This document shows positions 1 through 64,000 of a stretch of DNA of 64,000 nt, piece by piece. This stretch comes from Winogradskyella helgolandensis (GTDB taxonomy: Bacteria > Bacteroidota > Bacteroidia > Flavobacteriales > Flavobacteriaceae), in contig NZ_JABFHO010000002.1 of NCBI RefSeq assembly GCF_013404085.1, positions 124,001-188,000 on the forward strand. The letters run 5' to 3'. The notes under the pieces were generated by a model. It had not been told where the DNA came from, searched no databases, and saw nothing but the letters and a program-made list of their open reading frames with translations. The stretch's first letter is position 1. Each line of letters begins with the position of its first letter. A program made the position numbers and the translations under genes.

Positions 1-117
1 CGTTAACACTTTCAACTCGTAAAAATCTTGAATAACTAATCATTTTGAGGCGCTGATTGTTTATGATTCATATTTGACTCCCTCTATTTCAGTAAATCTT
101 TTTTATTATTTACTTTG

Positions 118-125
118 TATCTTTG
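118..125 (+). promoter_or_regulatory. -7 promoter element of lipA
   Basis: TATCTTTG matches the Bacteroidota -7 consensus TAnnTTTG and ends 21 bases before the lipA ATG at 147. It overlaps the in-frame TTG at 123, which is why that upstream start is rejected. No convincing -33 TTTG was found at the usual distance. Confidence 0.5.
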
Positions 126-146
126 CTCGTAGAAATTGATAATTGC

Positions 147-1019
147 ATGGATACAAAAGTTGCTTCAAATATTTTACCAGAACGTAAACCAAAATGGCTA
201 AGAGTAAAATTACCTACAGGTAAAAAATACACAGAACTCAGAACCTTAGTAGACAAGTATAAACTAAATACAATTTGCACCTCTGGAAGTTGCCCAAACA
301 TGGGTGAATGTTGGGGCGAAGGCACAGCGACGTTTATGATTTTAGGAAACGTTTGCACGCGTTCTTGTGGATTTTGTGGTGTAAAAACAGGACGACCAGA
401 AACGGTCGATTGGGATGAACCAGAAAAAGTAGCACGATCTATAAAACTGATGCAAATTAAACATGCCGTTTTAACAAGTGTAGATCGCGATGACCTTAAA
501 GACATGGGAAGCATTATGTGGGCTGAAACCGTAAAAGCGGTACGACGCATGAATCCTGAAACGACTCTTGAAACCCTAATTCCAGATTTTCAGGGTATTG
601 AAAAACACATCGATCGTATTATTGATGTCGCACCAGAAGTTGTTTCTCATAATATTGAAACTGTAAGACGCTTAACACGAGATGTTAGAATACAAGCGCA
701 GTATGATCGCAGTATGGGAGTTTTGAAATACTTAAAATCCCAAGGACAGCGTAGAACCAAATCTGGTATTATGTTAGGTTTAGGAGAAGAACGTGATGAA
801 GTTATTCAAACACTGCACGATTTAAGAGCTCAAGATGTTGATGTCGTTACAATCGGACAATATTTACAACCCAGTAAAAAGCATTTACCAGTAAAGCAGT
901 TTATCAACCCAGATCAGTTTGATGAATATAAAGCTATTGGTTTAGAATTAGGCTTTAGACATGTTGAAAGTAGCGCATTAGTAAGATCATCATACAAAGC
1001 ACAAAAACATATCAACTAA
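147..1019 (+). CDS. lipA: Lipoyl synthase
   Basis: Radical-SAM enzyme that inserts two sulfur atoms into protein-bound octanoyl groups, making the lipoyl cofactor of 2-oxoacid dehydrogenases and the glycine cleavage system in the cytosol. Both iron-sulfur signatures are visible: the auxiliary-cluster cysteines C44-x4-C49-x5-C55, and the radical-SAM CxxxCxxC at C70, C74 and C77. The C-terminal RSSY motif (about 280-283), which supplies a serine ligand to the auxiliary cluster, is also present. At 290 residues the length is normal. The ATG at 147 is chosen because an in-frame TTG at 123 lies inside the -7 promoter element. The stop codon overlaps the gap start by one base (TAATG), implying translational coupling. 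Confidence 0.97.
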
Positions 1020-2014
1020 TGATTACGATAGCCATTAACGGTTTTGGTAGAATTGGCCGTCGTGTATTTAGACTAGCTTTAGAACATCCACAAATTTGTG
1101 TGGTTGGTGTAAATGATTTAGCTGATTCAAGAACCTTAAGCCACTTATTAAAATACGATAGTATTCATGGTGTTTTAAAAGAGACCGTTTCTTACGATGA
1201 GCATCATATAATAGTGAATGATGTTTCAATCCCATTATATAGAGAATCTCATCCAAAAAACATCAATTGGTCTAAAATTGAACCCGATTTTGTAATAGAA
1301 TCTACTGGTAAATTCAAAACAAAAGCAGACCTTCAATGTCATATTACAAATGGCGCAAAACGTGTTATTCTATCTGTCCCAGCTTTGGAAGATGAAATCA
1401 AAACCATTGTTTTGGGTGTTAATGATAACACGTTAACAGGCTCTGAAACAATTATATCAAATGCATCGTGTACTACTAATAATGCAGCTCCGATGATAGC
1501 TTTAATTAAAGAACATCTTGGTATAAAACAAGCATACATAACCACAATACATTCCTATACTACAGACCAAAGCTTACACGATCAGCCTCATAAAGACTTA
1601 AGACGTGCAAGAGCTGCAGGGCAATCAATTGTACCAACCACCACAGGAGCCGCTAAAGCGCTGACAAAGATTTTCCCTGATTTATCAGATGTTATAGGTG
1701 GTTGTGGTATTAGAGTACCTGTGGCAAACGGTTCATTAACGGATATTACAATAAATGTTAAAAAACCTACAACTATTAAAGCTGTTAATGATATATTTAA
1801 AAATGCAGCTAATAGTCACCTAAAAGGCATTTTAGAATACACCGAAGACCCTATTGTATCTATTGATATTGTTGGTAATCCACACTCTTGTATTTTTGAT
1901 GCACAAATGACTTCTGTGATAGGAAACATGGTAAAAATAGTAGGTTGGTACGATAATGAAACAGGGTATAGCTCAAGGATTTTAGATTTAATTTGCAATT
2001 TATCGGACAAATAA
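1019..2014 (+). CDS. gap: Type I glyceraldehyde-3-phosphate dehydrogenase
   Basis: Phosphorylating GAPDH of glycolysis/gluconeogenesis; 331 residues, normal length. The N-terminal NGFGRIGR dinucleotide-binding motif, the catalytic Cys151 in NASCTTN and His178 in TIHSY are visible, as is the C-terminal WYDNETGYS. Asp33 in VNDLAD sits where NAD-preferring enzymes have their ribose-binding aspartate, so NAD preference is inferred. The active-site block reads NASCTTNNAAP, whereas most GAPDHs have NASCTTNCLAP, so the second conserved cysteine is Asn. The gene starts inside the lipA stop codon and is probably co-transcribed with it. Flavobacteria often carry more than one gap gene, so this may be a secondary copy. 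Confidence 0.93.
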   Translation: MITIAINGFGRIGRRVFRLALEHPQICVVGVNDLADSRTLSHLLKYDSIHGVLKETVSYDEHHIIVNDVSIPLYRESHPKNINWSKIEPDFVIESTGKFKTKADLQCHITNGAKRVILSVPALEDEIKTIVLGVNDNTLTGSETIISNASCTTNNAAPMIALIKEHLGIKQAYITTIHSYTTDQSLHDQPHKDLRRARAAGQSIVPTTTGAAKALTKIFPDLSDVIGGCGIRVPVANGSLTDITINVKKPTTIKAVNDIFKNAANSHLKGILEYTEDPIVSIDIVGNPHSCIFDAQMTSVIGNMVKIVGWYDNETGYSSRILDLICNLSDK

Positions 2015-2036
2015 TCACTTTTGTCGAATAAATAAT

Positions 2037-2044
2037 TATATTTG
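2037..2044 (+). promoter_or_regulatory. -7 promoter element of the TPR hybrid kinase
   Basis: TATATTTG matches TAnnTTTG, 20 bases before the ATG at 2065. A TTTG at 2020-2023 lies only 13 bases upstream, closer than usual, so the -33 element is uncertain. Confidence 0.4.
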
Positions 2045-2064
2045 TTCAAATTAAAGTGAGCTGA

Positions 2065-4305
2065 ATGTCCCAGATCAAATATTACATATTTGTTTTTTTA
2101 GCATGTTTTTGTAGTCTTATTTTCGCGCAACAAGATGTCGCTGAAGATAGAGACATGCTCTCTTTGAGATTAAAAGAACATCTAAACCAAGCCAAACTAG
2201 ACAATGACCGAGGCAATTATTATAATGCCAAGGATAATTTGGATAAGGCATTGGTTATAGCCGAAAAAATTGACGACAAGTCTAGTCAGGGTACAATTCA
2301 CACCAAAATTGCTAAAGTTCAATTTTTCGTCGGTGAGAAAGACCAAGCTACTATTTCACTTAGCAAAGCCATTCAAATCCAACGAGATAACAATGACTAT
2401 AGCAACCTTGCTATTACCTATAATATTAAAGGTGTCATTTTTAGCACACAACAGGAATACGACAAAGCACTAACCTATTACAATTCTGCAAAAAACTTAT
2501 TTGAACAAGTAGATAGAGAAGAGTATATTTCAGAAGTTACACTTAACGAAGCTAAAGCATATATTGCACAAGAAGACTATGAAAAAGCTAAAACAAAGTT
2601 AGAAAAAACCATAATTTTAGCTAAAAAATATGACCAAAAGCGTCTTTTAAGCAGTGCTTTAATTCAAAGTGGAAAAGTCTATAGTGCCCTTAACAATCCA
2701 AAAATAGCCTTATCTCAAATCGAAGAAGGTCTGTCTATTGCCCTATCACAAAAGATTATAGAAAATGTAAATGAAGCTTATATAAAACTAAGTGACATTC
2801 ATGAAAAAAATGGAAGCTATAAACTTGCTCATGAATACATCAAAAAACATATTCATTTATCTGACTCCATATTAAATGTAAAGCGAGAAAACATAGTATC
2901 TGGTATTTCTGGACAATCCATTAATAATTATAAAGATGCTGAAAATGCGCAACTAAAGGCACAAATCACAGACATAAATGCAGAAAGTGCATTTACAAGA
3001 ATAACTACAATACTTAGTATTGCATTAATTACGATCTTATCACTATTAACTTTATCACTGTATAAAAACAATAATATAAGACTGAATACCAACACTATGC
3101 TTCATAAAAAGAATGATGAACTTATTGTTGCCAAAGAAAAAGCAGAATTAGCTTCTAAAACAAAAGCTAACTTCTTATCTACCGTTACCCATGAGTTGCG
3201 TACTCCATTATATGCTGTAACCGGACTCACAAATATGCTATTAGATGAAGATCCAAAAGATCATCAAATTCCACATTTAAAATCTTTAAAATTTTCTGGA
3301 GATTACCTATTAACCTTTATCAACGATATACTTCAAATCAATAAAATTGAAGCCAATAAAGTTGAGATAGACCCAGAACATTTTAACCTTAGAAACAAAT
3401 TAGAGAACGTCATCTCGGCACTTAGCAACTCAGCGAAGGATCAAGACACTAAAATTCATTTTGAATATGAAAATGGTTTGCCAGAAACATTTGTTGGTGA
3501 CCAATTAAAGATTTCCCAAATCTTAATTAACCTACTCGGAAATGCTATTAAATTCACAAAAGATGGAGACATCTGGGTGAGAGCAAGTAAAATTGATCTA
3601 AAAGACAATGTGTACAAGCTTCGCTTCGAAATTGAAGATAATGGTATTGGTATTACAAAAGAAAAACAAGACCACATGTTTGAGAGCTTTTCTCAAGGCT
3701 CTGTACAAATTAACAGAAAGTATGGAGGTACTGGTTTAGGTTTATCTATTGTAAAAGGACTAATTCAAATTCTTAAAGGAACAATCCATTTAAAGAGTGA
3801 GCTTGGTAAAGGCACAACATTCTTTTTCGAAATCCCTTTAAAATATGATGAAGTTGTAGACAAAACTGAGGTAGTAGAAGTTAAAAAAGTAAATAAGATG
3901 GAAGGATTGGACTTAAGCAACGTTAAGATTCTAATTGTAGAAGATAACAAAATCAATCAAATGATTACCAAAAAGATTCTAAATAAAATGAATCTCTATT
4001 GTGATGTGGTTGATAATGGAGAGGCTGCAGTAGAACAAGTAAAAGAAGTGGCGTACGATGTTGTTTTAATGGACATACACATGCCAGGTATAAGTGGATT
4101 AGAAGCCACAAAAATCATTAGAACATTCGATAAAGAACTCACCATTTTTGCTCTAACAGCAGTGACATTAGAAGACAAAATGCACGAGTTTGGCGACGCT
4201 GGTTTTGATGATATTATTTCTAAACCGTTTAAACAAGATGATTTCGAAGATAAACTACATGCTGCATTGTCTGGAGAAAAAATAGTATCTAGCTTCTTTA
4301 GCTAA
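2065..4305 (+). CDS. TPR-containing hybrid sensor histidine kinase/response regulator
   Basis: Membrane two-component sensor of 746 residues. Order of domains: signal peptide (1-21, ending IFAQ); periplasmic tetratricopeptide repeats (about 30-270); coiled linker; one transmembrane helix (about 312-334); HisKA dimerisation domain with phosphorylatable His376 in THELRTP; HATPase domain with N box (INLLGNAIKFT), DNGIGI and GGTGLGLSI; C-terminal receiver (about 620-736) with phospho-acceptor Asp670 in VVLMDIHMP and Lys720. No DNA-binding domain is present, so output must go through a partner or phosphorelay outside this window. The ligand is unknown. The last 8 bases overlap the convergent lpxK gene. 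Confidence 0.93.
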   Translation: MSQIKYYIFVFLACFCSLIFAQQDVAEDRDMLSLRLKEHLNQAKLDNDRGNYYNAKDNLDKALVIAEKIDDKSSQGTIHTKIAKVQFFVGEKDQATISLSKAIQIQRDNNDYSNLAITYNIKGVIFSTQQEYDKALTYYNSAKNLFEQVDREEYISEVTLNEAKAYIAQEDYEKAKTKLEKTIILAKKYDQKRLLSSALIQSGKVYSALNNPKIALSQIEEGLSIALSQKIIENVNEAYIKLSDIHEKNGSYKLAHEYIKKHIHLSDSILNVKRENIVSGISGQSINNYKDAENAQLKAQITDINAESAFTRITTILSIALITILSLLTLSLYKNNNIRLNTNTMLHKKNDELIVAKEKAELASKTKANFLSTVTHELRTPLYAVTGLTNMLLDEDPKDHQIPHLKSLKFSGDYLLTFINDILQINKIEANKVEIDPEHFNLRNKLENVISALSNSAKDQDTKIHFEYENGLPETFVGDQLKISQILINLLGNAIKFTKDGDIWVRASKIDLKDNVYKLRFEIEDNGIGITKEKQDHMFESFSQGSVQINRKYGGTGLGLSIVKGLIQILKGTIHLKSELGKGTTFFFEIPLKYDEVVDKTEVVEVKKVNKMEGLDLSNVKILIVEDNKINQMITKKILNKMNLYCDVVDNGEAAVEQVKEVAYDVVLMDIHMPGISGLEATKIIRTFDKELTIFALTAVTLEDKMHEFGDAGFDDIISKPFKQDDFEDKLHAALSGEKIVSSFFS

Positions 4306-5296
4306 TAAAGCTTTTTACCGCTGCGTTGAATTGTGCAGCATTATCTATTTTTATTTCAATAGGAATATAATACAATTTACCATCTAAACTTTTATGACTG
4401 CTTAACCTCACATAATCCTTTTCTGTTGTAATTATTAATGATTTTGAAGCCAAATCTTCAATATCAGTAGTTCTAAAATTATAATGATCACTAAATTCTA
4501 GATGATCGAATTTCAATCCTTTCTCAACTAAAAAATCAACTAATGGATTCGCATTGGCTATTCCAGTAACTAAGGTGAATTTTGGAAGCTTAGTTAACTC
4601 AAGTGAATCTGACTCTGACAATACATCCACAGCATAATCCACATAGCTAAAAAATAACTGCTGATTACTTTTAATTTTTAATTTAGAAGTGATTTTTTTC
4701 TTTTCCCCTTCCGAAATATCTTTATGACACTTAGTAACCACAATTAAATCGGCCCGATTAGCGCCAGACCTCGGCTCTCTTAAATTACCCGAAGGCAAAA
4801 CGATATCTTTATAATAAAGATTATTGTAAGCGGTTAAAAGAATATTAAATCCAGCTTTTACTTTTCTATGTTGAAAGGCATCATCCAATAAAATAACTTC
4901 TGGCTGAAGTTTTAATGCTCTAAGTGCTTTAATTCCATTTTGCCTATCCGCATCAACAGCAACGGTAACTTCTTGAAACTTTCTATGAAACTGAAAAGGT
5001 TCGTCTCCAATAGTATCTGCATTAGCATTTTCATCTGCTAAAATAAAACCTTCTGTTTTTCGTTTGTAACCTCTACTTAATGTAGCAACCGACTTTTCAT
5101 CTTTTAAAAGTCGAATTAAATACTCTATCATTGGTGTTTTTCCTGTTCCACCTGTACTAAGGTTTCCGACACAAATTATAGGAAAATCATAAGATTTAGA
5201 CGATTTTATACCTAAATCAAACAACCTATTTCTTAACCAAGTAATTACGAAATAAATGGGTACAATAGGAAACAATATGATGCGGATAATCTTCAC
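4298..5296 (-). CDS. lpxK: Tetraacyldisaccharide 4'-kinase
   Basis: Adds the 4'-phosphate to the lipid A precursor at the inner membrane. The membrane-associated N-terminus is followed by a Walker A loop, VGNLSTGGTGKTP (Lys near residue 53), and the family's Walker-B-like DDAFQH (most homologues have DDGFQH). The length of about 332 residues is normal. No ATG is available. GTG at 5296 gives MKIIRIIL, which resembles family N-termini, while GTG at 5302 would add two residues. Transcription likely starts from TATATTTG just upstream. The 3' end overlaps the convergent hybrid kinase gene by 8 bases. Confidence 0.95.
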   Translation of the reverse strand: MKIIRIILFPIVPIYFVITWLRNRLFDLGIKSSKSYDFPIICVGNLSTGGTGKTPMIEYLIRLLKDEKSVATLSRGYKRKTEGFILADENANADTIGDEPFQFHRKFQEVTVAVDADRQNGIKALRALKLQPEVILLDDAFQHRKVKAGFNILLTAYNNLYYKDIVLPSGNLREPRSGANRADLIVVTKCHKDISEGEKKKITSKLKIKSNQQLFFSYVDYAVDVLSESDSLELTKLPKFTLVTGIANANPLVDFLVEKGLKFDHLEFSDHYNFRTTDIEDLASKSLIITTEKDYVRLSSHKSLDGKLYYIPIEIKIDNAAQFNAAVKSFIS

Positions 5297-5312
5297 GAGC
5301 ACTAAATTATAT

Positions 5313-5320
5313 TATTTTTG
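5313..5320 (+). promoter_or_regulatory. -7 promoter element of the Nif3-family gene
   Basis: TATTTTTG (TAnnTTTG) lies 16 bases before the ATG at 5337, leaving a leader of roughly ten bases. It lies immediately beside, and faces, the minus-strand -7 element of lpxK. Confidence 0.5.
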
Positions 5321-5323
5321 AAA

Positions 5324-5331
5324 CAAATATA
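5324..5331 (-). promoter_or_regulatory. -7 promoter element of lpxK
   Basis: The minus strand reads TATATTTG (TAnnTTTG), about 27 bases before the GTG start. The two divergent promoters overlap so that each predicted transcription start falls near the other's -7 element. Confidence 0.5.
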
Positions 5332-5336
5332 CACTT

Positions 5337-6431
5337 ATGATTATACAAGACGTAATTAATCACTTACACAACTTAGCTCCATTGGCTTATGCTGAAGATT
5401 TTGACAACGTAGGACTTTTAGTTGGTGATAAAAATGAAAACGTGTCAGGTATTCTTGTTACATTAGATACGCTTGAAGCCGTTGTAGATGAAGCCATTGA
5501 AAATGACTGCAATCTTATAGTAAGCTTCCACCCTATTATATTTTCAGGTTTAAAAAAAATAACCGGAAAAACGTATGTAGAACGTGTTGTCATAAAAGCC
5601 ATTCAGCATAACATTGCTATATTTTCTATTCACACCGCTTTAGACAATGCACTACAAGGCGTAAATTCAATTATATGTGATCAATTAGGATTGACGAATA
5701 AAAAAATTCTCATCCCGCAATCTGGCACAATTAAAAAATTACAAACCTACGTTCCAAATGCAAATGCAGAAGCGTTAAGAACGGCATTGTTTAATACAGG
5801 AGCAGGAAATATTGGCAATTACGAATCGTGTAGTTTTAATGTTGAAGGGGAAGGTACTTATTTAGGAAATGAAAATTCTAATCCTGTAATTGGTAAAAAA
5901 GGTGAATTACATACAGAAAAGGAAGTGGCAATTTCTGTGACATTCAAAAAACATTTAGAATCTAAAGTATTACAAACACTTTTTGAAGCGCATCCTTATG
6001 AAGAGGTTGCATATGAAATTTCAACCTTAGAGAACACCAATCAACACATCGGAATAGGCATGATTGGTGAGTTGGAGAATGTCATGGAAACCGAAGATTG
6101 CCTTAAATTCATTAAAAACAACATGAATACCGAATGTATTAGACATTCAAAACCATTAAATAAACCAATTAAACGCATTGCTGTTTTAGGTGGTTCAGGT
6201 AGTTTTGCTATTTCGGCCGCAAAAGCTGCTAATGCTGATATTTTGGTGACTGCCGACTTAAAATATCACGATTTTTTTAGTGCAGAAAATGATATCGTAT
6301 TGGCTGATATTGGGCATTATGAAAGCGAACAATTCACAAAATCGTTTTTAGTAGACTATCTCTCGAAAAAAATCACTAATTTTGCAATCATTTTATCAAA
6401 GACAAATACAAATCCGATAAAGTATTTATAA
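5337..6431 (+). CDS. Nif3-like dinuclear metal center protein
   Basis: Member of the Nif3/YqfO family, toroidal hexamers that bind two metal ions; the physiological reaction is not settled. Metal-ligand motifs are in place: histidines in SFHPIIFSG and SIHTALDN at the N-terminal half, and the C-terminal GHYESE block near 325-330. A PII-like insertion (about 200-290, containing EAHPYEE) makes the 364-residue protein a long, YqfO-type form. Two bases separate it from the next gene. This Nif3 plus coiled-coil zinc-ribbon pair is a familiar arrangement in bacteria, so an operon is very likely. Confidence 0.93.
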   Translation: MIIQDVINHLHNLAPLAYAEDFDNVGLLVGDKNENVSGILVTLDTLEAVVDEAIENDCNLIVSFHPIIFSGLKKITGKTYVERVVIKAIQHNIAIFSIHTALDNALQGVNSIICDQLGLTNKKILIPQSGTIKKLQTYVPNANAEALRTALFNTGAGNIGNYESCSFNVEGEGTYLGNENSNPVIGKKGELHTEKEVAISVTFKKHLESKVLQTLFEAHPYEEVAYEISTLENTNQHIGIGMIGELENVMETEDCLKFIKNNMNTECIRHSKPLNKPIKRIAVLGGSGSFAISAAKAANADILVTADLKYHDFFSAENDIVLADIGHYESEQFTKSFLVDYLSKKITNFAIILSKTNTNPIKYL

Positions 6432-6433
6432 TT

Positions 6434-7219
6434 ATGGCAAAAAAAGCTGAAGTTTCTGTTGAAGAGCGATTAAGAGCACTATATGATTTACAATTAATTG
6501 ACTCTAGAGTAGACGAAATAAGAAATGTCAGAGGAGAACTTCCTTTAGAAGTTAGAGATCTAGAAGACGAGGTTGAAGGACTTAACTTAAGAATGGAAAA
6601 GCTAAATGATAGCCTAACTATTATTGATGACGAGATTAAAGGTAAGAAAAACCTAATCGAAGAAGCAAAAACTTTGATTAAAAAATACAGTGAGCAACAG
6701 AAAAATGTTAGAAATAACAGAGAATACAACTCATTAACTAAAGAAATTGAATTTCAAGAATTGGAAATTCAATTAGCTGAAAAGCACATTAAAGAATTTA
6801 AAGTTCAGATAGAACAGAAAAAAGAAGTTATTTCTGAAACTAAAGATCGTTTAAAAGATCGTACTGCGCATTTAAAGCACAAAAAAGGAGAGCTTAACGA
6901 AATCTTGAAGGAAACTGAAAAAGAAGAAGAAGCGCTTAACGATAAATCTTTAGATTTTCAAAAGAAGATTGATGAACGTTTAGTTAAAGCTTACCAAAGA
7001 ATTAGAAACAACGTTAAAAATGGTTTAGCTGTTGTTGCTATTGAGCGTGGTGCTTCTGGTGGGTCTTTCTTTACTATTCCTCCACAAATACAAGTAGAAA
7101 TTGCTTCTCGTAAGAAAGTAATTACTGATGAACATAGTGGTCGTATCCTTGTAGATGCTGATTTAGCGGAAGAAGAAAAAGTAAAAATGAATAAATTATT
7201 TGCTAAACTTAGTAAATAA
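6434..7219 (+). CDS. Coiled-coil protein with degenerate C4-type zinc ribbon
   Basis: A 261-residue protein that is mostly long charged helices (about 5-185, coiled coil) followed by a C-terminal domain of the zf-RING_7 (CT398/HP0958) family. In relatives that domain holds two CxxC pairs (C-G-G-C and C-x-x-C-G-R). Here the corresponding text is GASGGSFFTIPPQ and DEHSGRIL, so all four zinc cysteines are gone while the surrounding fold residues are kept. It directly follows the Nif3-family gene. Its function is unknown; homologues have been linked to RNA-polymerase factor chaperoning and flagella, which need not apply here. Confidence 0.88.
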   Translation: MAKKAEVSVEERLRALYDLQLIDSRVDEIRNVRGELPLEVRDLEDEVEGLNLRMEKLNDSLTIIDDEIKGKKNLIEEAKTLIKKYSEQQKNVRNNREYNSLTKEIEFQELEIQLAEKHIKEFKVQIEQKKEVISETKDRLKDRTAHLKHKKGELNEILKETEKEEEALNDKSLDFQKKIDERLVKAYQRIRNNVKNGLAVVAIERGASGGSFFTIPPQIQVEIASRKKVITDEHSGRILVDADLAEEEKVKMNKLFAKLSK

Positions 7220-7241
7220 GCATACTACACATAATATATCT

Positions 7242-7270
7242 AAGCCTTTGCATTTGCAGAGGCTTTTTTT
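7242..7270 (+). terminator. Rho-independent terminator after the Nif3 operon
   Basis: Stem AAGCCTTTGC / GCAGAGGCTT (ten pairs, one G-U), loop ATTT, followed by a run of T. Confidence 0.85.
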
Positions 7271-7348
7271 ATTTAAGATAATTTTAGAATAATTAGACTT
7301 AAGGAATCGTAACTTCTAACGACTATTAAAAGAAAGAAAAATCAAAAT

Positions 7349-8011
7349 ATGAGAAAGTTACTAAGCATTTTAACCATCACTTTATTATTCAGTTGTCACA
7401 ATCAAGCACAAACAAATCCTAAGCAACAAGCTATTATAGATGCAGAACCCGTAGTTGTACCATTAAAAGATGGTAAAGCTAGAGCCTATTTTGCTAGTGG
7501 CTGTTTTTGGTGTGTTGAAGCTGTTTATGAAAGCGTAAAAGGTGTTGAGGAATCTATTTCAGGCTATGCTGGTGGACATACAGAAAACCCAACTTATGAA
7601 GCAAGCAATACCGGTAAAACAGGCCATGCAGAAGCTGTAGAGATAATTTATGACCCTAAAGTTATTAGTTTTTCAGAATTAGTTGATGTCTATTTTGGTT
7701 CTCAAAATCCCACTCAAGTTAATGGTCAAGGTCCTGATCATGGATCACAGTATCGTTCTATAATCTTTTACCAAAACGATGAGCAAAAGAAAATTATAGA
7801 AGATAAAAAAGCGGCTTTAGCTAAAGAATTAGATGCTACCATTGCTGCAGAAGTCTATCCGTTTCAAAAGTTTTGGGTTGGAGAAGATTATCATCAAAAT
7901 TATGAACGACTTCATCCTAATCAAGGTTATATAAGAAATGTATCTGTTCCTCGTTTGAATAAGTTTAAGTCAAAGTTTCCTGAGTTATTAAAGGATGATG
8001 CGAAGCATTAG
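7349..8011 (+). CDS. msrA: Peptide-methionine (S)-S-oxide reductase A, lipoprotein form
   Basis: Reduces methionine-S-sulfoxide in oxidised proteins. The catalytic motif GCFWC (Cys52 nucleophile) is followed by the conserved GYAGG and DHGSQYRS blocks. Residues 1-16 form a lipoprotein signal (LLFSC, lipidated Cys16), so this copy is expected to be anchored facing the periplasm and to repair envelope proteins. It has 220 residues and is a single-domain MsrA without a fused MsrB. The ATG at 7349 is preceded by an A-rich leader. It stands alone between two hairpins and is probably monocistronic. Confidence 0.95.
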   Translation: MRKLLSILTITLLFSCHNQAQTNPKQQAIIDAEPVVVPLKDGKARAYFASGCFWCVEAVYESVKGVEESISGYAGGHTENPTYEASNTGKTGHAEAVEIIYDPKVISFSELVDVYFGSQNPTQVNGQGPDHGSQYRSIIFYQNDEQKKIIEDKKAALAKELDATIAAEVYPFQKFWVGEDYHQNYERLHPNQGYIRNVSVPRLNKFKSKFPELLKDDAKH

Positions 8012-8017
8012 TATTTT

Positions 8018-8050
8018 AGACCTATCAGGTTTTGAACATCTGATAGGTCT
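8018..8050. repeat. Palindromic element AGACCTATCAG
   Basis: Perfect 11-bp stem AGACCTATCAG / CTGATAGGTCT around an 11-base spacer, between the convergent msrA and the next minus-strand gene. There is no T-run on either side, so it is not called an intrinsic terminator. A degenerate second copy lies at 18461-18493. Confidence 0.7.
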
Positions 8051-8068
8051 TAAAATATTGTAAAAAAC

Positions 8069-8956
8069 TTATTCCGAAATATACTCCACTTCAACACCTA
8101 TCATAGGATTTAAAACCCCAACTTTAGTGCGTTTGGGGTTTTTATATTTTATTGATCCATCTCTCCATCCTGTATTATGATAATTAGACCAAGTTTGCAG
8201 ATCTTTCTCTTCCGTAAAGGTATATCCATATCTTGGTCCAAAATAAGCGTACTTTTTCACTTTCCCTGATGTATTTACCATTTCTACACCAACACAAATT
8301 CCATTTTTAGGGAATCTAATTCCTAAATCTTTTACATCAACCCAAAGTTTATATTTTTTATTTTTAGGTTTCACATATAAATTTTCATGATATAACAACT
8401 TACCAGGAGAATTAGTTATCGAATCAAATTCATAAAACTTAAGATTAAAGGTTGCTATATATTCAGCATCTTTTCGTTTTTTAAGATTTATATAAACGCT
8501 ATTAACTTTACCTGTTTTGTATTTGGGGTTTTCTATTAAAACAGTAGTTTCATAACCAATTAAGGACGTAACACCCATATTTCCGTCTCTTTTTTCGCCT
8601 AGAATCTCTTTCTCACCATATTTTATTCTTTTACTAGAAATGACGACTTCATCCAAATTCTCAATTTCAGGCTCTAAGAAAATTTCAAGTATCACATCCG
8701 TTTTAAAACTAGTAGCAGGCAATAGCCTAGATTTATAACCTATAGTTGAAATTTTTAAAGTATCACTATTTATGTTTTTAATTTTCAATTCAAAATCCCC
8801 AAACTCATTAGCATAAGTTCCTTTTCCATTTTTTAAAACAACATTCGCATAAGCGATAGATTCCCCTGTTAATTTATCTTTTACAATACCTTTAATCGCT
8901 TGAGCAGAACAAAGGTTAATTGTCAGGAAAAGGATTAATAAATTAATTATTTTCAT
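8069..8956 (-). CDS. Secreted carboxypeptidase-like regulatory domain protein
   Basis: A 295-residue exported protein. The signal peptide (1-19, ending CSAQ) is followed by a carboxypeptidase-D regulatory-like beta-sandwich (about 20-110; GIVKDKLTGESIAYANV, then a TFGDFEL-like strand and IGYK). The rest has no domain I recognise. Such N-terminal domains occur on TonB-dependent receptors and on stand-alone envelope proteins of Bacteroidota; there is no barrel here. It ends just after a palindromic element and is separated from the methyltransferase gene by 58 bases. Confidence 0.75.
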   Translation of the reverse strand: MKIINLLILFLTINLCSAQAIKGIVKDKLTGESIAYANVVLKNGKGTYANEFGDFELKIKNINSDTLKISTIGYKSRLLPATSFKTDVILEIFLEPEIENLDEVVISSKRIKYGEKEILGEKRDGNMGVTSLIGYETTVLIENPKYKTGKVNSVYINLKKRKDAEYIATFNLKFYEFDSITNSPGKLLYHENLYVKPKNKKYKLWVDVKDLGIRFPKNGICVGVEMVNTSGKVKKYAYFGPRYGYTFTEEKDLQTWSNYHNTGWRDGSIKYKNPKRTKVGVLNPMIGVEVEYISE

Positions 8957-9014
8957 GTTCGAAATTATTTTTTTTTGATAGAATGTTAGATTTTACAGTT
9001 TTCCCATTTAGGAA

Positions 9015-9824
9015 TTAGAGAACCTTTTTTTTCGTAGCCTTCAATTCGAAAATCATAGGAAACAATTGATTTTTCATTTTATACATTCCTGATTCTGTCT
9101 TAATCAAATCCGGAAAAACATCATACGGACTTTCATCATATTCATTGAGGTACTCAATTTGTAATCCGACTTCAATAAGTGAATTAACTATTTCGCCTAA
9201 GCCATGATTCCACCCATACTCTTTACTTATCATTTTTGAATCTTGATTCGCATAAGTCCCTTCATATTCGTCATAAATCACATCATCCTGACTATAATGA
9301 TATGTCATTTTAGGTTGTCCATCCATATAATCAAACATCCACGCAATAGGATGAAATTCCACAATATAAAATGTCCCTCCTAATTTGAGTCGTTCTGAAA
9401 TCATTTTTGCCCAAGGTTTTAAATCGGGTAACCAACCAATAGTTCCGTAGCTTGTAAAAACAATATCAAAAGTATCTGAAATATGTTTAGAAGTATCCAA
9501 AACATTACAACAGACAAACTCAGCATCAAGTTGTAATTCATCATTTAATTGTTTTGCTAATTTCACTCCTTCATCACTCAAATCTACTCCAACACACTTG
9601 GCTCCCATCCGACTCCAACTCAATGTATCTTGGCCAAAATGGCATTGTAGGTGCAAAAGAGACTTTCCACTAACATCACCTAAAGCGTTCAACTCATAAG
9701 GCATCAGAGAGGATTTCCCTTTTTTAAAAGCATCCATATCGTACATGTCACTTTGCGCATGTATGGCTACTTTTTTGTTCCAAGTCGCTTTATTAACTTC
9801 AAAATAATTAGCGTCGTCATTCAT
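9015..9824 (-). CDS. Class I SAM-dependent methyltransferase
   Basis: Cytosolic methyltransferase of 269 residues. Motif I is LLHLQCHFGQD (about 55-65), followed by the acidic end of strand beta-2 (GVDLSD) and a motif II region, DIVFTSYGTIGWL. The substrate cannot be told from sequence; the closest look is to small-molecule Methyltransf_11/25 enzymes. The start ATG gives MNDDANYF. It is transcribed divergently from the lipoprotein gene at 9867. Confidence 0.85.
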   Translation of the reverse strand: MNDDANYFEVNKATWNKKVAIHAQSDMYDMDAFKKGKSSLMPYELNALGDVSGKSLLHLQCHFGQDTLSWSRMGAKCVGVDLSDEGVKLAKQLNDELQLDAEFVCCNVLDTSKHISDTFDIVFTSYGTIGWLPDLKPWAKMISERLKLGGTFYIVEFHPIAWMFDYMDGQPKMTYHYSQDDVIYDEYEGTYANQDSKMISKEYGWNHGLGEIVNSLIEVGLQIEYLNEYDESPYDVFPDLIKTESGMYKMKNQLFPMIFELKATKKKVL

Positions 9825-9866
9825 GGTTGATTAATTTAGCCTGTAATTTACCATATCTTTTTTAAT

Positions 9867-10556
9867 ATGAAATCATTATATCTTGGTCTTATATGTTTAC
9901 TACTTTTTTCAACTTGCAAATCTGATAAATCCGAATCACGTTTAAAAGAAATCCATAAAGAACCAACTGTTGCTCGAAAAATTGCTAACGCACATGGTTT
10001 TGAAAATTGGAAGAATGTCTTTGAAGTAAAATTTACTTTTCAAGTCGATAGAGACACTATAAAAGGTAAAAGGCGATCTTGGACTTGGAATCCAAAAACT
10101 AAAAATGTTAGTATGGTGACTGAAACACAAACTGTGAGTTACACTTTAAATGCGATAGACAGCACAAGTATAGACACTGATAGAGCTTTTATAAACGATA
10201 AGTTTTGGTTGTTAATACCGTTTCAATTGGTTTGGAACACCTCTACAACCATTTCTGAACCAACAAAAGCTGAAGCTCCAATTAGTAAAAATCAGTTAAA
10301 TCTTATCACACTAACTTACCCAAATAAAGGAGGTTATACTCCAGGAGATGCTTATGACATATTTTATAGCGATGATTTCATTATTAAAGAATGGGTCTTT
10401 AGAAAAGGAAATTCTGAAGAACCGACAATGGCAACCACCTTTGAAAACTATAAAGATTATAAAGGCATTAAAATTGCAACAGACCACAAAATGGACGGTG
10501 GCAACTGGAATCTAAATTTCACTGAAGTAAGTATTACTTTGGTTGGACAAAAATAA
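9867..10556 (+). CDS. Putative lipoprotein of unknown function
   Basis: A 229-residue protein with a lipoprotein signal (LLLFSTC, Cys at about 17). The mature part is beta-rich with several Trp-containing strands (RRSWTWNPKTKNVSM, FWLLIPFQLVW). I do not recognise a named family, though small lipoproteins of this appearance are common in Flavobacteriaceae. It is divergent from the methyltransferase gene and followed by two hairpins. Confidence 0.75.
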   Translation: MKSLYLGLICLLLFSTCKSDKSESRLKEIHKEPTVARKIANAHGFENWKNVFEVKFTFQVDRDTIKGKRRSWTWNPKTKNVSMVTETQTVSYTLNAIDSTSIDTDRAFINDKFWLLIPFQLVWNTSTTISEPTKAEAPISKNQLNLITLTYPNKGGYTPGDAYDIFYSDDFIIKEWVFRKGNSEEPTMATTFENYKDYKGIKIATDHKMDGGNWNLNFTEVSITLVGQK

Positions 10557-10575
10557 GACTGTATTTTTACAGCCT

Positions 10576-10630
10576 AAAATGTAAGATTCGCGTTCTAAGT
10601 TTTGACTTAAAAACGCATAGCTTACATTTT
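10576..10630. other. Long hairpin between convergent genes
   Basis: Perfect ten-base arms AAAATGTAAG and CTTACATTTT enclose a 35-base interior that itself contains GCGTT / AACGC-like pairing. It lies between the lipoprotein stop and the true terminator. Role unknown. Confidence 0.5.
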
Positions 10631-10657
10631 CCGCCTTTTGGCGCCTATTATATATGT

Positions 10658-10692
10658 AAAGCACTTCAATTATTATATTGAAGTGCTTTTTT
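10658..10692. terminator. Bidirectional intrinsic terminator
   Basis: Thirteen-bp stem AAAGCACTTCAAT / ATTGAAGTGCTTT with loop TATTAT and a T-run on the plus strand. It serves the plus-strand lipoprotein gene and, being A-flanked, probably the convergent kinase too. Confidence 0.85.
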
Positions 10693-10716
10693 CTTGAGGT
10701 ATATAAAACCCCAGAT

Positions 10717-12105
10717 TTAAACGTTTTGCATATTAATAGGGATATTAAACCTAATAGACGTTCCTACTCCCGTTTCACTTTCTAATACCAAATTCCCTCC
10801 TAGCATTTCTACGTAAGCTTTCGATATAGACAATCCAATTCCAGAACCATGTAAGCCATTCCTGTTATTGACATCAACCTGATAAAAAGGATTAAAAATA
10901 GACTCTTTTTTATCTTCAGGAATTCCAACACCAGTATCTTTAATAAAAAATTCTAATTGAGAAGCTGTATTATTTAAACTACAACTAAGAAAAATACTAT
11001 CACCTTTGGCAGTATACTTTATTGCATTTTCTATTAAATGTTTTAAAATGGCTATAAACTTATTACTATCAGAATTTATTTGACTATTCTTTTGTGGGAC
11101 GAAATTAGTTAAAGTAAACTGAACATTTTTTAATTCCGCTTCTGGCAAAAACAATTTGTAAATATCTTGAATGCAATCGTTAACATTAAATAACGATGTT
11201 TTAACCTGCATAAGTCCAGTTTCTATTTTAGAGATATTCAGAATATCTGTAATAACATCTAGTAGTTCATTACCATTACTTTCAATTACACTTACATATT
11301 CCTGATACTCTTCATCTTCTAATTGGTATGATTTTAAAAGTTCAGCACTACCCAAAATGCCATACATGGGAGTTCTAATTTCATGACTCATATTGGACAT
11401 AAATGCAGATTTTAACTTATCTGACTCCTCAGCGCGCTCCTTAGCAATGATTACATTTCGATGTTTTTCTAGAAGCTCATCTTGTAATTCATTTTCTCTT
11501 AATAACGCATTATGCAAATGGTCTATTAAAAACGAAACTGAAAGCACTGTAAGTAACCCGAAAACAACATTATTAATAAAAACAACAAATAATATTTCTA
11601 TTGGAGACTCCGTAAAAAAACGAATATCTATCCACTTTACATAATCAATAAATAATATAATAGCATAAAACACTGCAGATAACAAAACAGAATTAACACC
11701 AGCTTTCTTCCCACTATAAAGCGTTATTAAAATACTAAGCATAAAGAGTAAAATAGTTCCATTACCATTCAGCCCTAAATCAATAATTAAAGCAAAAGAC
11801 AGCACAAATAAATTAATAGAAAATATAGTTTTTTTTGTTGTTAAAAGCATTCTTTTATTAAGAACCAAAAACGACATTACTAAAACAGCTACGGTATCTA
11901 TAACAAAAACAAACCATTTATCTAAAGCAATAGCCATACCTGCACTAGGAATATAGGATATTAAACTTAACACAAGAGTTAATATTAAGATAGAGACAAA
12001 CAATTTATCTCTAAAATAAGTTAAGTCGTCTTTCTCTTTTACATTAGAAAAACCACTATACTCAATATACCATTGGTGATAGGGTGACCAAAGTTTTTTC
12101 AGCAT
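10717..12105 (-). CDS. Membrane sensor histidine kinase
   Basis: A 462-residue kinase. The N-terminus has about six transmembrane helices (roughly 35-195) with little extracellular sequence. A short coiled linker follows, then HisKA with the phosphorylatable His241 in SHEIRTP, and HATPase with NAIKYT, DTGVGIP and GSGIGLSI. There is no receiver or output domain and no adjacent regulator gene, so its partner is elsewhere. The compact membrane domain suggests sensing of a membrane-embedded or lipid cue. ATG at 12105 is preferred; a TTG two codons upstream is less likely. Confidence 0.9.
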   Translation of the reverse strand: MLKKLWSPYHQWYIEYSGFSNVKEKDDLTYFRDKLFVSILILTLVLSLISYIPSAGMAIALDKWFVFVIDTVAVLVMSFLVLNKRMLLTTKKTIFSINLFVLSFALIIDLGLNGNGTILLFMLSILITLYSGKKAGVNSVLLSAVFYAIILFIDYVKWIDIRFFTESPIEILFVVFINNVVFGLLTVLSVSFLIDHLHNALLRENELQDELLEKHRNVIIAKERAEESDKLKSAFMSNMSHEIRTPMYGILGSAELLKSYQLEDEEYQEYVSVIESNGNELLDVITDILNISKIETGLMQVKTSLFNVNDCIQDIYKLFLPEAELKNVQFTLTNFVPQKNSQINSDSNKFIAILKHLIENAIKYTAKGDSIFLSCSLNNTASQLEFFIKDTGVGIPEDKKESIFNPFYQVDVNNRNGLHGSGIGLSISKAYVEMLGGNLVLESETGVGTSIRFNIPINMQNV

Positions 12106-12225
12106 ATACAATTAATTAGGGACTATCTTTTTAGCCAGAAAAATATGCGCAAAACTATTTAATTCTTTTTAATTATATCATACTTTCTGATATAATCGAT
12201 TAACGGAAATTTAATAAAATAATGC

Positions 12226-12233
12226 TATTTTTG
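12226..12233 (+). promoter_or_regulatory. -7-like promoter element of kynU
   Basis: TATTTTTG fits TAnnTTTG. It lies just downstream of an in-frame ATG at 12222, so that ATG would not be on the transcript; this supports the TTG at 12258 as start. No clear -33 element. Confidence 0.4.
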
Positions 12234-12257
12234 TTACAATCCGAAAAACCTTTCAAA

Positions 12258-13535
12258 TTGTCCAACTACAAATTAGGTCTTGACTATGCAAAAAAACAAG
12301 ACGAATTAGACGAATTATCTAGCTACAGAGCACAATTTCATATTCCAAAAGACAAACATGGAAATGACATTATATACCTATGTGGCAACTCATTAGGCCT
12401 ACAACCAAAATCAACCAAGGCTTATATCGATCAAGAATTAGAAGATTGGGCAAATCTCGGAGTAGAAGGTCATACTGATGCTAAAAATCCTTGGTTACCT
12501 TATCATGAATTTTTAACGGAGGCTACAGCAAAGCTTGTTGGCGCAAAACCTATTGAAGTGGTCACTATGAACTCTTTAACTGCAAATTTGCACTTTATGA
12601 TGGCTTCCTTTTATAAACCAACAAAGGAACGTTATAAAATTCTCATAGAGAGTGATGCTTTTCCTTCCGATAAATATGCTGTAGAGTCACAATTACGTCA
12701 TCATGGTTACGATGATAAAGAAGGTTTAATCTTATGGAAACCAAGAGAAGGCGAAGAATTACTAAATTATGAAGATTTAGAAACCATTCTCGAAGCGCAC
12801 GGAAATGAAATTGCACTTATTATGGTTGGAGGCGTCAATTATTACACCGGTCAATTTTTCGATTTTAAACGGATCACAAAGCTTGGTCACAGTTACGGTT
12901 GTAAAGTTGGATTTGATTGCGCACATGGAGCCGGAAACGTCGATTTAGATTTACATAATTCCGGAGCCGATTTTGCCGTTTGGTGTACGTATAAATACAT
13001 GAATTCTGGACCAGGAAGTTTATCGGGTTGTTTTGTTCATGAGAGACATGCCTATGATAAAACCTTAAATCGATTTACAGGTTGGTGGAGCCACAATAAA
13101 GATACACGTTTTAATATGCGACATGAGTTTGATGTGTTACCAGGAGCCGAAGGTTGGCAACTCAGTAATCCACCAATTTTATCCATGGCAGCTATAAAAG
13201 CTTCTTTAGATATGTTTCATGAAGTCGGATTTGATAAAATTCTAAAAAAATCGAAAAAACTAACTGGTTATTTCGAGTTTTTACTGAAGCAATTAGGCGA
13301 AGATACCATTAGAATTATCACTCCAGAAAATCCCGATGAACGCGGTTGCCAATTATCTATTCAAGTATTAAATGCAGATAAATCATTACACGACAAATTA
13401 ACCGAAGCTGGAGTTATTAGCGATTGGCGAGAACCTGATGTGATTAGATGTGCACCAATTCCGTTGTACAATTCATTTGAAGATGTGTATTTGATGGTTG
13501 AAAAAATGAAAACAATATTAAAAAGCCCATCTTAG
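12258..13535 (+). CDS. kynU: Kynureninase
   Basis: PLP enzyme cleaving kynurenine or 3-hydroxykynurenine to (3-hydroxy)anthranilate plus alanine. The PLP-lysine region TYKYMNSGPGSLSG and the CGNSLGLQPK substrate loop are clear; 425 residues. The chosen start is TTG at 12258 (SNYKLGLDYAKK), because homologues begin at about this distance from the conserved IPK block and because the only upstream ATG (12222) lies before a -7-like element. It is the first gene of a plus-strand cluster that carries 3-hydroxykynurenine on to ring cleavage. Confidence 0.95.
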   Translation: MSNYKLGLDYAKKQDELDELSSYRAQFHIPKDKHGNDIIYLCGNSLGLQPKSTKAYIDQELEDWANLGVEGHTDAKNPWLPYHEFLTEATAKLVGAKPIEVVTMNSLTANLHFMMASFYKPTKERYKILIESDAFPSDKYAVESQLRHHGYDDKEGLILWKPREGEELLNYEDLETILEAHGNEIALIMVGGVNYYTGQFFDFKRITKLGHSYGCKVGFDCAHGAGNVDLDLHNSGADFAVWCTYKYMNSGPGSLSGCFVHERHAYDKTLNRFTGWWSHNKDTRFNMRHEFDVLPGAEGWQLSNPPILSMAAIKASLDMFHEVGFDKILKKSKKLTGYFEFLLKQLGEDTIRIITPENPDERGCQLSIQVLNADKSLHDKLTEAGVISDWREPDVIRCAPIPLYNSFEDVYLMVEKMKTILKSPS

Positions 13536-13691
13536 TTATTTAGCAAAAAAGGAACTGGAATGGATTTATTAACACAAATAGAATACTGATTGAATTAAGA
13601 ACGGAATAATTAAACTATCAAGTCCTAAATCAATTCGGATAATTGAACATCAATTTGCAGAAATAGAGAGCGAAAAAGCGGAACTGCGAAG

Positions 13692-13788
13692 CAAAGCTTC
13701 AAGCATGAAGCTTTGAAAGCGAATGTTTCGAAGGAATTTCCTCAGATTGATTGTGATTTTTGGTTCGTTTGCATCAAGGCAAATGAAC
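13692..13788. repeat. Two palindromic elements upstream of kmo
   Basis: Hairpin 1 is CAAAGCTTC / GAAGCTTTG with loop AAGCAT (13692-13715). Hairpin 2 is GTTCGTTTGC / GCAAATGAAC with a six-base loop and one G-U pair (13763-13788). The 267-base gap between kynU and kmo holds no gene. The open frame across it only artificially extends kmo. Confidence 0.65.
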
Positions 13789-13802
13789 AGAAAAATAAAT
13801 AT

Positions 13803-15203
13803 ATGATTAACAAAAAACAAAACATATTAATTATCGGCGCAGGACTCTGCGGAAGCCTACTAGCCTTAAGATTAGGACAAAGAGGCTACAACGTTACTGT
13901 TTACGAAATGCGTCCAGACTTAAGAAAAACAGATATCTCTGCAGGTCGTTCTATAAATTTAGCATTTTCAGACAGAGGTAACAAAGCCATGAAACTTGTT
14001 GGCATTGAAGACAAAGTAAAGGAACTTTGCATACCAATGAATGGCAGAATGATTCATGATAAAGACGGCAACACTTTTTTATCAAATTATAGTGGACGCG
14101 AGCATCAATATATTAATTCAATTTCGAGAGGGGAATTAAACGCATTACTTTTAAATGAAGCCGAAAAGCATGACAATGTAAAAATTTATTTCAACAGAAA
14201 ATGTAAATCTGTAGATTTTGAAAAAACTACTGCTTTATTTGAAGATTACAACTCTAAAGAAGAATTCATAGAAGATGCGGATTGTATCATAGCAACAGAC
14301 GGAGCAGGTTCTGCACTTAGAAAAAGTTATTACCTTGGAAAGAAATTTCTATTCAGCTTTTCGCAAGATTATTTAAGTCATGGTTATAAAGAATTAAGCA
14401 TTCTACCAACAGAAAACGGCGACTATAAAACCTACAAAAACGCATTACATATTTGGCCTAGAAGTAGTTTTATGCTAATTGCCTTACCAAATTTAGATGG
14501 TAGTTTTACAGTCACACTATTTTTAAGTTATGCTGAAGGCGAATACAATTTCAATAATTTAACGACACCAGAATTAGTTACGGAATTCTTCCAAAAAGAG
14601 TTTTCAGATGCTTTAGCAATTATGCCCAATTTAGTGGATGATTTTTTCGAAAACCCCACAGCTGCATTAGGAACCGTAAAATGTTCACCTTGGCATTATA
14701 AAGGAAACACACTACTGATGGGAGATTCTGCACATGCTATTGTGCCTTTTTATGGTCAAGGTATGAATGCCTCTTTTGAAGATGTGGTTGAATTTGATAA
14801 AGTTTTAGACGAAAATTTAGAAAACTGGGAAGCTACTTTTACAGCTTACGAAAAAAATCGAAAGAAAGACACAGATGCCATTGCCGATTTAGCGATAGAT
14901 AATTTCCACGAAATGAAAGGTCACGTATCAAATCCTATTTTTCAAGAAAAACGAAAAATTGAAATGGCTCTAGAAAAAGAGTTTCCAATGGAATACGATT
15001 CTAAATATAGTTTAGTAACTTTCAACGCAACGGTAGGCTACAGAGAAGCCATGTTAAGAGGAAGAGCTCAGGATAAAGCGATTTTAAATATGTTAACGGA
15101 TAAAATTATTTCACCCGAAGATAATTTAAAAGAGATTTTAGAAAAAGTAAAAACAGAAACTGAAGCTATTTTAGAAGATGATAAAATTGCTGGATTGCAT
15201 TAG
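13803..15203 (+). CDS. kmo: Kynurenine 3-monooxygenase
   Basis: FAD-dependent hydroxylase converting kynurenine to 3-hydroxykynurenine. The Rossmann motif GAGLCGSLLA lies at the start, the second FAD motif GDSAHAIVPFYGQGMN in the C-terminal half, and ADCIIATDGAGS between. The ATG at 13803 gives MINKKQN and 466 residues, the family length. An open frame runs 30 codons further upstream but crosses palindromic repeat DNA and is not credible. The C-terminal region is long and helical, as in bacterial KMOs that associate with membranes. It works directly before kynureninase in the pathway. Confidence 0.95.
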   Translation: MINKKQNILIIGAGLCGSLLALRLGQRGYNVTVYEMRPDLRKTDISAGRSINLAFSDRGNKAMKLVGIEDKVKELCIPMNGRMIHDKDGNTFLSNYSGREHQYINSISRGELNALLLNEAEKHDNVKIYFNRKCKSVDFEKTTALFEDYNSKEEFIEDADCIIATDGAGSALRKSYYLGKKFLFSFSQDYLSHGYKELSILPTENGDYKTYKNALHIWPRSSFMLIALPNLDGSFTVTLFLSYAEGEYNFNNLTTPELVTEFFQKEFSDALAIMPNLVDDFFENPTAALGTVKCSPWHYKGNTLLMGDSAHAIVPFYGQGMNASFEDVVEFDKVLDENLENWEATFTAYEKNRKKDTDAIADLAIDNFHEMKGHVSNPIFQEKRKIEMALEKEFPMEYDSKYSLVTFNATVGYREAMLRGRAQDKAILNMLTDKIISPEDNLKEILEKVKTETEAILEDDKIAGLH

Positions 15204-15210
15204 CAATTTT

Positions 15211-15288
15211 GTCATTCCGCACCTGATGCGGAATCCATTATAAATTGGAGTTGAATTAAATAAAGATTCCTGCCTACGCAGGAATGAC
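15211..15288. repeat. Composite palindromic element between kmo and the RidA-family gene
   Basis: Two hairpins, ATTCCGC / GCGGAAT (15214-15234) and ATTCCTGC / GCAGGAAT (15266-15285), are framed end to end by GTCATTCC (15211) and GGAATGAC (ending 15288). It looks like a mobile-type intergenic repeat of the kind dispersed in many genomes (from memory, unchecked). Confidence 0.7.
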
Positions 15289-15294
15289 AATAAC

Positions 15295-15732
15295 ATGAGT
15301 AACACAGATAACAAGACTCCTGCTTCTTCAGGAACAGGTGTAACACCAAGAGGAGCTTATCCACACGTAAAGCAAGTCGGAGACTTCATATTCGTTTCGG
15401 GTACAAGTTCTAGACGCGCAGATAACACCATAGCAGGCGTTGACTTAATCGACGACATGGGAACAAAACGTTTAAACGCATACACCCAAACCCAAGAAGT
15501 TCTAAAAAACATAGAAAAGAACTTAGCAAAAGTTGGAGCCAGCTTAAAAGATGTGGTAGATGTGACCTCTTTTTTAGTCAACATGAATGACTTTGCTGAC
15601 TATAATAAAGCCTACGGAGAATTCTTTGAAAAAGAAACAGGACCAACCAGAACAACAGTTGCAGTGCATCAGTTACCGCATCCGGATTTGGTGGTGGAGA
15701 TTAAGGTTATGGCTTATAAGAAGAAAGATTAA
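15295..15732 (+). CDS. nbaF: RidA-family 2-aminomuconate deaminase
   Basis: A 145-residue protein of the RidA/YjgF fold ([28 protein letters not shown] and VEIKVMAY blocks). The arginine in GPTRTTV is the substrate carboxylate anchor of the family. Position decides the call: it sits between kmo and a 2-aminomuconic semialdehyde dehydrogenase, matching clusters in which this paralogue hydrolyses 2-aminomuconate to 4-oxalocrotonate and ammonia. A general enamine deaminase role is the alternative. The start codon follows a palindromic element by six bases. Confidence 0.85.
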
Positions 15733-15789
15733 AGAACCAAGAGCCAAGAAATATACAGATACTTCCTACCTCTTTTCTCTTGGTTCTTT
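15731..15789. repeat. Palindromic element after the RidA-family gene
   Basis: Thirteen-base perfect arms AAAGAACCAAGAG and CTCTTGGTTCTTT separated by 33 bases; the left arm overlaps the stop codon. It could act as a weak terminator or attenuator, but sequence similar to it is recalled from other intergenic repeats. Confidence 0.65.
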
Positions 15790-15802
15790 CATCTGATAAC
15801 AC

Positions 15803-17242
15803 ATGAACATCAAAAACTACATAAACGGAAATTTCCAAAACCCGATTCAAAACAATTGGATAGATAATTATTGTCCAGCAAATGGAGAAATCTATGGACA
15901 AATCCCAAACTCATCCAAAGAAGATGTTGAAAACGCCTATATCGCAGCAAAAACTGCATTTCCAACATGGAGCAAAACGACGCTAGAAGAACGTAGTAGA
16001 ATTCTAATTAAAATTTCAGAATTACTTGAGGCCAACTTAGACCGTTTTGCAGAAGCCGAAAGTAAAGACAATGGCAAACCTATTTCATTAGCTAAAGCCG
16101 TTGATATTCCTAGAGCAGCAAGTAATTTTCGATTCTTTGGAAATGCGATTACACAATTTGCTAGTGAAAGTCATGAATCTGTTGGTCAACAAGCCGTCAA
16201 TTACACCTTACGTCAACCGATTGGAGTTGTAGGTTGTATTTCACCTTGGAATCTTCCACTCTATCTCTTTACATGGAAAATTGCTCCAGCTCTAGCCGCA
16301 GGAAATTGTGTGGTTGCCAAACCTAGTGAAGTGACACCAATGACCGCTTACTTATTAGGCGAAATTTGTAACGAAGCAGGTTTACCAAAAGGCGTTTTAA
16401 ATATTGTTCATGGTTTGGGAACCTCAACAGGACAAGCCATCATAGAACATATAGATATTAAAGCCATAAGTTTTACAGGAGGCACAGCAACAGGAGCACA
16501 TATTGCTAGAGTCGCTGCACCAATGTTTAAAAAATTATCCCTAGAATTAGGAGGAAAAAACCCAAACATAATTTTTGCCGATTGCGATTATGAAGATATG
16601 TTAGCAACAACGGTTCAGTCATCTTTTGCTAATCAAGGGCAGATTTGCTTATGTGGCAGTCGCATTTTTGTGGAAGCTTCTATCTATGAAAAATTCAAAA
16701 TAGACTTTGTTGAAAAAGTAAAAGCTTTAAAAGTTGGACATCCATCTGAAGCAGATACCAATATTGGAGCTTTAGTATCGAAACCTCATCTTGAAAAAGT
16801 AAAAGAATACATCAACATTGCGAAAGAAGAAAAAGGAACTGTTTTATGTGGTGGAAATGAAGTAACAATTAAAGGTTTCGAGAATGGTTATTATTTAGAA
16901 CCTACAGTTATTGAAGTACCAAATGATGATTGCAGAGTAAACCAAGAAGAAATATTTGGACCTGTCGTTACTATAATGCCATTCAATTCAGAAGACGAAG
17001 TTTTAGAAATGGCAAACAAAGTAAAATATGGTTTATCTGCCACATTGTGGACCAATAACTTAAAACGAACTATGAAATTAAGTAACCAGCTACAAGCCGG
17101 AATTGTTTGGGTGAACACTTGGATGATGCGCGATTTAAGAACCCCTTTTGGAGGTGTTAAAGCATCTGGTGTTGGACGCGAAGGTGGATTTGAAGCTTTG
17201 CGTTTTTTTACGGAAGCCAAGAATGTTTGTATAAAGTATTAA
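15803..17242 (+). CDS. nbaE: 2-aminomuconic semialdehyde dehydrogenase
   Basis: NAD-dependent aldehyde dehydrogenase, 479 residues. General base Glu248 in LELGGKNP, nucleophile Cys282 in GQICLC and the SPWNLPL oxyanion/NAD segment are present. Within this cluster the expected substrate is 2-aminomuconic 6-semialdehyde, the product of ACMS decarboxylase, giving 2-aminomuconate for the neighbouring deaminase. 2-hydroxymuconic semialdehyde dehydrogenase is the sister activity and cannot be excluded by sequence alone. The ATG at 15803 follows a hairpin. Confidence 0.92.
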   Translation: MNIKNYINGNFQNPIQNNWIDNYCPANGEIYGQIPNSSKEDVENAYIAAKTAFPTWSKTTLEERSRILIKISELLEANLDRFAEAESKDNGKPISLAKAVDIPRAASNFRFFGNAITQFASESHESVGQQAVNYTLRQPIGVVGCISPWNLPLYLFTWKIAPALAAGNCVVAKPSEVTPMTAYLLGEICNEAGLPKGVLNIVHGLGTSTGQAIIEHIDIKAISFTGGTATGAHIARVAAPMFKKLSLELGGKNPNIIFADCDYEDMLATTVQSSFANQGQICLCGSRIFVEASIYEKFKIDFVEKVKALKVGHPSEADTNIGALVSKPHLEKVKEYINIAKEEKGTVLCGGNEVTIKGFENGYYLEPTVIEVPNDDCRVNQEEIFGPVVTIMPFNSEDEVLEMANKVKYGLSATLWTNNLKRTMKLSNQLQAGIVWVNTWMMRDLRTPFGGVKASGVGREGGFEALRFFTEAKNVCIKY

Positions 17243-17260
17243 CCGTATCCAAAAGCCACC

Positions 17261-17692
17261 TTGAACAGAAGAGAATTTTTATTACTTGTTTGGACAAAAT
17301 TTTTAAGACCAGTCTTATTTATTTTTATCATAATCTTTTGTGTCAATTTTCTAATTGATGTTTTTAAAGAAGGTAATTTCGATAATTTTATAAATATTGG
17401 AAAACTAATTATCCTAATGCTATTAATTTACATTTCGATATATTTTTTAAACATATTTATAGAATTAGTTAGAGATAAAATATATTTAATACTACCAGAT
17501 TCTATTAAACAGATATTACAAATCTTCAGTAAAATCACAAGTTATATACTTCCTTTTATTTTAGGGGCATTAATTTATCATTTCTGGTTTGAAGACAAAC
17601 CTAAAGCGATAGTATTAGTACTCATAATTTTAAATAGTAAAATAAGTAATTATAATAAAACCGAAAAAGAAAATGAATTTCAACCTCAATAA
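17261..17692 (+). CDS. Small integral membrane protein of unknown function
   Basis: A 143-residue hydrophobic protein with about four predicted membrane helices (roughly 14-32, 46-68, 88-106, 113-125) and a charged C-terminal tail. It starts with TTG at 17261, as no ATG is available. The last 20 bases overlap the SDR gene in another frame. I do not recognise it. Its place inside the kynurenine cluster could point to transport or membrane anchoring, but four helices are few for a transporter and it may be a passenger. Confidence 0.6.
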   Translation: MNRREFLLLVWTKFLRPVLFIFIIIFCVNFLIDVFKEGNFDNFINIGKLIILMLLIYISIYFLNIFIELVRDKIYLILPDSIKQILQIFSKITSYILPFILGALIYHFWFEDKPKAIVLVLIILNSKISNYNKTEKENEFQPQ

Positions 17693-18455
17693 CAAATACG
17701 CATTAGTTTGTGGTAGCACAGCAGGCATAGGAAAAGCAACAGCAATGGCTTTAGCTGCAGAAGGTGTTCAAGTCACTTTAATCGCTAGAAATGAAGACAA
17801 GTTAAAAGCAACACTTTCAGAATTACCTCAACAAAGACCACACGATTATATTGTGGCTGATTTTTCGAATCCAACAGAATTGAGAGCCAAAGTTTCAGAC
17901 TATATTTCTAAACATCATGGGTTTCATATTTTGGTGAATAATACAGGAGGCCCAAAAGGTGGTCCTGTTTTTTCTGCTAACGTAGAAGAATTTGAATCGG
18001 CTTTTACACAGCATTTAAAATGTAACCATGTATTGGCTCAAAATGTTGTTCCTTTCATGAAACAGGAAGGTTATGGTCGCATTATCAATGTGATTTCAAC
18101 ATCTGTTAAACAACCTTTAGATGGACTTGGAGTTAGCAATACCATTCGTGGTGCAGTGGCAAACTGGAGCAAAACTTTGGCTAATGAATTGGGGCAATTT
18201 GGTATTACAGTAAACAATGTTTTACCAGGAGCTACAGGTACGGAACGTCTAGCTGAAATCATTAAAAATAAGTCGTCCAAGTCTGGAAACACCGAAGAAG
18301 AAGCTGCAAATGCTATGAAAAATGCTGTGCCTGCTAAACGTTTTGCTAAACCAGAAGAATTAGCAGATGCTATTACATTTTTAGCAAGTGAGCGTGCTGC
18401 TTATATAAATGGAATTAATCTTCCTGTTGATGGCGGACGAACAAAATCCTTATAA
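17673..18455 (+). CDS. Atypical short-chain dehydrogenase/reductase
   Basis: A 260-residue SDR-fold protein: GSTAGIGKA cofactor loop (14-22), VNNTGGP (88-94), Ser142/Ser144 in VISTSVK, and the C-terminal LPVDGG. The catalytic YxxxK is replaced: at the aligned place the sequence reads S155-N-T-I-R159, so Tyr and Lys are lost. An SDR subgroup with SNxxR is known to me but has no agreed reaction. In this cluster it may act on a muconate-derived intermediate, or not be a dehydrogenase at all. It overlaps the membrane protein gene by 20 bases and is probably translationally coupled. Confidence 0.85.
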   Translation: MNFNLNNKYALVCGSTAGIGKATAMALAAEGVQVTLIARNEDKLKATLSELPQQRPHDYIVADFSNPTELRAKVSDYISKHHGFHILVNNTGGPKGGPVFSANVEEFESAFTQHLKCNHVLAQNVVPFMKQEGYGRIINVISTSVKQPLDGLGVSNTIRGAVANWSKTLANELGQFGITVNNVLPGATGTERLAEIIKNKSSKSGNTEEEAANAMKNAVPAKRFAKPEELADAITFLASERAAYINGINLPVDGGRTKSL

Positions 18456-18460
18456 GTAGA

Positions 18461-18493
18461 AGACCTATCAGGTTTTAAAAACCTGACCGATCT
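18461..18493. repeat. Degenerate copy of the AGACCTATCAG palindrome
   Basis: AGACCTATCAGGTTTT faces an imperfect complement ending CCTGACCGATCT. The left arm is identical to the start of the element at 8018, which shows that the element is dispersed. Confidence 0.55.
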
Positions 18494-18544
18494 ATTTGTA
18501 GAATTTTAATTTTTTATCACTAATTTTATTGAATTGTTGAATCT

Positions 18545-18634
18545 GCGTTAAGGGTTGCAACGACATCCTTTTTTTGCTGCCATATATGGCAAAAAAAGAT
18601 ATAGTGAAAAACCTGACCCTTTTTAGGGTAACGC
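18545..18634. repeat. Structured intergenic element upstream of 3-hydroxyanthranilate dioxygenase
   Basis: A 90-base segment framed by GCGTTA and TAACGC. Its centre is a 14-base perfect palindrome, TGCCATATATGGCA, extended by a T-run / A-run stem (T7 and A7) and ATC / GAT pairs. A short CCCTTTTTAGGG hairpin lies near the right end. It resembles, from memory, a recurrent Bacteroidota intergenic element with CATCCTTTTTTT and AAAAAAAGATATAG arms. Confidence 0.55.
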
Positions 18635-18649
18635 CCTAATAATAACCTC

Positions 18650-19186
18650 ATGAGCAAAATATATCCTCCAATTAATTTTAAAGCTTGGATTGACGAGAAC
18701 CGCCATTTACTAAAACCACCAGTTGGTAATAAGGTGGTTTGGAAAGATGGCGACTTTATTGTGATGGTCGTTGGCGGACCTAATAATAGAAAGGATTACC
18801 ACTATAATGAGACACCAGAGTTTTTCCATCAAATTGAAGGAGATATAATTTTAAAAATTATTGAAGATGGTGAACCTAAAGATATTCATATTAAAGAAGG
18901 TGAGATTTTCTTATTACCACCAAAAGTTCCGCATTCACCGCAACGTGGAGCAAATACAGTAGGATTGGTTATCGAATATCCTAGAGAAAAAGGTGTTCAA
19001 GATGCTTTACTATGGTTCTGTGAAAACTGCACGACCAAATTGTACGAAGAGGATTTCACAGTTGAAAATATTGAAACGGATATGCCTGTAATTTTCGATA
19101 AATATTATGGTGATAAGGACAAACGGAAGTGTCCTAATTGTGGTGAAATAATGGAACCACCAGAAAAGGTTAAGATAGATAATTAA
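18650..19186 (+). CDS. nbaC: 3-hydroxyanthranilate 3,4-dioxygenase
   Basis: Extradiol ring-cleaving cupin that opens 3-hydroxyanthranilate to 2-amino-3-carboxymuconate semialdehyde. At 178 residues, the catalytic iron ligands His51, Glu57 and His95 and the substrate residues Arg47, Arg99 and Glu110 fall at exactly the numbering known for bacterial enzymes. The second, rubredoxin-like iron site is intact: C124-x2-C127 and C161-x2-C164. The ATG at 18650 follows a structured intergenic element. Central enzyme of the cluster. Confidence 0.97.
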   Translation: MSKIYPPINFKAWIDENRHLLKPPVGNKVVWKDGDFIVMVVGGPNNRKDYHYNETPEFFHQIEGDIILKIIEDGEPKDIHIKEGEIFLLPPKVPHSPQRGANTVGLVIEYPREKGVQDALLWFCENCTTKLYEEDFTVENIETDMPVIFDKYYGDKDKRKCPNCGEIMEPPEKVKIDN

Positions 19187-19280
19187 AGGTGGATTGATTT
19201 TCCAAAAAAGGAAACACCTTAAATTCATAAAACATAACTAACTAAAGAGTTCAATAATAATTTGAATTCCTATTAATAAG

Positions 19281-19305
19281 ATTGCTACGGCAAACGCCTC
19301 GCAAT
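19281..19305. repeat. Palindromic element just before the ACMS decarboxylase gene
   Basis: ATTGC / GCAAT outer arms with an inner GGC / GCC pair, followed by TGACGG. It lies ten bases before the ATG at 19315. The open frame through it would add a spurious 11-residue N-terminus. Confidence 0.55.
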
Positions 19306-19314
19306 GACGGAGAC

Positions 19315-20400
19315 ATGGAAAAACGCAAACTTAGAATAAACGGTCATTCACATTTACTTCCTTATCCAGAGGAAATACCACAATTTATGCAAGACAAAGG
19401 TATTTTCTGGGTAGATAAAGACCGGAAATTTATGCTTCAAAAAGACTGGAATCGACCAATTACTGATTCTAGTTTTTTCTTAAATGAAAAGTTAGCTTGG
19501 ATGGAACGCTTTAATATAGACCATGCTGTGGTTCTAAACTTATCGCAACTTTATGGTAATGGACTTCGTGTTGAAGAAATGAAACAAGCCTTGCGCTTTC
19601 AGAATGATTTCAATGCTAAAATTCAACACAATAACCCGAGTAAATTTACTTGTGGTTTTGTTGTTCACCCTGGATTTGTAAGGGGTGCTTGTTGGGAAAT
19701 TGAACGTTGTGTGGAGGTTTTAGGGCTTCAACTATTATGCCTACCAACCCATTATATGGACACGATTGGAACTTGGCGTTGTATTTTTGATGAAGAAAAT
19801 GAGCCTATTTTTGAGTTGGCAAATAAATACAATCTTGCCGTTGAAATTCACCCATACGATGGTGAAAAATTCATAAAATTAGAAAACACATCATGGCGTT
19901 TTCATTTAATTTGGATGTTAGCACAATGCGCAGATGCTTATCATTTTTTAACTTTAAATGGTTTACAAGATAAATTCCCAAACATGCGTACTTGCTTTGC
20001 TCATGGAGGGCAATTGGCACAAATAAATTTAGGACGACGAATTCAAGGTTTTGACGGTAGACCCGATTTATTTGAAGGTAAAAGCCACCCTAGAAAAGCG
20101 GTTGGTCATAAAAATATATTCTTTGACACTTTAGTACACGATACAGGTGGCTTAGAGTTATTAATTAGAAATCAAGGTTCTAAACAAGTTATAATGGGAT
20201 TAGATGACCCATACCCTTTAGGCGAAATGGAAAGCGAAAAACAATCGTCATATCCTGGTAAGATTATAGATTTAGCTATAGACAGAAAAATTATAACAGA
20301 AACAGAAGGCGATGCTATATGGGAAGATAACGTTATACAATGGTTATGTGGTGATGACGAAGTGGCTAAAAAGAAATTAGTAGATAGGATTTTATCCTAA
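19315..20400 (+). CDS. nbaD: 2-amino-3-carboxymuconate-6-semialdehyde decarboxylase (amidohydrolase family)
   Basis: Zinc-dependent, non-hydrolytic member of the amidohydrolase superfamily, decarboxylating ACMS to 2-aminomuconic semialdehyde. Metal-site motifs are visible: N-terminal HSH in NGHSHLLP, EIHPYDG, FAHGGQ and the aspartate in GLDDPYP. At 361 residues from ATG 19315 it is slightly longer than typical bacterial ACMSD (about 335). It controls whether carbon goes to 4-oxalocrotonate rather than spontaneously to quinolinate. Last catabolic gene of the cluster; the following O-methyltransferase is 41 bases away. Confidence 0.93.
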   Translation: MEKRKLRINGHSHLLPYPEEIPQFMQDKGIFWVDKDRKFMLQKDWNRPITDSSFFLNEKLAWMERFNIDHAVVLNLSQLYGNGLRVEEMKQALRFQNDFNAKIQHNNPSKFTCGFVVHPGFVRGACWEIERCVEVLGLQLLCLPTHYMDTIGTWRCIFDEENEPIFELANKYNLAVEIHPYDGEKFIKLENTSWRFHLIWMLAQCADAYHFLTLNGLQDKFPNMRTCFAHGGQLAQINLGRRIQGFDGRPDLFEGKSHPRKAVGHKNIFFDTLVHDTGGLELLIRNQGSKQVIMGLDDPYPLGEMESEKQSSYPGKIIDLAIDRKIITETEGDAIWEDNVIQWLCGDDEVAKKKLVDRILS

Positions 20401-20441
20401 TGATTTCCTGAGTATTATTCCTCTAATTTAAATTATTATGT

Positions 20442-21083
20442 ATGCATTTCTTGCCCGAAAACTTAGATAAATATGTAGTTGACCACTCTGAACAAGAACC
20501 TAAACTATTACAACAACTTACTAGAGAAACGTATCAAAAAGTATTACAGCCTATTATGCTTAGCGGACCTTACCAAGGTCGTGTTTTAAGTATGATATCT
20601 AAGTTAATTAGACCAAAATCTGTTTTAGAACTAGGAACGTTTACAGGCTATGCAACTTTATGTTTGGCTGAAGGACTTCAGGAAAACGGGAGGCTTCACA
20701 CAATTGATATTAACGAAGAATTAGTTGATTTCCAACGAAAATATTTTGATGCGTCTGAATATGGAAAGCAAATTATTCAACACACAGGAAGCGCTTTAGA
20801 CATAATTCCTGAATTAAACGAAACTTTTGATTTGATCTTTATTGATGCAGACAAACCGAACTATTCCAATTATTTCCATTTAATTATAGACAAATTAAAT
20901 AAAGGAGGAGTTATTCTTTCAGATAACGTTTTATGGCATGGAAAAGTTGTAGAACCTTTAGATGAAAAAGATAAATCTACCAAAGCTGTTTTAGATTATA
21001 ACACACTTCTTAAAAATGATAAACGTATTGAAACGGTCCTTCTACCAATAAGAGATGGCTTAACGATTAGTCGAAAAATATAA
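20442..21083 (+). CDS. O-methyltransferase (class I, PF01596-like)
   Basis: A 213-residue SAM-dependent O-methyltransferase. Motif I is LELGTFTGYATL (about 66-77), followed by HTIDINEE and the metal-binding block FIDADKPNYSNYF (about 142-154), and later LSDNVLWHGKV. Family members methylate catechols, caffeoyl-CoA or tRNA wobble hydroxyuridine, and the sequence does not decide among these. It follows the kynurenine cluster on the same strand. A role in methylating a hydroxylated aromatic of that pathway is possible but unsupported. Confidence 0.9.
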   Translation: MHFLPENLDKYVVDHSEQEPKLLQQLTRETYQKVLQPIMLSGPYQGRVLSMISKLIRPKSVLELGTFTGYATLCLAEGLQENGRLHTIDINEELVDFQRKYFDASEYGKQIIQHTGSALDIIPELNETFDLIFIDADKPNYSNYFHLIIDKLNKGGVILSDNVLWHGKVVEPLDEKDKSTKAVLDYNTLLKNDKRIETVLLPIRDGLTISRKI

Positions 21084-21093
21084 TCACGCAGCT

Positions 21094-21873
21094 ATGAGTA
21101 AAATTGACATACGCACCGCAGATGTTGTTAAATACATCACTCCTTTACGAGAAGGTGGTTCATTACCTGCCATCGTAAAAGCTAGCGACGGATTTCTTTA
21201 TGTGTTAAAATTTAGAGGGGCTGGCCAGGGCACCAAAGCACTAATAGCAGAATTTATTGGAGGAGAATTAGCAAGAGCTATTGGTTTAAAAGTTCCGGAA
21301 TTAGTTTTTCTAAATTTAGACGATTCCTTTAGCAAAACCGAACCCGATGAAGAAATACAAGATTTATTGAAATTTAGTGTGGGTTTAAATTTAGGCTTAC
21401 ACTATTTAAGTAGCTCTATTACTTTTGATCCTTTAGTTTCTGTTGCTGATGCAATGACATCTTCCAAAATCGTTTTGTTAGATAGCATTATTAGCAACAT
21501 AGACCGAACCGTAAAAAACACCAATTTGCTTAATTGGAATAAGGAATTATGGGTCATAGATAATGGTGCTAGTTTCTATTTTCATCATAATTGGAGTACT
21601 TGGGAAAATCATCTTACAAGAACGTTTCCACTTATAAAAGATCATGTCCTTTTAGAACGTGCTTCCTTATTAAATGAAGCGTCTAAAGGGATTATAACTG
21701 CACTAACCCAAGACATCATTAAAGATATTGTATACAAAATACCTGAAGATTGGCTGATAAACGACTCGGATTCCTTTACTCCAGATGAAATGAGAAAGGC
21801 CTATATTGAATACTTAAATTCGAGACTCTTAAAAATTGACACCTTAGTAAAAGAAGCTGAAGATGCAAGATAA
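21094..21873 (+). CDS. HipA-like kinase domain protein
   Basis: A 259-residue protein of the HipA_2 (PF20613-like) group. Kinase-fold residues are visible: the VLKF lysine near 39, Glu53 region, the catalytic-loop-like N135-I-D137-R138 with N142, and the DFG-like D156-N-G. It may therefore be an active kinase of unknown substrate. It lacks the full HipA N-terminal subdomain. It overlaps the following DUF3037 gene by 11 bases. This pairing is one I recall from many bacteria and argues for a two-protein unit, possibly toxin-antitoxin-like. Confidence 0.85.
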   Translation: MSKIDIRTADVVKYITPLREGGSLPAIVKASDGFLYVLKFRGAGQGTKALIAEFIGGELARAIGLKVPELVFLNLDDSFSKTEPDEEIQDLLKFSVGLNLGLHYLSSSITFDPLVSVADAMTSSKIVLLDSIISNIDRTVKNTNLLNWNKELWVIDNGASFYFHHNWSTWENHLTRTFPLIKDHVLLERASLLNEASKGIITALTQDIIKDIVYKIPEDWLINDSDSFTPDEMRKAYIEYLNSRLLKIDTLVKEAEDAR

Positions 21874-22255
21874 AGTTACTTTTGAATATGCTATTATTAG
21901 ATTGGTTCCTAAAGTAGAACGTGAAGAATTTTTTAACGTCGGTGTTATTTTGTTTTCAAAGCGAAAAAAATTCCTTGGAGTTAAATTTAATGTCGACCAA
22001 CAAAAATTGAATGCGTTTTCGTGCGAATTAGATTTAGAAGTTATAAATAATTACCTGAAATCTTGGGAATTAATCTCTAAAGGAGAGCCTTCAGGAGGTG
22101 CTATTGCCCAATTTGAATTGTCAGATCGGTTTAGATGGTTAGCTGCCTCTCGTAGCACGGTTATTCAAAGTTCTAAGACGCATTCTGGTATTACTGAGAA
22201 TCCGGAGCACGAATTACAATCTATTTTTGAAAAGCACGTCTTAGACTTAGATTGA
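21863..22255 (+). CDS. DUF3037 domain protein
   Basis: A 130-residue protein matching the DUF3037 signature: FEYAIIRLVPKVEREEFFNVGVILFS at the N-terminus (conserved Y-A-I/V-R and N-V-G), and W/SRSTVIQSS followed by a helical tail. Function unknown. The ATG lies 11 bases inside the HipA-like kinase gene, so the two products are probably made together. The pair ends at a strong terminator. Confidence 0.85.
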   Translation: MQDKVTFEYAIIRLVPKVEREEFFNVGVILFSKRKKFLGVKFNVDQQKLNAFSCELDLEVINNYLKSWELISKGEPSGGAIAQFELSDRFRWLAASRSTVIQSSKTHSGITENPEHELQSIFEKHVLDLD

Positions 22256-22280
22256 ACTGCTTCAATTTCATTAGATAAGA

Positions 22281-22309
22281 AAAGCCTCACTAATTTTAGT
22301 GAGGCTTTC
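22281..22309. terminator. Bidirectional intrinsic terminator
   Basis: Stem AAAGCCTCACT / AGTGAGGCTTT with loop AATTTT, between the plus-strand DUF3037 gene and the minus-strand protease gene. The T-run is short on both strands. Confidence 0.75.
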
Positions 22310-22324
22310 TAATTCAATTAAGGT

Positions 22325-23824
22325 TTACTGAACAGCCTCTAGAGCATCAATATTCCCATAACCAAAGCTACTATTTTTATTAGGATAAAATTCAGAAGAC
22401 TGCTTTAACCTATTAAGCACTTGTGTCCTGCTCCAACTTGGATACTTAGACCATATTAAAGCTGCAATACCTGCTGTAGTTGCTGTTGCTACAGAAGATC
22501 CACCTGTGTAACGACGTTGACCATCATTAAAGCCTAATACAGGAGGTGCTTTACTTGTATTATTATCGCCCTCCATAATAATGGTGAAGTCTATTTTACT
22601 ACCGCTATGACACGTATCACAACGCTCATAATTACTTCCATCATTAACACCGGTTACAGCCACAGTTTCGCTCATGGTCGCAGGAAAAATCACACCAAAA
22701 CCATTAGTAAAACTAGTAGACGTTCCACCTGCTGCAAATATTAATTTGCCTTTACTGTAAGCATATCGCACGGCATCTTTTACATTACCAATAGACCAAA
22801 CATAACCTATGGACATTGAAATTATTTTCACATCACTTCTATTGCCTAAATCTTTTAAAGCTTGAGAAACACCTTTACGCTCATGATAATCGTTTAAAAG
22901 CACATCTTCTGTAGCTCTATAAGCCACCAAATTAGAATTATAGGCCACACCTACAGGCATTCCGTTATCATTTCTTGGTGCTGCCATAGTAGATCCCATT
23001 GCTGTACCATGTCCACATTTATCGTGAGGACCATCGTAGTTACTAGACCACCACCAATTAGAATCTATAAAAGTGCCATACTTTTGAACAAATCGCCCTG
23101 ATGAATAGCCATCATTAATTCCTACTGAATTTAATAACGCTTGCGACTTTGAAACACCTGTATCAATTAATCCAATGGTAACACCAGAACCTGTTGAAAT
23201 ATTCCATGCATCACGAATGTTATGCTCATCAAAATGCCAAGATACTTGTGCATTATTTGGAGCTATAGTAGAATAGTGCGCTGAATTAATTGAAGCTCCA
23301 CTTGTATCACATCCTGAGCTTGATTTTTGTTGCACATCGGTATATTGATTATACCCATTTGGTTCCAAATACCGAACATAATCACTTTCTCTTAAAGCAA
23401 TAATAGTTTCTAGCTTCGTTACTTCCGCATCAAAAACGGTTAGAATATCATCTTCTCTCAACTTAAAACTTTCTTTATCAACTTGTTCTTTGTTAAGAAT
23501 AGTCGCGAGTAAACTGTTCTTTTTACTTTCGAGATCAGAATCACCTTCTTCACCAAAACTTTGACCTTCATTTCCATAACCCACAGTCAATACATTCTGT
23601 CCGTGCGTTAATGCGCTCCATAAAAAGTGCGCGTCTTCTTTATTCCAATCAAAATCACCAGTTGTTCGAATACTTTCACTAATACGTTGATTAATTTGCT
23701 CAACGGTTAAAGGGTTTTCTGGAAATTGAACCGCTTCTGATTCTGCATCAATAATAGTATCTTTAGAACAAGATACTATAGTAATTGCCACTACAAGCAC
23801 TACCAAAGTGTACATTTTTTTCAT
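22325..23824 (-). CDS. S8 family serine protease, lipoprotein
   Basis: Subtilisin-type protease of 499 residues. The lipoprotein signal ends IVSC (Cys about 19). A propeptide-like region (about 20-190) precedes the catalytic domain. Triad motifs: Asp in GLIDTGVS, His in CGHGTAMGSTMAAP, Ser in GGSSVATATTAG. A Cys pair, ERCDTCHSG, lies near the end of the domain. There is no T9SS domain, so it is expected to be membrane-anchored. It is a monocistronic unit between terminators, reading toward the kinase/DUF3037 pair. Confidence 0.92.
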   Translation of the reverse strand: MKKMYTLVVLVVAITIVSCSKDTIIDAESEAVQFPENPLTVEQINQRISESIRTTGDFDWNKEDAHFLWSALTHGQNVLTVGYGNEGQSFGEEGDSDLESKKNSLLATILNKEQVDKESFKLREDDILTVFDAEVTKLETIIALRESDYVRYLEPNGYNQYTDVQQKSSSGCDTSGASINSAHYSTIAPNNAQVSWHFDEHNIRDAWNISTGSGVTIGLIDTGVSKSQALLNSVGINDGYSSGRFVQKYGTFIDSNWWWSSNYDGPHDKCGHGTAMGSTMAAPRNDNGMPVGVAYNSNLVAYRATEDVLLNDYHERKGVSQALKDLGNRSDVKIISMSIGYVWSIGNVKDAVRYAYSKGKLIFAAGGTSTSFTNGFGVIFPATMSETVAVTGVNDGSNYERCDTCHSGSKIDFTIIMEGDNNTSKAPPVLGFNDGQRRYTGGSSVATATTAGIAALIWSKYPSWSRTQVLNRLKQSSEFYPNKNSSFGYGNIDALEAVQ

Positions 23825-23940
23825 ATAATAAAATTTAGATTATTATTTAACCCTCTAAATATATTAAATAAAACACATTAATTAGCACCTAAATTTATGA
23901 TTAAATTAAAAAATCAAATCACTTTATGAGAAATACGCAA

Positions 23941-24231
23941 TTACTTATTGCGTTTTAATGATCCTGTGAAGTCTTCAAGATCATCTTTTATTTTATTGAT
24001 TTCTTCTTGAACATTTTTTGTAACATCTTTATCTATGATGTTATTTTCCTTTGCACTTTTAGTCACTTCTTGCTTTATGTCATTTGATGCATCTTTTAAT
24101 TGACGCATACCTTTACCTAAGCCTCTAGCTATTTCTGGAAGTTTATCTGCACCAAATACTAATACCACTATTAATAGTATCACCATAATTTCGGCAGCTC
24201 CAATGAATAATATTGTTAAATGATGTATCAC
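23941..24231 (-). CDS. tatA: Twin-arginine translocase subunit TatA
   Basis: A 96-residue Tat component: a short N-terminal membrane helix (about 5-24), the hinge FGADKLPEIARGLGKG, then an amphipathic helix and a charged acidic/lysine tail. The start is GTG at 24231. The -7 element TATATTTG ends only four bases before it, so the mRNA may be leaderless or translation may start slightly downstream. Single-gene unit; tatC is not in the window. Confidence 0.93.
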   Translation of the reverse strand: MIHHLTILFIGAAEIMVILLIVVLVFGADKLPEIARGLGKGMRQLKDASNDIKQEVTKSAKENNIIDKDVTKNVQEEINKIKDDLEDFTGSLKRNK

Positions 24232-24235
24232 GTTG

Positions 24236-24243
24236 CAAATATA
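24236..24243 (-). promoter_or_regulatory. -7 promoter element of tatA
   Basis: The minus strand reads TATATTTG, a full match to TAnnTTTG. It is placed so that the predicted transcription start falls at or next to the GTG start codon. Confidence 0.5.
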
Positions 24244-24280
24244 GAATGAGTTTGTGGATTATACCACCTCAAAATTAAAA

Positions 24281-24311
24281 ATAAAAAAAGCCAACTTAAA
24301 AAAGTTGGCTT
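24281..24311 (-). terminator. Intrinsic terminator of the M1 peptidase gene
   Basis: Ten-bp stem AAGCCAACTT / AAGTTGGCTT, followed on the minus strand by a run of seven T. Confidence 0.85.
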
Positions 24312-24328
24312 AAATTTATCATCTTTAA

Positions 24329-26626
24329 TTAATCTCTTGCTCTACCCTTAAACTTATCGAAATCGCTTTCTTTAACTTCTATAGGCCAAGAATTATTAGA
24401 GGTATCTACATCGGCCGTTTCTAGATCTGGATCTACTTGTACCGATACAATTTCCTTATCACTTGCAATAGCTTTAGTTACTTCCTTATCATTAAGCCTC
24501 CATACTTGAGCTGGATAAGTTTCTCTTGACTTAGTGCCATCAGCATAAGTATACTCAACAATTAACGGCATTACTAATCCACCTGGTTTATCAAACGTTA
24601 TTTGATAGAAATATTTAGGTGCTTTTTTCATAGCCTTCTGCTCATCTGGTGTAAAATTATCCATGATGTATTCTTTTACTGTAGGTAAATCATCTAGGGA
24701 CGCATTTGTTTTCATGGCATCTTCAAAACCTTCGGCACCTTCTTCAATAAAATACACTAAGCTTTCAGGATCTCTATTATAGCGCTCAGCCAGTCTTTTT
24801 CCATTATCATTTGGGGTTGTCGTTACCGCAAATTTCTTAACTTCTTTTACACCAATATCCGTATAATCTGTAGTATAAAACCAACCTCTCCAAAACCAAT
24901 CTAAATCTACCGCTGAGGCATCTTCCATAGTACGGAAAAAATCTTCTGGAGTTGGGTGTTTAAACTTCCAACGATTTGCATATTCTTTAAATGAATAATC
25001 AAATAGCTCACGTCCCATTACGGTTTCTCTTAAAATATTTAAAGCTGTTGCAGGCTTACTATAAGCATTACTTCCAAATTGATAGGTATTTAAACCTTTG
25101 GTCATAACTGGTGCGATAAAATTTTGATCACCACCCATATATCTTACGATATTTTTAGCAGGTCCTCGTCGAGACGGAAATGCTTTGTGTTGTGGAGATA
25201 AAGCATCAGGATACCATTCCCCAAAATCTTGCTCAGCAACATATTGTGTAAAGGTATTTAAACCTTCGTCCATCCATGTCCATTGACGCTCATCACTATT
25301 TACAATCATTGGGAACCAATTGTGCCCAACTTCATGAATGATTACTCCAATCATTCCGTATTTAGTTCTATCAGAATAATTCCCTTCTTTATCTGGACGA
25401 CCAAAATTAAAACAGATCATAGGATATTCCATTCCCATTGGTGTATTTACAGAAATCGCCTTGTGATAAGGATAATCAAATGTCATACGCGAATAGGTTT
25501 TTAAGGTACTCGCAACCGCTTTTGTAGACCATTGCTCCCAAAGCGGGTTTCCTTCTTTTGGATATAAGGAGACAGCCATAACATCTTTCTCACCAAGTTT
25601 TACAGCCATCATATCCCAAAGAAACTTACGAGAGGTTGCAAAACCAAAATCACGAACCATTTTTGCCGACAATTTCCAAGTTTTCTTGTCTTTACTTTTA
25701 GATTTCTCAGCGTTTCTTGCGTCTTCGTCTGTGACAATCATTACAGGATCGTCATAAGACTTCAGTGCTTTCTTGTAGCGTTTCATCATTTCTTTAGTGA
25801 ATACTTCCTCACGATTTGTAAGTACTCCTGTTCCGTCTAAAATATGGTCTGCAGGCACTGTAATATTCACATCAAAATCACCAAATGGTAGTGCAAATTC
25901 ATCTCGTCCCCAAAATTGAGAATTTTGCCACCCCTCTACATCATTATATACAGCCATTCGTGGGTAAAACTGAGCTATAGTATATAAGTTATTATCATCT
26001 TCTTCAAAATATTCATAACCAGAACGTCCTCTATCTTTAACATGATTATTTATATTGTACCACCATTTTATTTGGAACGAAAATTTATCTCCCGTGTTTA
26101 TCGCTCGTGGCAATTCTACACGCATCATGGTACGATTTATAGTATGTTGCAAATCATTTCCATTAACATCTTTAACATGCATGATGTTAAAACCGCCATC
26201 AAAAGATTCTTTTAAATAAGACTTTACAACACTAGAAGATAAATTGGCAGGTGAAATTGCAGAACTACCAATTAGTGGTGTTTTTGAATCTTTTGCACGC
26301 ATATTTTGATCTAATTGCACCCATAAATATTTTAATTCATCTGGGGAATTATTAGTATAGGTAATCGTTTCATCACCATACAATTTCGCATTGACATCAT
26401 CGATTTCAATATCCATTTTATAATCTGCCTGTTGCTGATAATAGCCAGGGCCAGGAGCACCAGAACCTGTTCTAAACACATTTGGTGTAGAAAACTCATC
26501 ATAAAGCTGTTTAAATTTGTTTTGGTTAGTATGACCTTGTTGGCGTTCGGCCTTTACGTCATTTTGAGCATAAGTACTAAAAGACGTAAAAAGTATAGCA
26601 CACAAGAGGTAATTAAAAATTTTCAT
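24329..26626 (-). CDS. Secreted M1 family metallopeptidase
   Basis: Zinc aminopeptidase-like protein of 765 residues with signal peptide (1-20, TYAQ). Zinc motif H431-E-x-x-H435 in IHEVGHNWF and the third ligand Glu454 in WMDEGLNTF (spacing x18) are intact. The usual GAMEN exopeptidase motif is represented by GMEYPMICF upstream of the zinc site. Likely periplasmic or surface peptide degradation. Separated by 62 bases from the upstream DUF6702 gene, so possibly co-transcribed with it. Confidence 0.94.
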   Translation of the reverse strand: MKIFNYLLCAILFTSFSTYAQNDVKAERQQGHTNQNKFKQLYDEFSTPNVFRTGSGAPGPGYYQQQADYKMDIEIDDVNAKLYGDETITYTNNSPDELKYLWVQLDQNMRAKDSKTPLIGSSAISPANLSSSVVKSYLKESFDGGFNIMHVKDVNGNDLQHTINRTMMRVELPRAINTGDKFSFQIKWWYNINNHVKDRGRSGYEYFEEDDNNLYTIAQFYPRMAVYNDVEGWQNSQFWGRDEFALPFGDFDVNITVPADHILDGTGVLTNREEVFTKEMMKRYKKALKSYDDPVMIVTDEDARNAEKSKSKDKKTWKLSAKMVRDFGFATSRKFLWDMMAVKLGEKDVMAVSLYPKEGNPLWEQWSTKAVASTLKTYSRMTFDYPYHKAISVNTPMGMEYPMICFNFGRPDKEGNYSDRTKYGMIGVIIHEVGHNWFPMIVNSDERQWTWMDEGLNTFTQYVAEQDFGEWYPDALSPQHKAFPSRRGPAKNIVRYMGGDQNFIAPVMTKGLNTYQFGSNAYSKPATALNILRETVMGRELFDYSFKEYANRWKFKHPTPEDFFRTMEDASAVDLDWFWRGWFYTTDYTDIGVKEVKKFAVTTTPNDNGKRLAERYNRDPESLVYFIEEGAEGFEDAMKTNASLDDLPTVKEYIMDNFTPDEQKAMKKAPKYFYQITFDKPGGLVMPLIVEYTYADGTKSRETYPAQVWRLNDKEVTKAIASDKEIVSVQVDPDLETADVDTSNNSWPIEVKESDFDKFKGRARD

Positions 26627-26688
26627 ATAATTTTTTTGTTATTAAAATGATGTCCAAAATATGACTTTAAGATGGCTTTAACAGTTTT

Positions 26689-27195
26689 TTAATCAAATTT
26701 TAACACGCAAGTGTCATTCTCTGGCACTTGTAAAAAGCTCTGATTCTTTCCAAGAAGTTTTAACCTCACTATATTTTGTTGGTTAGAAAAGACATCGAAT
26801 AAAATTTGATTGGTAACCTCTATGGACTTAATATTTGAAACATTTTCTATTTCTAAATAGCAATATGTAATATCATCTTTATATTCCTTTCCTATAAATT
26901 TGAAGTTAACATCTTGTCCATTTACAATAATTTTCAATTTATCAGATAGATACCTATTCATATAGGTTTCAACCGTTTCTGACTCATCTTCCACGGCAAG
27001 TGTTATCGCTTCATCATAACGTTTACGAAGTAACGTTTCAAAATCATCAATAAAAATTTGACTTATGATTTGAAGAGATTGTTGTTCCTCTGCATATTCT
27101 ATTTCTGTTACACTAACGTAATATTCATGTGATGAAGAATTGGAAATTAAAAATGGAAGTGTAAAAAAGAGGATTAAAAAATATAGTGGTTTCAT
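26689..27195 (-). CDS. DUF6702 family exported protein
   Basis: A 168-residue protein with signal peptide (1-22), then HEYYVSVTEIEY and a beta-rich domain ending in an acidic LKFD. I recognise it as the Bacteroidota DUF6702 family, commonly located next to an M1 peptidase gene, as here. No enzymatic motif is seen. It may assist or be processed with the peptidase; this is inference from neighbourhood only. Confidence 0.8.
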   Translation of the reverse strand: MKPLYFLILFFTLPFLISNSSSHEYYVSVTEIEYAEEQQSLQIISQIFIDDFETLLRKRYDEAITLAVEDESETVETYMNRYLSDKLKIIVNGQDVNFKFIGKEYKDDITYCYLEIENVSNIKSIEVTNQILFDVFSNQQNIVRLKLLGKNQSFLQVPENDTCVLKFD

Positions 27196-27242
27196 AGTTT
27201 GTTTTTCACTTGTATTATGCGTCTACAAAACGCATTCCAAAA

Positions 27243-28040
27243 TTAGTCTTTAGTTTGTGATTTTCTATTTTCTTGATACACTTTTAGCTTTGCTTGCAAA
27301 AATTCCAATAGTGCAATATCATTATTCTGATTACAAAACTCTAAAAATTCATCGTCTTCTTGACAAAATAAAAAATACTCAGTCCGTAGATTTTCTGCTA
27401 AAGAATCATTTTCGAAAATAAAAGATTCATAATTTGCTTTTAATCCCTGAATGCAACGTTCTCTATCATCTAATTCTACAATGGCTTTTAATTTTTTAGT
27501 TCTACCACTGATTGTATTTAGTAGCTTATAAAAATTCACACTAAAACCAAGACCGACGCTGCCCCAAGAACCACCATCTGCATCATATAACTTTCTTTCA
27601 TTTTGTGTTAATGGTTTTCCTTTATAGCCAGGAATCCCTAAATCATAAAAATTAATTTCGGGTTTGGCATCTGAATTTTGAAGATCGGATTCTAAGCTTC
27701 CGGTTAAAATTTTACCAACAATGACTTCATTTAATTCGCTTACATTTTCAATCATCTGAACATATAACTCACCCAATTGAATCACTGCATCAGAAACTAC
27801 AACCTCTTGTGTTTGATATTTTACTCCAGAAATAACCAAAGTATCTAAGGCTTTAGCTGGGATAACAAAACTTCCATCTTCTTCAGAAATAGTATATTTT
27901 GCTGCTGTTTTATTTTGAATATGAAGTCCTTCAACCTCATCGTTTGCAATAAGTTGACCTTTGAGATCTTTAGTTTGTGCCTGAAGACTACAACACATTA
28001 CAAAAACCAGAAGTAATGCTATGACTTTAATTGTCTTCAT
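27243..28040 (-). CDS. Secreted carboxypeptidase-like regulatory domain protein, tandem paralogue 1
   Basis: A 265-residue exported protein: signal peptide (1-21), beta-sandwich regulatory-like domain (about 23-110, with EDGSFVIPAKALDTLVISGVKY, where the second half binds the sandwich), and a C-terminal helical region with PINFYDLGIPG-like text (EINFYDLGIPG) and two conserved cysteines. The central DNA segment is nearly identical to that of the upstream paralogue while both flanks have diverged. Its start overlaps the upstream gene by 14 bases. Function unknown. Confidence 0.8.
   Translation of the reverse strand: MKTIKVIALLLVFVMCCSLQAQTKDLKGQLIANDEVEGLHIQNKTAAKYTISEEDGSFVIPAKALDTLVISGVKYQTQEVVVSDAVIQLGELYVQMIENVSELNEVIVGKILTGSLESDLQNSDAKPEINFYDLGIPGYKGKPLTQNERKLYDADGGSWGSVGLGFSVNFYKLLNTISGRTKKLKAIVELDDRERCIQGLKANYESFIFENDSLAENLRTEYFLFCQEDDEFLEFCNQNNDIALLEFLQAKLKVYQENRKSQTKD
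27691..27940 (-). repeat. Near-identical DNA block shared with 28472-28721 (copy 1)
   Basis: About 250 bases align to 28472-28721 at a constant offset of 781 with no indel and only scattered substitutions, whereas sequence on both sides is strongly diverged. Confidence 0.8.
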
Positions 28041-28821
28041 TTAATTGTATTTTAAAAATCTTTAATTTCTCTAAAAGAAAACTCACCTTCTGTATTTGAT
28101 TTTCGTGTTCACAGATGGATGAGAACTGATTATCTTCTAAGCAAAATTGAAAAAATTCTTCCTTGTGATTATCAGAAATTGAAACGGCATCAAAAATGGC
28201 ACTCGCATATTCTGATTTTAATTGATTGATGCATTTTTCATCCGATTCTCGTTTAACTCGCTCTTTATAGTCTTTGGTATCTCCGTTAATTCGATTCAAT
28301 ATTTTGTGGACGTTTATTGATATTCCTATACCGTAGTAATACACAAACTTTCCGTGATCCGCGTCATGCAAACGCTGTTCGCTTTGCGTTGGAGGAAGAT
28401 CTGTGGAACCTGGAATTCCTAAATCATAAAAATTAATTTGTGGTGCAATTTTTAAATTTTCCAAATCAGATTCTAAGCTTCCGGTTAAGATTTTACCAAC
28501 AATGACTTCATTTAATTCGCTTACATTCTCAATCATCTGAACATATAACTCACCCAATTGTATCACTGCATAAGAAACTACAACTTCTTGTGTTTGATAT
28601 TTTACTCCAGAAATAACCAAAGTATCTAAGGCTTTAGCTGGAATAACAAAACTTCCATCTTCATTAGAAATGGTATATTTTGTCGCTGTTTTGTTTTGAA
28701 TATGAAGCCCATCAACCTCATCCTCAGCAATTAACTTCCCGTTTAATTCGGTTCGTTGAGCGTTAACAAAAAGCACGCTAAAAAAGGCAGAGACAGCAAA
28801 AAGGATTTTACTCTTTTTCAC
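28027..28821 (-). CDS. Secreted carboxypeptidase-like regulatory domain protein, tandem paralogue 2
   Basis: A 264-residue paralogue of the downstream gene with the same architecture: signal peptide (1-21, FVNA), regulatory-like sandwich with near-identical residues 30-118, then QINFYDLGIPG and a diverged helical tail with three cysteines. GTG start at 28821 overlaps the upstream paralogue by 14 bases, the same overlap as at its own 3' end, so the three genes are a tightly coupled operon. Function unknown. Confidence 0.8.
   Translation of the reverse strand: MKKSKILFAVSAFFSVLFVNAQRTELNGKLIAEDEVDGLHIQNKTATKYTISNEDGSFVIPAKALDTLVISGVKYQTQEVVVSYAVIQLGELYVQMIENVSELNEVIVGKILTGSLESDLENLKIAPQINFYDLGIPGSTDLPPTQSEQRLHDADHGKFVYYYGIGISINVHKILNRINGDTKDYKERVKRESDEKCINQLKSEYASAIFDAVSISDNHKEEFFQFCLEDNQFSSICEHENQIQKVSFLLEKLKIFKIQLNEDN
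28472..28721 (-). repeat. Near-identical DNA block shared with 27691-27940 (copy 2)
   Basis: Partner of the block in paralogue 1; it encodes the regulatory-like sandwich and the linker ending TGSLESDLE. Confidence 0.8.
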
Positions 28822-29626
28822 TGGTGTCTTTTAAAAACGTTTTACTCAATTGAGAAATACGCTCTAAAAGTTGCATTTCATTATTCTCTTCAAACAAACT
28901 CTCCTCTACACCTTCTTTCTCAACATAGTCAATAAATGCTTCGACTTTATCTAAAGGGATTTCAAAATTATTATGGATATAATTAACACTATAAGCATCT
29001 AAAGCTTGCTTAAAAGGAGTTTGCTTTAATTGCTTTTCTTTTTCGGTTTTAAACTTAATTCTATCCGTATTAACCACTTGGCTAATTAAAAATCCGGCTA
29101 CATTAACCAAATTGATCATATTATCCATGCGCGGATTGTACTCATTAAACGCCAAATTATCGGCTTTAGTTTTGTAATCTGCAGAGAACTCAAAATCTTC
29201 AATATTATCTAATCCAAAATAAACATCATCCAAACTGACATTATAGGTTCTAACATTTTCTAAATCTGCACCCAAGTTTCCGGTGAGATCAAAAGGCAAT
29301 AAAACAACCTCATCTAATTTATTGACGTCCTCTACAAGAATAACTGTTAATCGTTTTGAGGTCATCACTTTATCTGTAATTGTAACCGTAAAATCTTTAA
29401 ATTGAAGTGCTCCAAATTCAATAACATCATTAAGTGCTACTTTGATTTCAAAATTTCCATCTGCGTCTGTGTAGGTGCCTTTATTGGAAGACGAATTAAA
29501 AACCGCTACTCCTTCTTTATCATCAGAGGAAACCACGATTCTACCATTTACGGTAATTCTATCAATATCTTGACTAAAGGTTGTTAATGTGGTAACTAAG
29601 AATAATAAGAGTAGTATTTTTTTCAT
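28808..29626 (-). CDS. Secreted carboxypeptidase-like regulatory domain protein, tandem paralogue 3
   Basis: A 272-residue first gene of the three-gene operon: signal peptide (1-18, TFSQ), then a sandwich domain (VNGRIVVSSDDKEGVAVFNSSSNKG, DADGNFEIKV) and a helical C-terminal half ending in a lysine/glutamate tail. It shares fold and layout with the two downstream genes but little close sequence (only the TGxLxxDLEN linker stands out), so it is an older duplicate. Function unknown. Confidence 0.78.
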   Translation of the reverse strand: MKKILLLLFLVTTLTTFSQDIDRITVNGRIVVSSDDKEGVAVFNSSSNKGTYTDADGNFEIKVALNDVIEFGALQFKDFTVTITDKVMTSKRLTVILVEDVNKLDEVVLLPFDLTGNLGADLENVRTYNVSLDDVYFGLDNIEDFEFSADYKTKADNLAFNEYNPRMDNMINLVNVAGFLISQVVNTDRIKFKTEKEKQLKQTPFKQALDAYSVNYIHNNFEIPLDKVEAFIDYVEKEGVEESLFEENNEMQLLERISQLSKTFLKDTSEKE

Positions 29627-29939
29627 GTGTTGGATTTAATTTTGGTTCTTGTACTAAATTTCGGTTATATTCTTCAATTCTCATAGGATTATGCTCGTAA
29701 ATGTTTGTTAAATGATAAAATAGCACAATGAACTTAACTTTTTCTTTTGCCTACAAATTTTCCATTTTGAACTCTAATTTCGCTCTTTATTTATAAACGT
29801 AAACCTACTATGTTGACAAAAAAACACCTTTATTACAGTCCAAAAGCTAAACTTTTCGACTTAAAACAAAAAGTCAAGATGAGTTCGTTTAAAAAAGATT
29901 GACTTTCTTTGTAAAACTGTATAACTAAATTATTGCATT
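29627..29939. other. 313-base divergent intergenic region without a gene
   Basis: Lies between the three-paralogue operon and pepE, which diverge. It is AT-rich, with no open frame of note, no convincing TAnnTTTG element and only a weak GACTT / AAGTC hairpin near 29860. Confidence 0.5.
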
Positions 29940-30647
29940 TTGAAATCAATTATAATTGCAAGTACGTCTACCATTCATGGTAGCGGTTATTTGGAGTATT
30001 TATTAGACGAATTAGAAATTCATTTTAAATCTTCAAATGAAATTTTATTTATTCCATACGCTAGGCCTGGAGGTATTTCGCAAGATGATTATACAAAAAC
30101 AGCATCTAAAGCTTTTTCTAAAATAGGAAAAACAGTAAAAGGCATTCACGAATTTAACAATGCTGAAGAAGCCATTCAAAATGCCCAAGGTATTTTTGTT
30201 GGTGGCGGTAATACTTTTGTTTTAGTGTCTCAATTGTACAAAAACAAGGTTTTGAAACCTATAAAAGATGCTATAAATAATGGCACACCATATTTAGGCA
30301 CAAGTGCAGGAAGTAATATTTGTGGCTTAACTATGAATACTACTAATGATATGCCAATAGTATATCCACCGAGTTTTAAAACCTTAGGGTTAGTGCCATT
30401 TAATATTAATCCGCATTACCTAGACCCAATAGAAGGCAGTACGCATATGGGAGAAACTAGAGAAACACGGATAAAGGAATTTCACGCGTATAATAGTCAG
30501 CCTGTAATTGGTTTACGAGAAGGAAGTTGGATTGCTATTAGTGGCAATACTCTCACTTTAAAAGGCACTTTAGATGCTCGGGTTTTTGAGTATAACAAAG
30601 AGCCTTATGAAATTACAACTCATTCAGATTTAGGTTTTTTAAAATAG
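29940..30647 (+). CDS. pepE: Dipeptidase E (peptidase S51)
   Basis: Cytosolic serine peptidase cleaving Asp-X dipeptides. Nucleophile Ser122 in GTSAGSN, His159 in NINPHYLD and Glu194 in GLREGSW complete the expected catalytic set; 235 residues. Translation starts at TTG (29940); the resulting MKSIIIASTSTIHGSGYLEYL matches family N-termini well, and no nearby ATG exists. Monogenic, ending at a bidirectional terminator shared with the ankyrin-repeat gene. Confidence 0.93.
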   Translation: MKSIIIASTSTIHGSGYLEYLLDELEIHFKSSNEILFIPYARPGGISQDDYTKTASKAFSKIGKTVKGIHEFNNAEEAIQNAQGIFVGGGNTFVLVSQLYKNKVLKPIKDAINNGTPYLGTSAGSNICGLTMNTTNDMPIVYPPSFKTLGLVPFNINPHYLDPIEGSTHMGETRETRIKEFHAYNSQPVIGLREGSWIAISGNTLTLKGTLDARVFEYNKEPYEITTHSDLGFLK

Positions 30648-30706
30648 GTTTAAGCCCTATTCATGTGCCATAATTTAAAAGATAAAAACAAGATATTTAT
30701 AGACAC

Positions 30707-30733
30707 AAAAAAGCGTCCTTTGGACGCTTTTTT
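30707..30733. terminator. Bidirectional intrinsic terminator
   Basis: Stem AAAAAAGCGTCC / GGACGCTTTTTT with loop TTT between the convergent pepE and ankyrin-repeat genes; U-tract on both strands. Confidence 0.9.
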
Positions 30734-30763
30734 CAACTAACTAACTCAAATAATTGCCTACTC

Positions 30764-31159
30764 CTAGACATCTTTGTTTTTAAATCGTTTCAGAAATAAT
30801 TCTGCTTCAGTGGCTTTAGAAATTTGCGCATGATTTAATGCTGTATTACCTAAATCACAGGGTTCGTGAATTTTAGAACCTGCAGTAATTAACGCTTTAA
30901 TAATTTCTACACGATTATATTTTGCGGCATAGTGAATTGGCATCATACCATTTGACTTTGCATTTACATCTGCTCCAGCTTTTATAAGCCTATTAACTTC
31001 TTCAAAGTTTCCAGTAGCAACAGCTTTACACAAAGGACTGACTTCAATTGTTGCTACACTTACTTCATTTAATTCTGAAGTTAAAAGATTATTGGATGCA
31101 TTTACATTTGACATTGAGAAGCCTAATGCTAAGGCTAATACGATTACTGATTTTTTCAT
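30764..31159 (-). CDS. Exported ankyrin-repeat protein
   Basis: A 131-residue protein with signal peptide (1-21, NVNA) and about three ankyrin repeats: CKAVATGNFEEVNRLIKAGADV, a second with MPIHYAAKYNRVEIIKALI, and a partial third, NTALNHAQ. Probably a periplasmic protein-protein interaction module; partner unknown. The 264 bases upstream hold no gene; they separate it from the divergent gpmI promoter. Confidence 0.85.
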   Translation of the reverse strand: MKKSVIVLALALGFSMSNVNASNNLLTSELNEVSVATIEVSPLCKAVATGNFEEVNRLIKAGADVNAKSNGMMPIHYAAKYNRVEIIKALITAGSKIHEPCDLGNTALNHAQISKATEAELFLKRFKNKDV

Positions 31160-31373
31160 GATGAAAGATTTTAAATTTAATTGATTGTTTTTTGATTATA
31201 CTAAATAGACGACATATCTCCTTAAGTGTTACACTAAAAAAATTTTTATAACATTTTTTTAACGATTTGAAAACAAATATGTTAACTCCATCACAAAACG
31301 TAAACAAAACATTACCAACTCTCTAGCCAAACTTAATTTAGAGATAATATTTTAAATTTTTTCGTCCTACAGA

Positions 31374-31404
31374 TTTGTTGTAGCGTTGTATAGTATTATC
31401 TTTG
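31374..31404 (+). promoter_or_regulatory. Promoter of gpmI (-33 and -7)
   Basis: TTTG (31374-31377), 19-base spacer, TATCTTTG (31397-31404); the clearest full Bacteroidota-type promoter in the window, 19 bases before the ATG at 31424. Confidence 0.75.
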
Positions 31405-31423
31405 ATACTCAAAACAATTAGAC

Positions 31424-32941
31424 ATGAACAAGAAGGTTATTTTAATGATTTTAGACGGTTGGGGAAAATCACCTGACCCTAAAGTTTCGGCTATAGACAA
31501 TGCACAAACTCCATTTATAGATTCTCTATACACTAAATATCCTAATGCCAGTCTAAGGACAGACGGACTCCATGTTGGCCTACCAGAAGGACAAATGGGA
31601 AATAGCGAAGTAGGACACATGAATTTGGGTGCTGGTCGTATTGTATATCAAGATTTAGTAAAGATTAACCTTGCTGTAGAAAATAATACACTTCGTGAAG
31701 AACCCGTTTTAAAAACAGCTTTTGAATATGCTAAAGCCAATAATAAAAATGTACATTTATTAGGTTTAGTTAGTGATGGTGGAGTTCATTCTCATATAAA
31801 TCATCTTTATGGCTTATTGAATGCCACTAACGATTACGGATTAGAAAACGTCTTTGTACATGCCTTTACAGATGGTAGAGATGTAGACCCAAAATCGGGA
31901 GCTGGTTTTATTTCAGATTTAGAAAAGCATCTTGATAAAACCTCCGGAAAACTAGCATCAGTAACGGGTCGTTACTATGCTATGGATAGAGATAAACGTT
32001 GGGAACGTGTAAAAATAGTTTATGATGCGTTAGTCAATGGAGAAGGTGAAAAAACTCAGAATGCAGTACAATCTATCCAAGATAATTATGACAAGGATGT
32101 TACAGACGAATTCATCAAACCTTTAATTGTTACAGACAATGATAATCAACCTGTAGCAACTATTAAAGACGATGATGTTGTTATCTTTTTCAATTTTAGA
32201 ACAGATAGAGGAAGACAATTGACGGAAGCATTAACTCAAACTGATTTTCATGAGTTTAATATGCATAAACTGAATCTTTACTATGTAACCATAACTAATT
32301 ACGACAATACGTTTAAGGGCATTAACGTTGTTTTCAATAAAGACAACCTAACAGAAACTCTAGGTGAAGTCTTAGAGAAACATCATAAAAAGCAAATTCG
32401 TATTGCTGAAACAGAGAAATATCCTCATGTCACTTTTTTCTTTTCAGGCGGACAAGAAAAACCATTTGAAGGTGAAACTCGAATTCTAAGAAACTCACCA
32501 AAAGTAGCGACTTACGATTTAAAACCAGAAATGAGTGTTTATGAATTAACAGATGCTTTAATTCCTGAACTTAAAAAAGGAGACGTTGATTTTGTATGCT
32601 TAAACTTTGCCAATGGAGATATGGTTGGCCATACAGGCGTTATGCAAGCAGCGATAGAAGCTTGTGAACACGTGGACAAATGCGTTAAAGAAGTTGTGAC
32701 TACAGCCTTAGAAAATGATTATACCACTATTTTAATTGCTGATCATGGTAACTGCGAAACCATGATAAATCCGGATGGTTCACCAAATACGGCGCACACG
32801 ACTAACCCTGTTCCAGTAATATTAATAGACAACGATTTAAAAACGATTAAGGATGGTGTTTTAGGAGATATCGCACCAACTATTTTAAAGTTAATTGGCG
32901 TACCGCAACCAAAAGCAATGACAAGAGAAAGCCTTGTATAA
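31424..32941 (+). CDS. gpmI: 2,3-bisphosphoglycerate-independent phosphoglycerate mutase
   Basis: Glycolytic/gluconeogenic enzyme interconverting 3- and 2-phosphoglycerate, manganese-dependent, cytosolic. 505 residues. Metal ligand Asp11 in ILDGWG, phosphoserine nucleophile Ser61 in MGNSEVGH, substrate region ALTDGRDxxP-like HAFTDGRDVDPKS, and C-terminal ADHGNCE and NTAHTTNPVP are all present. It has a strong promoter of its own; the HAD-type gene follows 48 bases later with a separate promoter. Confidence 0.97.
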   Translation: MNKKVILMILDGWGKSPDPKVSAIDNAQTPFIDSLYTKYPNASLRTDGLHVGLPEGQMGNSEVGHMNLGAGRIVYQDLVKINLAVENNTLREEPVLKTAFEYAKANNKNVHLLGLVSDGGVHSHINHLYGLLNATNDYGLENVFVHAFTDGRDVDPKSGAGFISDLEKHLDKTSGKLASVTGRYYAMDRDKRWERVKIVYDALVNGEGEKTQNAVQSIQDNYDKDVTDEFIKPLIVTDNDNQPVATIKDDDVVIFFNFRTDRGRQLTEALTQTDFHEFNMHKLNLYYVTITNYDNTFKGINVVFNKDNLTETLGEVLEKHHKKQIRIAETEKYPHVTFFFSGGQEKPFEGETRILRNSPKVATYDLKPEMSVYELTDALIPELKKGDVDFVCLNFANGDMVGHTGVMQAAIEACEHVDKCVKEVVTTALENDYTTILIADHGNCETMINPDGSPNTAHTTNPVPVILIDNDLKTIKDGVLGDIAPTILKLIGVPQPKAMTRESLV

Positions 32942-32963
32942 TTTTCTTATTATTGTAACTTTG
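32934..32963 (+). promoter_or_regulatory. Promoter of the BT0820-like gene
   Basis: TTG (32934-32936), 19-base spacer and TAACTTTG (32956-32963), 27 bases before the ATG at 32990. The -33 part overlaps the 3' end of gpmI. Confidence 0.55.
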
Positions 32964-32989
32964 CTCCAGACCCAGATACTTTAAATAGC

Positions 32990-33388
32990 ATGAATTTTCA
33001 AAACAGATTAATAATAGCCGTAGATTTTGATGGCACCATAGTAGATGATGCCTATCCGAAGATTGGAAAAACACGCATCTTTGCTTTTGAAACTTTAAAA
33101 CGACTCCAAGAAGATGGTCATCGTCTCATTTTATGGACGTATCGCTGTGGTGCTAAGCTAGATGAAGCTGTGCAATTTTGCAAAGACAATGGCATTGAGT
33201 TTTACGCTGTAAATGCTAGTTTTCCTGAAGAAAAATATGACTACAGCAGAAGTCGAAAAATCCATGCAGACCTCTTTATAGATGATAGAAATATAGGCGG
33301 TATTCTAGGTTGGGGAGAAGTATACCAAATCATCACTAATGAAGAACCAAACATTCCGCCAGCACCTAAAAAGTGGTGGAAGTTTTAA
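32990..33388 (+). CDS. HAD-superfamily phosphatase-like protein, BT0820 type
   Basis: A 132-residue minimal HAD protein. Motif I is AVDFDGTIVDD (nucleophile aspartate about residue 12), motif II ILWTYR, and the metal-binding motif LFIDDRNIGG. Cap domain is absent, as in the Bacteroides BT0820 structure family. Probable small-molecule phosphatase, substrate unknown. It converges on the CoA-transferase gene 10 bases away. Confidence 0.88.
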   Translation: MNFQNRLIIAVDFDGTIVDDAYPKIGKTRIFAFETLKRLQEDGHRLILWTYRCGAKLDEAVQFCKDNGIEFYAVNASFPEEKYDYSRSRKIHADLFIDDRNIGGILGWGEVYQIITNEEPNIPPAPKKWWKF

Positions 33389-33398
33389 ACCATATCAT

Positions 33399-34667
33399 TT
33401 ATTTTATCATATCAAAATACGCCTTATCGATAGCTTCCCGATGATCTGGATGCGCAATATCCACTAAAGCTTTTACTCTATTCTTAATCGTTTGGCCGTA
33501 TAGATTGGCAATACCATATTCTGTTACCACATATTGTACATGTGCTCTTGTGGTTACAACTCCTGCGCCTGGTTTTAATATTGGTACAATTCTGCTAATA
33601 CCATTTTTAGTTACTGATGGTAGTGCTATAATAGCTTTACCTCCCTGACTTAATGATGCTCCCCTTATAAAATCCATCTGACCACCAACTCCAGAATACA
33701 TATCAGAACCTATTGAATCTGCACAAACTTGACCCGTGAGATCGACTTCTATCGCAGAATTGATAGCCACCATCTTTGGATTTTGTTTAATATATGCTGG
33801 ATTATTAGTATAATTTGAAGCACGCATTTCTACAAACGGATTATCATCTACATAATCATATAAGCGTTTGGATCCCATTAAAAATGTAGATAAGGCACGC
33901 CCACGATTAATCTTTTTATAATTACCGTTAATCACATTATTCAGAATTAAATCAATAACTCCATCTGAAAACATTTCGGTATGCAAACCTAAATCTTTAT
34001 GATTCGTTAAGCGTGTTAAGACAGCATTTGGAATAGAACCAATACCCATTTGCAAAGTACTTCTATCTTCAATTAATCCGGCTACATAATCACCAATTTT
34101 ACTTTCAATAGCATTAGGTTCTGCCATTATATACGTAGGAATTTCCTCATCTGCCTCTACAAAATAATCAATTTCTGAGATATGTATAATACCTGCTCCA
34201 TGTGTTCTTGGCATTTGCGGATTTACTTGCGCAATCACTGTCTTCGCATTATCTATGGCTGCTAAAATGGCCTCAACAGAAACACCCAATGAACAATAGC
34301 CATGACGATCTGGTACAGATACATGAATCAATACCACATCCAGTTCTAAAACACGTTGTTGAAAAAGGCGCGGTAATTCACTTAAAAAAACTGGAGTGTA
34401 AGATCCGTTACCAGCTTTTATGGTGTGTCTTACATTTTTCCCTAAGAAAAAGGAATTAATATGAAAGCTGTCCTTTAATTCTGGATTGGCATAAGGTGCG
34501 ACTCCTTCTGTATGCAACTGACAAACTTCAACATTACGAAGTTCTTCATGTCTTGCTGATAATGCTTTCACAAGTGCTTGTGGTGCTGCCGCAGCTGCTT
34601 GGATATAGACACGATCATTAGATTTTACAACTTTTAAGGCGTCTTCTGCGGTAACCGTTTTATACAT
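33399..34667 (-). CDS. Acetyl-CoA hydrolase/CoA-transferase family protein
   Basis: A 422-residue family I CoA-transferase of the 4-hydroxybutyrate / succinate:acetate CoA-transferase type. The candidate catalytic Glu231 is in LHTEMFSDG; CoA-binding glycine loops are MGIGSIPNA and GVGGQMDF, and VTEYGIANL lies near the end. It transfers CoA between short carboxylates; which pair is used cannot be read from sequence. Monogenic on the minus strand, divergent from map across a 240-base gap. Confidence 0.9.
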   Translation of the reverse strand: MYKTVTAEDALKVVKSNDRVYIQAAAAAPQALVKALSARHEELRNVEVCQLHTEGVAPYANPELKDSFHINSFFLGKNVRHTIKAGNGSYTPVFLSELPRLFQQRVLELDVVLIHVSVPDRHGYCSLGVSVEAILAAIDNAKTVIAQVNPQMPRTHGAGIIHISEIDYFVEADEEIPTYIMAEPNAIESKIGDYVAGLIEDRSTLQMGIGSIPNAVLTRLTNHKDLGLHTEMFSDGVIDLILNNVINGNYKKINRGRALSTFLMGSKRLYDYVDDNPFVEMRASNYTNNPAYIKQNPKMVAINSAIEVDLTGQVCADSIGSDMYSGVGGQMDFIRGASLSQGGKAIIALPSVTKNGISRIVPILKPGAGVVTTRAHVQYVVTEYGIANLYGQTIKNRVKALVDIAHPDHREAIDKAYFDMIK

Positions 34668-34880
34668 AATTAATCCATTTTAGATTGCAAATTTAGAGTA
34701 AAGCTATTACTTAAGAACTGTTATATATCATGTTTTGAAATAGTCATCGGTCAACACGTATTGCTTACAATTTTAATTCTATAGTACTTTATTTATCCTA
34801 AGGACTACTATTCAGTTAGCTGTGACGTAAATAATATTCATTTTCTTTGGTAGTAATTTTAATCAAGAAATGGTATTACC

Positions 34881-34888
34881 TATCTTTG
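34881..34888 (+). promoter_or_regulatory. -7 promoter element of map
   Basis: TATCTTTG, 19 bases before the ATG at 34908. A TTTG at 34846 is too distant (31 bases) to be a normal -33 element. Confidence 0.5.
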
Positions 34889-34907
34889 CCGCTCAATATT
34901 TTGAATC

Positions 34908-35726
34908 ATGATTATAGTAAAAACAGCAGAAGAGATTGAATTAATGCGTCAAAGCGCACTTATCGTATCTAAAACTTTAGGTATGTTGGCTAAAGAAACA
35001 AAGGAAGGTGTAACAACCAATCATTTGGATGCCATCGCAGAAGAGTTTATTAGAGACCATGGTGCTTTACCTGGTTTTAAAGGCCTTTACGATTGTCCTT
35101 CAACATTACTTTGTAGTGTTAATGAAGCTGTAGTTCATGGTTTACCAACAGATATTCCATTAAAAGATGGTGATATTGTGTCTATAGATTGTGGTTCATT
35201 TATGAATGGCTTTTATGGCGATCACGCGTATACGTTTGAAATTGGAAATGTTGCTGAAGAGACTAAGAAACTCATTCAGATTACTAAAGAATCACTTTAC
35301 AAAGGTATTGAGCAATTAAAAATTGGCAATCGTGTTGGTGATGTCGGTTATGCTATTCAGAAATATACCGAAGACCAAGGGTACGGTGTTGTTAGAGAAT
35401 TGGTAGGACATGGTTTAGGAAGAAAAATGCACGAAGATCCTGAAATGCCTAACTACGGAAAACGTGGCCGTGGTAAGAAATTTATTGAAGGTATGGTTGT
35501 TGCCATTGAACCAATGATCAATTTAGGAACGCATAAAGTCAAACAATTGAGTGATGGTTGGACGATTGTAACACAAGATGGAAAACCAAGTGTACACTTT
35601 GAACACGATGTTGCTATTGTAGATGGGAAACCAGAAATACTTTCTACATTTGCGTATGTACATGAGGCTTTGGGTATTACTTCAGATGAAGAAGATGCTT
35701 TTAGACAGAAGGCACTTGTTTTATAG
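34908..35726 (+). CDS. map: Type I methionine aminopeptidase
   Basis: Removes the initiator methionine from nascent proteins. The five metal ligands lie in SIDCGSFMNGFYGDHAY (two Asp), GHGLGRKMHEDP (His), AIEPMI (Glu) and HFEHDVAI (Glu). 272 residues, a little longer than the E. coli enzyme because of a C-terminal extension (IVDGKPEILSTFAY onward). It has its own -7 element; the downstream DUF6090 gene begins 12 bases after its stop, so they are likely co-transcribed. Confidence 0.96.
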   Translation: MIIVKTAEEIELMRQSALIVSKTLGMLAKETKEGVTTNHLDAIAEEFIRDHGALPGFKGLYDCPSTLLCSVNEAVVHGLPTDIPLKDGDIVSIDCGSFMNGFYGDHAYTFEIGNVAEETKKLIQITKESLYKGIEQLKIGNRVGDVGYAIQKYTEDQGYGVVRELVGHGLGRKMHEDPEMPNYGKRGRGKKFIEGMVVAIEPMINLGTHKVKQLSDGWTIVTQDGKPSVHFEHDVAIVDGKPEILSTFAYVHEALGITSDEEDAFRQKALVL

Positions 35727-35738
35727 TTATATTTGGTG

Positions 35739-36473
35739 ATGCTTAAATTTTTTCGAAAAATTAGATACAACCTTATAAGTAAAAATAAAACAGGGAACTA
35801 TATTAAATATGCTCTGGGAGAAATTATTCTAGTAGTAATTGGCATCTTAATAGCACTTCAAATTAATAACTGGAATACACATAGAAAAGATGTTATTTTA
35901 GAAAAAGAATATCTTACTAGATTAAAAAGTGATTTAGGATTTGATCAAAGTTTACTAAAAAGGATTACAATTGATAGATATGAACGTAAGGTAGCATGTC
36001 TTGAAAAAGGTAAAGCCTACAATCAAGGTAATTATATTATAAAAGACACATTACAATTTTTGGAGGATATTGGTTATGGTGGAGTTTTTGGTAATGTAAA
36101 TTGGAGTCTGAACACAAATACATATAACGAACTTATTAGCACTGGTAATTTGAGAAAAATACAGAGTGACTCCTTAAGAAATAGCATTGTCACTTATTAC
36201 GAAGTTAGCAATGCACTTCAAATTTCTGGAAGAGATTACATCAGTGGTTATATTAATTTTGTAAATTCATTAAGACCTTATAACCCAAAAAATAAAAAAT
36301 CAGATATTGTATTTGATACACTAACTATGCTTAAGCATTTAAAGACTGAAGAATATTACCGATTAGCTAATCTCGAATTAACACTAGCTCATAGTGTTAC
36401 TAACTATGCAGATAAGTTAACCAAACAATCACAAGAATTAGTGACTAATATTGAAACCGCTTTGAAAGACTAA
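35739..36473 (+). CDS. DUF6090 family membrane protein
   Basis: A 244-residue protein with the family's characteristic N-terminus: FFRKIRYNLISKNKTGNY, a YIKYALGEIILVVIGILIA membrane helix (about 25-42) and QINNWN immediately after. The rest is a helical extracytoplasmic domain. Function unknown; the family is abundant in Flavobacteriaceae. The ATG at 35739 is preferred over TTG 35733. It lies in a plus-strand run map, DUF6090, methyltransferase, DUF423. Confidence 0.88.
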   Translation: MLKFFRKIRYNLISKNKTGNYIKYALGEIILVVIGILIALQINNWNTHRKDVILEKEYLTRLKSDLGFDQSLLKRITIDRYERKVACLEKGKAYNQGNYIIKDTLQFLEDIGYGGVFGNVNWSLNTNTYNELISTGNLRKIQSDSLRNSIVTYYEVSNALQISGRDYISGYINFVNSLRPYNPKNKKSDIVFDTLTMLKHLKTEEYYRLANLELTLAHSVTNYADKLTKQSQELVTNIETALKD

Positions 36474-36481
36474 TATTTTTC

Positions 36482-37264
36482 GTGAAAAAACTCTTTAAAC
36501 TTATTCTCAATATAATTCCAAGGCCTTTACTGATAAGATTGAGTTACGTAGCACGTCCAATTTTAGCTTTCTTTTTAAAAGGCAATACATTCACTGACCC
36601 AATTGATGGTAAAAGTTTCAAAACCTTTTTACCTTATGGCTACGGAAACCAACGCAACAATGTACTTTCGCCTTCCACTTTAAGCTTAGAACGTCACCGC
36701 TTATTATGGTTGTATCTTAATAGTGAAACGGATTTCTTTTCACGAGATACTGAATTAAGTTCAACATTAAGCGTTCTCCACTTTGCACCAGAACAATGTT
36801 TTTTAAAACGTTTTAGAAGTCTTAAAAACTTAAAATATACGACTACCGATTTACTGTCTCCTATTGCAGATGTTAAGGCTGATATTTGCGATTTACCTTT
36901 TGAAGATAACAGTTATGATGTAATTCTTTGTAATCATGTATTAGAGCATATTCCTGATGATACTAAAGCCATGCAAGAATTATACAGAGTGATGAAACCT
37001 GGTGGTTATGGTATATTTCAGATTCCACAAGAATTAGATAGAGCGGTCACTTTTGAAGATGACTCGATTACAGACAAAGATGAACGTGCCAAGATTTTTG
37101 GCCAATATGACCATGTTCGTGTTTATGGTCGTGATTATTTTGATAAGCTACGTTCCATAGGTTTTAAAGTTGAAGAAGTGGATTACACAGCTACCCTTTC
37201 TAATGAAGATATTGAAAAATACTGCTTAGCGAAAGGTGAAATTATTCCTGTAGTTTACAAATAA
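36482..37264 (+). CDS. Class I SAM-dependent methyltransferase
   Basis: A 260-residue Methyltransf_11-type enzyme. Motif I is degenerate (LHFAPEQCFL), motif II/III VKADICDLPFEDNSYDVILCNHVLEHIPDD is textbook, and MKPGGYGIF follows. The N-terminal 50 residues are basic and hydrophobic. GTG start at 36482, eight bases after the DUF6090 stop. Substrate unknown. Confidence 0.87.
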   Translation: MKKLFKLILNIIPRPLLIRLSYVARPILAFFLKGNTFTDPIDGKSFKTFLPYGYGNQRNNVLSPSTLSLERHRLLWLYLNSETDFFSRDTELSSTLSVLHFAPEQCFLKRFRSLKNLKYTTTDLLSPIADVKADICDLPFEDNSYDVILCNHVLEHIPDDTKAMQELYRVMKPGGYGIFQIPQELDRAVTFEDDSITDKDERAKIFGQYDHVRVYGRDYFDKLRSIGFKVEEVDYTATLSNEDIEKYCLAKGEIIPVVYK

Positions 37265-37278
37265 AATAACGTACTAAA

Positions 37279-37647
37279 ATGACGCAACACATTATAATTG
37301 CAACTGGAGCTTTATTCGGCATGCTCGCTGTAATCTTTGGTGCTTTTGGCGCACATGCTTTAAAGAAAATCTTATCTGCAGATCAATTACATAGCTTTGA
37401 AGTTGGTGTAAAATATCAAATGTATCACGCCATCGTATTATTAGCTTTAGGTCTATGCGCTGCCGACGTTACCTCAGCAACATATTGGTGTTTTACAATC
37501 GGTATTATATTATTCTCCTTTAGTATTTACGGTTTAATTTTATCAGATGCTAAAGGCAAAAAGCTTCGGTTTCTAGGCCCTGTGACTCCGATTGGAGGAT
37601 TGTTATTGGTAATCGGTTGGTTGTTGGTGTTGGTTCATGCTTTTTAA
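37279..37647 (+). CDS. DUF423 family membrane protein
   Basis: A 122-residue protein with four membrane helices and the family motif GAFGAHALK (about 21-29) plus VKYQMYHA. Widely conserved small membrane protein of unknown function. Last gene of the plus-strand map run; a minus-strand terminator follows. Confidence 0.92.
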   Translation: MTQHIIIATGALFGMLAVIFGAFGAHALKKILSADQLHSFEVGVKYQMYHAIVLLALGLCAADVTSATYWCFTIGIILFSFSIYGLILSDAKGKKLRFLGPVTPIGGLLLVIGWLLVLVHAF

Positions 37648-37687
37648 TGATTAATTAGGGTATAATTACCACTTCATTTATCTAAAC

Positions 37688-37717
37688 AAAAAAAGCTGAG
37701 CCATTTAATGACTCAGC
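37688..37717 (-). terminator. Intrinsic terminator of module A's distal lipoprotein transcript
   Basis: On the minus strand GCTGAGTCAT / ATGGCTCAGC (ten pairs, one G-U), loop TAA, followed by seven T. It lies about 80 bases beyond the lipoprotein stop. Confidence 0.75.
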
Positions 37718-37795
37718 CTTAGCTAGATTTCTAATTAATAAAAAAACACATGATTACTATTAGCTCTAGTTCTATTATCAAGCTCTCGTTTAACT

Positions 37796-38152
37796 TTAGG
37801 ATAATAAATTAACAACAAGCTCTTGCTCTGCTACTCCTCCCAAACCGTCTGATGCACTTACTAAAATTGTATTTTCTCCAGATACGAACAAGCTATATTC
37901 TATAACGTAGGTTAAAGCGTTTAAATCTTCAATTAATAAATTGTTATTTAAGTAAATGGCATAAACAACCTCGTCATCGTCTAGATCTATAGACGCGGTC
38001 CAATTAAAAGGTATGCCTATGTTTGTTGCTGCTCCCTCTGTTAATACAAAAGCACTTGGATTACTATTTTCTTTAGATTGATCATCATCTGCATTACAAT
38101 TAAAAAGCAATAGCGTTACCCCAATAAAAAGTATAGATTTAAAAATTTTCAT
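37796..38152 (-). CDS. Small lipoprotein with Ig-like domain (module A)
   Basis: A 118-residue lipoprotein: signal ending LLLFNC (Cys about 19), acidic linker NADDDQS, then a single beta-sandwich resembling a PKD/Ig-type domain (SAFVLTEGAATNIGIPFNWTASIDLDDDEVVYAIYL). It begins 42 bases after the stop of the Lys-rich secreted protein gene and shares its transcript, so it is probably under the same direct-repeat operator. Its signal peptide resembles that of the module B lipoprotein at 44806. Confidence 0.75.
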   Translation of the reverse strand: MKIFKSILFIGVTLLLFNCNADDDQSKENSNPSAFVLTEGAATNIGIPFNWTASIDLDDDEVVYAIYLNNNLLIEDLNALTYVIEYSLFVSGENTILVSASDGLGGVAEQELVVNLLS

Positions 38153-38194
38153 AGGGTTTGATGTTATTTGGGTGTTTAAATTTGGTTGTATTGT

Positions 38195-39070
38195 TTAATG
38201 AAAAGGACTACCACAAGATTCTGCAGTTTTAAGACAACTCGCTTTGTGCTCATCGGCTAATTTCCAACCTCTAAGTGTTTTTTGTCCTTCTGGACTTTGC
38301 CAATAGGCATTGTTCTTATCTTTAATATATTTACTGTAAGCGTCTGCCTCTTTTTGCATAGTAGCCAAATCTGCTTCATCTTTAGACGTTAGCGTATAGG
38401 CAATTTGTTTTTCACGCATAGCGGTTAAATAATCAGATACCATTTTACGCACATTCTCTTGAGACAAGGCCTTATATTCTGGTGCTTTTCTTGGGTCTGG
38501 TCCTGCACTATTATTTAGAGCTATATTTTTTGCTTTATTTAAAAATTTACCGAAACCTTTTTTCTTTTTTTTAGTCTTTGAAGTTGCCTCACCATCTGGA
38601 GTTGTACCTTTTAGCACATAAACTCTTCTTATATCACCAAATTCTGTACGGCTGCTAAAATGATCTATAAAAAAAATATAATTGCCAATAGCTACATAAC
38701 CTTCGTTAAACACATTTTCGTAAATAATATATGTGTTGGGAAACCCAGTAAAAGTTTGTCTATTTTTTGTAAAATCTGCAATATATTGGCTTCCTTTTTC
38801 GTCATTATCATTTTTGTCTATAATAGCTATTCCAGAGTCTATACCTTCATGATTTAATAATTTCACGATAACTTCTTGTGGCTCGTTATATTGACCAACT
38901 CTTTCTTGACTAAGATTTATTGACTGTTTTCCTTCGTTATCAACGCCAACACCTGGATACTCAATGTAAACTGGGTTTTCGCCTTTTGCTTTAATATTTT
39001 CAAAAAATGTTTGCTGTGCAAATGTACTTGTGGTTACTAATGCAATAAAAAATAAAATAATGTACTTCAT
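38195..39070 (-). CDS. Secreted protein with Lys-rich linker, module A member of a paralogue pair
   Basis: A 291-residue exported protein (start ATG 39070, MKYIILFF; an open frame 10 codons longer runs into promoter DNA). Signal peptide to TFAQ; N-terminal beta-rich domain (about 20-160); a run of lysines (KTKKKKKGFGKFL); then PEYKALSQENVRKMVSDYLTAM and a helical tail with two cysteines. It is a clear paralogue of the module B protein at 45570 (same TFxE start, lysine run, and YK..N-x-K-x-DY-TAM-KQ block). Preceded by a 21-bp-period direct repeat. Function unknown. Confidence 0.8.
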   Translation of the reverse strand: MKYIILFFIALVTTSTFAQQTFFENIKAKGENPVYIEYPGVGVDNEGKQSINLSQERVGQYNEPQEVIVKLLNHEGIDSGIAIIDKNDNDEKGSQYIADFTKNRQTFTGFPNTYIIYENVFNEGYVAIGNYIFFIDHFSSRTEFGDIRRVYVLKGTTPDGEATSKTKKKKKGFGKFLNKAKNIALNNSAGPDPRKAPEYKALSQENVRKMVSDYLTAMREKQIAYTLTSKDEADLATMQKEADAYSKYIKDKNNAYWQSPEGQKTLRGWKLADEHKASCLKTAESCGSPFH

Positions 39071-39097
39071 AATAAATTTGGTTTTATAATTATGACA

Positions 39098-39169
39098 CAA
39101 AAGTGATAAGCTTTGGTAAAAGGATTTTCAACTTTTTAGTGAATGGTAAGATTTTGTAAATGAATAGCA
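39098..39169 (-). promoter_or_regulatory. Type A direct-repeat operator and -7-like element
   Basis: On the plus strand TGAATGGTA (39140-39148) and TGAATAGCA (39161-39169), start-to-start 21 bases. On the minus strand these read TGCTATTCA-N12-TACCATTCA. The -7-like CACTTTTG lies at 39105-39098, 34 bases downstream of the repeat. The 85 bases before the ATG are nearly identical to those before the gene at 40635. Spacing and sequence fit LytTR-type operators. Confidence 0.6.
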
Positions 39170-39171
39170 AC

Positions 39172-39202
39172 AAAAAAGGAAAGCCTTTATGACTTTCCTT
39201 TT
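39172..39202 (-). terminator. Intrinsic terminator of the BspA-like gene
   Basis: Stem AAAAGGAAAG / CTTTCCTTTT, nine-base loop, T-run on the minus strand. It abuts the operator of the next gene (39140-39169). Confidence 0.8.
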
Positions 39203-39225
39203 ATTGGTATAATTAGAACTATGAT

Positions 39226-40635
39226 TTATTCCTTTATAAATCGTTTTACATGTTGATTTTCTTCTAAATCTATAATCTTAATGAGATAAACCCCACTTGC
39301 CAAATCTGATATAGATAGTTGTTTATGGTTAAATGTTTTTACTTTTTGTCTTTGTAAATTAAATACTTCAACGAGTTGAATTTCTTTATCTGATTGTATC
39401 GTTAAAATATCTTTCACAGGATTTGGATATATTAATGGTGTAGAACTTTTTTCAAGAACACTTATCCCTAAAGTACTACTCTCTTCTATAGGATTGAAAT
39501 TTTGCCAATAAGCTGCTGCTTCATAAGCTGTAGTAGCACCAGTAGGGACAGTAAGTAAAGTGTTAGAATAGTTTAAATTATAGAAAACAGTATCATCAAT
39601 AGTTATTGGTGTATCAATATTTACATATACAGCAATTAATCCAGTACAATTCCCAAAAGCATACCTTTCAATAGATGTTACAGAGTTAGGTATGGTAATA
39701 TCTGTTAAACTAGTGCAATTGTCAAAAGTAGCTTCAGCAATAGACGTTACGGAGTCAGGGATATTTACAGAACTTAAATTAGTGCAATAGTGAAACGCAT
39801 ACTCACCAAGAGACGTTACCGAATTCGGTATACTTACAGAGGTTAAACTCGTACAAGAAGAAAATGCAGAATTCCCAATATTTGTTACTGAATTAGGAAT
39901 ATTTAAAGTCGTTAACCCACTACAATTGGCAAAAGCAGCAGCTCCAATAGTAACTACCGAATTAGGAATATCTAAAGTTGTTAAACTAGTACATTCATAA
40001 AAAGCCTGACTATCAATAGACGTTACTGAGTTAGGAATACTTAATGAAGTTATGCTACTACACGCATAAAATGCAGAATCTCCAATAGATGTTACAGAAT
40101 TAGGTATACTTACAGAAGTTAAACTATTGCAATAATTAAACACATGGTCTCCAATGCTAGTTACTGAATTAGGAATATCAACCGACGTTAAACCTGTGCA
40201 ATCTTGAAATGCAGAATCTCCAATAGATGTTACAGAATTAGGAATACTTATAGAAGTTAGATTATAACTACCATAGAAAGCACTTTCCCCAATAGACGTA
40301 ACAGAATTAGGTATGCTAACTGAACTTAAATCATAGCATCCTTTAAAAGCCGCCGAACCAATAGATGTTACCGAATTAGGAATACTAACAGAAGTTAAAG
40401 CATAGCAACCGTAAAAAGCACTATCTCCAATAGACGTAACGCTATAAGTAACTCCATTGTAAGTTACAGTAGCAGGTATAGTAGCAGCTCCGAAAAAATA
40501 AGCGTGTGTAGATACTCTAGCCGTATTAGGAGCAAGGTCAATACCTATGTAATAATTAATACCTCCAGAAGTAAAAGTAGTTGCATGAATGCTGCTCACA
40601 ATTAATAAGCTGCATATGAGTAATAATTTTTTCAT
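39226..40635 (-). CDS. BspA-type leucine-rich-repeat protein with T9SS sorting domain (module A)
   Basis: A 469-residue surface or secreted protein. Signal peptide (1-18, SSIHA); a short beta lead-in; twelve tandem 23-residue LRR_5 repeats (68 to about 343; pattern SIxxxAFxxCxxLTSVxIPNSVT); a linker; and a C-terminal type A T9SS domain (about 395-469; PLIYPNPVKDILTIQ to VKRFIKE). Such repeats mediate binding to proteins or surfaces. ATG at 40635 is chosen; the open frame extends 13 codons into the repeated promoter region. The gene follows the LytTR regulator directly and has the perfect type A repeat in front of it. Confidence 0.93.
   Translation of the reverse strand: MKKLLLICSLLIVSSIHATTFTSGGINYYIGIDLAPNTARVSTHAYFFGAATIPATVTYNGVTYSVTSIGDSAFYGCYALTSVSIPNSVTSIGSAAFKGCYDLSSVSIPNSVTSIGESAFYGSYNLTSISIPNSVTSIGDSAFQDCTGLTSVDIPNSVTSIGDHVFNYCNSLTSVSIPNSVTSIGDSAFYACSSITSLSIPNSVTSIDSQAFYECTSLTTLDIPNSVVTIGAAAFANCSGLTTLNIPNSVTNIGNSAFSSCTSLTSVSIPNSVTSLGEYAFHYCTNLSSVNIPDSVTSIAEATFDNCTSLTDITIPNSVTSIERYAFGNCTGLIAVYVNIDTPITIDDTVFYNLNYSNTLLTVPTGATTAYEAAAYWQNFNPIEESSTLGISVLEKSSTPLIYPNPVKDILTIQSDKEIQLVEVFNLQRQKVKTFNHKQLSISDLASGVYLIKIIDLEENQHVKRFIKE
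39607..40434 (-). repeat. Twelve tandem 69-bp coding repeats
   Basis: Each unit encodes one 23-residue LRR_5 repeat. Units differ at many codons but keep the CCAATAGAxGT and GAATTAGGxAT (plus-strand) cores. Copy-number change by recombination is plausible. Confidence 0.9.
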
Positions 40636-40662
40636 AATAAATTTGGTTTTATAATTATGAAA

Positions 40663-40734
40663 CAAAAATGACAAGCTTTGCTAAAAGGATTTTGAACTTT
40701 TTAGTGAATGGTAAGATTAAAGCAATGAATGGTA
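40663..40734 (-). promoter_or_regulatory. Type A direct-repeat operator (perfect copy) and -7-like element
   Basis: Two identical 9-mers on the plus strand, TGAATGGTA at 40705-40713 and 40726-40734, 21 bases apart (minus strand TACCATTCA-N12-TACCATTCA). -7-like CATTTTTG at 40670-40663, again 34 bases away. ACCATTCAT differs from the published LytTR consensus [TA][AC][CA]GTTN[AG][TG] at one position. Confidence 0.65.
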
Positions 40735-40741
40735 CTTAAAT

Positions 40742-41494
40742 TTAAAATACACGGTTGATAAGATCCATAAATTCATCTTTACGGTCTCGTGCTATCGGAA
40801 TACTTTTATTGTTACTCATAATAACCTGAAGACCATCTTTTTTAGTGACCTCATTCATGTATTTTAAATTGATTAGAAATGAACGATGTGGTTTGTAAAA
40901 CAGTGGTTTATTACTGAGTTGTTCTGTGAAGTGTTTTAAGGTTTTACAAATCAATTCCGTTTTACCATTCTGCAAATAGACTTTAGTATACACACCATCT
41001 GCCTCAAAAAATAAGATATCTTCATGCGATACAAAACGAATACCTTTTGGGACTTCTAAAGCTATTTTATTTAAGGCTAATTGCTGAAAATTTCGTTCAA
41101 GATTCTGTAGTTTTTCTTTTATGGAATTTTCTTCTAAATAGGTTGATGCTTTAGCAATAGCTGCTTTCATTTCGACAACATCTATAGGTTTTAAAAGATA
41201 ATCTACAGCTGATAATTTAAAGGCCTCTATGGCGTAATGGCCATAAGCGGTTGTGAAAATAATTTGAAAATTAATAGCCTCAGTTTTAAAAAACTCTAAA
41301 ATCTGAAGTCCTGAATGATTAGGCATTTCAATATCTAGAAATACAATATCTGGCTGTTCCTTTTTAATAATGGTTACACCATCTAATAAATTTTCAGCCT
41401 CAAAAATCGTTTCTATTTCAGAACATTCTTCTACAATTAAGGTATGCAAAATACGTCTTGCACGTTTTTCATCGTCTATAATTATTGCTGTCAT
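40742..41494 (-). CDS. LytTR-type response regulator (module A)
   Basis: A 250-residue regulator: receiver domain (1-120) with phospho-acceptor Asp54 in VFLDIEMP, acidic pair Asp7/Asp8 and Lys102 in YLLKPIDV; then a LytTR DNA-binding domain (about 145-250) containing KPLFYKPHRSFLINLKYM. LytTR domains bind direct repeats with about 21-bp period, which is exactly what precedes the neighbouring secreted-protein genes. The gene lies 100 bases after its kinase and is highly similar to the module B regulator at 55241. Confidence 0.95.
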   Translation of the reverse strand: MTAIIIDDEKRARRILHTLIVEECSEIETIFEAENLLDGVTIIKKEQPDIVFLDIEMPNHSGLQILEFFKTEAINFQIIFTTAYGHYAIEAFKLSAVDYLLKPIDVVEMKAAIAKASTYLEENSIKEKLQNLERNFQQLALNKIALEVPKGIRFVSHEDILFFEADGVYTKVYLQNGKTELICKTLKHFTEQLSNKPLFYKPHRSFLINLKYMNEVTKKDGLQVIMSNNKSIPIARDRKDEFMDLINRVF

Positions 41495-41594
41495 GTCTAT
41501 ATTTTATTTGTTTTTATGAGGCACATGCTGTTCTCTATAAATCATTTCTCTTAATATTAAAATGTTTCATATGCTCGCTTCATAAGATAGCTTC

Positions 41595-44510
41595 TCAATG
41601 TGCTAATTCTATTGTAATCGTTACTTTTGTACCTGAGACGACTTGGTGTGTGTTGTATACATCTTCGACCTCTAATTTTACTTTTTTATCCTGACTGCGA
41701 TTTAATAAATCGATTCGTTTTTGATTTGCTGACGTCGCAAAAGATTTATGATTCCCAACCCGTTGGTTTTTTATTGTTGCTGATGCGGCTCTACCAATTC
41801 CATTGTCAATAATTTCACAAATTAAACGCTTTTGATTCGTGTCTTTAATAAATTTCAACATCAGTTTTTTATTATCTTTTTTATGAAGCAAGCCATGTTT
41901 TAAAGCATTCTCTACATAAGGCTGAATAAATAATGAAGGCACATATATGGTTTCAATATTTAGAGTTTTATCAACGTGAATTTCAAATTTTAGATCGTCA
42001 TCAAAACGTTCTTTTTCGAGTTCTAAATATAATTTTAAGGTTTTAATTTCTTCTTGTAAAGTAATTTCATTGGTTTGGCTGTGTTCTAAATAGGTTCTTA
42101 TCAATCGTGAAAATTTCACTAAATAATTTCGCGCCAATACTTTTTCATTCAAAATAATATAATCTTGAATAGAGTTTAAGGCATTGAATATAAAATGAGG
42201 ATTCATCTGCGATCTCAGATTTTCTAATTGAGAAAACACCAATTGCTGATTAATCTTTGCTTTTTCTAATGCTTGTTGCTGAGAAACATTTAAACGAGCT
42301 GTTTTCCGAGAAAAGTACCACCAAACTATAGTTATTGAAATTAATAAAATTGAGCTATAAAACCACCATGTTTTATAAAATGGCAACCTTACGTTTAAAC
42401 TGACACAAATAGGTTCTGTATATGTTTTTTGAAATGTATTTTTTGCTCTTAAATGAAAGGTGAACTTCCCGGCAGGTAACGTATTAAATTTCACAAAATC
42501 TAAACCTTTTTCTACTGCTATCCAATTATCACTGTAACCTTCTAATTGGTATTCATAATTCACAAACTCGTTAGATTGAAATCCGTTAACATTAAAACCA
42601 AATCTAATTTCACTATCTGTTTGGTCTAATTCATAATTGGATTGAACAATAGTGTCTTTTTCTAAAATCGCTACAGAGGTAAAATACGGCTGAAGCGTTT
42701 GTCTTGTTTTAATAATAGTATTAGCATCAAATTGATATAGTCCCATATTAGAACCAAAGAAAACATCATCATCCTGAACAACAATAGAATTAATGTTGTA
42801 AGAGTCCATACCATCTTCCTTATTTACGGTTATGACCTTTTGGGTGTCATAATTATAATTTTGTAACCCTCTATCTGTGGCAATCCACAAGGATTTTTCA
42901 TCTGGTGTAATCACATTGATAACATTAGAAGCTAAGCCATTTTTCATATTTAATTTATACTGTAAACTATCATTTATAAAACCATACAATCCCTTATTAT
43001 AAGTGGCTACCCAAACCACATCATCTGCTGTTATTGCAATTTTAGAACCATAAATAGGGGTATTATTATAGGTGATTTGTTTATAGGCTTTTGTCTTTAA
43101 ATCGACCACACCAAAACCATCAATAAAATTAGAATAAGCTTTAGTTTTATTCTTGTTTAAGACGGAACCATAACTTCTCACCAAACGCAATAAAGACAGG
43201 GAATCTCCTTTTTTACTATATAGAGATAAGGCATGCGGAAGGCTCACTAAATATTGGTCTTCATCGTAAACAGAGATAGATTTTGTTACAATCAACTCGC
43301 TTTTCTTATTCAATTCTTCTCTTGAGTTATGAAAAACCGACTCAGTTGTCGCTACCATTAAGAGATCATTAGATAGTGCGTTGTAACAAATGCCGTAAAT
43401 ATTGTTCCTAAACGAAACATCAAGTTGTTTTATACCATTATCTGTTTTAGAATAGTTAAAAATATTAAAGTCCGAAGTCGCCAAATACAAGTTTTCTTTG
43501 TCAGTTTTTTCAATAGCAGTAACCCCTACATTATTTGGTAAAGCTATTTTTTTTAAGGCAAGATTGGGCATTACAAAAACACCGTTTTTTAGCGTTGTCA
43601 CCCAAAAATTAGTATTGGAATCTATGATAAGATCTGTAGTGTAGCTATTCTTAAAATAGCGTTCACTAATCCTTAGTTTATTATTTTTAATTTCAGTAAT
43701 AAAAATACCTCTATTCGTTAACACCCATAATTTATCTTTGATTTGGTAGGCATTCACCACTATTAAAGAAGATAATATTTCTGGTAATTGCACCTCTCGT
43801 AAATCCTTGTTATTAGTAATATAAAACATGGTATTTCTTTTTGAAGATATTAATTCATTGAAGAAAAACACATGATTATTATATTCAAAAAACTTTTTTG
43901 ATCCACTTTGTTGAGTGGTTTCAAATGGATATTTATGAATTGGTTGAACGTTTTTTAAAGCCGTATCTTCTGTAAAATAAATAAGGTTATTTTTATTAAA
44001 ATAGAAACCATCTTTATGAGCGTTTAAATGATTAAAATGATCTTCATAGAGTTCATTAATCGTATTGACAACGGTTTTGGTATCTAAATTTACACTAACT
44101 AAATTATTATTTGCAGAAATTAAAAGATGACTATTATAGATATAGAAATCTACTAATGTATTGATATCTTTAAAGTCCTTGAAGAGTTTTAGTTCATCAT
44201 CTTCCACATAAAAAAATTGACCTGAAAGATTATTACACCATAGACGTCCTTTTGCATCTAAAGTTAGTCCAAATAGTGACCTTCCACGTTTTACAGGATT
44301 AGTGAATAGTTTATAATGCTTACCATCATAACGATACAAACCTTTATCTGCTGCTAACCAAATAAAACCTTCTTGATCTTCAAGGATGTCATAAAACTCA
44401 ATATCTGGTAAGCCATCTTTTTCGGTGAGGTGAATAGACACAGGTTGTTGAGCAGCTACAAACCAAGTTATTGTAAAAAAAAATAAATATTGAAGCCCTC
44501 TTAATTTCAA
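41595..44510 (-). CDS. Two-component propeller sensor histidine kinase (module A)
   Basis: A 971-residue sensor: signal peptide (1-20, VAAQ); a large periplasmic seven-bladed-type propeller region (about 25-630) with repeated two-component-regulator-propeller motifs (EDQEGFIWLAADKGLYRYDG); Y_Y_Y domain (about 650-715); one membrane helix (about 722-742); His_kinase domain with the histidine in MNPHFIFNALNSIQ; HATPase with DNGIGRA. TTG start (44510) is forced by an in-frame stop directly upstream. Kinase and regulator genes form the core of module A. The ligand is likely a glycan or other polymer, by analogy with Bacteroides propeller sensors. Confidence 0.95.
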   Translation of the reverse strand: MKLRGLQYLFFFTITWFVAAQQPVSIHLTEKDGLPDIEFYDILEDQEGFIWLAADKGLYRYDGKHYKLFTNPVKRGRSLFGLTLDAKGRLWCNNLSGQFFYVEDDELKLFKDFKDINTLVDFYIYNSHLLISANNNLVSVNLDTKTVVNTINELYEDHFNHLNAHKDGFYFNKNNLIYFTEDTALKNVQPIHKYPFETTQQSGSKKFFEYNNHVFFFNELISSKRNTMFYITNNKDLREVQLPEILSSLIVVNAYQIKDKLWVLTNRGIFITEIKNNKLRISERYFKNSYTTDLIIDSNTNFWVTTLKNGVFVMPNLALKKIALPNNVGVTAIEKTDKENLYLATSDFNIFNYSKTDNGIKQLDVSFRNNIYGICYNALSNDLLMVATTESVFHNSREELNKKSELIVTKSISVYDEDQYLVSLPHALSLYSKKGDSLSLLRLVRSYGSVLNKNKTKAYSNFIDGFGVVDLKTKAYKQITYNNTPIYGSKIAITADDVVWVATYNKGLYGFINDSLQYKLNMKNGLASNVINVITPDEKSLWIATDRGLQNYNYDTQKVITVNKEDGMDSYNINSIVVQDDDVFFGSNMGLYQFDANTIIKTRQTLQPYFTSVAILEKDTIVQSNYELDQTDSEIRFGFNVNGFQSNEFVNYEYQLEGYSDNWIAVEKGLDFVKFNTLPAGKFTFHLRAKNTFQKTYTEPICVSLNVRLPFYKTWWFYSSILLISITIVWWYFSRKTARLNVSQQQALEKAKINQQLVFSQLENLRSQMNPHFIFNALNSIQDYIILNEKVLARNYLVKFSRLIRTYLEHSQTNEITLQEEIKTLKLYLELEKERFDDDLKFEIHVDKTLNIETIYVPSLFIQPYVENALKHGLLHKKDNKKLMLKFIKDTNQKRLICEIIDNGIGRAASATIKNQRVGNHKSFATSANQKRIDLLNRSQDKKVKLEVEDVYNTHQVVSGTKVTITIELAH

Positions 44511-44589
44511 CTAGAAAAATTTAGGGTTGAATTTACAAATTAATCTATTGGACTTTATTTTTATTTAGTAGAAAGCACTTTTTGACTAA

Positions 44590-44621
44590 TGAATGGTAAG
44601 TATTCCCCTAAATGAATTAAA
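44590..44621 (-). promoter_or_regulatory. Possible type A half-site upstream of the module A kinase
   Basis: One exact TGAATGGTA (44590-44598) is followed by a poorer TGAATTAA at 44613, so the spacing is 23, not 21. It could allow autoregulation of the kinase/regulator genes, but the second half-site is weak and out of register. Confidence 0.3.
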
Positions 44622-44703
44622 ATAAATAGACGAGACCAAGAGCTATAAACGCATAGAACACGATTAGAAACAATTCTAATTTGTATTGTTTGAAGTACTT
44701 CAT
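44617..44703 (-). CDS. Candidate 28-residue membrane peptide
   Basis: ATG at 44703 opens a 28-codon frame ending TAA at 44617. The peptide has a basic, aromatic N-terminus (MKYFKQYKLE) and then an uninterrupted hydrophobic stretch (LFLIVFYAFIALGLVYLF), the layout of a single-pass membrane microprotein. It lies between the module A kinase promoter region and the terminator of the module B lipoprotein gene. No known family recognised; it may be chance. Confidence 0.35.
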   Translation of the reverse strand: MKYFKQYKLELFLIVFYAFIALGLVYLF

Positions 44704-44710
44704 GCTTTAA

Positions 44711-44754
44711 TAAAAAGAAAAGTTGAACTCAAATAAATTAGTCCAACTTTTCTT
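44711..44754 (-). terminator. Intrinsic terminator of the module B lipoprotein gene
   Basis: Arms AAGAAAAGTTG and CAACTTTTCTT (11 bp) around an 18-base loop, with a T-run after it on the minus strand. Confidence 0.65.
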
Positions 44755-44805
44755 AATCACTTATTTTAAATTATTAAATAGCATTGGTGTTAATTTTACA
44801 CGTAT

Positions 44806-45474
44806 TTACAAGCAATGTGTGCTATAACTTGCATTACTAGAAATAGACCAACCAGTAAAACCATCTGTAGCTCCGGCATCCACCTGTACACAACTTAAAG
44901 TGCTTGACCCCAATTCCATTCTCCACATATTAGCATTGTTTCCGTTTGCTATGTTTACCGAATTTGAAAAACTATTGCTACCGCCTTTTAAATCGGTTAA
45001 GTTTACCAACATGCTTACATCTAAATTTTCTAAATTATTACCTTCTAACAATAATTGTTCTAATAGTGTATTATTAGAAACATCAATCGCGGTTAGATTA
45101 TTATCGAATAATTGCAAGTTTTTAAGATTAATATTATGACTAACATTAATGGTTAAAAAACTATTATTATTTGCTACTAAAGATCGTAATGCCGTTAGTT
45201 TTTGCAAGGCCGTTGTAGGTAAATCGTCAATATTAGAGTTTCCTATGCTTAAAACTGCAACTCTACTATCTTCAACTGTAACACCATCCCAAGTTGAAAC
45301 ATCCGTTGATGTAATATCCCAAGTTAAGGTATTGTTTGTATTAGCATTATAAATTTCAATTAGTGCATCACGATCACTTTCTAAGACGTAATTTGGTGTA
45401 GCATCATCATCACTGTTACAAGCCGTTAATAATAAAATAGCGAAGAGCAATGTTACGGGTTTAAATATTTTCAT
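44806..45474 (-). CDS. Leucine-rich-repeat lipoprotein (module B)
   Basis: A 222-residue lipoprotein (signal ending LLLTAC, Cys about 19; acidic NSDDDATP linker). The mature part has about five 21-residue leucine-rich repeats (LTAIDVSNNTLLEQLLLEGNN, LENLDVSMLVNL), capped by a C-terminal domain with a Cys pair (STLSCVQVDA and THCL) that is also found at the end of the LRR regions of the T9SS proteins at 50057 and 51854. No direct-repeat operator was found in front; an ATACCATT / AATGGTAT inverted repeat lies upstream instead. Confidence 0.85.
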   Translation of the reverse strand: MKIFKPVTLLFAILLLTACNSDDDATPNYVLESDRDALIEIYNANTNNTLTWDITSTDVSTWDGVTVEDSRVAVLSIGNSNIDDLPTTALQKLTALRSLVANNNSFLTINVSHNINLKNLQLFDNNLTAIDVSNNTLLEQLLLEGNNLENLDVSMLVNLTDLKGGSNSFSNSVNIANGNNANMWRMELGSSTLSCVQVDAGATDGFTGWSISSNASYSTHCL

Positions 45475-45493
45475 TTGTTTTAAGGTTTAGCTT

Positions 45494-45526
45494 ATACCAT
45501 TCCTCATTTTAAACAAGAAATGGTAT
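45494..45526. other. Inverted repeat upstream of the LRR lipoprotein gene
   Basis: ATACCATT (45494-45501) and AATGGTAT (45519-45526) face each other across 17 bases. The arms contain the core of the type A half-site (ACCATT) but in inverted rather than direct orientation. No T-run follows, so it is not called a terminator. Confidence 0.4.
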
Positions 45527-45569
45527 GAAGATTTGAGTTTTAAATTTATTTGTTCTTTGTTCTAGAATA

Positions 45570-46601
45570 TTAGTTTATGGACACAGTATTACCACAACCC
45601 GAATTTTTGCGGTACACTTGTACATTAGTAGAATCATAAGCATTACTTCCACCAGACTTCGTTATTTTTTGTAAATAAGCATCTTGATCACAGCTCCACC
45701 TGGCTGTTCCACCAGCACTAATTCTTGTTCCTGGATTACTACTTCCAGCTCTACCTACATAAATTTCATTATTCGAGTTATTACGAAGTGTTACCGTGTT
45801 TTTTAACTCTGATGCCTGATAGTTTGCCTCATTTTGTTTTATTCTTCTTTGCAAGTCTTTATACTCTGGCGTAGCCTTGATTGAATCGTTATAACGTTTT
45901 ATTTCTTCGTCTCCAGCTTCTCTTGCGCGTTTAATTTTGGCAATATCTGTTTTGTCTTGGGCCGTTATTGGACTCGCTTGTTTGGCTTTCATCGCCGTGA
46001 CGTAATCGTTGAATATTTTTTTAATATTTACCGTTTGAATATACTTATAGGTTGGTGATTGTCCTGTAGCTTCTAACTTTGCTTTCATGCGTGCTATAAA
46101 ACCACCTTTCTTTTTTTTCTTCTTTCCTGAGTCATCTTTTGCTTCGGTACGATCTTTAACCATGACATATACAGCTGTAACATCCTCAACTTTTGGAACA
46201 CCGTTACTTGGGATATAACTAATATCAAATATCAAATCGTCAATGACCATGTAACCATCTAAGCCTCTTTTGTGAATATTCTTTATAGTCATTACATTTG
46301 GGTAACTATCTACTCTACCATAATCGCTTATTTCCGACATACCAAAACCACCATAACTTTCTGAAATGGGATTAGCTTCAAAGCCTACAGGTTGTCCTGT
46401 TGCCAATTTTTTTACGGTTATTGTTACCGCTGGTTTTCCACTTACAATAGCTATAGTACCATCGTCATTTATAGATATGCCAGAAAAACCTTCGTAGGTT
46501 GCTGTCTCACCATTAGCCTCTAGAGCTTCGTAAAAGGTTTTTTGAGCTTGCGCTATGGTTGCTGTAAAAATTAAAGCAACCGTTATCATTATTTTTTTCA
46601 T
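45570..46601 (-). CDS. Secreted protein with Lys-rich linker, module B member of a paralogue pair
   Basis: A 343-residue exported protein: signal peptide (1-19, AQAQ), N-terminal beta-rich domain, a basic linker GKKKKKKGGFIARMKAKLE, the block YKYIQTVNIKKIFNDYVTAMKAKQ shared with the module A protein at 38195, a charged helix, and an extra C-terminal beta domain (about 270-343) with two cysteines (WSCDQD, GCGNT). Preceded by a complete type B direct repeat. Function unknown; having one paralogue per module suggests a defined role in each regulon. Confidence 0.8.
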   Translation of the reverse strand: MKKIMITVALIFTATIAQAQKTFYEALEANGETATYEGFSGISINDDGTIAIVSGKPAVTITVKKLATGQPVGFEANPISESYGGFGMSEISDYGRVDSYPNVMTIKNIHKRGLDGYMVIDDLIFDISYIPSNGVPKVEDVTAVYVMVKDRTEAKDDSGKKKKKKGGFIARMKAKLEATGQSPTYKYIQTVNIKKIFNDYVTAMKAKQASPITAQDKTDIAKIKRAREAGDEEIKRYNDSIKATPEYKDLQRRIKQNEANYQASELKNTVTLRNNSNNEIYVGRAGSSNPGTRISAGGTARWSCDQDAYLQKITKSGGSNAYDSTNVQVYRKNSGCGNTVSIN

Positions 46602-46631
46602 AATAGGTTAAATTTTAAGTTTATATAGTGT

Positions 46632-46695
46632 CAAATATCGAATATGACAGAGCTAAAAAATGAAGTAAGTTTCTGAAATGCCGTTTTTAACTTCT
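46632..46695 (-). promoter_or_regulatory. Type B direct-repeat operator and -7 element, copy 1
   Basis: Plus-strand half-sites TAAGTTTCT (46666-46674) and TTAACTTCT (46687-46695), 21 bases start to start; CAAATATC at 46632-46639 (minus GATATTTG) is exactly 26 bases from the proximal half-site. This is the most diverged of five copies, yet spacing is conserved to the base. Confidence 0.65.
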
Positions 46696-46735
46696 AAAAA
46701 ATAAGGACTTCTAAAAATTTGAATTACCCCGAAAT

Positions 46736-47194
46736 TTATTCAGAAACCGCTACAACAAACGCTTTAATTTTTTGTTGTGTCATAGCAATAACCTTCGCTT
46801 CATTTTTGCTGTAAAAATTACTATAACTAAAGTCCGTCCAATCTTCGCTATCTGCATCTGCTGCTTTTACCATAACAAAACTTTCGTCATCGTAGGTAAT
46901 AACAAAAAGTCCGTAATCGTTGTAAAAAACAGGAATCCCCAACTCTCTACTTTCTTCTTTTTGATACTTATAAATTGCAGGCATACATTGAGCACAAGCC
47001 GCAATTGCTAATACCTTATCGCCTGCAAACTCTCCATATTGAAAAAGTTTAGATTTGGTTGGCTTATTGCCTATCCACTTTTCGGCTTCTAACAAATGGT
47101 AAGTACCGTTAATGGCTTCTGTAGGAATTTCACTTTGAGAAAAAAGCACAGATGATGTAAATGCTATAATAAGGTAGTCTATAATTGTTTTCAT
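46736..47194 (-). CDS. Small exported protein with CxxC motif (module B)
   Basis: A 152-residue protein with signal peptide (1-19, LFSQ). The mature chain has a CAQC motif (about 68-71), VFYNDYGLFVITYDDESFVM and an acidic stretch. Two nearby cysteines could form a disulfide or bind metal or haem; no known fold is recognised. Preceded by a complete type B repeat, so it is placed in the module B regulon. Confidence 0.75.
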   Translation of the reverse strand: MKTIIDYLIIAFTSSVLFSQSEIPTEAINGTYHLLEAEKWIGNKPTKSKLFQYGEFAGDKVLAIAACAQCMPAIYKYQKEESRELGIPVFYNDYGLFVITYDDESFVMVKAADADSEDWTDFSYSNFYSKNEAKVIAMTQQKIKAFVVAVSE

Positions 47195-47222
47195 AATTAG
47201 GTTATGTTTTAGATTTATAACA

Positions 47223-47286
47223 CAAATATCTATGATGCTGTCGTTGGTTTAGTGTATCAGTTTCTAAAACACCACTTTCAACTTCT
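47223..47286 (-). promoter_or_regulatory. Type B direct-repeat operator and -7 element, copy 2
   Basis: Half-sites TCAGTTTCT (47257-47265) and TCAACTTCT (47278-47286), 21 apart; CAAATATC at 47223-47230, again 26 bases away. The distal half-site is next to the terminator of the preceding gene. Confidence 0.7.
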
Positions 47287-47290
47287 AAAC

Positions 47291-47325
47291 AAAAAAATCT
47301 CGTAAGCCTTACACTTACGAGATTT
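47291..47325 (-). terminator. Repeated-type terminator 1 (after the LamG gene)
   Basis: Stem AAATCTCGTAAG / CTTACGAGATTT, seven-base loop, T-run on the minus strand. One of four closely similar hairpins in module B. Confidence 0.85.
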
Positions 47326-47346
47326 CTAAAAAAACACAACTATGTA

Positions 47347-49902
47347 TTATTCCTTGATGAAACGTTTGGTTGAAACGTTTCCGTTTACATCTTCTATTTT
47401 AATTAAGAATACTCCGTTTGGTAAACGAGAAACATCAATCTGTTTATTTTCAGTTCTAATCACTTCTTTACCTAAAATAGAATAGACGCTTGCTTGTTTG
47501 ATGTTTTGAGTCATTTCTATGTTTAATATTGAATTTGTTGGATTTGGATATAGTTTGATTTCGTTTTCATTTAGTTGAAAATCATTTGTACTTAAAAATG
47601 GTGCTCCAAACTCATAAACTCCCATATCTACAGTTGTATTAAAAACACGTTGGTTTCCTAATAAATCTGTGGATTCAAAAACAAAACTGTTGTCTCCTGT
47701 ATCAACCGCAGGCGAACCAGAAGTTAATGTAAAGTCCCCATTTGCAGCATCCGTAAATAGAGGATTAGAGTTAGTTGTATTACTTGTATTTGTAATTACA
47801 GCATCGTTAAAATTGGCTTCATCTATAGAATTTAAAACATTTACAGATGTAGGTGGCTGTTCATATAAATCTGTTATAGAACGTGCAGTTAAACCACCAG
47901 TAGCTGTATTACCCCAAAAAATAGAATTAGCTACTGTTGTATTTACTGCCCCTGCATTTCCGTTACTTCTACTTATAGCTAACGTTGATCTACTAAAGTT
48001 ATTTAAATTTTGCTCTGTACCTGTATCGCTATTACTAACGAATGTAGAATTAATGATGTCTATATTTAAAGTAGAACTGCTACTAATACTTAAATTCCTA
48101 AGCCATGCCGAACTACCAGCATAGCCTTGTGCAGTTGTACTATTCAAATTTCCTGCAATATTACCATCAAATAAACTATTGGTAATATTTATATTTGCAT
48201 CAGTATCGTCACGAACAAAGCTATATATAGCTGTTGCCCATCGAGCCATATTATTAGAGAATATACAGTTTTCAATATTCAACTCACCTAATATCCCTGT
48301 TCCATTAAGATCATATTCAGCTAATAAACCTGCATTGCCGTTTCTTGAAACATTATCTTTTATAATACAATTTTTAAGGGTTAGCTTAGTAACCCCAGAA
48401 TCTTTTACAATTGCACCACCACTCTCAAAAGCATCTAAATTATTATGTGCATCACTTACTGTTATACCTTCTAATAATAAATTATTTCCGTATTCCGTAA
48501 TATTTATAACATGGTAACTATTATCTGCATTTCGAGTTGTGTTTGAATAGCTAGAAATAAAATCGGTTGTATTTACATCATTATCTTGTAAATCTCCTGA
48601 TAAAATAGTCGTATTTAAAACATGATCTGCATCAGATTCCTGAGTTTCTGTTCCATTAAACCCTCCGATAATTTTTAAATTTTCTTTGTTTACTGTAAAA
48701 TAAACGCTTCTATCAAAAGCATGTGGTTTATAATTACCTGACGCAACCCAAATATGATCACCAGAGTTTGCCAAATCTAACGCTGTATTTAAATTAATAT
48801 ATGCATCAGACCAGCTACTACCATCATTATTTCCTGTTGCATTATAGTTAACATAAGTTGGTATTCCTGTATTCTTAAAAATAAGGGGTGCAGACCATGA
48901 TGAATAACTACCATTTCCACAATCTTTTCTAACATAAACTTTATAAGTTTCTGGCGATGTTCCAGTAATAGTTGTACTTGCTCCTCCTGAAACACTTGAA
49001 ACAACTGTAGCAGAAGAAAAAGGTTGAGAAACTTCATGATACGCAATATCCACAGTTTGTGTACCTGGTACATTTACATCTATATTTGTAGCTGTAATAT
49101 TAGAAGTAAATAACTGATTAGTAATTCCAACACAAAAATTATAGTCACCAATAGATGTTATTTCTGCAGCTGATATCTCTCTATCATAAATTAATATATC
49201 ATCAATAACGTCTCTATAACTGCTTGTAGCCGTCGGGTATGAAGATCTATTTCTTGCTAAACCAACAATACCGTTACTATCAAATCCTCTATTACTATAA
49301 CTTGAGGCACTTGGATTCCCAGTCGAATCCACTAATTGTCCGTCAACATAAATTTTTGAAATTAACATATGTGTTGTAATAGCAATATGATGCCATTGAT
49401 CATCACTAATATCCATAGATGTTATATTATAAACAATATAGTTAGAACCCACATTAAATCTTGAATAGTGGTTTATCTCTCCATCTTTTAAATAAATATG
49501 GTAACCTTTGTTAAAAGTTCCTCCAAGGTCATAAATTATTGTTCTTTCATTATTATCATTGGTTGCCGTCTTAATCCAAAATGACAAAGAAATATCATCA
49601 TAAGAAGAGTCGTGATCTAAGTTTACTCGTTGAAAATCATCTCCATTTAACTGTAAAGCTCCATTAGCTGTACCAAATCTATCATTAACAAATAGTGAAG
49701 CTGATCCATGTTGAGAAAAATTAGCGCCATTAGCACCATCTACTAAAGACCCATTATCAAATCCATACTGAGCTATTAAATTAGTAGTAGGAAATTGGGC
49801 GAAAGAAAAACTACATATAAGTAGTAATAAATAAAATAATTTTGTTTTACTCACGAGACATTTATTGATTATGTGTTCGTTAAAAAATGTAATTTTTTTC
49901 AT
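47347..49902 (-). CDS. LamG / beta-helix surface protein with T9SS sorting domain (module B)
   Basis: An 851-residue protein. A long N-terminal leader (KITFFNEHIINKCLVSKTK before the hydrophobic core; cleavage near FSFAQ) is shared with the gene at 51854. LamG/concanavalin-like domain about 45-250 (RTIIYDLGG, DDQWHHIAITTH); a fibronectin-like segment; a right-handed beta-helix region of the choice-of-anchor type (about 350-760, LSGDLQDND, ENCIFSNNMA); C-terminal T9SS domain (about 775-851; LYPNPTNSILNIEM to STKRFIKE). Likely glycan-binding or degrading surface protein; no catalytic residues identified. Type B operator upstream. Confidence 0.92.
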   Translation of the reverse strand: MKKITFFNEHIINKCLVSKTKLFYLLLLICSFSFAQFPTTNLIAQYGFDNGSLVDGANGANFSQHGSASLFVNDRFGTANGALQLNGDDFQRVNLDHDSSYDDISLSFWIKTATNDNNERTIIYDLGGTFNKGYHIYLKDGEINHYSRFNVGSNYIVYNITSMDISDDQWHHIAITTHMLISKIYVDGQLVDSTGNPSASSYSNRGFDSNGIVGLARNRSSYPTATSSYRDVIDDILIYDREISAAEITSIGDYNFCVGITNQLFTSNITATNIDVNVPGTQTVDIAYHEVSQPFSSATVVSSVSGGASTTITGTSPETYKVYVRKDCGNGSYSSWSAPLIFKNTGIPTYVNYNATGNNDGSSWSDAYINLNTALDLANSGDHIWVASGNYKPHAFDRSVYFTVNKENLKIIGGFNGTETQESDADHVLNTTILSGDLQDNDVNTTDFISSYSNTTRNADNSYHVINITEYGNNLLLEGITVSDAHNNLDAFESGGAIVKDSGVTKLTLKNCIIKDNVSRNGNAGLLAEYDLNGTGILGELNIENCIFSNNMARWATAIYSFVRDDTDANINITNSLFDGNIAGNLNSTTAQGYAGSSAWLRNLSISSSSTLNIDIINSTFVSNSDTGTEQNLNNFSRSTLAISRSNGNAGAVNTTVANSIFWGNTATGGLTARSITDLYEQPPTSVNVLNSIDEANFNDAVITNTSNTTNSNPLFTDAANGDFTLTSGSPAVDTGDNSFVFESTDLLGNQRVFNTTVDMGVYEFGAPFLSTNDFQLNENEIKLYPNPTNSILNIEMTQNIKQASVYSILGKEVIRTENKQIDVSRLPNGVFLIKIEDVNGNVSTKRFIKE

Positions 49903-49929
49903 AATTGGTTTTTATTAAGATTTAGAAAA

Positions 49930-49993
49930 CAAATATCTACTATGAAGCTTCATTAAAATGGGGTGAGTTTCTGAAACACCATTTTCAACTTCT
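49930..49993 (-). promoter_or_regulatory. Type B direct-repeat operator and -7 element, copy 3
   Basis: Half-sites TGAGTTTCT (49964-49972) and TCAACTTCT (49985-49993), 21 apart; CAAATATC at 49930-49937, 26 bases from the proximal half-site. Confidence 0.7.
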
Positions 49994-49997
49994 AAAG

Positions 49998-50033
49998 CAA
50001 AAAAATCTCGTAAGCATAACACTTACGAGATTT
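49998..50033 (-). terminator. Repeated-type terminator 2
   Basis: AAATCTCGTAAG / CTTACGAGATTT with loop CATAACA and T-run on the minus strand; ends the propeller/LRR gene and abuts the next operator. Confidence 0.85.
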
Positions 50034-50056
50034 CTAAAAAAAAACAAAACTATGTA

Positions 50057-51700
50057 TTATTGTTTGACAAAACGTTTGGTTGAAACATTTCCGTTTTCAT
50101 CTTCAATTTTAATTAAAAATACACCGTTTGATAAACGAGAAACATCGATCTGTTTATTTCGAATTTTTAATACTTCTTTACCTAAGAGAGAATAGACAGT
50201 TGCTTGTTTGATGTTTTTAGTCATTTCAATGTTTAAAATTGAACTTGTTGGGTTTGGGTGTAATGAGATTGAATTTAGATTAAAATCATTTACGCTTAGT
50301 GAGCAATTAGTGCTAAAACCTGTTTGCGTGTCAATGTTTGTCCAATTAGAATCACTGTAAGCGACATTATCTACCTGAATACAAGTAAGATTTGGATTTC
50401 CATCTGCTTCAAAATTAGAAAAATTACTATTATTTCCATTTGCAACATTTAAACTTGTTAAATCATTTTGACCAACAACTAAAAAAGTTAAAGCTGAATT
50501 AGTGCTCACATCTAAACTTGTTAAACTATTAGAAAAAAGGCTTAATTGCTCTAAAATTGTATTTGAAGAAACATCTAAAGTTGTTAAATTATTTAAACTA
50601 GCAAACAATGTTTCTAATACGGTATTATTAGAAAGATCTATAGATGTAAGTTGATTATCATTTGCATGTAAGGCCGTAAGATTTACAAAAGCCTCAATCC
50701 CTGTTAAATCTGAAATAGATTGACCTGAACAAGAAATTAATCCTGTAAAGGCAATTGCTTCACTACATTGTATTTCTGCATCACCATTGGTGTTTATAGC
50801 AGTGTTTCCAACTAAATAAGATTTAAAGTTGGCATCTGGGATGTTTACAGTACAAGGTGCCAAATTGGTGTCTGTATATTTATAAATACCTGGTAGTGTT
50901 CCAACCACAGCGATATAAATATCTTCACCATCAATATCTATACCTCTTGGATTATTGATCGATTGACCTATGTACGAAACTACTCCTGTACCCGATTTAT
51001 GAATTTTACGAATATATCCTGTACTTGCACTGCTAATAAAATACAGATAATCATTTACAAAATGAATTCCCCATGGTTTTGGCAAACCACTTTTCACCAA
51101 TTGAGCCATTGGTGCCGCTGCTGCTAAGTCTATTTTATAAATAGCTCCATTACTGCTGCCTGTACCAGTATATGTAAAATACATAATTGACCCTTCATTA
51201 GTAACATCTGCTATATATTGATGACTTACTGGCAAGGAAGCAACAAATACACTCGAGTTAACACCTGTAGCTTTACGTAATTCGTGTAGCGAATTATTAT
51301 TAGGATTTGTAGATGTAAAATATAATTCATCATTATAAATGTAAACTGTAGACACAGTTCCTGAGGTATTTAATGCTTCATAAGAGCTTGTTGGTATTGT
51401 ACCTTCAACATAAGCCGATCTAATACCATAACCTGGCACATAAATATTCTGGTTTAGACTCCAAAGATTATAGCCATTATAACTTATACCATTACTAGTG
51501 AACCCTGTAGCCACAGTTTCGAAATTATTTGTCCCAACTTGATTTTTATTAGCTCTTAATAGATTAGCATTACTCGTGGTATAGACATAATCATCTACTA
51601 CTGTGACACCTCTTGCGTCTCCGCTACCTGATGCAATTCTTGTTTGCGCATAACTTAATGTTGAAATTAACATCAATAATAAAAGTAAATTTGTTTTCAT
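50057..51700 (-). CDS. Beta-propeller plus leucine-rich-repeat protein with T9SS sorting domain (module B)
   Basis: A 547-residue protein: signal peptide (1-18, LSYAQ); N-terminal propeller-like region (about 20-275; repeated strands such as PKPWGIHFVNDYLYFISS, NPRGIDIDGEDIYIAV); a block CTVNIPDANFKSYLVGN that also occurs at 51854; leucine-rich repeats (about 340-430); a Cys-containing cap; and a T9SS domain (about 472-547). It shares terminator, operator and sorting domain with its neighbours but carries a different N-terminal passenger. Likely an adhesin or ligand-binding surface protein. Confidence 0.9.
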   Translation of the reverse strand: MKTNLLLLLMLISTLSYAQTRIASGSGDARGVTVVDDYVYTTSNANLLRANKNQVGTNNFETVATGFTSNGISYNGYNLWSLNQNIYVPGYGIRSAYVEGTIPTSSYEALNTSGTVSTVYIYNDELYFTSTNPNNNSLHELRKATGVNSSVFVASLPVSHQYIADVTNEGSIMYFTYTGTGSSNGAIYKIDLAAAAPMAQLVKSGLPKPWGIHFVNDYLYFISSASTGYIRKIHKSGTGVVSYIGQSINNPRGIDIDGEDIYIAVVGTLPGIYKYTDTNLAPCTVNIPDANFKSYLVGNTAINTNGDAEIQCSEAIAFTGLISCSGQSISDLTGIEAFVNLTALHANDNQLTSIDLSNNTVLETLFASLNNLTTLDVSSNTILEQLSLFSNSLTSLDVSTNSALTFLVVGQNDLTSLNVANGNNSNFSNFEADGNPNLTCIQVDNVAYSDSNWTNIDTQTGFSTNCSLSVNDFNLNSISLHPNPTSSILNIEMTKNIKQATVYSLLGKEVLKIRNKQIDVSRLSNGVFLIKIEDENGNVSTKRFVKQ

Positions 51701-51728
51701 AGGTTAAGAATTTTAAAGTTTATAAAAT

Positions 51729-51792
51729 CAAATATCTTAAACCAGCCTACTAAAAATGCGCCTTAACTTCTGAAACACCACTTTCAACTTCT
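51729..51792 (-). promoter_or_regulatory. Type B direct-repeat operator and -7 element, copy 4
   Basis: Half-sites TTAACTTCT (51763-51771) and TCAACTTCT (51784-51792), 21 apart; CAAATATC at 51729-51736, 26 bases away. Minus strand: AGAAGTTGA-N12-AGAAGTTAA-N26-GATATTTG. Confidence 0.75.
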
Positions 51793-51795
51793 AAA

Positions 51796-51831
51796 ACAAA
51801 AAACCTCGTAAGCATAACACTTACGAGGTTT
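51796..51831 (-). terminator. Repeated-type terminator 3 (with compensatory change)
   Basis: AAACCTCGTAAG / CTTACGAGGTTT, loop CATAACA. Compared with the other copies a T-A pair has become C-G on both arms, showing that the hairpin itself is conserved. Confidence 0.85.
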
Positions 51832-51853
51832 CTAACAAAAACAAAACTTACTA

Positions 51854-53581
51854 TTATTGCTTGATAAAACGTTTGGTTGAAACGTTTCCGTTTTCGTCTT
51901 CAATTTTAATTAAAAAGACACCATTTTCTAGACTTGAAACATCTAGCTTTTTATTTTGAGTTTTTAATACTTCTTTACCTAACATAGAATAGACAGTTGC
52001 TTGTTTTATGTTTTGAGTCATTTCTATATTTAACATTGAACTTGTTGGGTTTGGCTGTAATGAGATTGAATTTACATTAAAACCATCTACGCTTAATGCT
52101 GCGCAATCGTCACTATAACTTGCTGTTGGATCTTTTTGCCAAGTTGTTGGTGGTGTGAAGGCTGCGTCTATTTGAATGCACGTTAAATCTTGGTTGTTAA
52201 GTGCATTAAATTGAACAAAATTCGCATTGTTTCCATTTGCAACGTTTAAACTTGTTAAGGAATTGTTGTTTGCTTGTAAAACATTTAAAAAGGTGTTGTT
52301 TGATATATCTAAACTTATAAAACTATTATCATCAATCTGTAAAGATTCTAGAGCTAAATTTGACGATACATCTAAACTTGTTAAACCATTATTTATACCC
52401 TTTATATTTTTTAAAGCTGTATTTGATGACAGGTCTAAATTTGATAAAGTATTAGATTGAAAGGATAGATTTTCTAAAGCAGTATTTGATGATATATCTA
52501 GATTCGTTAAACTATTAAAGTCTAAAACGACACGAACTAAAACTGTATTATTAGAGAGATCTATACTTGTGATACTATTATTATAACAACTTAAATAAAC
52601 TAAAGCCGTATTAGAAGATATATCTATACTTGTTAAATTATTGTTACCAGAAGATAATACTACTAAAGCTGTATTAGATGATACATCTAAACTTGAAATA
52701 CTGCTATTATTATCACACCAAAGACGGGTTAAAAGCGTGTTTGTTGAGACATCTAAACTAGACAATGCGTTAGATTGACAATACAATTCTAGTAAAGCTG
52801 TATTTTGAGAAATATCTAAACTCGTTAATGCATTATCTCGACAATTTAAAATTGAAATATTTGTAAAGGCCTCTATACCTGTTAAATCTGAAATATTTAA
52901 ACCATTAACAATTACGGCTCCAGTAAACGCACTGGCCTCACTACATTGTATTTCTGTATCACCATTGGTGTTTATGGCAGTATTACCAACTAAGTAAGCT
53001 TTAAAGTTTGCGTCTGGGATGGTTACTGTGCAAGGTGTATAAGGTGAAAACACAATATCATCAACTCCAAAATTTTGTGAACTACCATTAGTTAATGATA
53101 TATCTATGCTGCTAACATTAGTCCAATTTAAGTTCACTGAAACAGCATTTTGAGCAACATTCGCTGTTACAACGGCATTACCTGAACTATTATTTGGCGT
53201 AAAAGTCCAGTTAGTACTACCTGCATCGGCAGAAAAAGCTTTGAGGCTTTGAATATCTATTGCAGGAAAAAAACTTAATCGAACAACTTGTTGAGGTTGC
53301 TGATTCATAACAGCCTTGCCTGTAGTGCCTTGAGTAAACGTACCTAACAGAATAGGTGTACCGTTAACAGGGTCTGAAAAATTAACTTCATTACCACCTA
53401 CAATTTGTTGTGCAATAATGTCTTGATTAGACGAACCAAAACTTAGTAATGTTCCTGTCTCCCAATCAAAAGTCTGTCCATAACTCAATGCAGAAATTAG
53501 CGTAAATAATAAAAGTAATTTTGTTTTACTCACGAAACATGTATTGATTAAGTGTTCGTGAAAAAATGTAATTTTTTTCAT
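51854..53581 (-). CDS. Leucine-rich-repeat protein with T9SS sorting domain (module B)
   Basis: A 575-residue protein. The leader KITFFHEHLINTCFVSKTK plus hydrophobic core (cleavage near LSYGQ) resembles the gene at 47347. A beta domain (about 36-180), CTVTIPDANFKAYLVGN block, nine 21-residue repeats (252-441; pattern LTSLDISSNTALxxLxxxNNx), a Cys cap (DLTCIQID, DDCAA) and a T9SS domain (about 500-575) follow. Closest in layout to the gene at 50057, with a different N-terminal domain. Probable surface binding protein, controlled by the type B repeat upstream. Confidence 0.92.
   Translation of the reverse strand: MKKITFFHEHLINTCFVSKTKLLLLFTLISALSYGQTFDWETGTLLSFGSSNQDIIAQQIVGGNEVNFSDPVNGTPILLGTFTQGTTGKAVMNQQPQQVVRLSFFPAIDIQSLKAFSADAGSTNWTFTPNNSSGNAVVTANVAQNAVSVNLNWTNVSSIDISLTNGSSQNFGVDDIVFSPYTPCTVTIPDANFKAYLVGNTAINTNGDTEIQCSEASAFTGAVIVNGLNISDLTGIEAFTNISILNCRDNALTSLDISQNTALLELYCQSNALSSLDVSTNTLLTRLWCDNNSSISSLDVSSNTALVVLSSGNNNLTSIDISSNTALVYLSCYNNSITSIDLSNNTVLVRVVLDFNSLTNLDISSNTALENLSFQSNTLSNLDLSSNTALKNIKGINNGLTSLDVSSNLALESLQIDDNSFISLDISNNTFLNVLQANNNSLTSLNVANGNNANFVQFNALNNQDLTCIQIDAAFTPPTTWQKDPTASYSDDCAALSVDGFNVNSISLQPNPTSSMLNIEMTQNIKQATVYSMLGKEVLKTQNKKLDVSSLENGVFLIKIEDENGNVSTKRFIKQ
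52259..52828 (-). repeat. Nine tandem 63-bp leucine-rich-repeat units
   Basis: Each unit encodes about 21 residues (one unit has 22). Plus-strand text shows recurrent (A/T)GATATATCTA and ACACTTGTTAA-like cores. Could expand or contract by recombination. Confidence 0.85.
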
Positions 53582-53612
53582 AATAGGTTAAGAATTTTAA
53601 AGTTTATAAGAC

Positions 53613-53676
53613 CAAATATCTTAATCCAACCTATTAAAAATGACACTGAACTTCTGAAACACCACTTTCAACTTCT
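53613..53676 (-). promoter_or_regulatory. Type B direct-repeat operator and -7 element, copy 5
   Basis: Half-sites TGAACTTCT (53647-53655) and TCAACTTCT (53668-53676), 21 apart; CAAATATC at 53613-53620, 26 bases away. Minus strand: AGAAGTTGA-N12-AGAAGTTCA-N26-GATATTTG. The proximal half-site lies just beyond where a -33 element would be, and no TTTG is present there, as expected for an activator-dependent promoter. Confidence 0.75.
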
Positions 53677-53683
53677 AAACATG

Positions 53684-53717
53684 AAAATCTCGTAAGCAGT
53701 AAACACTGACGAGATTT
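53684..53717 (-). terminator. Repeated-type terminator 4 (after the S41 peptidase gene)
   Basis: Same outer stem AAATCTCGT / ACGAGATTT as the other three copies, with a different inner part that forms CAGT / ACTG. Short T/A-rich tail on the minus strand. Confidence 0.7.
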
Positions 53718-53738
53718 TTACAAAAATGTTATACGTTT

Positions 53739-55106
53739 TTAGTCAATATTTTGAATCCAATTTATGGCGAAAGAAAGCACATCGTCTTCGACTTTAATAT
53801 CTGGATGAACAGGCTCATAGATATTAGAATCGCCATTTGCGCCAATATCATACGTAGAACTCACGTAAACATAATTACTAGAATTAGGAAGTGTGAAACT
53901 TAATAGTTCTCCAAAATCATTGGTATACTCTCCTGTTGCTTCACCTATTAATGTACTTAGCTTATACGTTTTTACAGCATCTGCTAAAAAATTAGCACTA
54001 GAAAATGTACTCGGACCAATTAAAACACAACTGGTTCCTTCAAAAAAGTTTTTCGGCTTTATGGGTTGTGTTAATTCAGATTCAAGATCTTCAATAATGG
54101 ATTGATTCTCTGATGCTGTATATGTATCTAAAAATTCTTTACCTAGATGTTTTTCGTATACAGGATTACTTTTGTACGTTGTTTTAGCAAGATTGCTAAC
54201 TTTCCAAAACCGTCCACTAGATTGTCGGTATGGTGTGGTTGTGATATACGATAATAACAAATCGTTTAATCCCGAATCGCCTCCACCATTTTCTCTAATA
54301 TCAATTATGAGCTTCGTAATATTTTCTTCTTTTATGGTCTTAAATGTTTCTTTTAAAAACGCATCAAAGGCATCGTAATCATTACATCTGTTATAAGAAA
54401 TGAGTCCAACATTATTGTTTCTAATTTCGAATGTATAATCTGATGCCACTTGGTTTTTACGCATTAACGTGTTTAACTCCGAAGCCTCTATTCCTGTGGT
54501 TTGAACCTCTTGTTCCATATCATTGATTTTTATGGCATACGGAGCTTCTATTTTATCTGTAAAAAACAAATAGAGTGGTAATACTTTTTCACAAGACACA
54601 CGTTTAAAAGATTCGATTCCGCCCAAATAAGACATACATTCTTTATACAAATCAATGATACTAATCCCATTTATAGACTTAATAAGCGTTCCATTTGGGA
54701 TTTCTAAAATAGACGACCGCGTCACTACAAAATCTTGATGGTTATTGATTAATTTTCCTGAGAAAGGTAGAAATTGGTAACTTTTTAATTCAGGTATAAT
54801 TTTAGGATTTTGCCAATCCATAACCGTATGACCACCGCTCATTTGTGACACGAGTTTCATTCCGGTTGCAATAAATTGTTTAAGCGTGATTGAATCTTGG
54901 CTAAATTCCTGTAGTAGTTCTTTTTTATTTTGATTGAATTGCTCCCTACTTACTTTAAAATAAGGATTGTAATGGACTTCTTCTATCGTTTTAACGGTAT
55001 AATCTAAATCTGCTATAGCTTTATCAGTTGCGATATAGGCATTGTTTTGAGCATATAAAGGACAAACTAGAAAGACAATAGAAAAGATAAAAAAAAGCGA
55101 CTTCAT
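53739..55106 (-). CDS. S41 family peptidase (module B)
   Basis: A 455-residue exported protein with signal peptide from ATG 55106 (MKSLFFIFSIVFLV, cleavage near YAQ); an upstream in-frame start 15 codons earlier lacks signal character. N-terminal helical domain, a PDZ-like segment (NGTLIKSINGISIIDLY, about 150-170), and the S41 core: DIRENGGGDSG (about 290) and GPSTFSSANFLADA (nucleophile Ser). Tail-specific-protease fold; substrate unknown. No type B direct repeat was found in its upstream region. It lies directly downstream of the module B regulator gene (134-base gap). Confidence 0.88.
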   Translation of the reverse strand: MKSLFFIFSIVFLVCPLYAQNNAYIATDKAIADLDYTVKTIEEVHYNPYFKVSREQFNQNKKELLQEFSQDSITLKQFIATGMKLVSQMSGGHTVMDWQNPKIIPELKSYQFLPFSGKLINNHQDFVVTRSSILEIPNGTLIKSINGISIIDLYKECMSYLGGIESFKRVSCEKVLPLYLFFTDKIEAPYAIKINDMEQEVQTTGIEASELNTLMRKNQVASDYTFEIRNNNVGLISYNRCNDYDAFDAFLKETFKTIKEENITKLIIDIRENGGGDSGLNDLLLSYITTTPYRQSSGRFWKVSNLAKTTYKSNPVYEKHLGKEFLDTYTASENQSIIEDLESELTQPIKPKNFFEGTSCVLIGPSTFSSANFLADAVKTYKLSTLIGEATGEYTNDFGELLSFTLPNSSNYVYVSSTYDIGANGDSNIYEPVHPDIKVEDDVLSFAINWIQNID

Positions 55107-55240
55107 AATTTCTTTAAATAATTTCAATGCTTTTAGTGAGCACCTCTTCATTAAACATTAATTAGGTTACTTTAAAATGATTTAGGACTTCAAAATAAAA
55201 TCAGTAGTTGATCAAATTCTACTTTGAACGTGTAAAAAAG

Positions 55241-55993
55241 CTATCCTATATTTTGAACTATAGTTAAAAACTCTTCCTTTTTATCTTTTGAGACAGAAAC
55301 CGTTTCATCGTTATCCATGATAATATAACCGCCATCTTTTTTATAATATTCTTTAATATACTTTAAGTTGATTAAGTACGAACGATGTGGTCTGTAAAAC
55401 ATAGGAATAGTATCTAATAATTCTTCAAAATGTTTTAATGGCTTACTGATTAACAGCTCTGAAGCATCTTGCACATGAACTTTGGTGTACATACCATCTG
55501 CCTTTAACAGGATGATATCATCAAAATTCACAAACTTGATACCATCTGCAACTGGAAGTGCTATTTTTTTAAAATTAGACGATTTTAAACTTTTCTGAAG
55601 CTCATCTAATTTGATGTTAATATGAGATTTCCCTATGTTAATAATCGCTTTATCAATTGCATCACTAAGCTTATCTAATCGCAGTGGTTTTAATAAATAA
55701 TCTACAGCCGAAAGTTCAAAAGCCTTAATAGCGTATTCGCTATAAGCCGTTGTAAATATAATTTCGAAATTACGATGTGTTTCCTCCAAAAAATCAAAAA
55801 TTTCTAAACCCGAATGCTCTGGCATTTCAATATCTAAAAATACAATTTGTGGTTGTTCAGCTTTTATAATTTGGACTCCACTTAACAAATCTTCAGCGGT
55901 AAAAACAGTAGTCACTTTTTGGCAATTCTCCTCTATTAGTATATTAAGCAATTTTCTTGCTTTAGGTTCGTCGTCTATAATTACTACTTTCAT
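55241..55993 (-). CDS. LytTR-type response regulator (module B)
   Basis: A 250-residue regulator with receiver (Asp54 in VFLDIEMP, Lys102 in YLLKPLRL) and LytTR domain (about 145-250; MFYRPHRSYLINLKYI). Closely related to the module A regulator at 40742 across the whole length, but the DNA-binding half differs at many positions (compare TKKDGLQVIMSNNKS with YKKDGGYIIMDNDET), consistent with a different target. It follows its kinase by 32 bases. Expected to bind the AGAAGTTGA-type repeats. Confidence 0.95.
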   Translation of the reverse strand: MKVVIIDDEPKARKLLNILIEENCQKVTTVFTAEDLLSGVQIIKAEQPQIVFLDIEMPEHSGLEIFDFLEETHRNFEIIFTTAYSEYAIKAFELSAVDYLLKPLRLDKLSDAIDKAIINIGKSHINIKLDELQKSLKSSNFKKIALPVADGIKFVNFDDIILLKADGMYTKVHVQDASELLISKPLKHFEELLDTIPMFYRPHRSYLINLKYIKEYYKKDGGYIIMDNDETVSVSKDKKEEFLTIVQNIG

Positions 55994-56025
55994 ATGTGTT
56001 TATTTTATTAAAGCATGTTTAATGA

Positions 56026-58953
56026 TTAATCTGTAGTGTATGGGATTGTAATATCAACTTGCGTACCTACAGGTATATCTTTATCAAACAGATCGGTAAT
56101 AATGACACCAACTTGTTTTTCCTTTCCGTAGTTTAATAATGCTAATCGATCTTGAGTAGCTTTAGTAGCAAAAGACGGATGACTTTTACGACTTCTCGAT
56201 TTAAATTTTTCAGCTTGTGCTCTACCAACACCATTATCTACAATAATACATCGTACTGTTTTTGATTCATCATTTATAAAGAAATTGATTTTTAAATTCC
56301 GATCTGTTTTACGATGTAACAATCCATGTTTTAGAGCATTTTCTACATAGGGTTGAATAAGCATGGTAGGAATATTAGCTTCGTCTGGCTTTAAACTGCC
56401 AGATGTTGAAATGCTATAATGTAATTTATCCTCAAAACGTAACTTCTCTAATTCTAAATACATTTCCAAACAATCAATTTCTTCTTGTAAGGTAATCTTC
56501 CCCTTGGTGCTATGGTTTAAGTAAGTTCTTATTAAATCTGCGAACTTTCCCAAATATATAGTTGCTAATATTTTTTGGTTTAAAACAATATATTCTTGTA
56601 TCGAATTTAACGCATTGAATATAAAATGCGGATTCATTTGCGACCGTAAATTTTCTAGTTTTAAAGCGATTAACTCATTATCTAAAGAGAGTTGTCTAAT
56701 CTCCAATTCTTTTGCTATTTCTTTATTTTTTAATTTCCTTTTGTAATACAAAATAATGAGACCTACAAAAGACAAACTGTAGGCTAAAATAAACCACCAC
56801 TTTTTCCAATATGGTAATTTGATATTCAACTTAATGCTTTTAACATTACTCTCAGTCCCCTCATTAATCGATGTTGGTCTTACCTGAAATGTATATTTCC
56901 CCACTGGTAGGCTACTATATTTCACGGTATTCACACCTAAATCTGTGGTAATCCAGTTATTATTATAACCAACTAAACGGTATTGATACGTTTTATTTAA
57001 ATTGTATAAAATACCATTGACATTAAAACTAAATTGTACTGAATTCTGATTATAATCTAAATCATAATCCGTTCCTAGATCAGTCGATTCTTCATTAATT
57101 TTTATATCATTAAAATAAATTTCGGGTTGCGACGTCTTTTTAAACACCTTCTCTTTATCAAAAGAAAAAACACCCTTGTTTGAAGACAATACCACGCGGT
57201 TCTTTAAGACTTCGATTCCTGAAATTTTGTAAGACAAAATACCATCTGTCTTGTTTAAATTTTTAAAATCCTTCCTATCCGTATTAAACACTTGCAAACC
57301 TTTTGGTGTCGCTATCCAAACCGAATTTTCATCAGCCTTTAAATATTTAATCTGATCAGACAACAAGCCTTCTGTTGTAGTGTAATGCGCAATAACTTGA
57401 TTATCCCTTATTGCAAAAATTCCATTTTTAAACGTTCCCACCCAAACGATGCCATCTGCAGTTTCCGTAATAGAAATGGCTAAAATCTCTTTCTCGTTAT
57501 AGCGTATTGTAGTGGACTTAAAATCGTTATCTAAAACTAATAAATCATCGACATACCCAATAAAAATAGTATTGCTATTTTCACTGTAGTAGGTTGTATA
57601 GATCCGCTTGTTATCAGAAAATGTTTTAACTAACTCTGCATTATTATTCAAAAAAGCCAATCGGCTATACGTCCCAAAAAGTGTCATCGTTTCATTAACA
57701 CGAGAAAAACTTTTCACACCAAGAAATTCATGTTTTTTTATGGTTTCTAATGTCTTGTTATTTACAAAATAAGCACCATCGTCGATACTTACATAACTAT
57801 ATCCAATGTTAGAATTATACTGTATTGCAGAGACTTTATTACCCAGGTTAGCAGATGCTTTATAAGTAGAAGCATCAACGTTTAAAAACCCTACGACTCC
57901 ATTTTTAGAACCAAAAAACACAAGCGAATCATTCACCTTATCGATAGCCATAATATCATCGCTGTTTTTAGGTAATTTATGTTTTACAACCTCTATATTC
58001 GGAATTAAATGAACACCATTAGTAAGTGTGGACACCCAAAAATTTTGATCTTTATCAATGATAACGTCAGTAACGATTTCATCTTCTAATATTTGGTTTT
58101 TAAGTGTGAATTCATTTTTATCGTTTTCATAAATATAAATTCCGGTATGGGTTAACACCCACATATTGTCCTTTATGATCTTTATCCTAATAATCCTTTT
58201 ATTTTTCAGAAGTTCTAATCCTATTGTAGCATCCGTAGTGCCTGTATTTAGGTTGATACTTCTAAACATGTTTTTATACTTAAATTGTTGAGAAAAAAAT
58301 AAAATCTCATTTAGTTTAAAAACTTGAGTTTGACCTTGTGCTGTAGTCATACCTTTAGAGCCACGATAGTGGATATTAAGCAAAAACTGATTGGTCTCCT
58401 TAAAATCATTATTGAATATTTTTACAGCATCAAAACTAATCAACATGTAGCCCGTATCTAGAGGCATCAATCTTGCCCCACCATTTCCATGAAGTTCTCT
58501 TAAAAGAATTTTCTTGGTAATTAAATCAATAATATATAACGAATAACTTGTCGTAATTAAAAGTTTATTGTCTTGTATACAGTAATTTCCCAACTGCCCT
58601 TTTAATTCCTCTTTTAAATCTATAAAGGTGATGAGTTGGTTGTTTTCAACATAAAAGAACTGTCCTGAAATATTAGTGCACCATATACGGCCTTGTGTAT
58701 CTTCAAAAAGTCCAAAAACGGATAGGCCTCTTTTTTCTGCGTTAGTATATTGGGTATACGTTTTGCCATCATAACGATATAAACCCGTATCTGAAGCTAA
58801 CCAAATAAACCCTTTACTATCTTCTAAAACATTATAAAACTCAATATCTGGTAAGCCATCTTTTTCAGTAAGATGAATAGACACAGGTTCTTGCGCACAC
58901 AAAAAATGCAAGCCTAGTAGCAATACAATAAAAAGTAGTATTTTCTTCAACAT
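56026..58953 (-). CDS. Two-component propeller sensor histidine kinase (module B)
   Basis: A 975-residue paralogue of the module A kinase: signal peptide (1-20, LCAQ), periplasmic propeller (about 25-630), Y_Y_Y domain (about 645-715), a membrane helix (about 728-747), His_kinase domain with MNPHFIFNALNSIQ, and HATPase with DNGVGRA. The N-terminal 60 residues (EPVSIHLTEKDGLPDIEFY) are almost identical to module A; the rest of the propeller has diverged, as expected if the two recognise different ligands. It is the start of the kinase-regulator operon. Confidence 0.95.
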   Translation of the reverse strand: MLKKILLFIVLLLGLHFLCAQEPVSIHLTEKDGLPDIEFYNVLEDSKGFIWLASDTGLYRYDGKTYTQYTNAEKRGLSVFGLFEDTQGRIWCTNISGQFFYVENNQLITFIDLKEELKGQLGNYCIQDNKLLITTSYSLYIIDLITKKILLRELHGNGGARLMPLDTGYMLISFDAVKIFNNDFKETNQFLLNIHYRGSKGMTTAQGQTQVFKLNEILFFSQQFKYKNMFRSINLNTGTTDATIGLELLKNKRIIRIKIIKDNMWVLTHTGIYIYENDKNEFTLKNQILEDEIVTDVIIDKDQNFWVSTLTNGVHLIPNIEVVKHKLPKNSDDIMAIDKVNDSLVFFGSKNGVVGFLNVDASTYKASANLGNKVSAIQYNSNIGYSYVSIDDGAYFVNNKTLETIKKHEFLGVKSFSRVNETMTLFGTYSRLAFLNNNAELVKTFSDNKRIYTTYYSENSNTIFIGYVDDLLVLDNDFKSTTIRYNEKEILAISITETADGIVWVGTFKNGIFAIRDNQVIAHYTTTEGLLSDQIKYLKADENSVWIATPKGLQVFNTDRKDFKNLNKTDGILSYKISGIEVLKNRVVLSSNKGVFSFDKEKVFKKTSQPEIYFNDIKINEESTDLGTDYDLDYNQNSVQFSFNVNGILYNLNKTYQYRLVGYNNNWITTDLGVNTVKYSSLPVGKYTFQVRPTSINEGTESNVKSIKLNIKLPYWKKWWFILAYSLSFVGLIILYYKRKLKNKEIAKELEIRQLSLDNELIALKLENLRSQMNPHFIFNALNSIQEYIVLNQKILATIYLGKFADLIRTYLNHSTKGKITLQEEIDCLEMYLELEKLRFEDKLHYSISTSGSLKPDEANIPTMLIQPYVENALKHGLLHRKTDRNLKINFFINDESKTVRCIIVDNGVGRAQAEKFKSRSRKSHPSFATKATQDRLALLNYGKEKQVGVIITDLFDKDIPVGTQVDITIPYTTD

Positions 58954-59044
58954 TTAAAAATTGTAGATAAAACTACAATAAATTACAAATTGTAAGCCTA
59001 TAAGCTTTTAAAAGTGTGTTTTTAACTGCTGAAAGTCGTTGTTT

Positions 59045-60022
59045 CTATTGTGGAAAGTTATTTAATGAAAGGGTTTCAAGTTCTTTTGCTTCATTCTCAA
59101 AAATAATAAACACTTTTAATTCAGAGTGTCGCTCTGCAAATGTTTTTACTTTATCTATTCCCATAGCCTGAAACGCCGTTGCATAAGCATCGGCCGTCAT
59201 ACAATCTTCTGCCAATACAGAGACACTAAGAATATTTGTTTTTGAAGGATAACCTGTTTTGGTATCTATAATATGTGCATAACGGTTTCCGTTGACATCA
59301 ATTTTAAATTTACGATACGTGCCAGAGGTTGCCATCGCTTCATCTTGTAAAGGAATGACTTTAGAATAAGATTGTTCTCCTTCAAAATTAGGATCGTCGA
59401 TACCCACTTTCCAAGAAGATTTTTTTTCAAGATTAATTCCTCTTACTCGAATTTCACCACCTATTTCAACTATATAATCAGTAATGTTTTTTTGTTCTAA
59501 AAACTCACCAATCACATCTACACCGTAACCTTTGGCAATGGCATTAAAATCTATAAATGTTGCCTTATTTTTTATAATTCTATTATCCCTTAAACCCATT
59601 CTATTAAATCCAACAGATTTCATTAGACTATCAATAGCTGTACTATCAATGTTCATTATTTTACCTTCAGGACCAAAATCCCATGCGTTTACAACTGCAC
59701 CAATGGTTGGATCAAAAGCGCCTTCCGTGGTTCTGTAAATCTGTTTTGCTTTGTCGAATACACGTGTAAAATGCGTATCTACTTCAATAGCTTCTCCTTT
59801 ATTTATTCTTGAAATTTTAGAATCAGGAATATAGGTTGACATGGATTGATTCACCACATTAAAAAGGCTATCAAACTGTTTTTGATAGTTCACATCATGT
59901 TCCGAATGGTACTGAACACTATAAGACGTTCCAAAAACCGGACCTGATAATTTGATGTTTTTTGGTTCGTGTTCACAAGCAAAAAATGTAGCAATAAGAA
60001 TGAGGTAAAATACGTTTTTCAT
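59045..60022 (-). CDS. apbE: FAD:protein FMN transferase
   Basis: Attaches FMN covalently to threonine in targets such as NqrB/NqrC and RnfG. A 325-residue lipoprotein (signal ending FFAC, Cys16) acting on the periplasmic side. Family blocks present: FDPTIGAVVNAWDFGP, IDFNAIAKGYGVDVI, VEIGGEIRVRG, ATSGTYRKF and HIIDTKTGYPS with downstream Asp/Thr metal ligands (AEDCMTADAYATAF). The next gene upstream, 53 bases away, is a small conserved protein often beside apbE in this group. Nqr genes are not in the window. Confidence 0.95.
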   Translation of the reverse strand: MKNVFYLILIATFFACEHEPKNIKLSGPVFGTSYSVQYHSEHDVNYQKQFDSLFNVVNQSMSTYIPDSKISRINKGEAIEVDTHFTRVFDKAKQIYRTTEGAFDPTIGAVVNAWDFGPEGKIMNIDSTAIDSLMKSVGFNRMGLRDNRIIKNKATFIDFNAIAKGYGVDVIGEFLEQKNITDYIVEIGGEIRVRGINLEKKSSWKVGIDDPNFEGEQSYSKVIPLQDEAMATSGTYRKFKIDVNGNRYAHIIDTKTGYPSKTNILSVSVLAEDCMTADAYATAFQAMGIDKVKTFAERHSELKVFIIFENEAKELETLSLNNFPQ

Positions 60023-60075
60023 AAGTCTTCAAATAGAGATTTGGCGGCATTCAGCCAGACATTGAGATTAGTGAA

Positions 60076-60453
60076 TTAATTTAAATTCATATCAAGAACC
60101 TGAATACCGTTGTATTCAATGAGGTATTCTTCGTTTAAATAAAGAGGTAAATCTTCACCGTCAGGATTTCCTAATCCTACACCTGCATATAACACTTTAG
60201 CATCCTTTTCAAAAGCATGTTTCTTAAAGGTTTCCATCCAAACCACATCATAATTATTGGGGTTATCTGGTAAAATCACGGCACGGACTACCACAAAGTA
60301 ATATTGACTATTCTTATCTATACAGACAAATTGCGGATGCCGTTTCAACTTAGAATTAATAGCTATGAACTCGAAACCACGCGCCTCCAGGTCTTTACCA
60401 ACATGGTTCATGGCGAGATTATGTACTTCTTGTGGTGTTAGTGGTTTACTCAT
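60076..60453 (-). CDS. Conserved small cytosolic protein next to apbE
   Basis: A 125-residue protein from ATG 60453 (MSKPLTPQEVHNLAMNHVG; a start five codons upstream is less likely). Features: HNLAMNHVGKDLE, PQFVCIDK and FVVVRAVILPDNP. No signal peptide or membrane helix. Database entries of this kind are sometimes named after Na+-NQR subunit F, but none of that subunit's ferredoxin or flavin motifs are here. Its constant position beside apbE suggests a link to flavinylation; that is inference only. Confidence 0.78.
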   Translation of the reverse strand: MSKPLTPQEVHNLAMNHVGKDLEARGFEFIAINSKLKRHPQFVCIDKNSQYYFVVVRAVILPDNPNNYDVVWMETFKKHAFEKDAKVLYAGVGLGNPDGEDLPLYLNEEYLIEYNGIQVLDMNLN

Positions 60454-60473
60454 ATAGCAAAAATACAAACTTG

Positions 60474-61340
60474 CTATTTAAAACGCACAAATTTCGAACT
60501 ACTAAACCTATAATTCGAAACAGAAATCGCCGTATCATCTTCGAGTTGATACCATGGTGAAATCGCTGAGTCTTCAAGATTCTTTACTAAATGCACACTT
60601 TGGGCTGGTGTATTGCCTTGACATAATAAAAAGAGTTTCTCGCCTTGCGCGTTCACAACCTCATCTGCGACCATAACTATATGTCCAGGTGAACCTCCTT
60701 TGATGAGCATATCACCTATTTTTAAATCTTTCGCTTTAACGGCTTCTAACTCATTGTACAATGATAACGTCCCAGAATACATATATATTAAATTTAAGTA
60801 TTTATAGAAGTTGTCTTTTGAAATATTGGCACTTGCCGTTTTATGAAACGTGACTTTATTTCCGTTAATTTTAGGTCTATACCCTTCAGCATATTTGGTC
60901 CAAGAACAATAATGCCCAGATGTAAAGTTAAAACCTATTTCGTTTTTTCTATTGTTGTCCCACAGGTATTCACTTCGTATTCTAATCAATGCATCTGCAC
61001 ATTGTTGTAGTCCATTTTTAGGTACAGGAATCTCTAAAACACCAATATGGCCGCCTTGCCAGAAATAGTTGGTGTCATCGTAATTAATGATTTTACTTCC
61101 AAAGGCTTTTAATTTGTAACTCCTGAGATACGCTTCAAAACTTCCTTCGGTATAATTGACACGTTTATAACCTTCAGGAATATTAACTCTAGATGCAATC
61201 GTTAAACTATCTTTATTAATGAGGCTTGGTGTTTCAATACTAGATTTAACGATATTAACCACTTTTTTTACTGGTCTAAACTGAAACGCTAAAACAGCAA
61301 GTGATGTTAAGATTAAAATGGCGAGTAGAACTTTTTTCAT
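60474..61340 (-). CDS. DUF4846 family protein
   Basis: A 288-residue protein with an N-terminal membrane anchor or signal (about 1-20), then the DUF4846 fold: VNIPEGYKRVNYTEGSFEAYLRSYKLK, QCADALIRIRSEYLW, FNFTSGHYCSW and GSPGHIVMVADEV. The invariant Cys in GHYCSW and His in PGHIVMV recall NlpC/P60-like papain folds, but this is only a resemblance. Role unknown, probably periplasmic. It follows the LuxR-type regulator gene by 48 bases. Confidence 0.88.
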   Translation of the reverse strand: MKKVLLAILILTSLAVLAFQFRPVKKVVNIVKSSIETPSLINKDSLTIASRVNIPEGYKRVNYTEGSFEAYLRSYKLKAFGSKIINYDDTNYFWQGGHIGVLEIPVPKNGLQQCADALIRIRSEYLWDNNRKNEIGFNFTSGHYCSWTKYAEGYRPKINGNKVTFHKTASANISKDNFYKYLNLIYMYSGTLSLYNELEAVKAKDLKIGDMLIKGGSPGHIVMVADEVVNAQGEKLFLLCQGNTPAQSVHLVKNLEDSAISPWYQLEDDTAISVSNYRFSSSKFVRFK

Positions 61341-61388
61341 ATTTTAAATAACGACAAAAAAATCTAGTTTCGTATGATGAAGACTGAA

Positions 61389-62021
61389 TTATAGTTCGTT
61401 ATCGTAAGATTTACGGATTAATTCGGCTTTACTATTAATTTCTAACGTTTTGTAGATGTTCTTAATGTGTGTACGAACCGTATCGATGGAAACAAATAAA
61501 TCAGAGGCAATCATTTTGTAGCTTTTACCATCTACAATACCAGCTACAATTTCTTTTTGTCTTGGCGTTAACAAATTGCTTTTATGCTGTTTTGGAGCAA
61601 AAGTATTCACTATTTTTCTCGCAATGGAAGGTGACATATAAGAACCACCTTTACTCACAACTTCTATAGCTTCTTTTATTTTTTTAAGTGGTGTTTTTTT
61701 CGATAAATACGAACAAGCTCCGGCACACAAGGCTTTATAAATACTATCATTATCTTCAAAAGTCGTCAGCATAATGATATCAACTTTGGGAAGTTCATTT
61801 AAGAGTAATGGAATCCCCTTAATACCAGACATGCCCAATAGGTTAATATCCAAAAGAATTATCTCTGGCAAAGTTTCAAGTGATTTAATTGACGTTAAAA
61901 AATCTTCAACCGAAGACGATATCTGCACACAATCAATCTCAGATTGGGCATCGAAAAAGTCATTCAGGCTTTCCTGAATTAACGCATCATCTTCTATAAT
62001 TCCCAAATTAATTGTACTCAT
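61389..62021 (-). CDS. NarL/LuxR-type response regulator
   Basis: A 210-residue regulator: receiver (1-120) with Asp58 in IILLDINL and Lys in LSKKTPLKK, linker, and a LuxR helix-turn-helix (about 145-205; LTPRQKEIVAGIVDGKSYKMIASDLFVSIDTVRTHIKNIY). Its kinase is the gene immediately upstream on the same strand (117-base gap). The gap between them contains four TGTGAT-type half-sites. The targets are unknown; the DUF4846 gene directly downstream is a candidate. Confidence 0.95.
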   Translation of the reverse strand: MSTINLGIIEDDALIQESLNDFFDAQSEIDCVQISSSVEDFLTSIKSLETLPEIILLDINLLGMSGIKGIPLLLNELPKVDIIMLTTFEDNDSIYKALCAGACSYLSKKTPLKKIKEAIEVVSKGGSYMSPSIARKIVNTFAPKQHKSNLLTPRQKEIVAGIVDGKSYKMIASDLFVSIDTVRTHIKNIYKTLEINSKAELIRKSYDNEL

Positions 62022-62046
62022 TTTTTATTGGCGAAAGGCTTATATG

Positions 62047-62138
62047 TTATCACAATTTTAAAAGCTATACATGTGATAATTCTTCATTAGTAAAGTTATG
62101 ACTTTAAAAATGCGCTACAATCACATTAAGATGTGATT
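62047..62138. promoter_or_regulatory. Cluster of TGTGAT half-sites between kinase and regulator
   Basis: TTATCACA (62047-62054) and TGTGATAA (62072-62079) form one inverted repeat with 17 bases between. AATCACAT / ATGTGATT (62119-62138, loop TAAG) form a second, directly after the kinase stop. Four copies of the same hexamer core in 92 bases; the second could also be a hairpin, though no T-run follows. Confidence 0.4.
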
Positions 62139-64000
62139 TTACAAATTAAATGGCAACTGAAGATGCACACCAAATCCGTTTTCAGTCTTAAATTCTATAT
62201 CTCCTTTTAATTTTTCAGCACGCATTGCCATATTAGATAAGCCTAAACCGGTTGACTTATAACTCTCCTTTTTACTTCCATTATCTTTAATGGTAAACTC
62301 ACAACCCTTGAACGTATTAGTTAAAGCTATTTTGACATGTGTCGCATCAGAATGCCTTAACACATTGGTTATGGACTCTTTATATATCAAAAATATATCC
62401 TGCTTAGTCTGTGCTGTTAACTTTCTACTAGGATTTCTAATACTTGAGCTATCTATTTGAAACGCGATGTCTTTTGGTAACAATAACTCTTCTGCTAACT
62501 CGTGCATACGCTCAATTAAATCATTAACCGTTTCACGCCTACTATCAATACTCCATACCAGATCTCGCATCTGTGAAATGGCATTTCTGCTAATTCCTGC
62601 AATCTTTTGAAGTTTCAATTTATCGGCTTCACTGGCATTAATTTCCATAAGTTCGGTTTGCATGGCTAAACCGGACAACAGTGACCCAACATCGTCGTGT
62701 AAATCACTAGATATTTTAGTCCGAAGACGTTCCATGGCCAAAGCTTGCTTAAATCTATATCTAAAAATGGAGTACATGATAGCTATAACTGCTAATATCG
62801 CCAATGCTATAAACCACCATTTCTTATAAAATATTTGTTTAACCGTAATCGGAATGGACAAAATTGAAGGACTTTCATTGCCTCTTGAATCTTTACCTTT
62901 TACGTTTAATACGTAATCTCCTGCCGGCAATTTGTTATATCGGATTGAAGAACTATTTCCATGATAAAACCAACGATTTTCAAAACCTTCTAATTTTGTG
63001 CTATATGTATTTTTATTATTTTGAAAATAGCTTGGCATTGTCCAGTTGACCTCAAAATATTGATCATAAGGTGAAATTTCTAAAGTTGATAATTTAGTTT
63101 GATTAAAATCAGTTTTAAAATCAGTTTTAGTTTTGCTATTGTAACCTGAAAACTCTGTAAATCGCATATTTGGTGTCTCAGATTGCTTTAGAACTTCGTT
63201 TGGTTTAAACTTATTCAATCCGTTCATGCCGCCAAAGTAAAAATTCCCATTACTATCTTTATAGAACGACGAATAGTTAAATTCAAAATGTGTGAGTCCA
63301 TCTTCAGCATAAAAATTCTGAAACACTTCTGTGGTTGGGTTAAAATAGCATAAACCATTGTAAGTACTAATCCACATATTTTGATTATCGTCAAATAAAA
63401 AACCAACAACATTATTATCTGGCAAACCATTATTTTTAGTAAAAGTTTTTATCGTTTTTCCATCTGCTGATAAGTAATTTAGACCACCACCATAGGTGCC
63501 AATCCATGTATTCCCCTCTAAATCTTCATCAACAGCCAGAATATAATTTCGTGAAATTCTCGGATTAGTGTCTTTAGAAAATTGGTTTTCAACACCGCCA
63601 TTCATATTAACTTTTAGCAAGCCATCACTGCGTGTACCAATCCATATAACACCATCTGTTTTACTTTCCTTAAAGAATCTAAAATCAGTAAAATCATTTT
63701 CTATATTCTTATTTTCAAATGGCATACTATACGCTTCGGTTTCAGGATTAAATAATATAAGTTGAGACAAACTCTGTCCGAATAATAATTTTCCATTTCT
63801 GAGTTTTATTATTGGATTTTGACTCCTTAAATTTATACTAGATTTAAACTCATCATAAATCTTAGTTGCTCCAGTTTCTAGATTAATTTTCATTAAGCCC
63901 AGACCTAAAGTGAATGCATTTTTTTTATTGTCATCTAGCGCATAAAAAATAGATACGTATTGCGAAATTTCTAAAGCGTTTTTTTTAAGATTTAGATGTA
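62139..64000 (-). CDS. Propeller sensor histidine kinase, NarX-type (partial, runs off window)
   Basis: The reading frame is open through the last base (upstream codons continue LDDNKKNAFTLGLGL before the first visible ATG at 63893), so the 5' part lies outside the window. Visible: C-terminal blades of a propeller (GNTWIGTYGGGLNYL, NMWISTYNGLCYF), Y_Y_Y domain, membrane helix (WWFIALAILAVIAIMY), HisKA_3 with the histidine in SSDLHDDVGSLLSG, and HATPase with NVLRHSDAT and GLGLSNM. Partner of the LuxR-type regulator downstream. The third propeller sensor in 23 kb. Confidence 0.93.
   Translation of the reverse strand, partial: HLNLKKNALEISQYVSIFYALDDNKKNAFTLGLGLMKINLETGATKIYDEFKSSINLRSQNPIIKLRNGKLLFGQSLSQLILFNPETEAYSMPFENKNIENDFTDFRFFKESKTDGVIWIGTRSDGLLKVNMNGGVENQFSKDTNPRISRNYILAVDEDLEGNTWIGTYGGGLNYLSADGKTIKTFTKNNGLPDNNVVGFLFDDNQNMWISTYNGLCYFNPTTEVFQNFYAEDGLTHFEFNYSSFYKDSNGNFYFGGMNGLNKFKPNEVLKQSETPNMRFTEFSGYNSKTKTDFKTDFNQTKLSTLEISPYDQYFEVNWTMPSYFQNNKNTYSTKLEGFENRWFYHGNSSSIRYNKLPAGDYVLNVKGKDSRGNESPSILSIPITVKQIFYKKWWFIALAILAVIAIMYSIFRYRFKQALAMERLRTKISSDLHDDVGSLLSGLAMQTELMEINASEADKLKLQKIAGISRNAISQMRDLVWSIDSRRETVNDLIERMHELAEELLLPKDIAFQIDSSSIRNPSRKLTAQTKQDIFLIYKESITNVLRHSDATHVKIALTNTFKGCEFTIKDNGSKKESYKSTGLGLSNMAMRAEKLKGDIEFKTENGFGVHLQLPFNL

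What the first reader, a model, noticed from the sequence alone, without database searches (positions are those of the whole stretch)
46632..53676. Five promoters share AGAAGTTGA direct repeats with an exact 21-bp period and a fixed 26-bp spacing to the -7 element
Upstream of the genes at 45570, 46736, 47347, 50057 and 51854, two 9-bp half-sites occur exactly 21 bases apart (N12 between). The proximal one is exactly 26 bases from an identical GATATTTG. Half-sites vary (AGAAGTTGA, AGAAGTTCA, AGAAGTTAA, AGAAACTCA, AGAAACTGA, AGAAACTTA), but the spacing never does. Direct repeats of 9 bp separated by 12 bp are the published geometry for LytTR-domain regulators, and GAAGTTGAA fits seven of nine positions of [TA][AC][CA]GTTN[AG][TG]. 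A LytTR regulator gene lies at 55241. No -33 TTTG is present, as in activator-dependent promoters. This defines a local regulon of surface proteins.
Basis: partly seen in the sequence, partly recalled or inferred. Interest (0 to 1): 0.82.

Follow-up and report, generated by a model that had tools for sequence, protein, structure and literature searches.

The report
LytTR switch for secreted surface proteins
Five neighbouring genes for secreted proteins in a marine bacterium carry the same two-part switch at a fixed distance from their promoters, and the same switch sits beside the same type of regulator gene in related bacteria, so it is very probably that regulator's DNA target.

Summary
Five minus-strand promoters carry two AGAA-type boxes with a 21-bp period, 26 nt from GATATTTG. 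Boxes and GATATTTG are conserved while the linker is not, so this is more than duplicated DNA.

In 68 genomes of the genus the strict element occurs only in the 11 whose best match to the 55241 regulator is at least 68% identical; the reversed pattern gives 0. Of 31 pattern hits in other genomes of the family, 24 lie in regions with an orthologue. In 31 non-redundant orthologue loci the element ranks in the top three after the operon in 25 and before it in 20, so autoregulation is likely.

Three additions: a better half-site register (TTYA-GAARYTSA); a weak sixth site before the kinase gene (59001-59030); and a paralogous system (40742/41595) with its own operator, TACCATTCA-N12-TACCATTCA, of the same geometry (10 of 10 sites).

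Best explanation: a propeller-sensor kinase/LytTR pair activates local cassettes of secreted, partly T9SS-sorted, proteins. Binding and activation are inferred. A new regulon of a known kind.

The parts
53647..53679 (-). class A operator of gene 51854-53581 (LRR, T9SS tail); TTTAGAAGTTGA...TTTCAGAAGTTCA
53613..53620 (-). -7 element GATATTTG, 26 nt from box 2
51763..51795 (-). class A operator of gene 50057-51700
51729..51736 (-). -7 element GATATTTG
49964..49996 (-). class A operator of gene 47347-49902
49930..49937 (-). -7 element GATATTTG
47257..47289 (-). class A operator of gene 46736-47194
47223..47230 (-). -7 element GATATTTG
46666..46698 (-). class A operator of gene 45570-46601
46632..46639 (-). 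-7 element GATATTTG
59001..59033 (-). weaker class A-like operator before the kinase gene (TTCAGCAGTTAA..TTTTAAAAGCTTA), 25 nt from TAGTTTTA; putative autoregulation
   Evidence: 2 mismatches; kept before the kinase gene in relatives
58968..58975 (-). putative -7 element TAGTTTTA of the kinase-regulator operon
   Evidence: read by eye
55241..55993 (-). LytTR response regulator (RR55), proposed binder of class A operators
   Evidence: Response_reg and LytTR domains; FYRPHRS motif
56026..58953 (-). sensor histidine kinase (Reg_prop propeller, Y_Y_Y, His_kinase)
51854..53581 (-). regulated gene: LRR protein with Por_Secre_tail
50057..51700 (-). regulated gene: LRR protein with Por_Secre_tail
47347..49902 (-). 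regulated gene: Laminin_G_3 protein with Por_Secre_tail
46736..47194 (-). regulated gene: 152-aa protein, no Pfam match; N-terminus looks like a signal peptide (by eye)
45570..46601 (-). regulated gene: 343-aa protein, no Pfam match; N-terminus looks like a signal peptide (by eye)
40705..40734 (-). class B operator TACCATTCA-N12-TACCATTCA of the LRR gene 39226-40674 (likely true ATG near 40635); -7 CATTTTTG 34 nt further
39140..39169 (-). class B operator of gene 38195-39100 (likely true ATG near 39070); -7 CACTTTTG 34 nt further
40742..41494 (-). paralogous LytTR response regulator (RR40), proposed binder of class B
41595..44510 (-). paralogous propeller-sensor kinase

Best explanation
The five elements are operators of the response regulator at 55241, encoded with the propeller-sensor kinase at 56026-58953. 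A LytTR dimer binds two half-sites two helical turns apart (TTYAGAARYTSA, 21-bp period). Its downstream edge lies next to where a -33 element would be, and it recruits RNA polymerase to promoters that have only a -7 element. Each secreted-protein gene is its own cassette with its own copy of the operator, and the kinase-regulator operon carries one too, giving feedback. A paralogous kinase/LytTR pair (41595/40742) does the same for its own genes through a different half-site (TACCATTCA) with the same geometry. Shown: sequence, geometry, conservation, co-occurrence and neighbourhood. Inferred: binding, activation rather than repression, phosphorylation control and signal.
For: Element and geometry. 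Genus: 11 of 68 genomes have the strict element, exactly the 11 whose best hit to the regulator is at least 68% identical; reversed control 0 (Fisher 6.5e-13, not corrected for relatedness). Family sample: 36 pattern sites in 18 of 397 genomes, 15 of 237 genera, reversed control 0; of the 31 not in the own genome, 24 lie in 13 regions with an orthologue at 61.8-75.6% identity, and none of the 24 lies inside an ORF of my gene calls; of the other 7, three lie inside ORFs. Position: for a matrix from the five window sites, the best score after the regulator ranks 1-2 of the whole locus in 20 of 23 orthologue loci against 4 of 56 loci of more distant LytTR genes. In 31 non-redundant loci (regulator about 57-76% identical) rank is 3 or better in 25 downstream and 20 upstream. 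TTT[GA] stands at exactly 26 nt in 30 and at 25 nt in 11 of 49 such sites, background 0.033 per position; the matrix did not use that element. The DNA-contact motif FhRhHRS is intact as FYRPHRS (PMC4227749, passages). Two repeats of 9-11 nt with 11-13 nt between are the published LytTR geometry (PMC4847170, PMC6193735, passages).
Against: No binding, footprint or RNA data. The kinase-gene site in the window is weak. Rank-test misses: downstream L153, L162, L237, L287, L288, L290 (6 of 31); upstream L148, L154, L156, L158, L161, L163, L168, L169, L285, L287, L288 (11 of 31); the upstream test has no matched control set. Four family sites outside ORFs lie away from an orthologue (L279, L284, L286, L291); three of these are in genomes that have one elsewhere. 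At 3 mismatches the own-genome scan is no better than its reversed control (23 against 36). Three of the 10 class B sites also have TTT[GA] at 26 nt, so their -7 element is ambiguous. Sign of control is inferred from position alone. In the window a peptidase S41-like gene without the element stands between regulator and first cassette.
Confidence: 0.88

Rival explanations
1. The shared promoters are only a by-product of recent tandem duplication of cassettes and are not under selection.
For: Blocks of 311 and 412 bp spanning a gene end, terminator and operator are 84% and 83% identical between cassettes, so cassettes did multiply by copying.
Against: Linker identity is 0.37 against 0.96, 0.77 and 1.0 for box 1, box 2 and the -7 element. 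The element recurs with the same geometry in loci whose regulators are only about 57-76% identical.
Confidence: 0.04
2. The element is bound by another regulator (for example the paralogue at 40742 or the LuxR-like regulator at 61389, a label by eye from its sequence) that happens to be linked.
For: Both lie in the same neighbourhood. The paralogue is 51% identical to 55241.
Against: Class A operators occur in regions without the 40742 orthologue (L097, L102, L103, L104), and class B is absent there except for one weak match inside a gene in L102. In other genera the constant neighbour is the 55241 orthologue.
Confidence: 0.05
3. The regulator is right but acts as a repressor or pulse switch rather than as an activator.
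For: Only sequence is known, and rapid promoter clearance by a LytTR regulator has been described (YpdB, PMC4847170: abstract start, passages).
Against: The operator ends at about -39, if the -7 box lies at -12 to -5 as in Flavobacterium psychrophilum (PMC9723704, passage), without covering it. No TTTG is present in any of five linkers. Both fit activation.
Confidence: 0.12

Closest known systems
YpdAB / BtsSR type two-component systems (LytS-type kinase with LytTR regulator, E. coli)
   Same: Kinase plus LytTR regulator; two direct repeats about two turns apart; YpdB motif GGCATTTCAT shares TTTCA with box 2 here (PMC4847170 passages; BtsR motif and the kinase family of YpdA/BtsS recalled).
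   Different: Sensor here is a Reg_prop/Y_Y_Y propeller; half-site extended to TTYAGAARYTSA; -7-only Bacteroidota promoter; many cassettes in one locus.
AgrA of Staphylococcus aureus
   Same: LytTR domain with the FhRhHRS-type contact motif; direct repeats upstream of suboptimal promoters (PMC4227749 passages).
LytTR Regulatory Systems (HdrRM, BrsRM)
   Same: 12-bp spacing between repeats, operator just upstream of the core promoter, autoregulation (PMC6193735 passages).
   Different: Those pair a LytTR protein with an inhibitory membrane protein; here the regulator has a receiver domain and a kinase partner.
Bacteroidota hybrid two-component systems (HTCS; recalled)
   Same: Reg_prop/Y_Y_Y periplasmic propeller sensor.
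   Different: HTCS fuse kinase and AraC-type regulator in one protein; here separate proteins and a LytTR output.

Membership tests
LytTR-type two-component regulon | Response regulator with LytTR domain next to a histidine kinase | tested here: met
   PF00072 + PF04397 (72.3 bits), kinase PF06580 adjacent
LytTR-type two-component regulon | Two direct repeats of 9-11 nt separated by 11-13 nt | tested here: met
   N12 in all five; published range seen in PMC4847170 passages
LytTR-type two-component regulon | Operator at fixed distance just upstream of the core promoter | tested here: met
   26 nt in 32 and 25 nt in 1 of 33 genus sites; 26 nt in 30 and 25 nt in 11 of 49 distant sites
LytTR-type two-component regulon | Conserved DNA-contact motif FhRhHRS | tested here: met
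   FYRPHRS at residues 199-205; F, H, R (204) and S invariant in the 52 aligned regulators, R201 is K in some
LytTR-type two-component regulon | Match to consensus [TA][AC][CA]GTTN[AG][TG] | tested here: inconclusive
LytTR-type two-component regulon | Regulator binds the operator | not testable with these tools
   needs gel shift or DAP-seq
LytTR Regulatory System (LRS) | LytTR protein paired with an inhibitory membrane protein | tested here: not met
   receiver domain and histidine kinase instead
LytTR Regulatory System (LRS) | Direct repeats upstream of own operon | tested here: met
   20 of 31 loci upstream of the kinase-regulator operon; weak in the window
Hybrid two-component system (HTCS) | Kinase and AraC-type regulator in one polypeptide | tested here: not met
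   separate ORFs, LytTR output
Bacteroidota sigma-A promoter | -7 box TAnnTTTG | tested here: inconclusive
   GATATTTG departs at the first T; relatives show TAGTTTTG and CATTTTTG at the same place

The most novel reading that the evidence does not exclude
A widespread, expandable surface-protein island. One self-regulating propeller kinase/LytTR pair controls any secreted gene that lands behind a copy of the terminator-operator-promoter block. Paralogous pairs in the same island stay insulated because only the half-site letters changed (TTYAGAARYTSA, CCATTCACTAAAA, TTYAGAAARAAA) while the 21-bp period and the 34-nt TTYA-to-(-7) distance stayed fixed. That would make the LytTR recognition code and the evolution of paralogue specificity directly readable in these genomes.
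Probability: 0.5. Interest if true: 0.68.

Novelty: new member of a known kind. Interest (0 to 1): 0.57.

Why it matters
In the full-text searches I made (one search listed 20 of 38 papers) I saw no operator described for a Bacteroidota LytTR regulator; I saw listings, and passages of a few papers. Here one is predicted with regulator, operator, core promoter and targets, in several genera of Flavobacteriaceae and one more distant genome (L169, Marinoscillum furvescens). It gives a rule for finding targets of this regulator clade. Three paralogous regulator groups with three half-sites and one geometry form a natural data set for the LytTR recognition code, and it ties control of T9SS-sorted surface proteins to a defined sensor class.

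Tried and rejected
A general rule for all LytTR regulators was rejected: TTYA-21-TTYA-34-TTTG gave 14 matches in 56 distant LytTR loci, no more than neighbouring spacings in the same period row, and 2 in 19 other LytTR loci of the own genome. The geometry belongs to this regulator clade.

Sigma-70 promoter scan: 43 found, 43.7 expected; uninformative for this phylum. Rfam: no match at gathering scores in window 36000-62000. The PDB search with the whole regulator listed mainly receiver domains in its best 60 of 174; the LytTR half matched 3d6w and weakly ComE.

Scanning the own genome at 3 mismatches does not separate signal from noise. The base counts are partly circular because sites were picked by matrix score; only the -7 spacing there is independent of the selection. 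In one search near-identical regulators were dropped, L146 and L147 were not given, and regions without a 56% orthologue were skipped; a few of the 31 loci are of the window's own genus (L157, L161, L237).

Tools not used: protein homologue search, structure prediction, fold search, viral contig scans.
Full report
WHERE IT IS. The window lies on a 242-kb contig of a 4.6-Mb genome.

OBSERVATION. The five double boxes, the 21-bp period and the 26-nt distance to GATATTTG are exact. None of the five linkers has TTTG. The five share 0.96, 0.82, 0.77, 0.37 and 1.0 pairwise identity in box 1, N12, box 2, linker and -7 element. The linker is therefore close to unrelated while its length is fixed, which points to selection on DNA geometry. 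The bare box pair occurs 7 times in the genome, 5 here; the reversed pattern 3 times.

IN THE GENUS. The pattern with a free gap of 11-41 nt before GATATTTG was run on 68 genomes. It gave 33 sites in 11 genomes, the gap being 26 nt in 32 and 25 nt in one; the reversed pattern gave none. These 11 genomes are exactly those whose best match to the 55241 regulator is 68% or more identical (Fisher 6.5e-13, without correction for relatedness). Five genomes have a match of 63-66% and lack the strict pattern. In four of them (L234, L235, L236, L238) a variant element follows the regulator gene; in L237 it does not. Of the loci scanned, four with the 55241 orthologue but no 40742 orthologue in the fetched region (L097, L102, L103, L104) still have class A operators and lack class B, apart from one weak match inside a gene of L102.

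ACROSS THE FAMILY. A pattern TTYAGMARYTSAAA-N6-TTTCAGMARYT with at most one mismatch was run on 397 genomes drawn from a larger family: 36 sites in 18 genomes (15 of 237 genera), reversed control 0. For the 31 sites outside the own genome I fetched all 20 surrounding regions. 24 sites, in 13 regions, lie near an orthologue at 61.8-75.6% identity, and none of the 24 is inside an ORF of my gene calls. The 7 others are L276, L281 and L282 (inside ORFs) and L279, L284, L286 and L291 (not inside ORFs). The genomes of L284, L286 and L291 have an orthologue elsewhere. L291 stands before a Por_Secre_tail gene with the right spacing. Region L288 has five cassettes in a row. Some of these regions are the same places as loci.

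POSITION TEST. A matrix from the five window sites was run over 80 loci around regulator relatives. One locus (L167) had no usable regulator end. For 23 with 56.8% identity or more, the best score in the 380 nt at and after the regulator end ranked 1 or 2 of the locus in 20; misses L151, L153, L162. For the 56 more distant loci this was so in 4 (L176, L190, L199, L211). In L151 the order is regulator-kinase and the element follows the kinase. In 31 non-redundant loci the element ranked 3 or better downstream of the operon in 25 and upstream of it in 20; the upstream test had no matched control. The upstream copies indicate autoregulation, as published for LytTR Regulatory Systems (PMC6193735, passages seen). 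In the window that copy is weak (59001-59030) but is kept before the kinase gene in the relatives L096, L097, L098 and L101-L104.

CORE PROMOTER. Among 49 sites, TTT[GA] stands at 26 nt in 30 and at 25 nt in 11, against a background of 0.033 per position. The letters vary (GATATTTG, TAGTTTTG, CATTTTTG), the place hardly does. In Flavobacterium psychrophilum the -7 box TAnnTTTG lies at -12 to -5 (PMC9723704, passage seen). By that ruler the operator spans about -71 to -39, next to where a -33 element would be.

REGISTER AND PARALOGUES. The second system, kinase 41595-44510 and regulator 40742-41494, has TACCATTCA-N12-TACCATTCA at 40705-40734, the only perfect match in the genome (at up to 3 mismatches 20 matches against 12 reversed), and a variant at 39140-39169. 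In 10 of 10 such sites in five related loci, TTT[GA] stands at 34 nt from the second TTCA; three of the ten also have it at 26 nt. Read as TTYA-GAARYTSA, class A also has 34 nt. A third regulator group was tested in 14 loci (L105-L115, L239, L240, L243), most with TTYAGAAARAAA: period 21 with spacing 34 gave 27 matches against a mean of 2.4 for other cells. About four of the 27 look like coding repeats by eye; L105 and L239 gave none and read 33 nt by eye; a second high cell (period 25, 17 matches) probably comes from a TTCATTCA overlap at the same sites. The geometry is not seen at more distant LytTR genes.

TARGETS. Three of the five window genes carry Por_Secre_tail; two have no Pfam match. 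I scanned 20 genes of related loci, all but one (L150, about 600 nt from the regulator end) directly behind an element: 10 have Por_Secre_tail and 7 have no Pfam match; one is a terpene synthase. The function of the products is unknown. Cassettes were copied as blocks: 311 and 412 bp spanning gene end, terminator and operator are 84% and 83% identical, and cassette content differs between species while flanks are largely constant.

MECHANISM. Shown: sequence, geometry, conservation, co-occurrence. Inferred: the kinase senses an external ligand through its propeller, the phosphorylated regulator binds as a dimer to two half-sites two turns apart, and it activates promoters lacking a -33 element, including its own.

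NOVELTY. Two direct repeats bound by LytTR regulators are well known (PMC4847170, PMC4227749, passages seen). I saw no Bacteroidota operator in the searches (listings seen, capped at 20 of 38; passages of PMC10197871). It is a new regulon of a known kind with good tools for testing specificity.

On re-reading the calls I changed the count of Por_Secre_tail genes in related loci from 11 to 10 of 20 and of genes without a match from 6 to 7, and added the upstream misses, the capped listing and the second spacing in three class B sites.

Noticed in passing
window 39140-39169, 40705-40734, 40742-44510: A second, paralogous propeller-kinase/LytTR pair with its own operator and two target genes sits in the same island.
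   Followed up: yes
L153, L155, L157, L158, L160, L161, L240: By eye, a palindrome (terminator-like, for example GCCATTAA..TTAATGGC then TTTTTG) fills the linker between box 2 and the -7 element; a terminator of the regulator gene may overlap the promoter of the next gene.
   Followed up: no
window 44806-55151 and L096-L104: The secreted-gene content of the island differs strongly between related species while flanks are largely constant; repeated gene-end/terminator/operator blocks could serve as recombination sites.
   Followed up: partly
L098 4557-7159, L099 12815-15417: In two species a shorter kinase (615 aa) with its own 68% identical regulator stands between the propeller kinase and the cassettes, and class A operators remain.
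   Followed up: partly
L101-L104 against window 55241-58953: The kinase is about 52% identical while the regulator is about 84% identical between sub-clades; the sensor diverges much faster than the output.
   Followed up: no
L283 6296-7276: A terpene synthase gene stands behind a class A operator in another genus.
   Followed up: no
window 53739-55151: A peptidase S41-like gene lies between regulator and first cassette in the window but not in the relatives L096, L097, L098 or L101-L104.
   Followed up: no
window 39226-40674 and 38195-39100: The mechanical TTG starts overlap the promoters; the true ATG starts are probably near 40635 and 39070.
   Followed up: no
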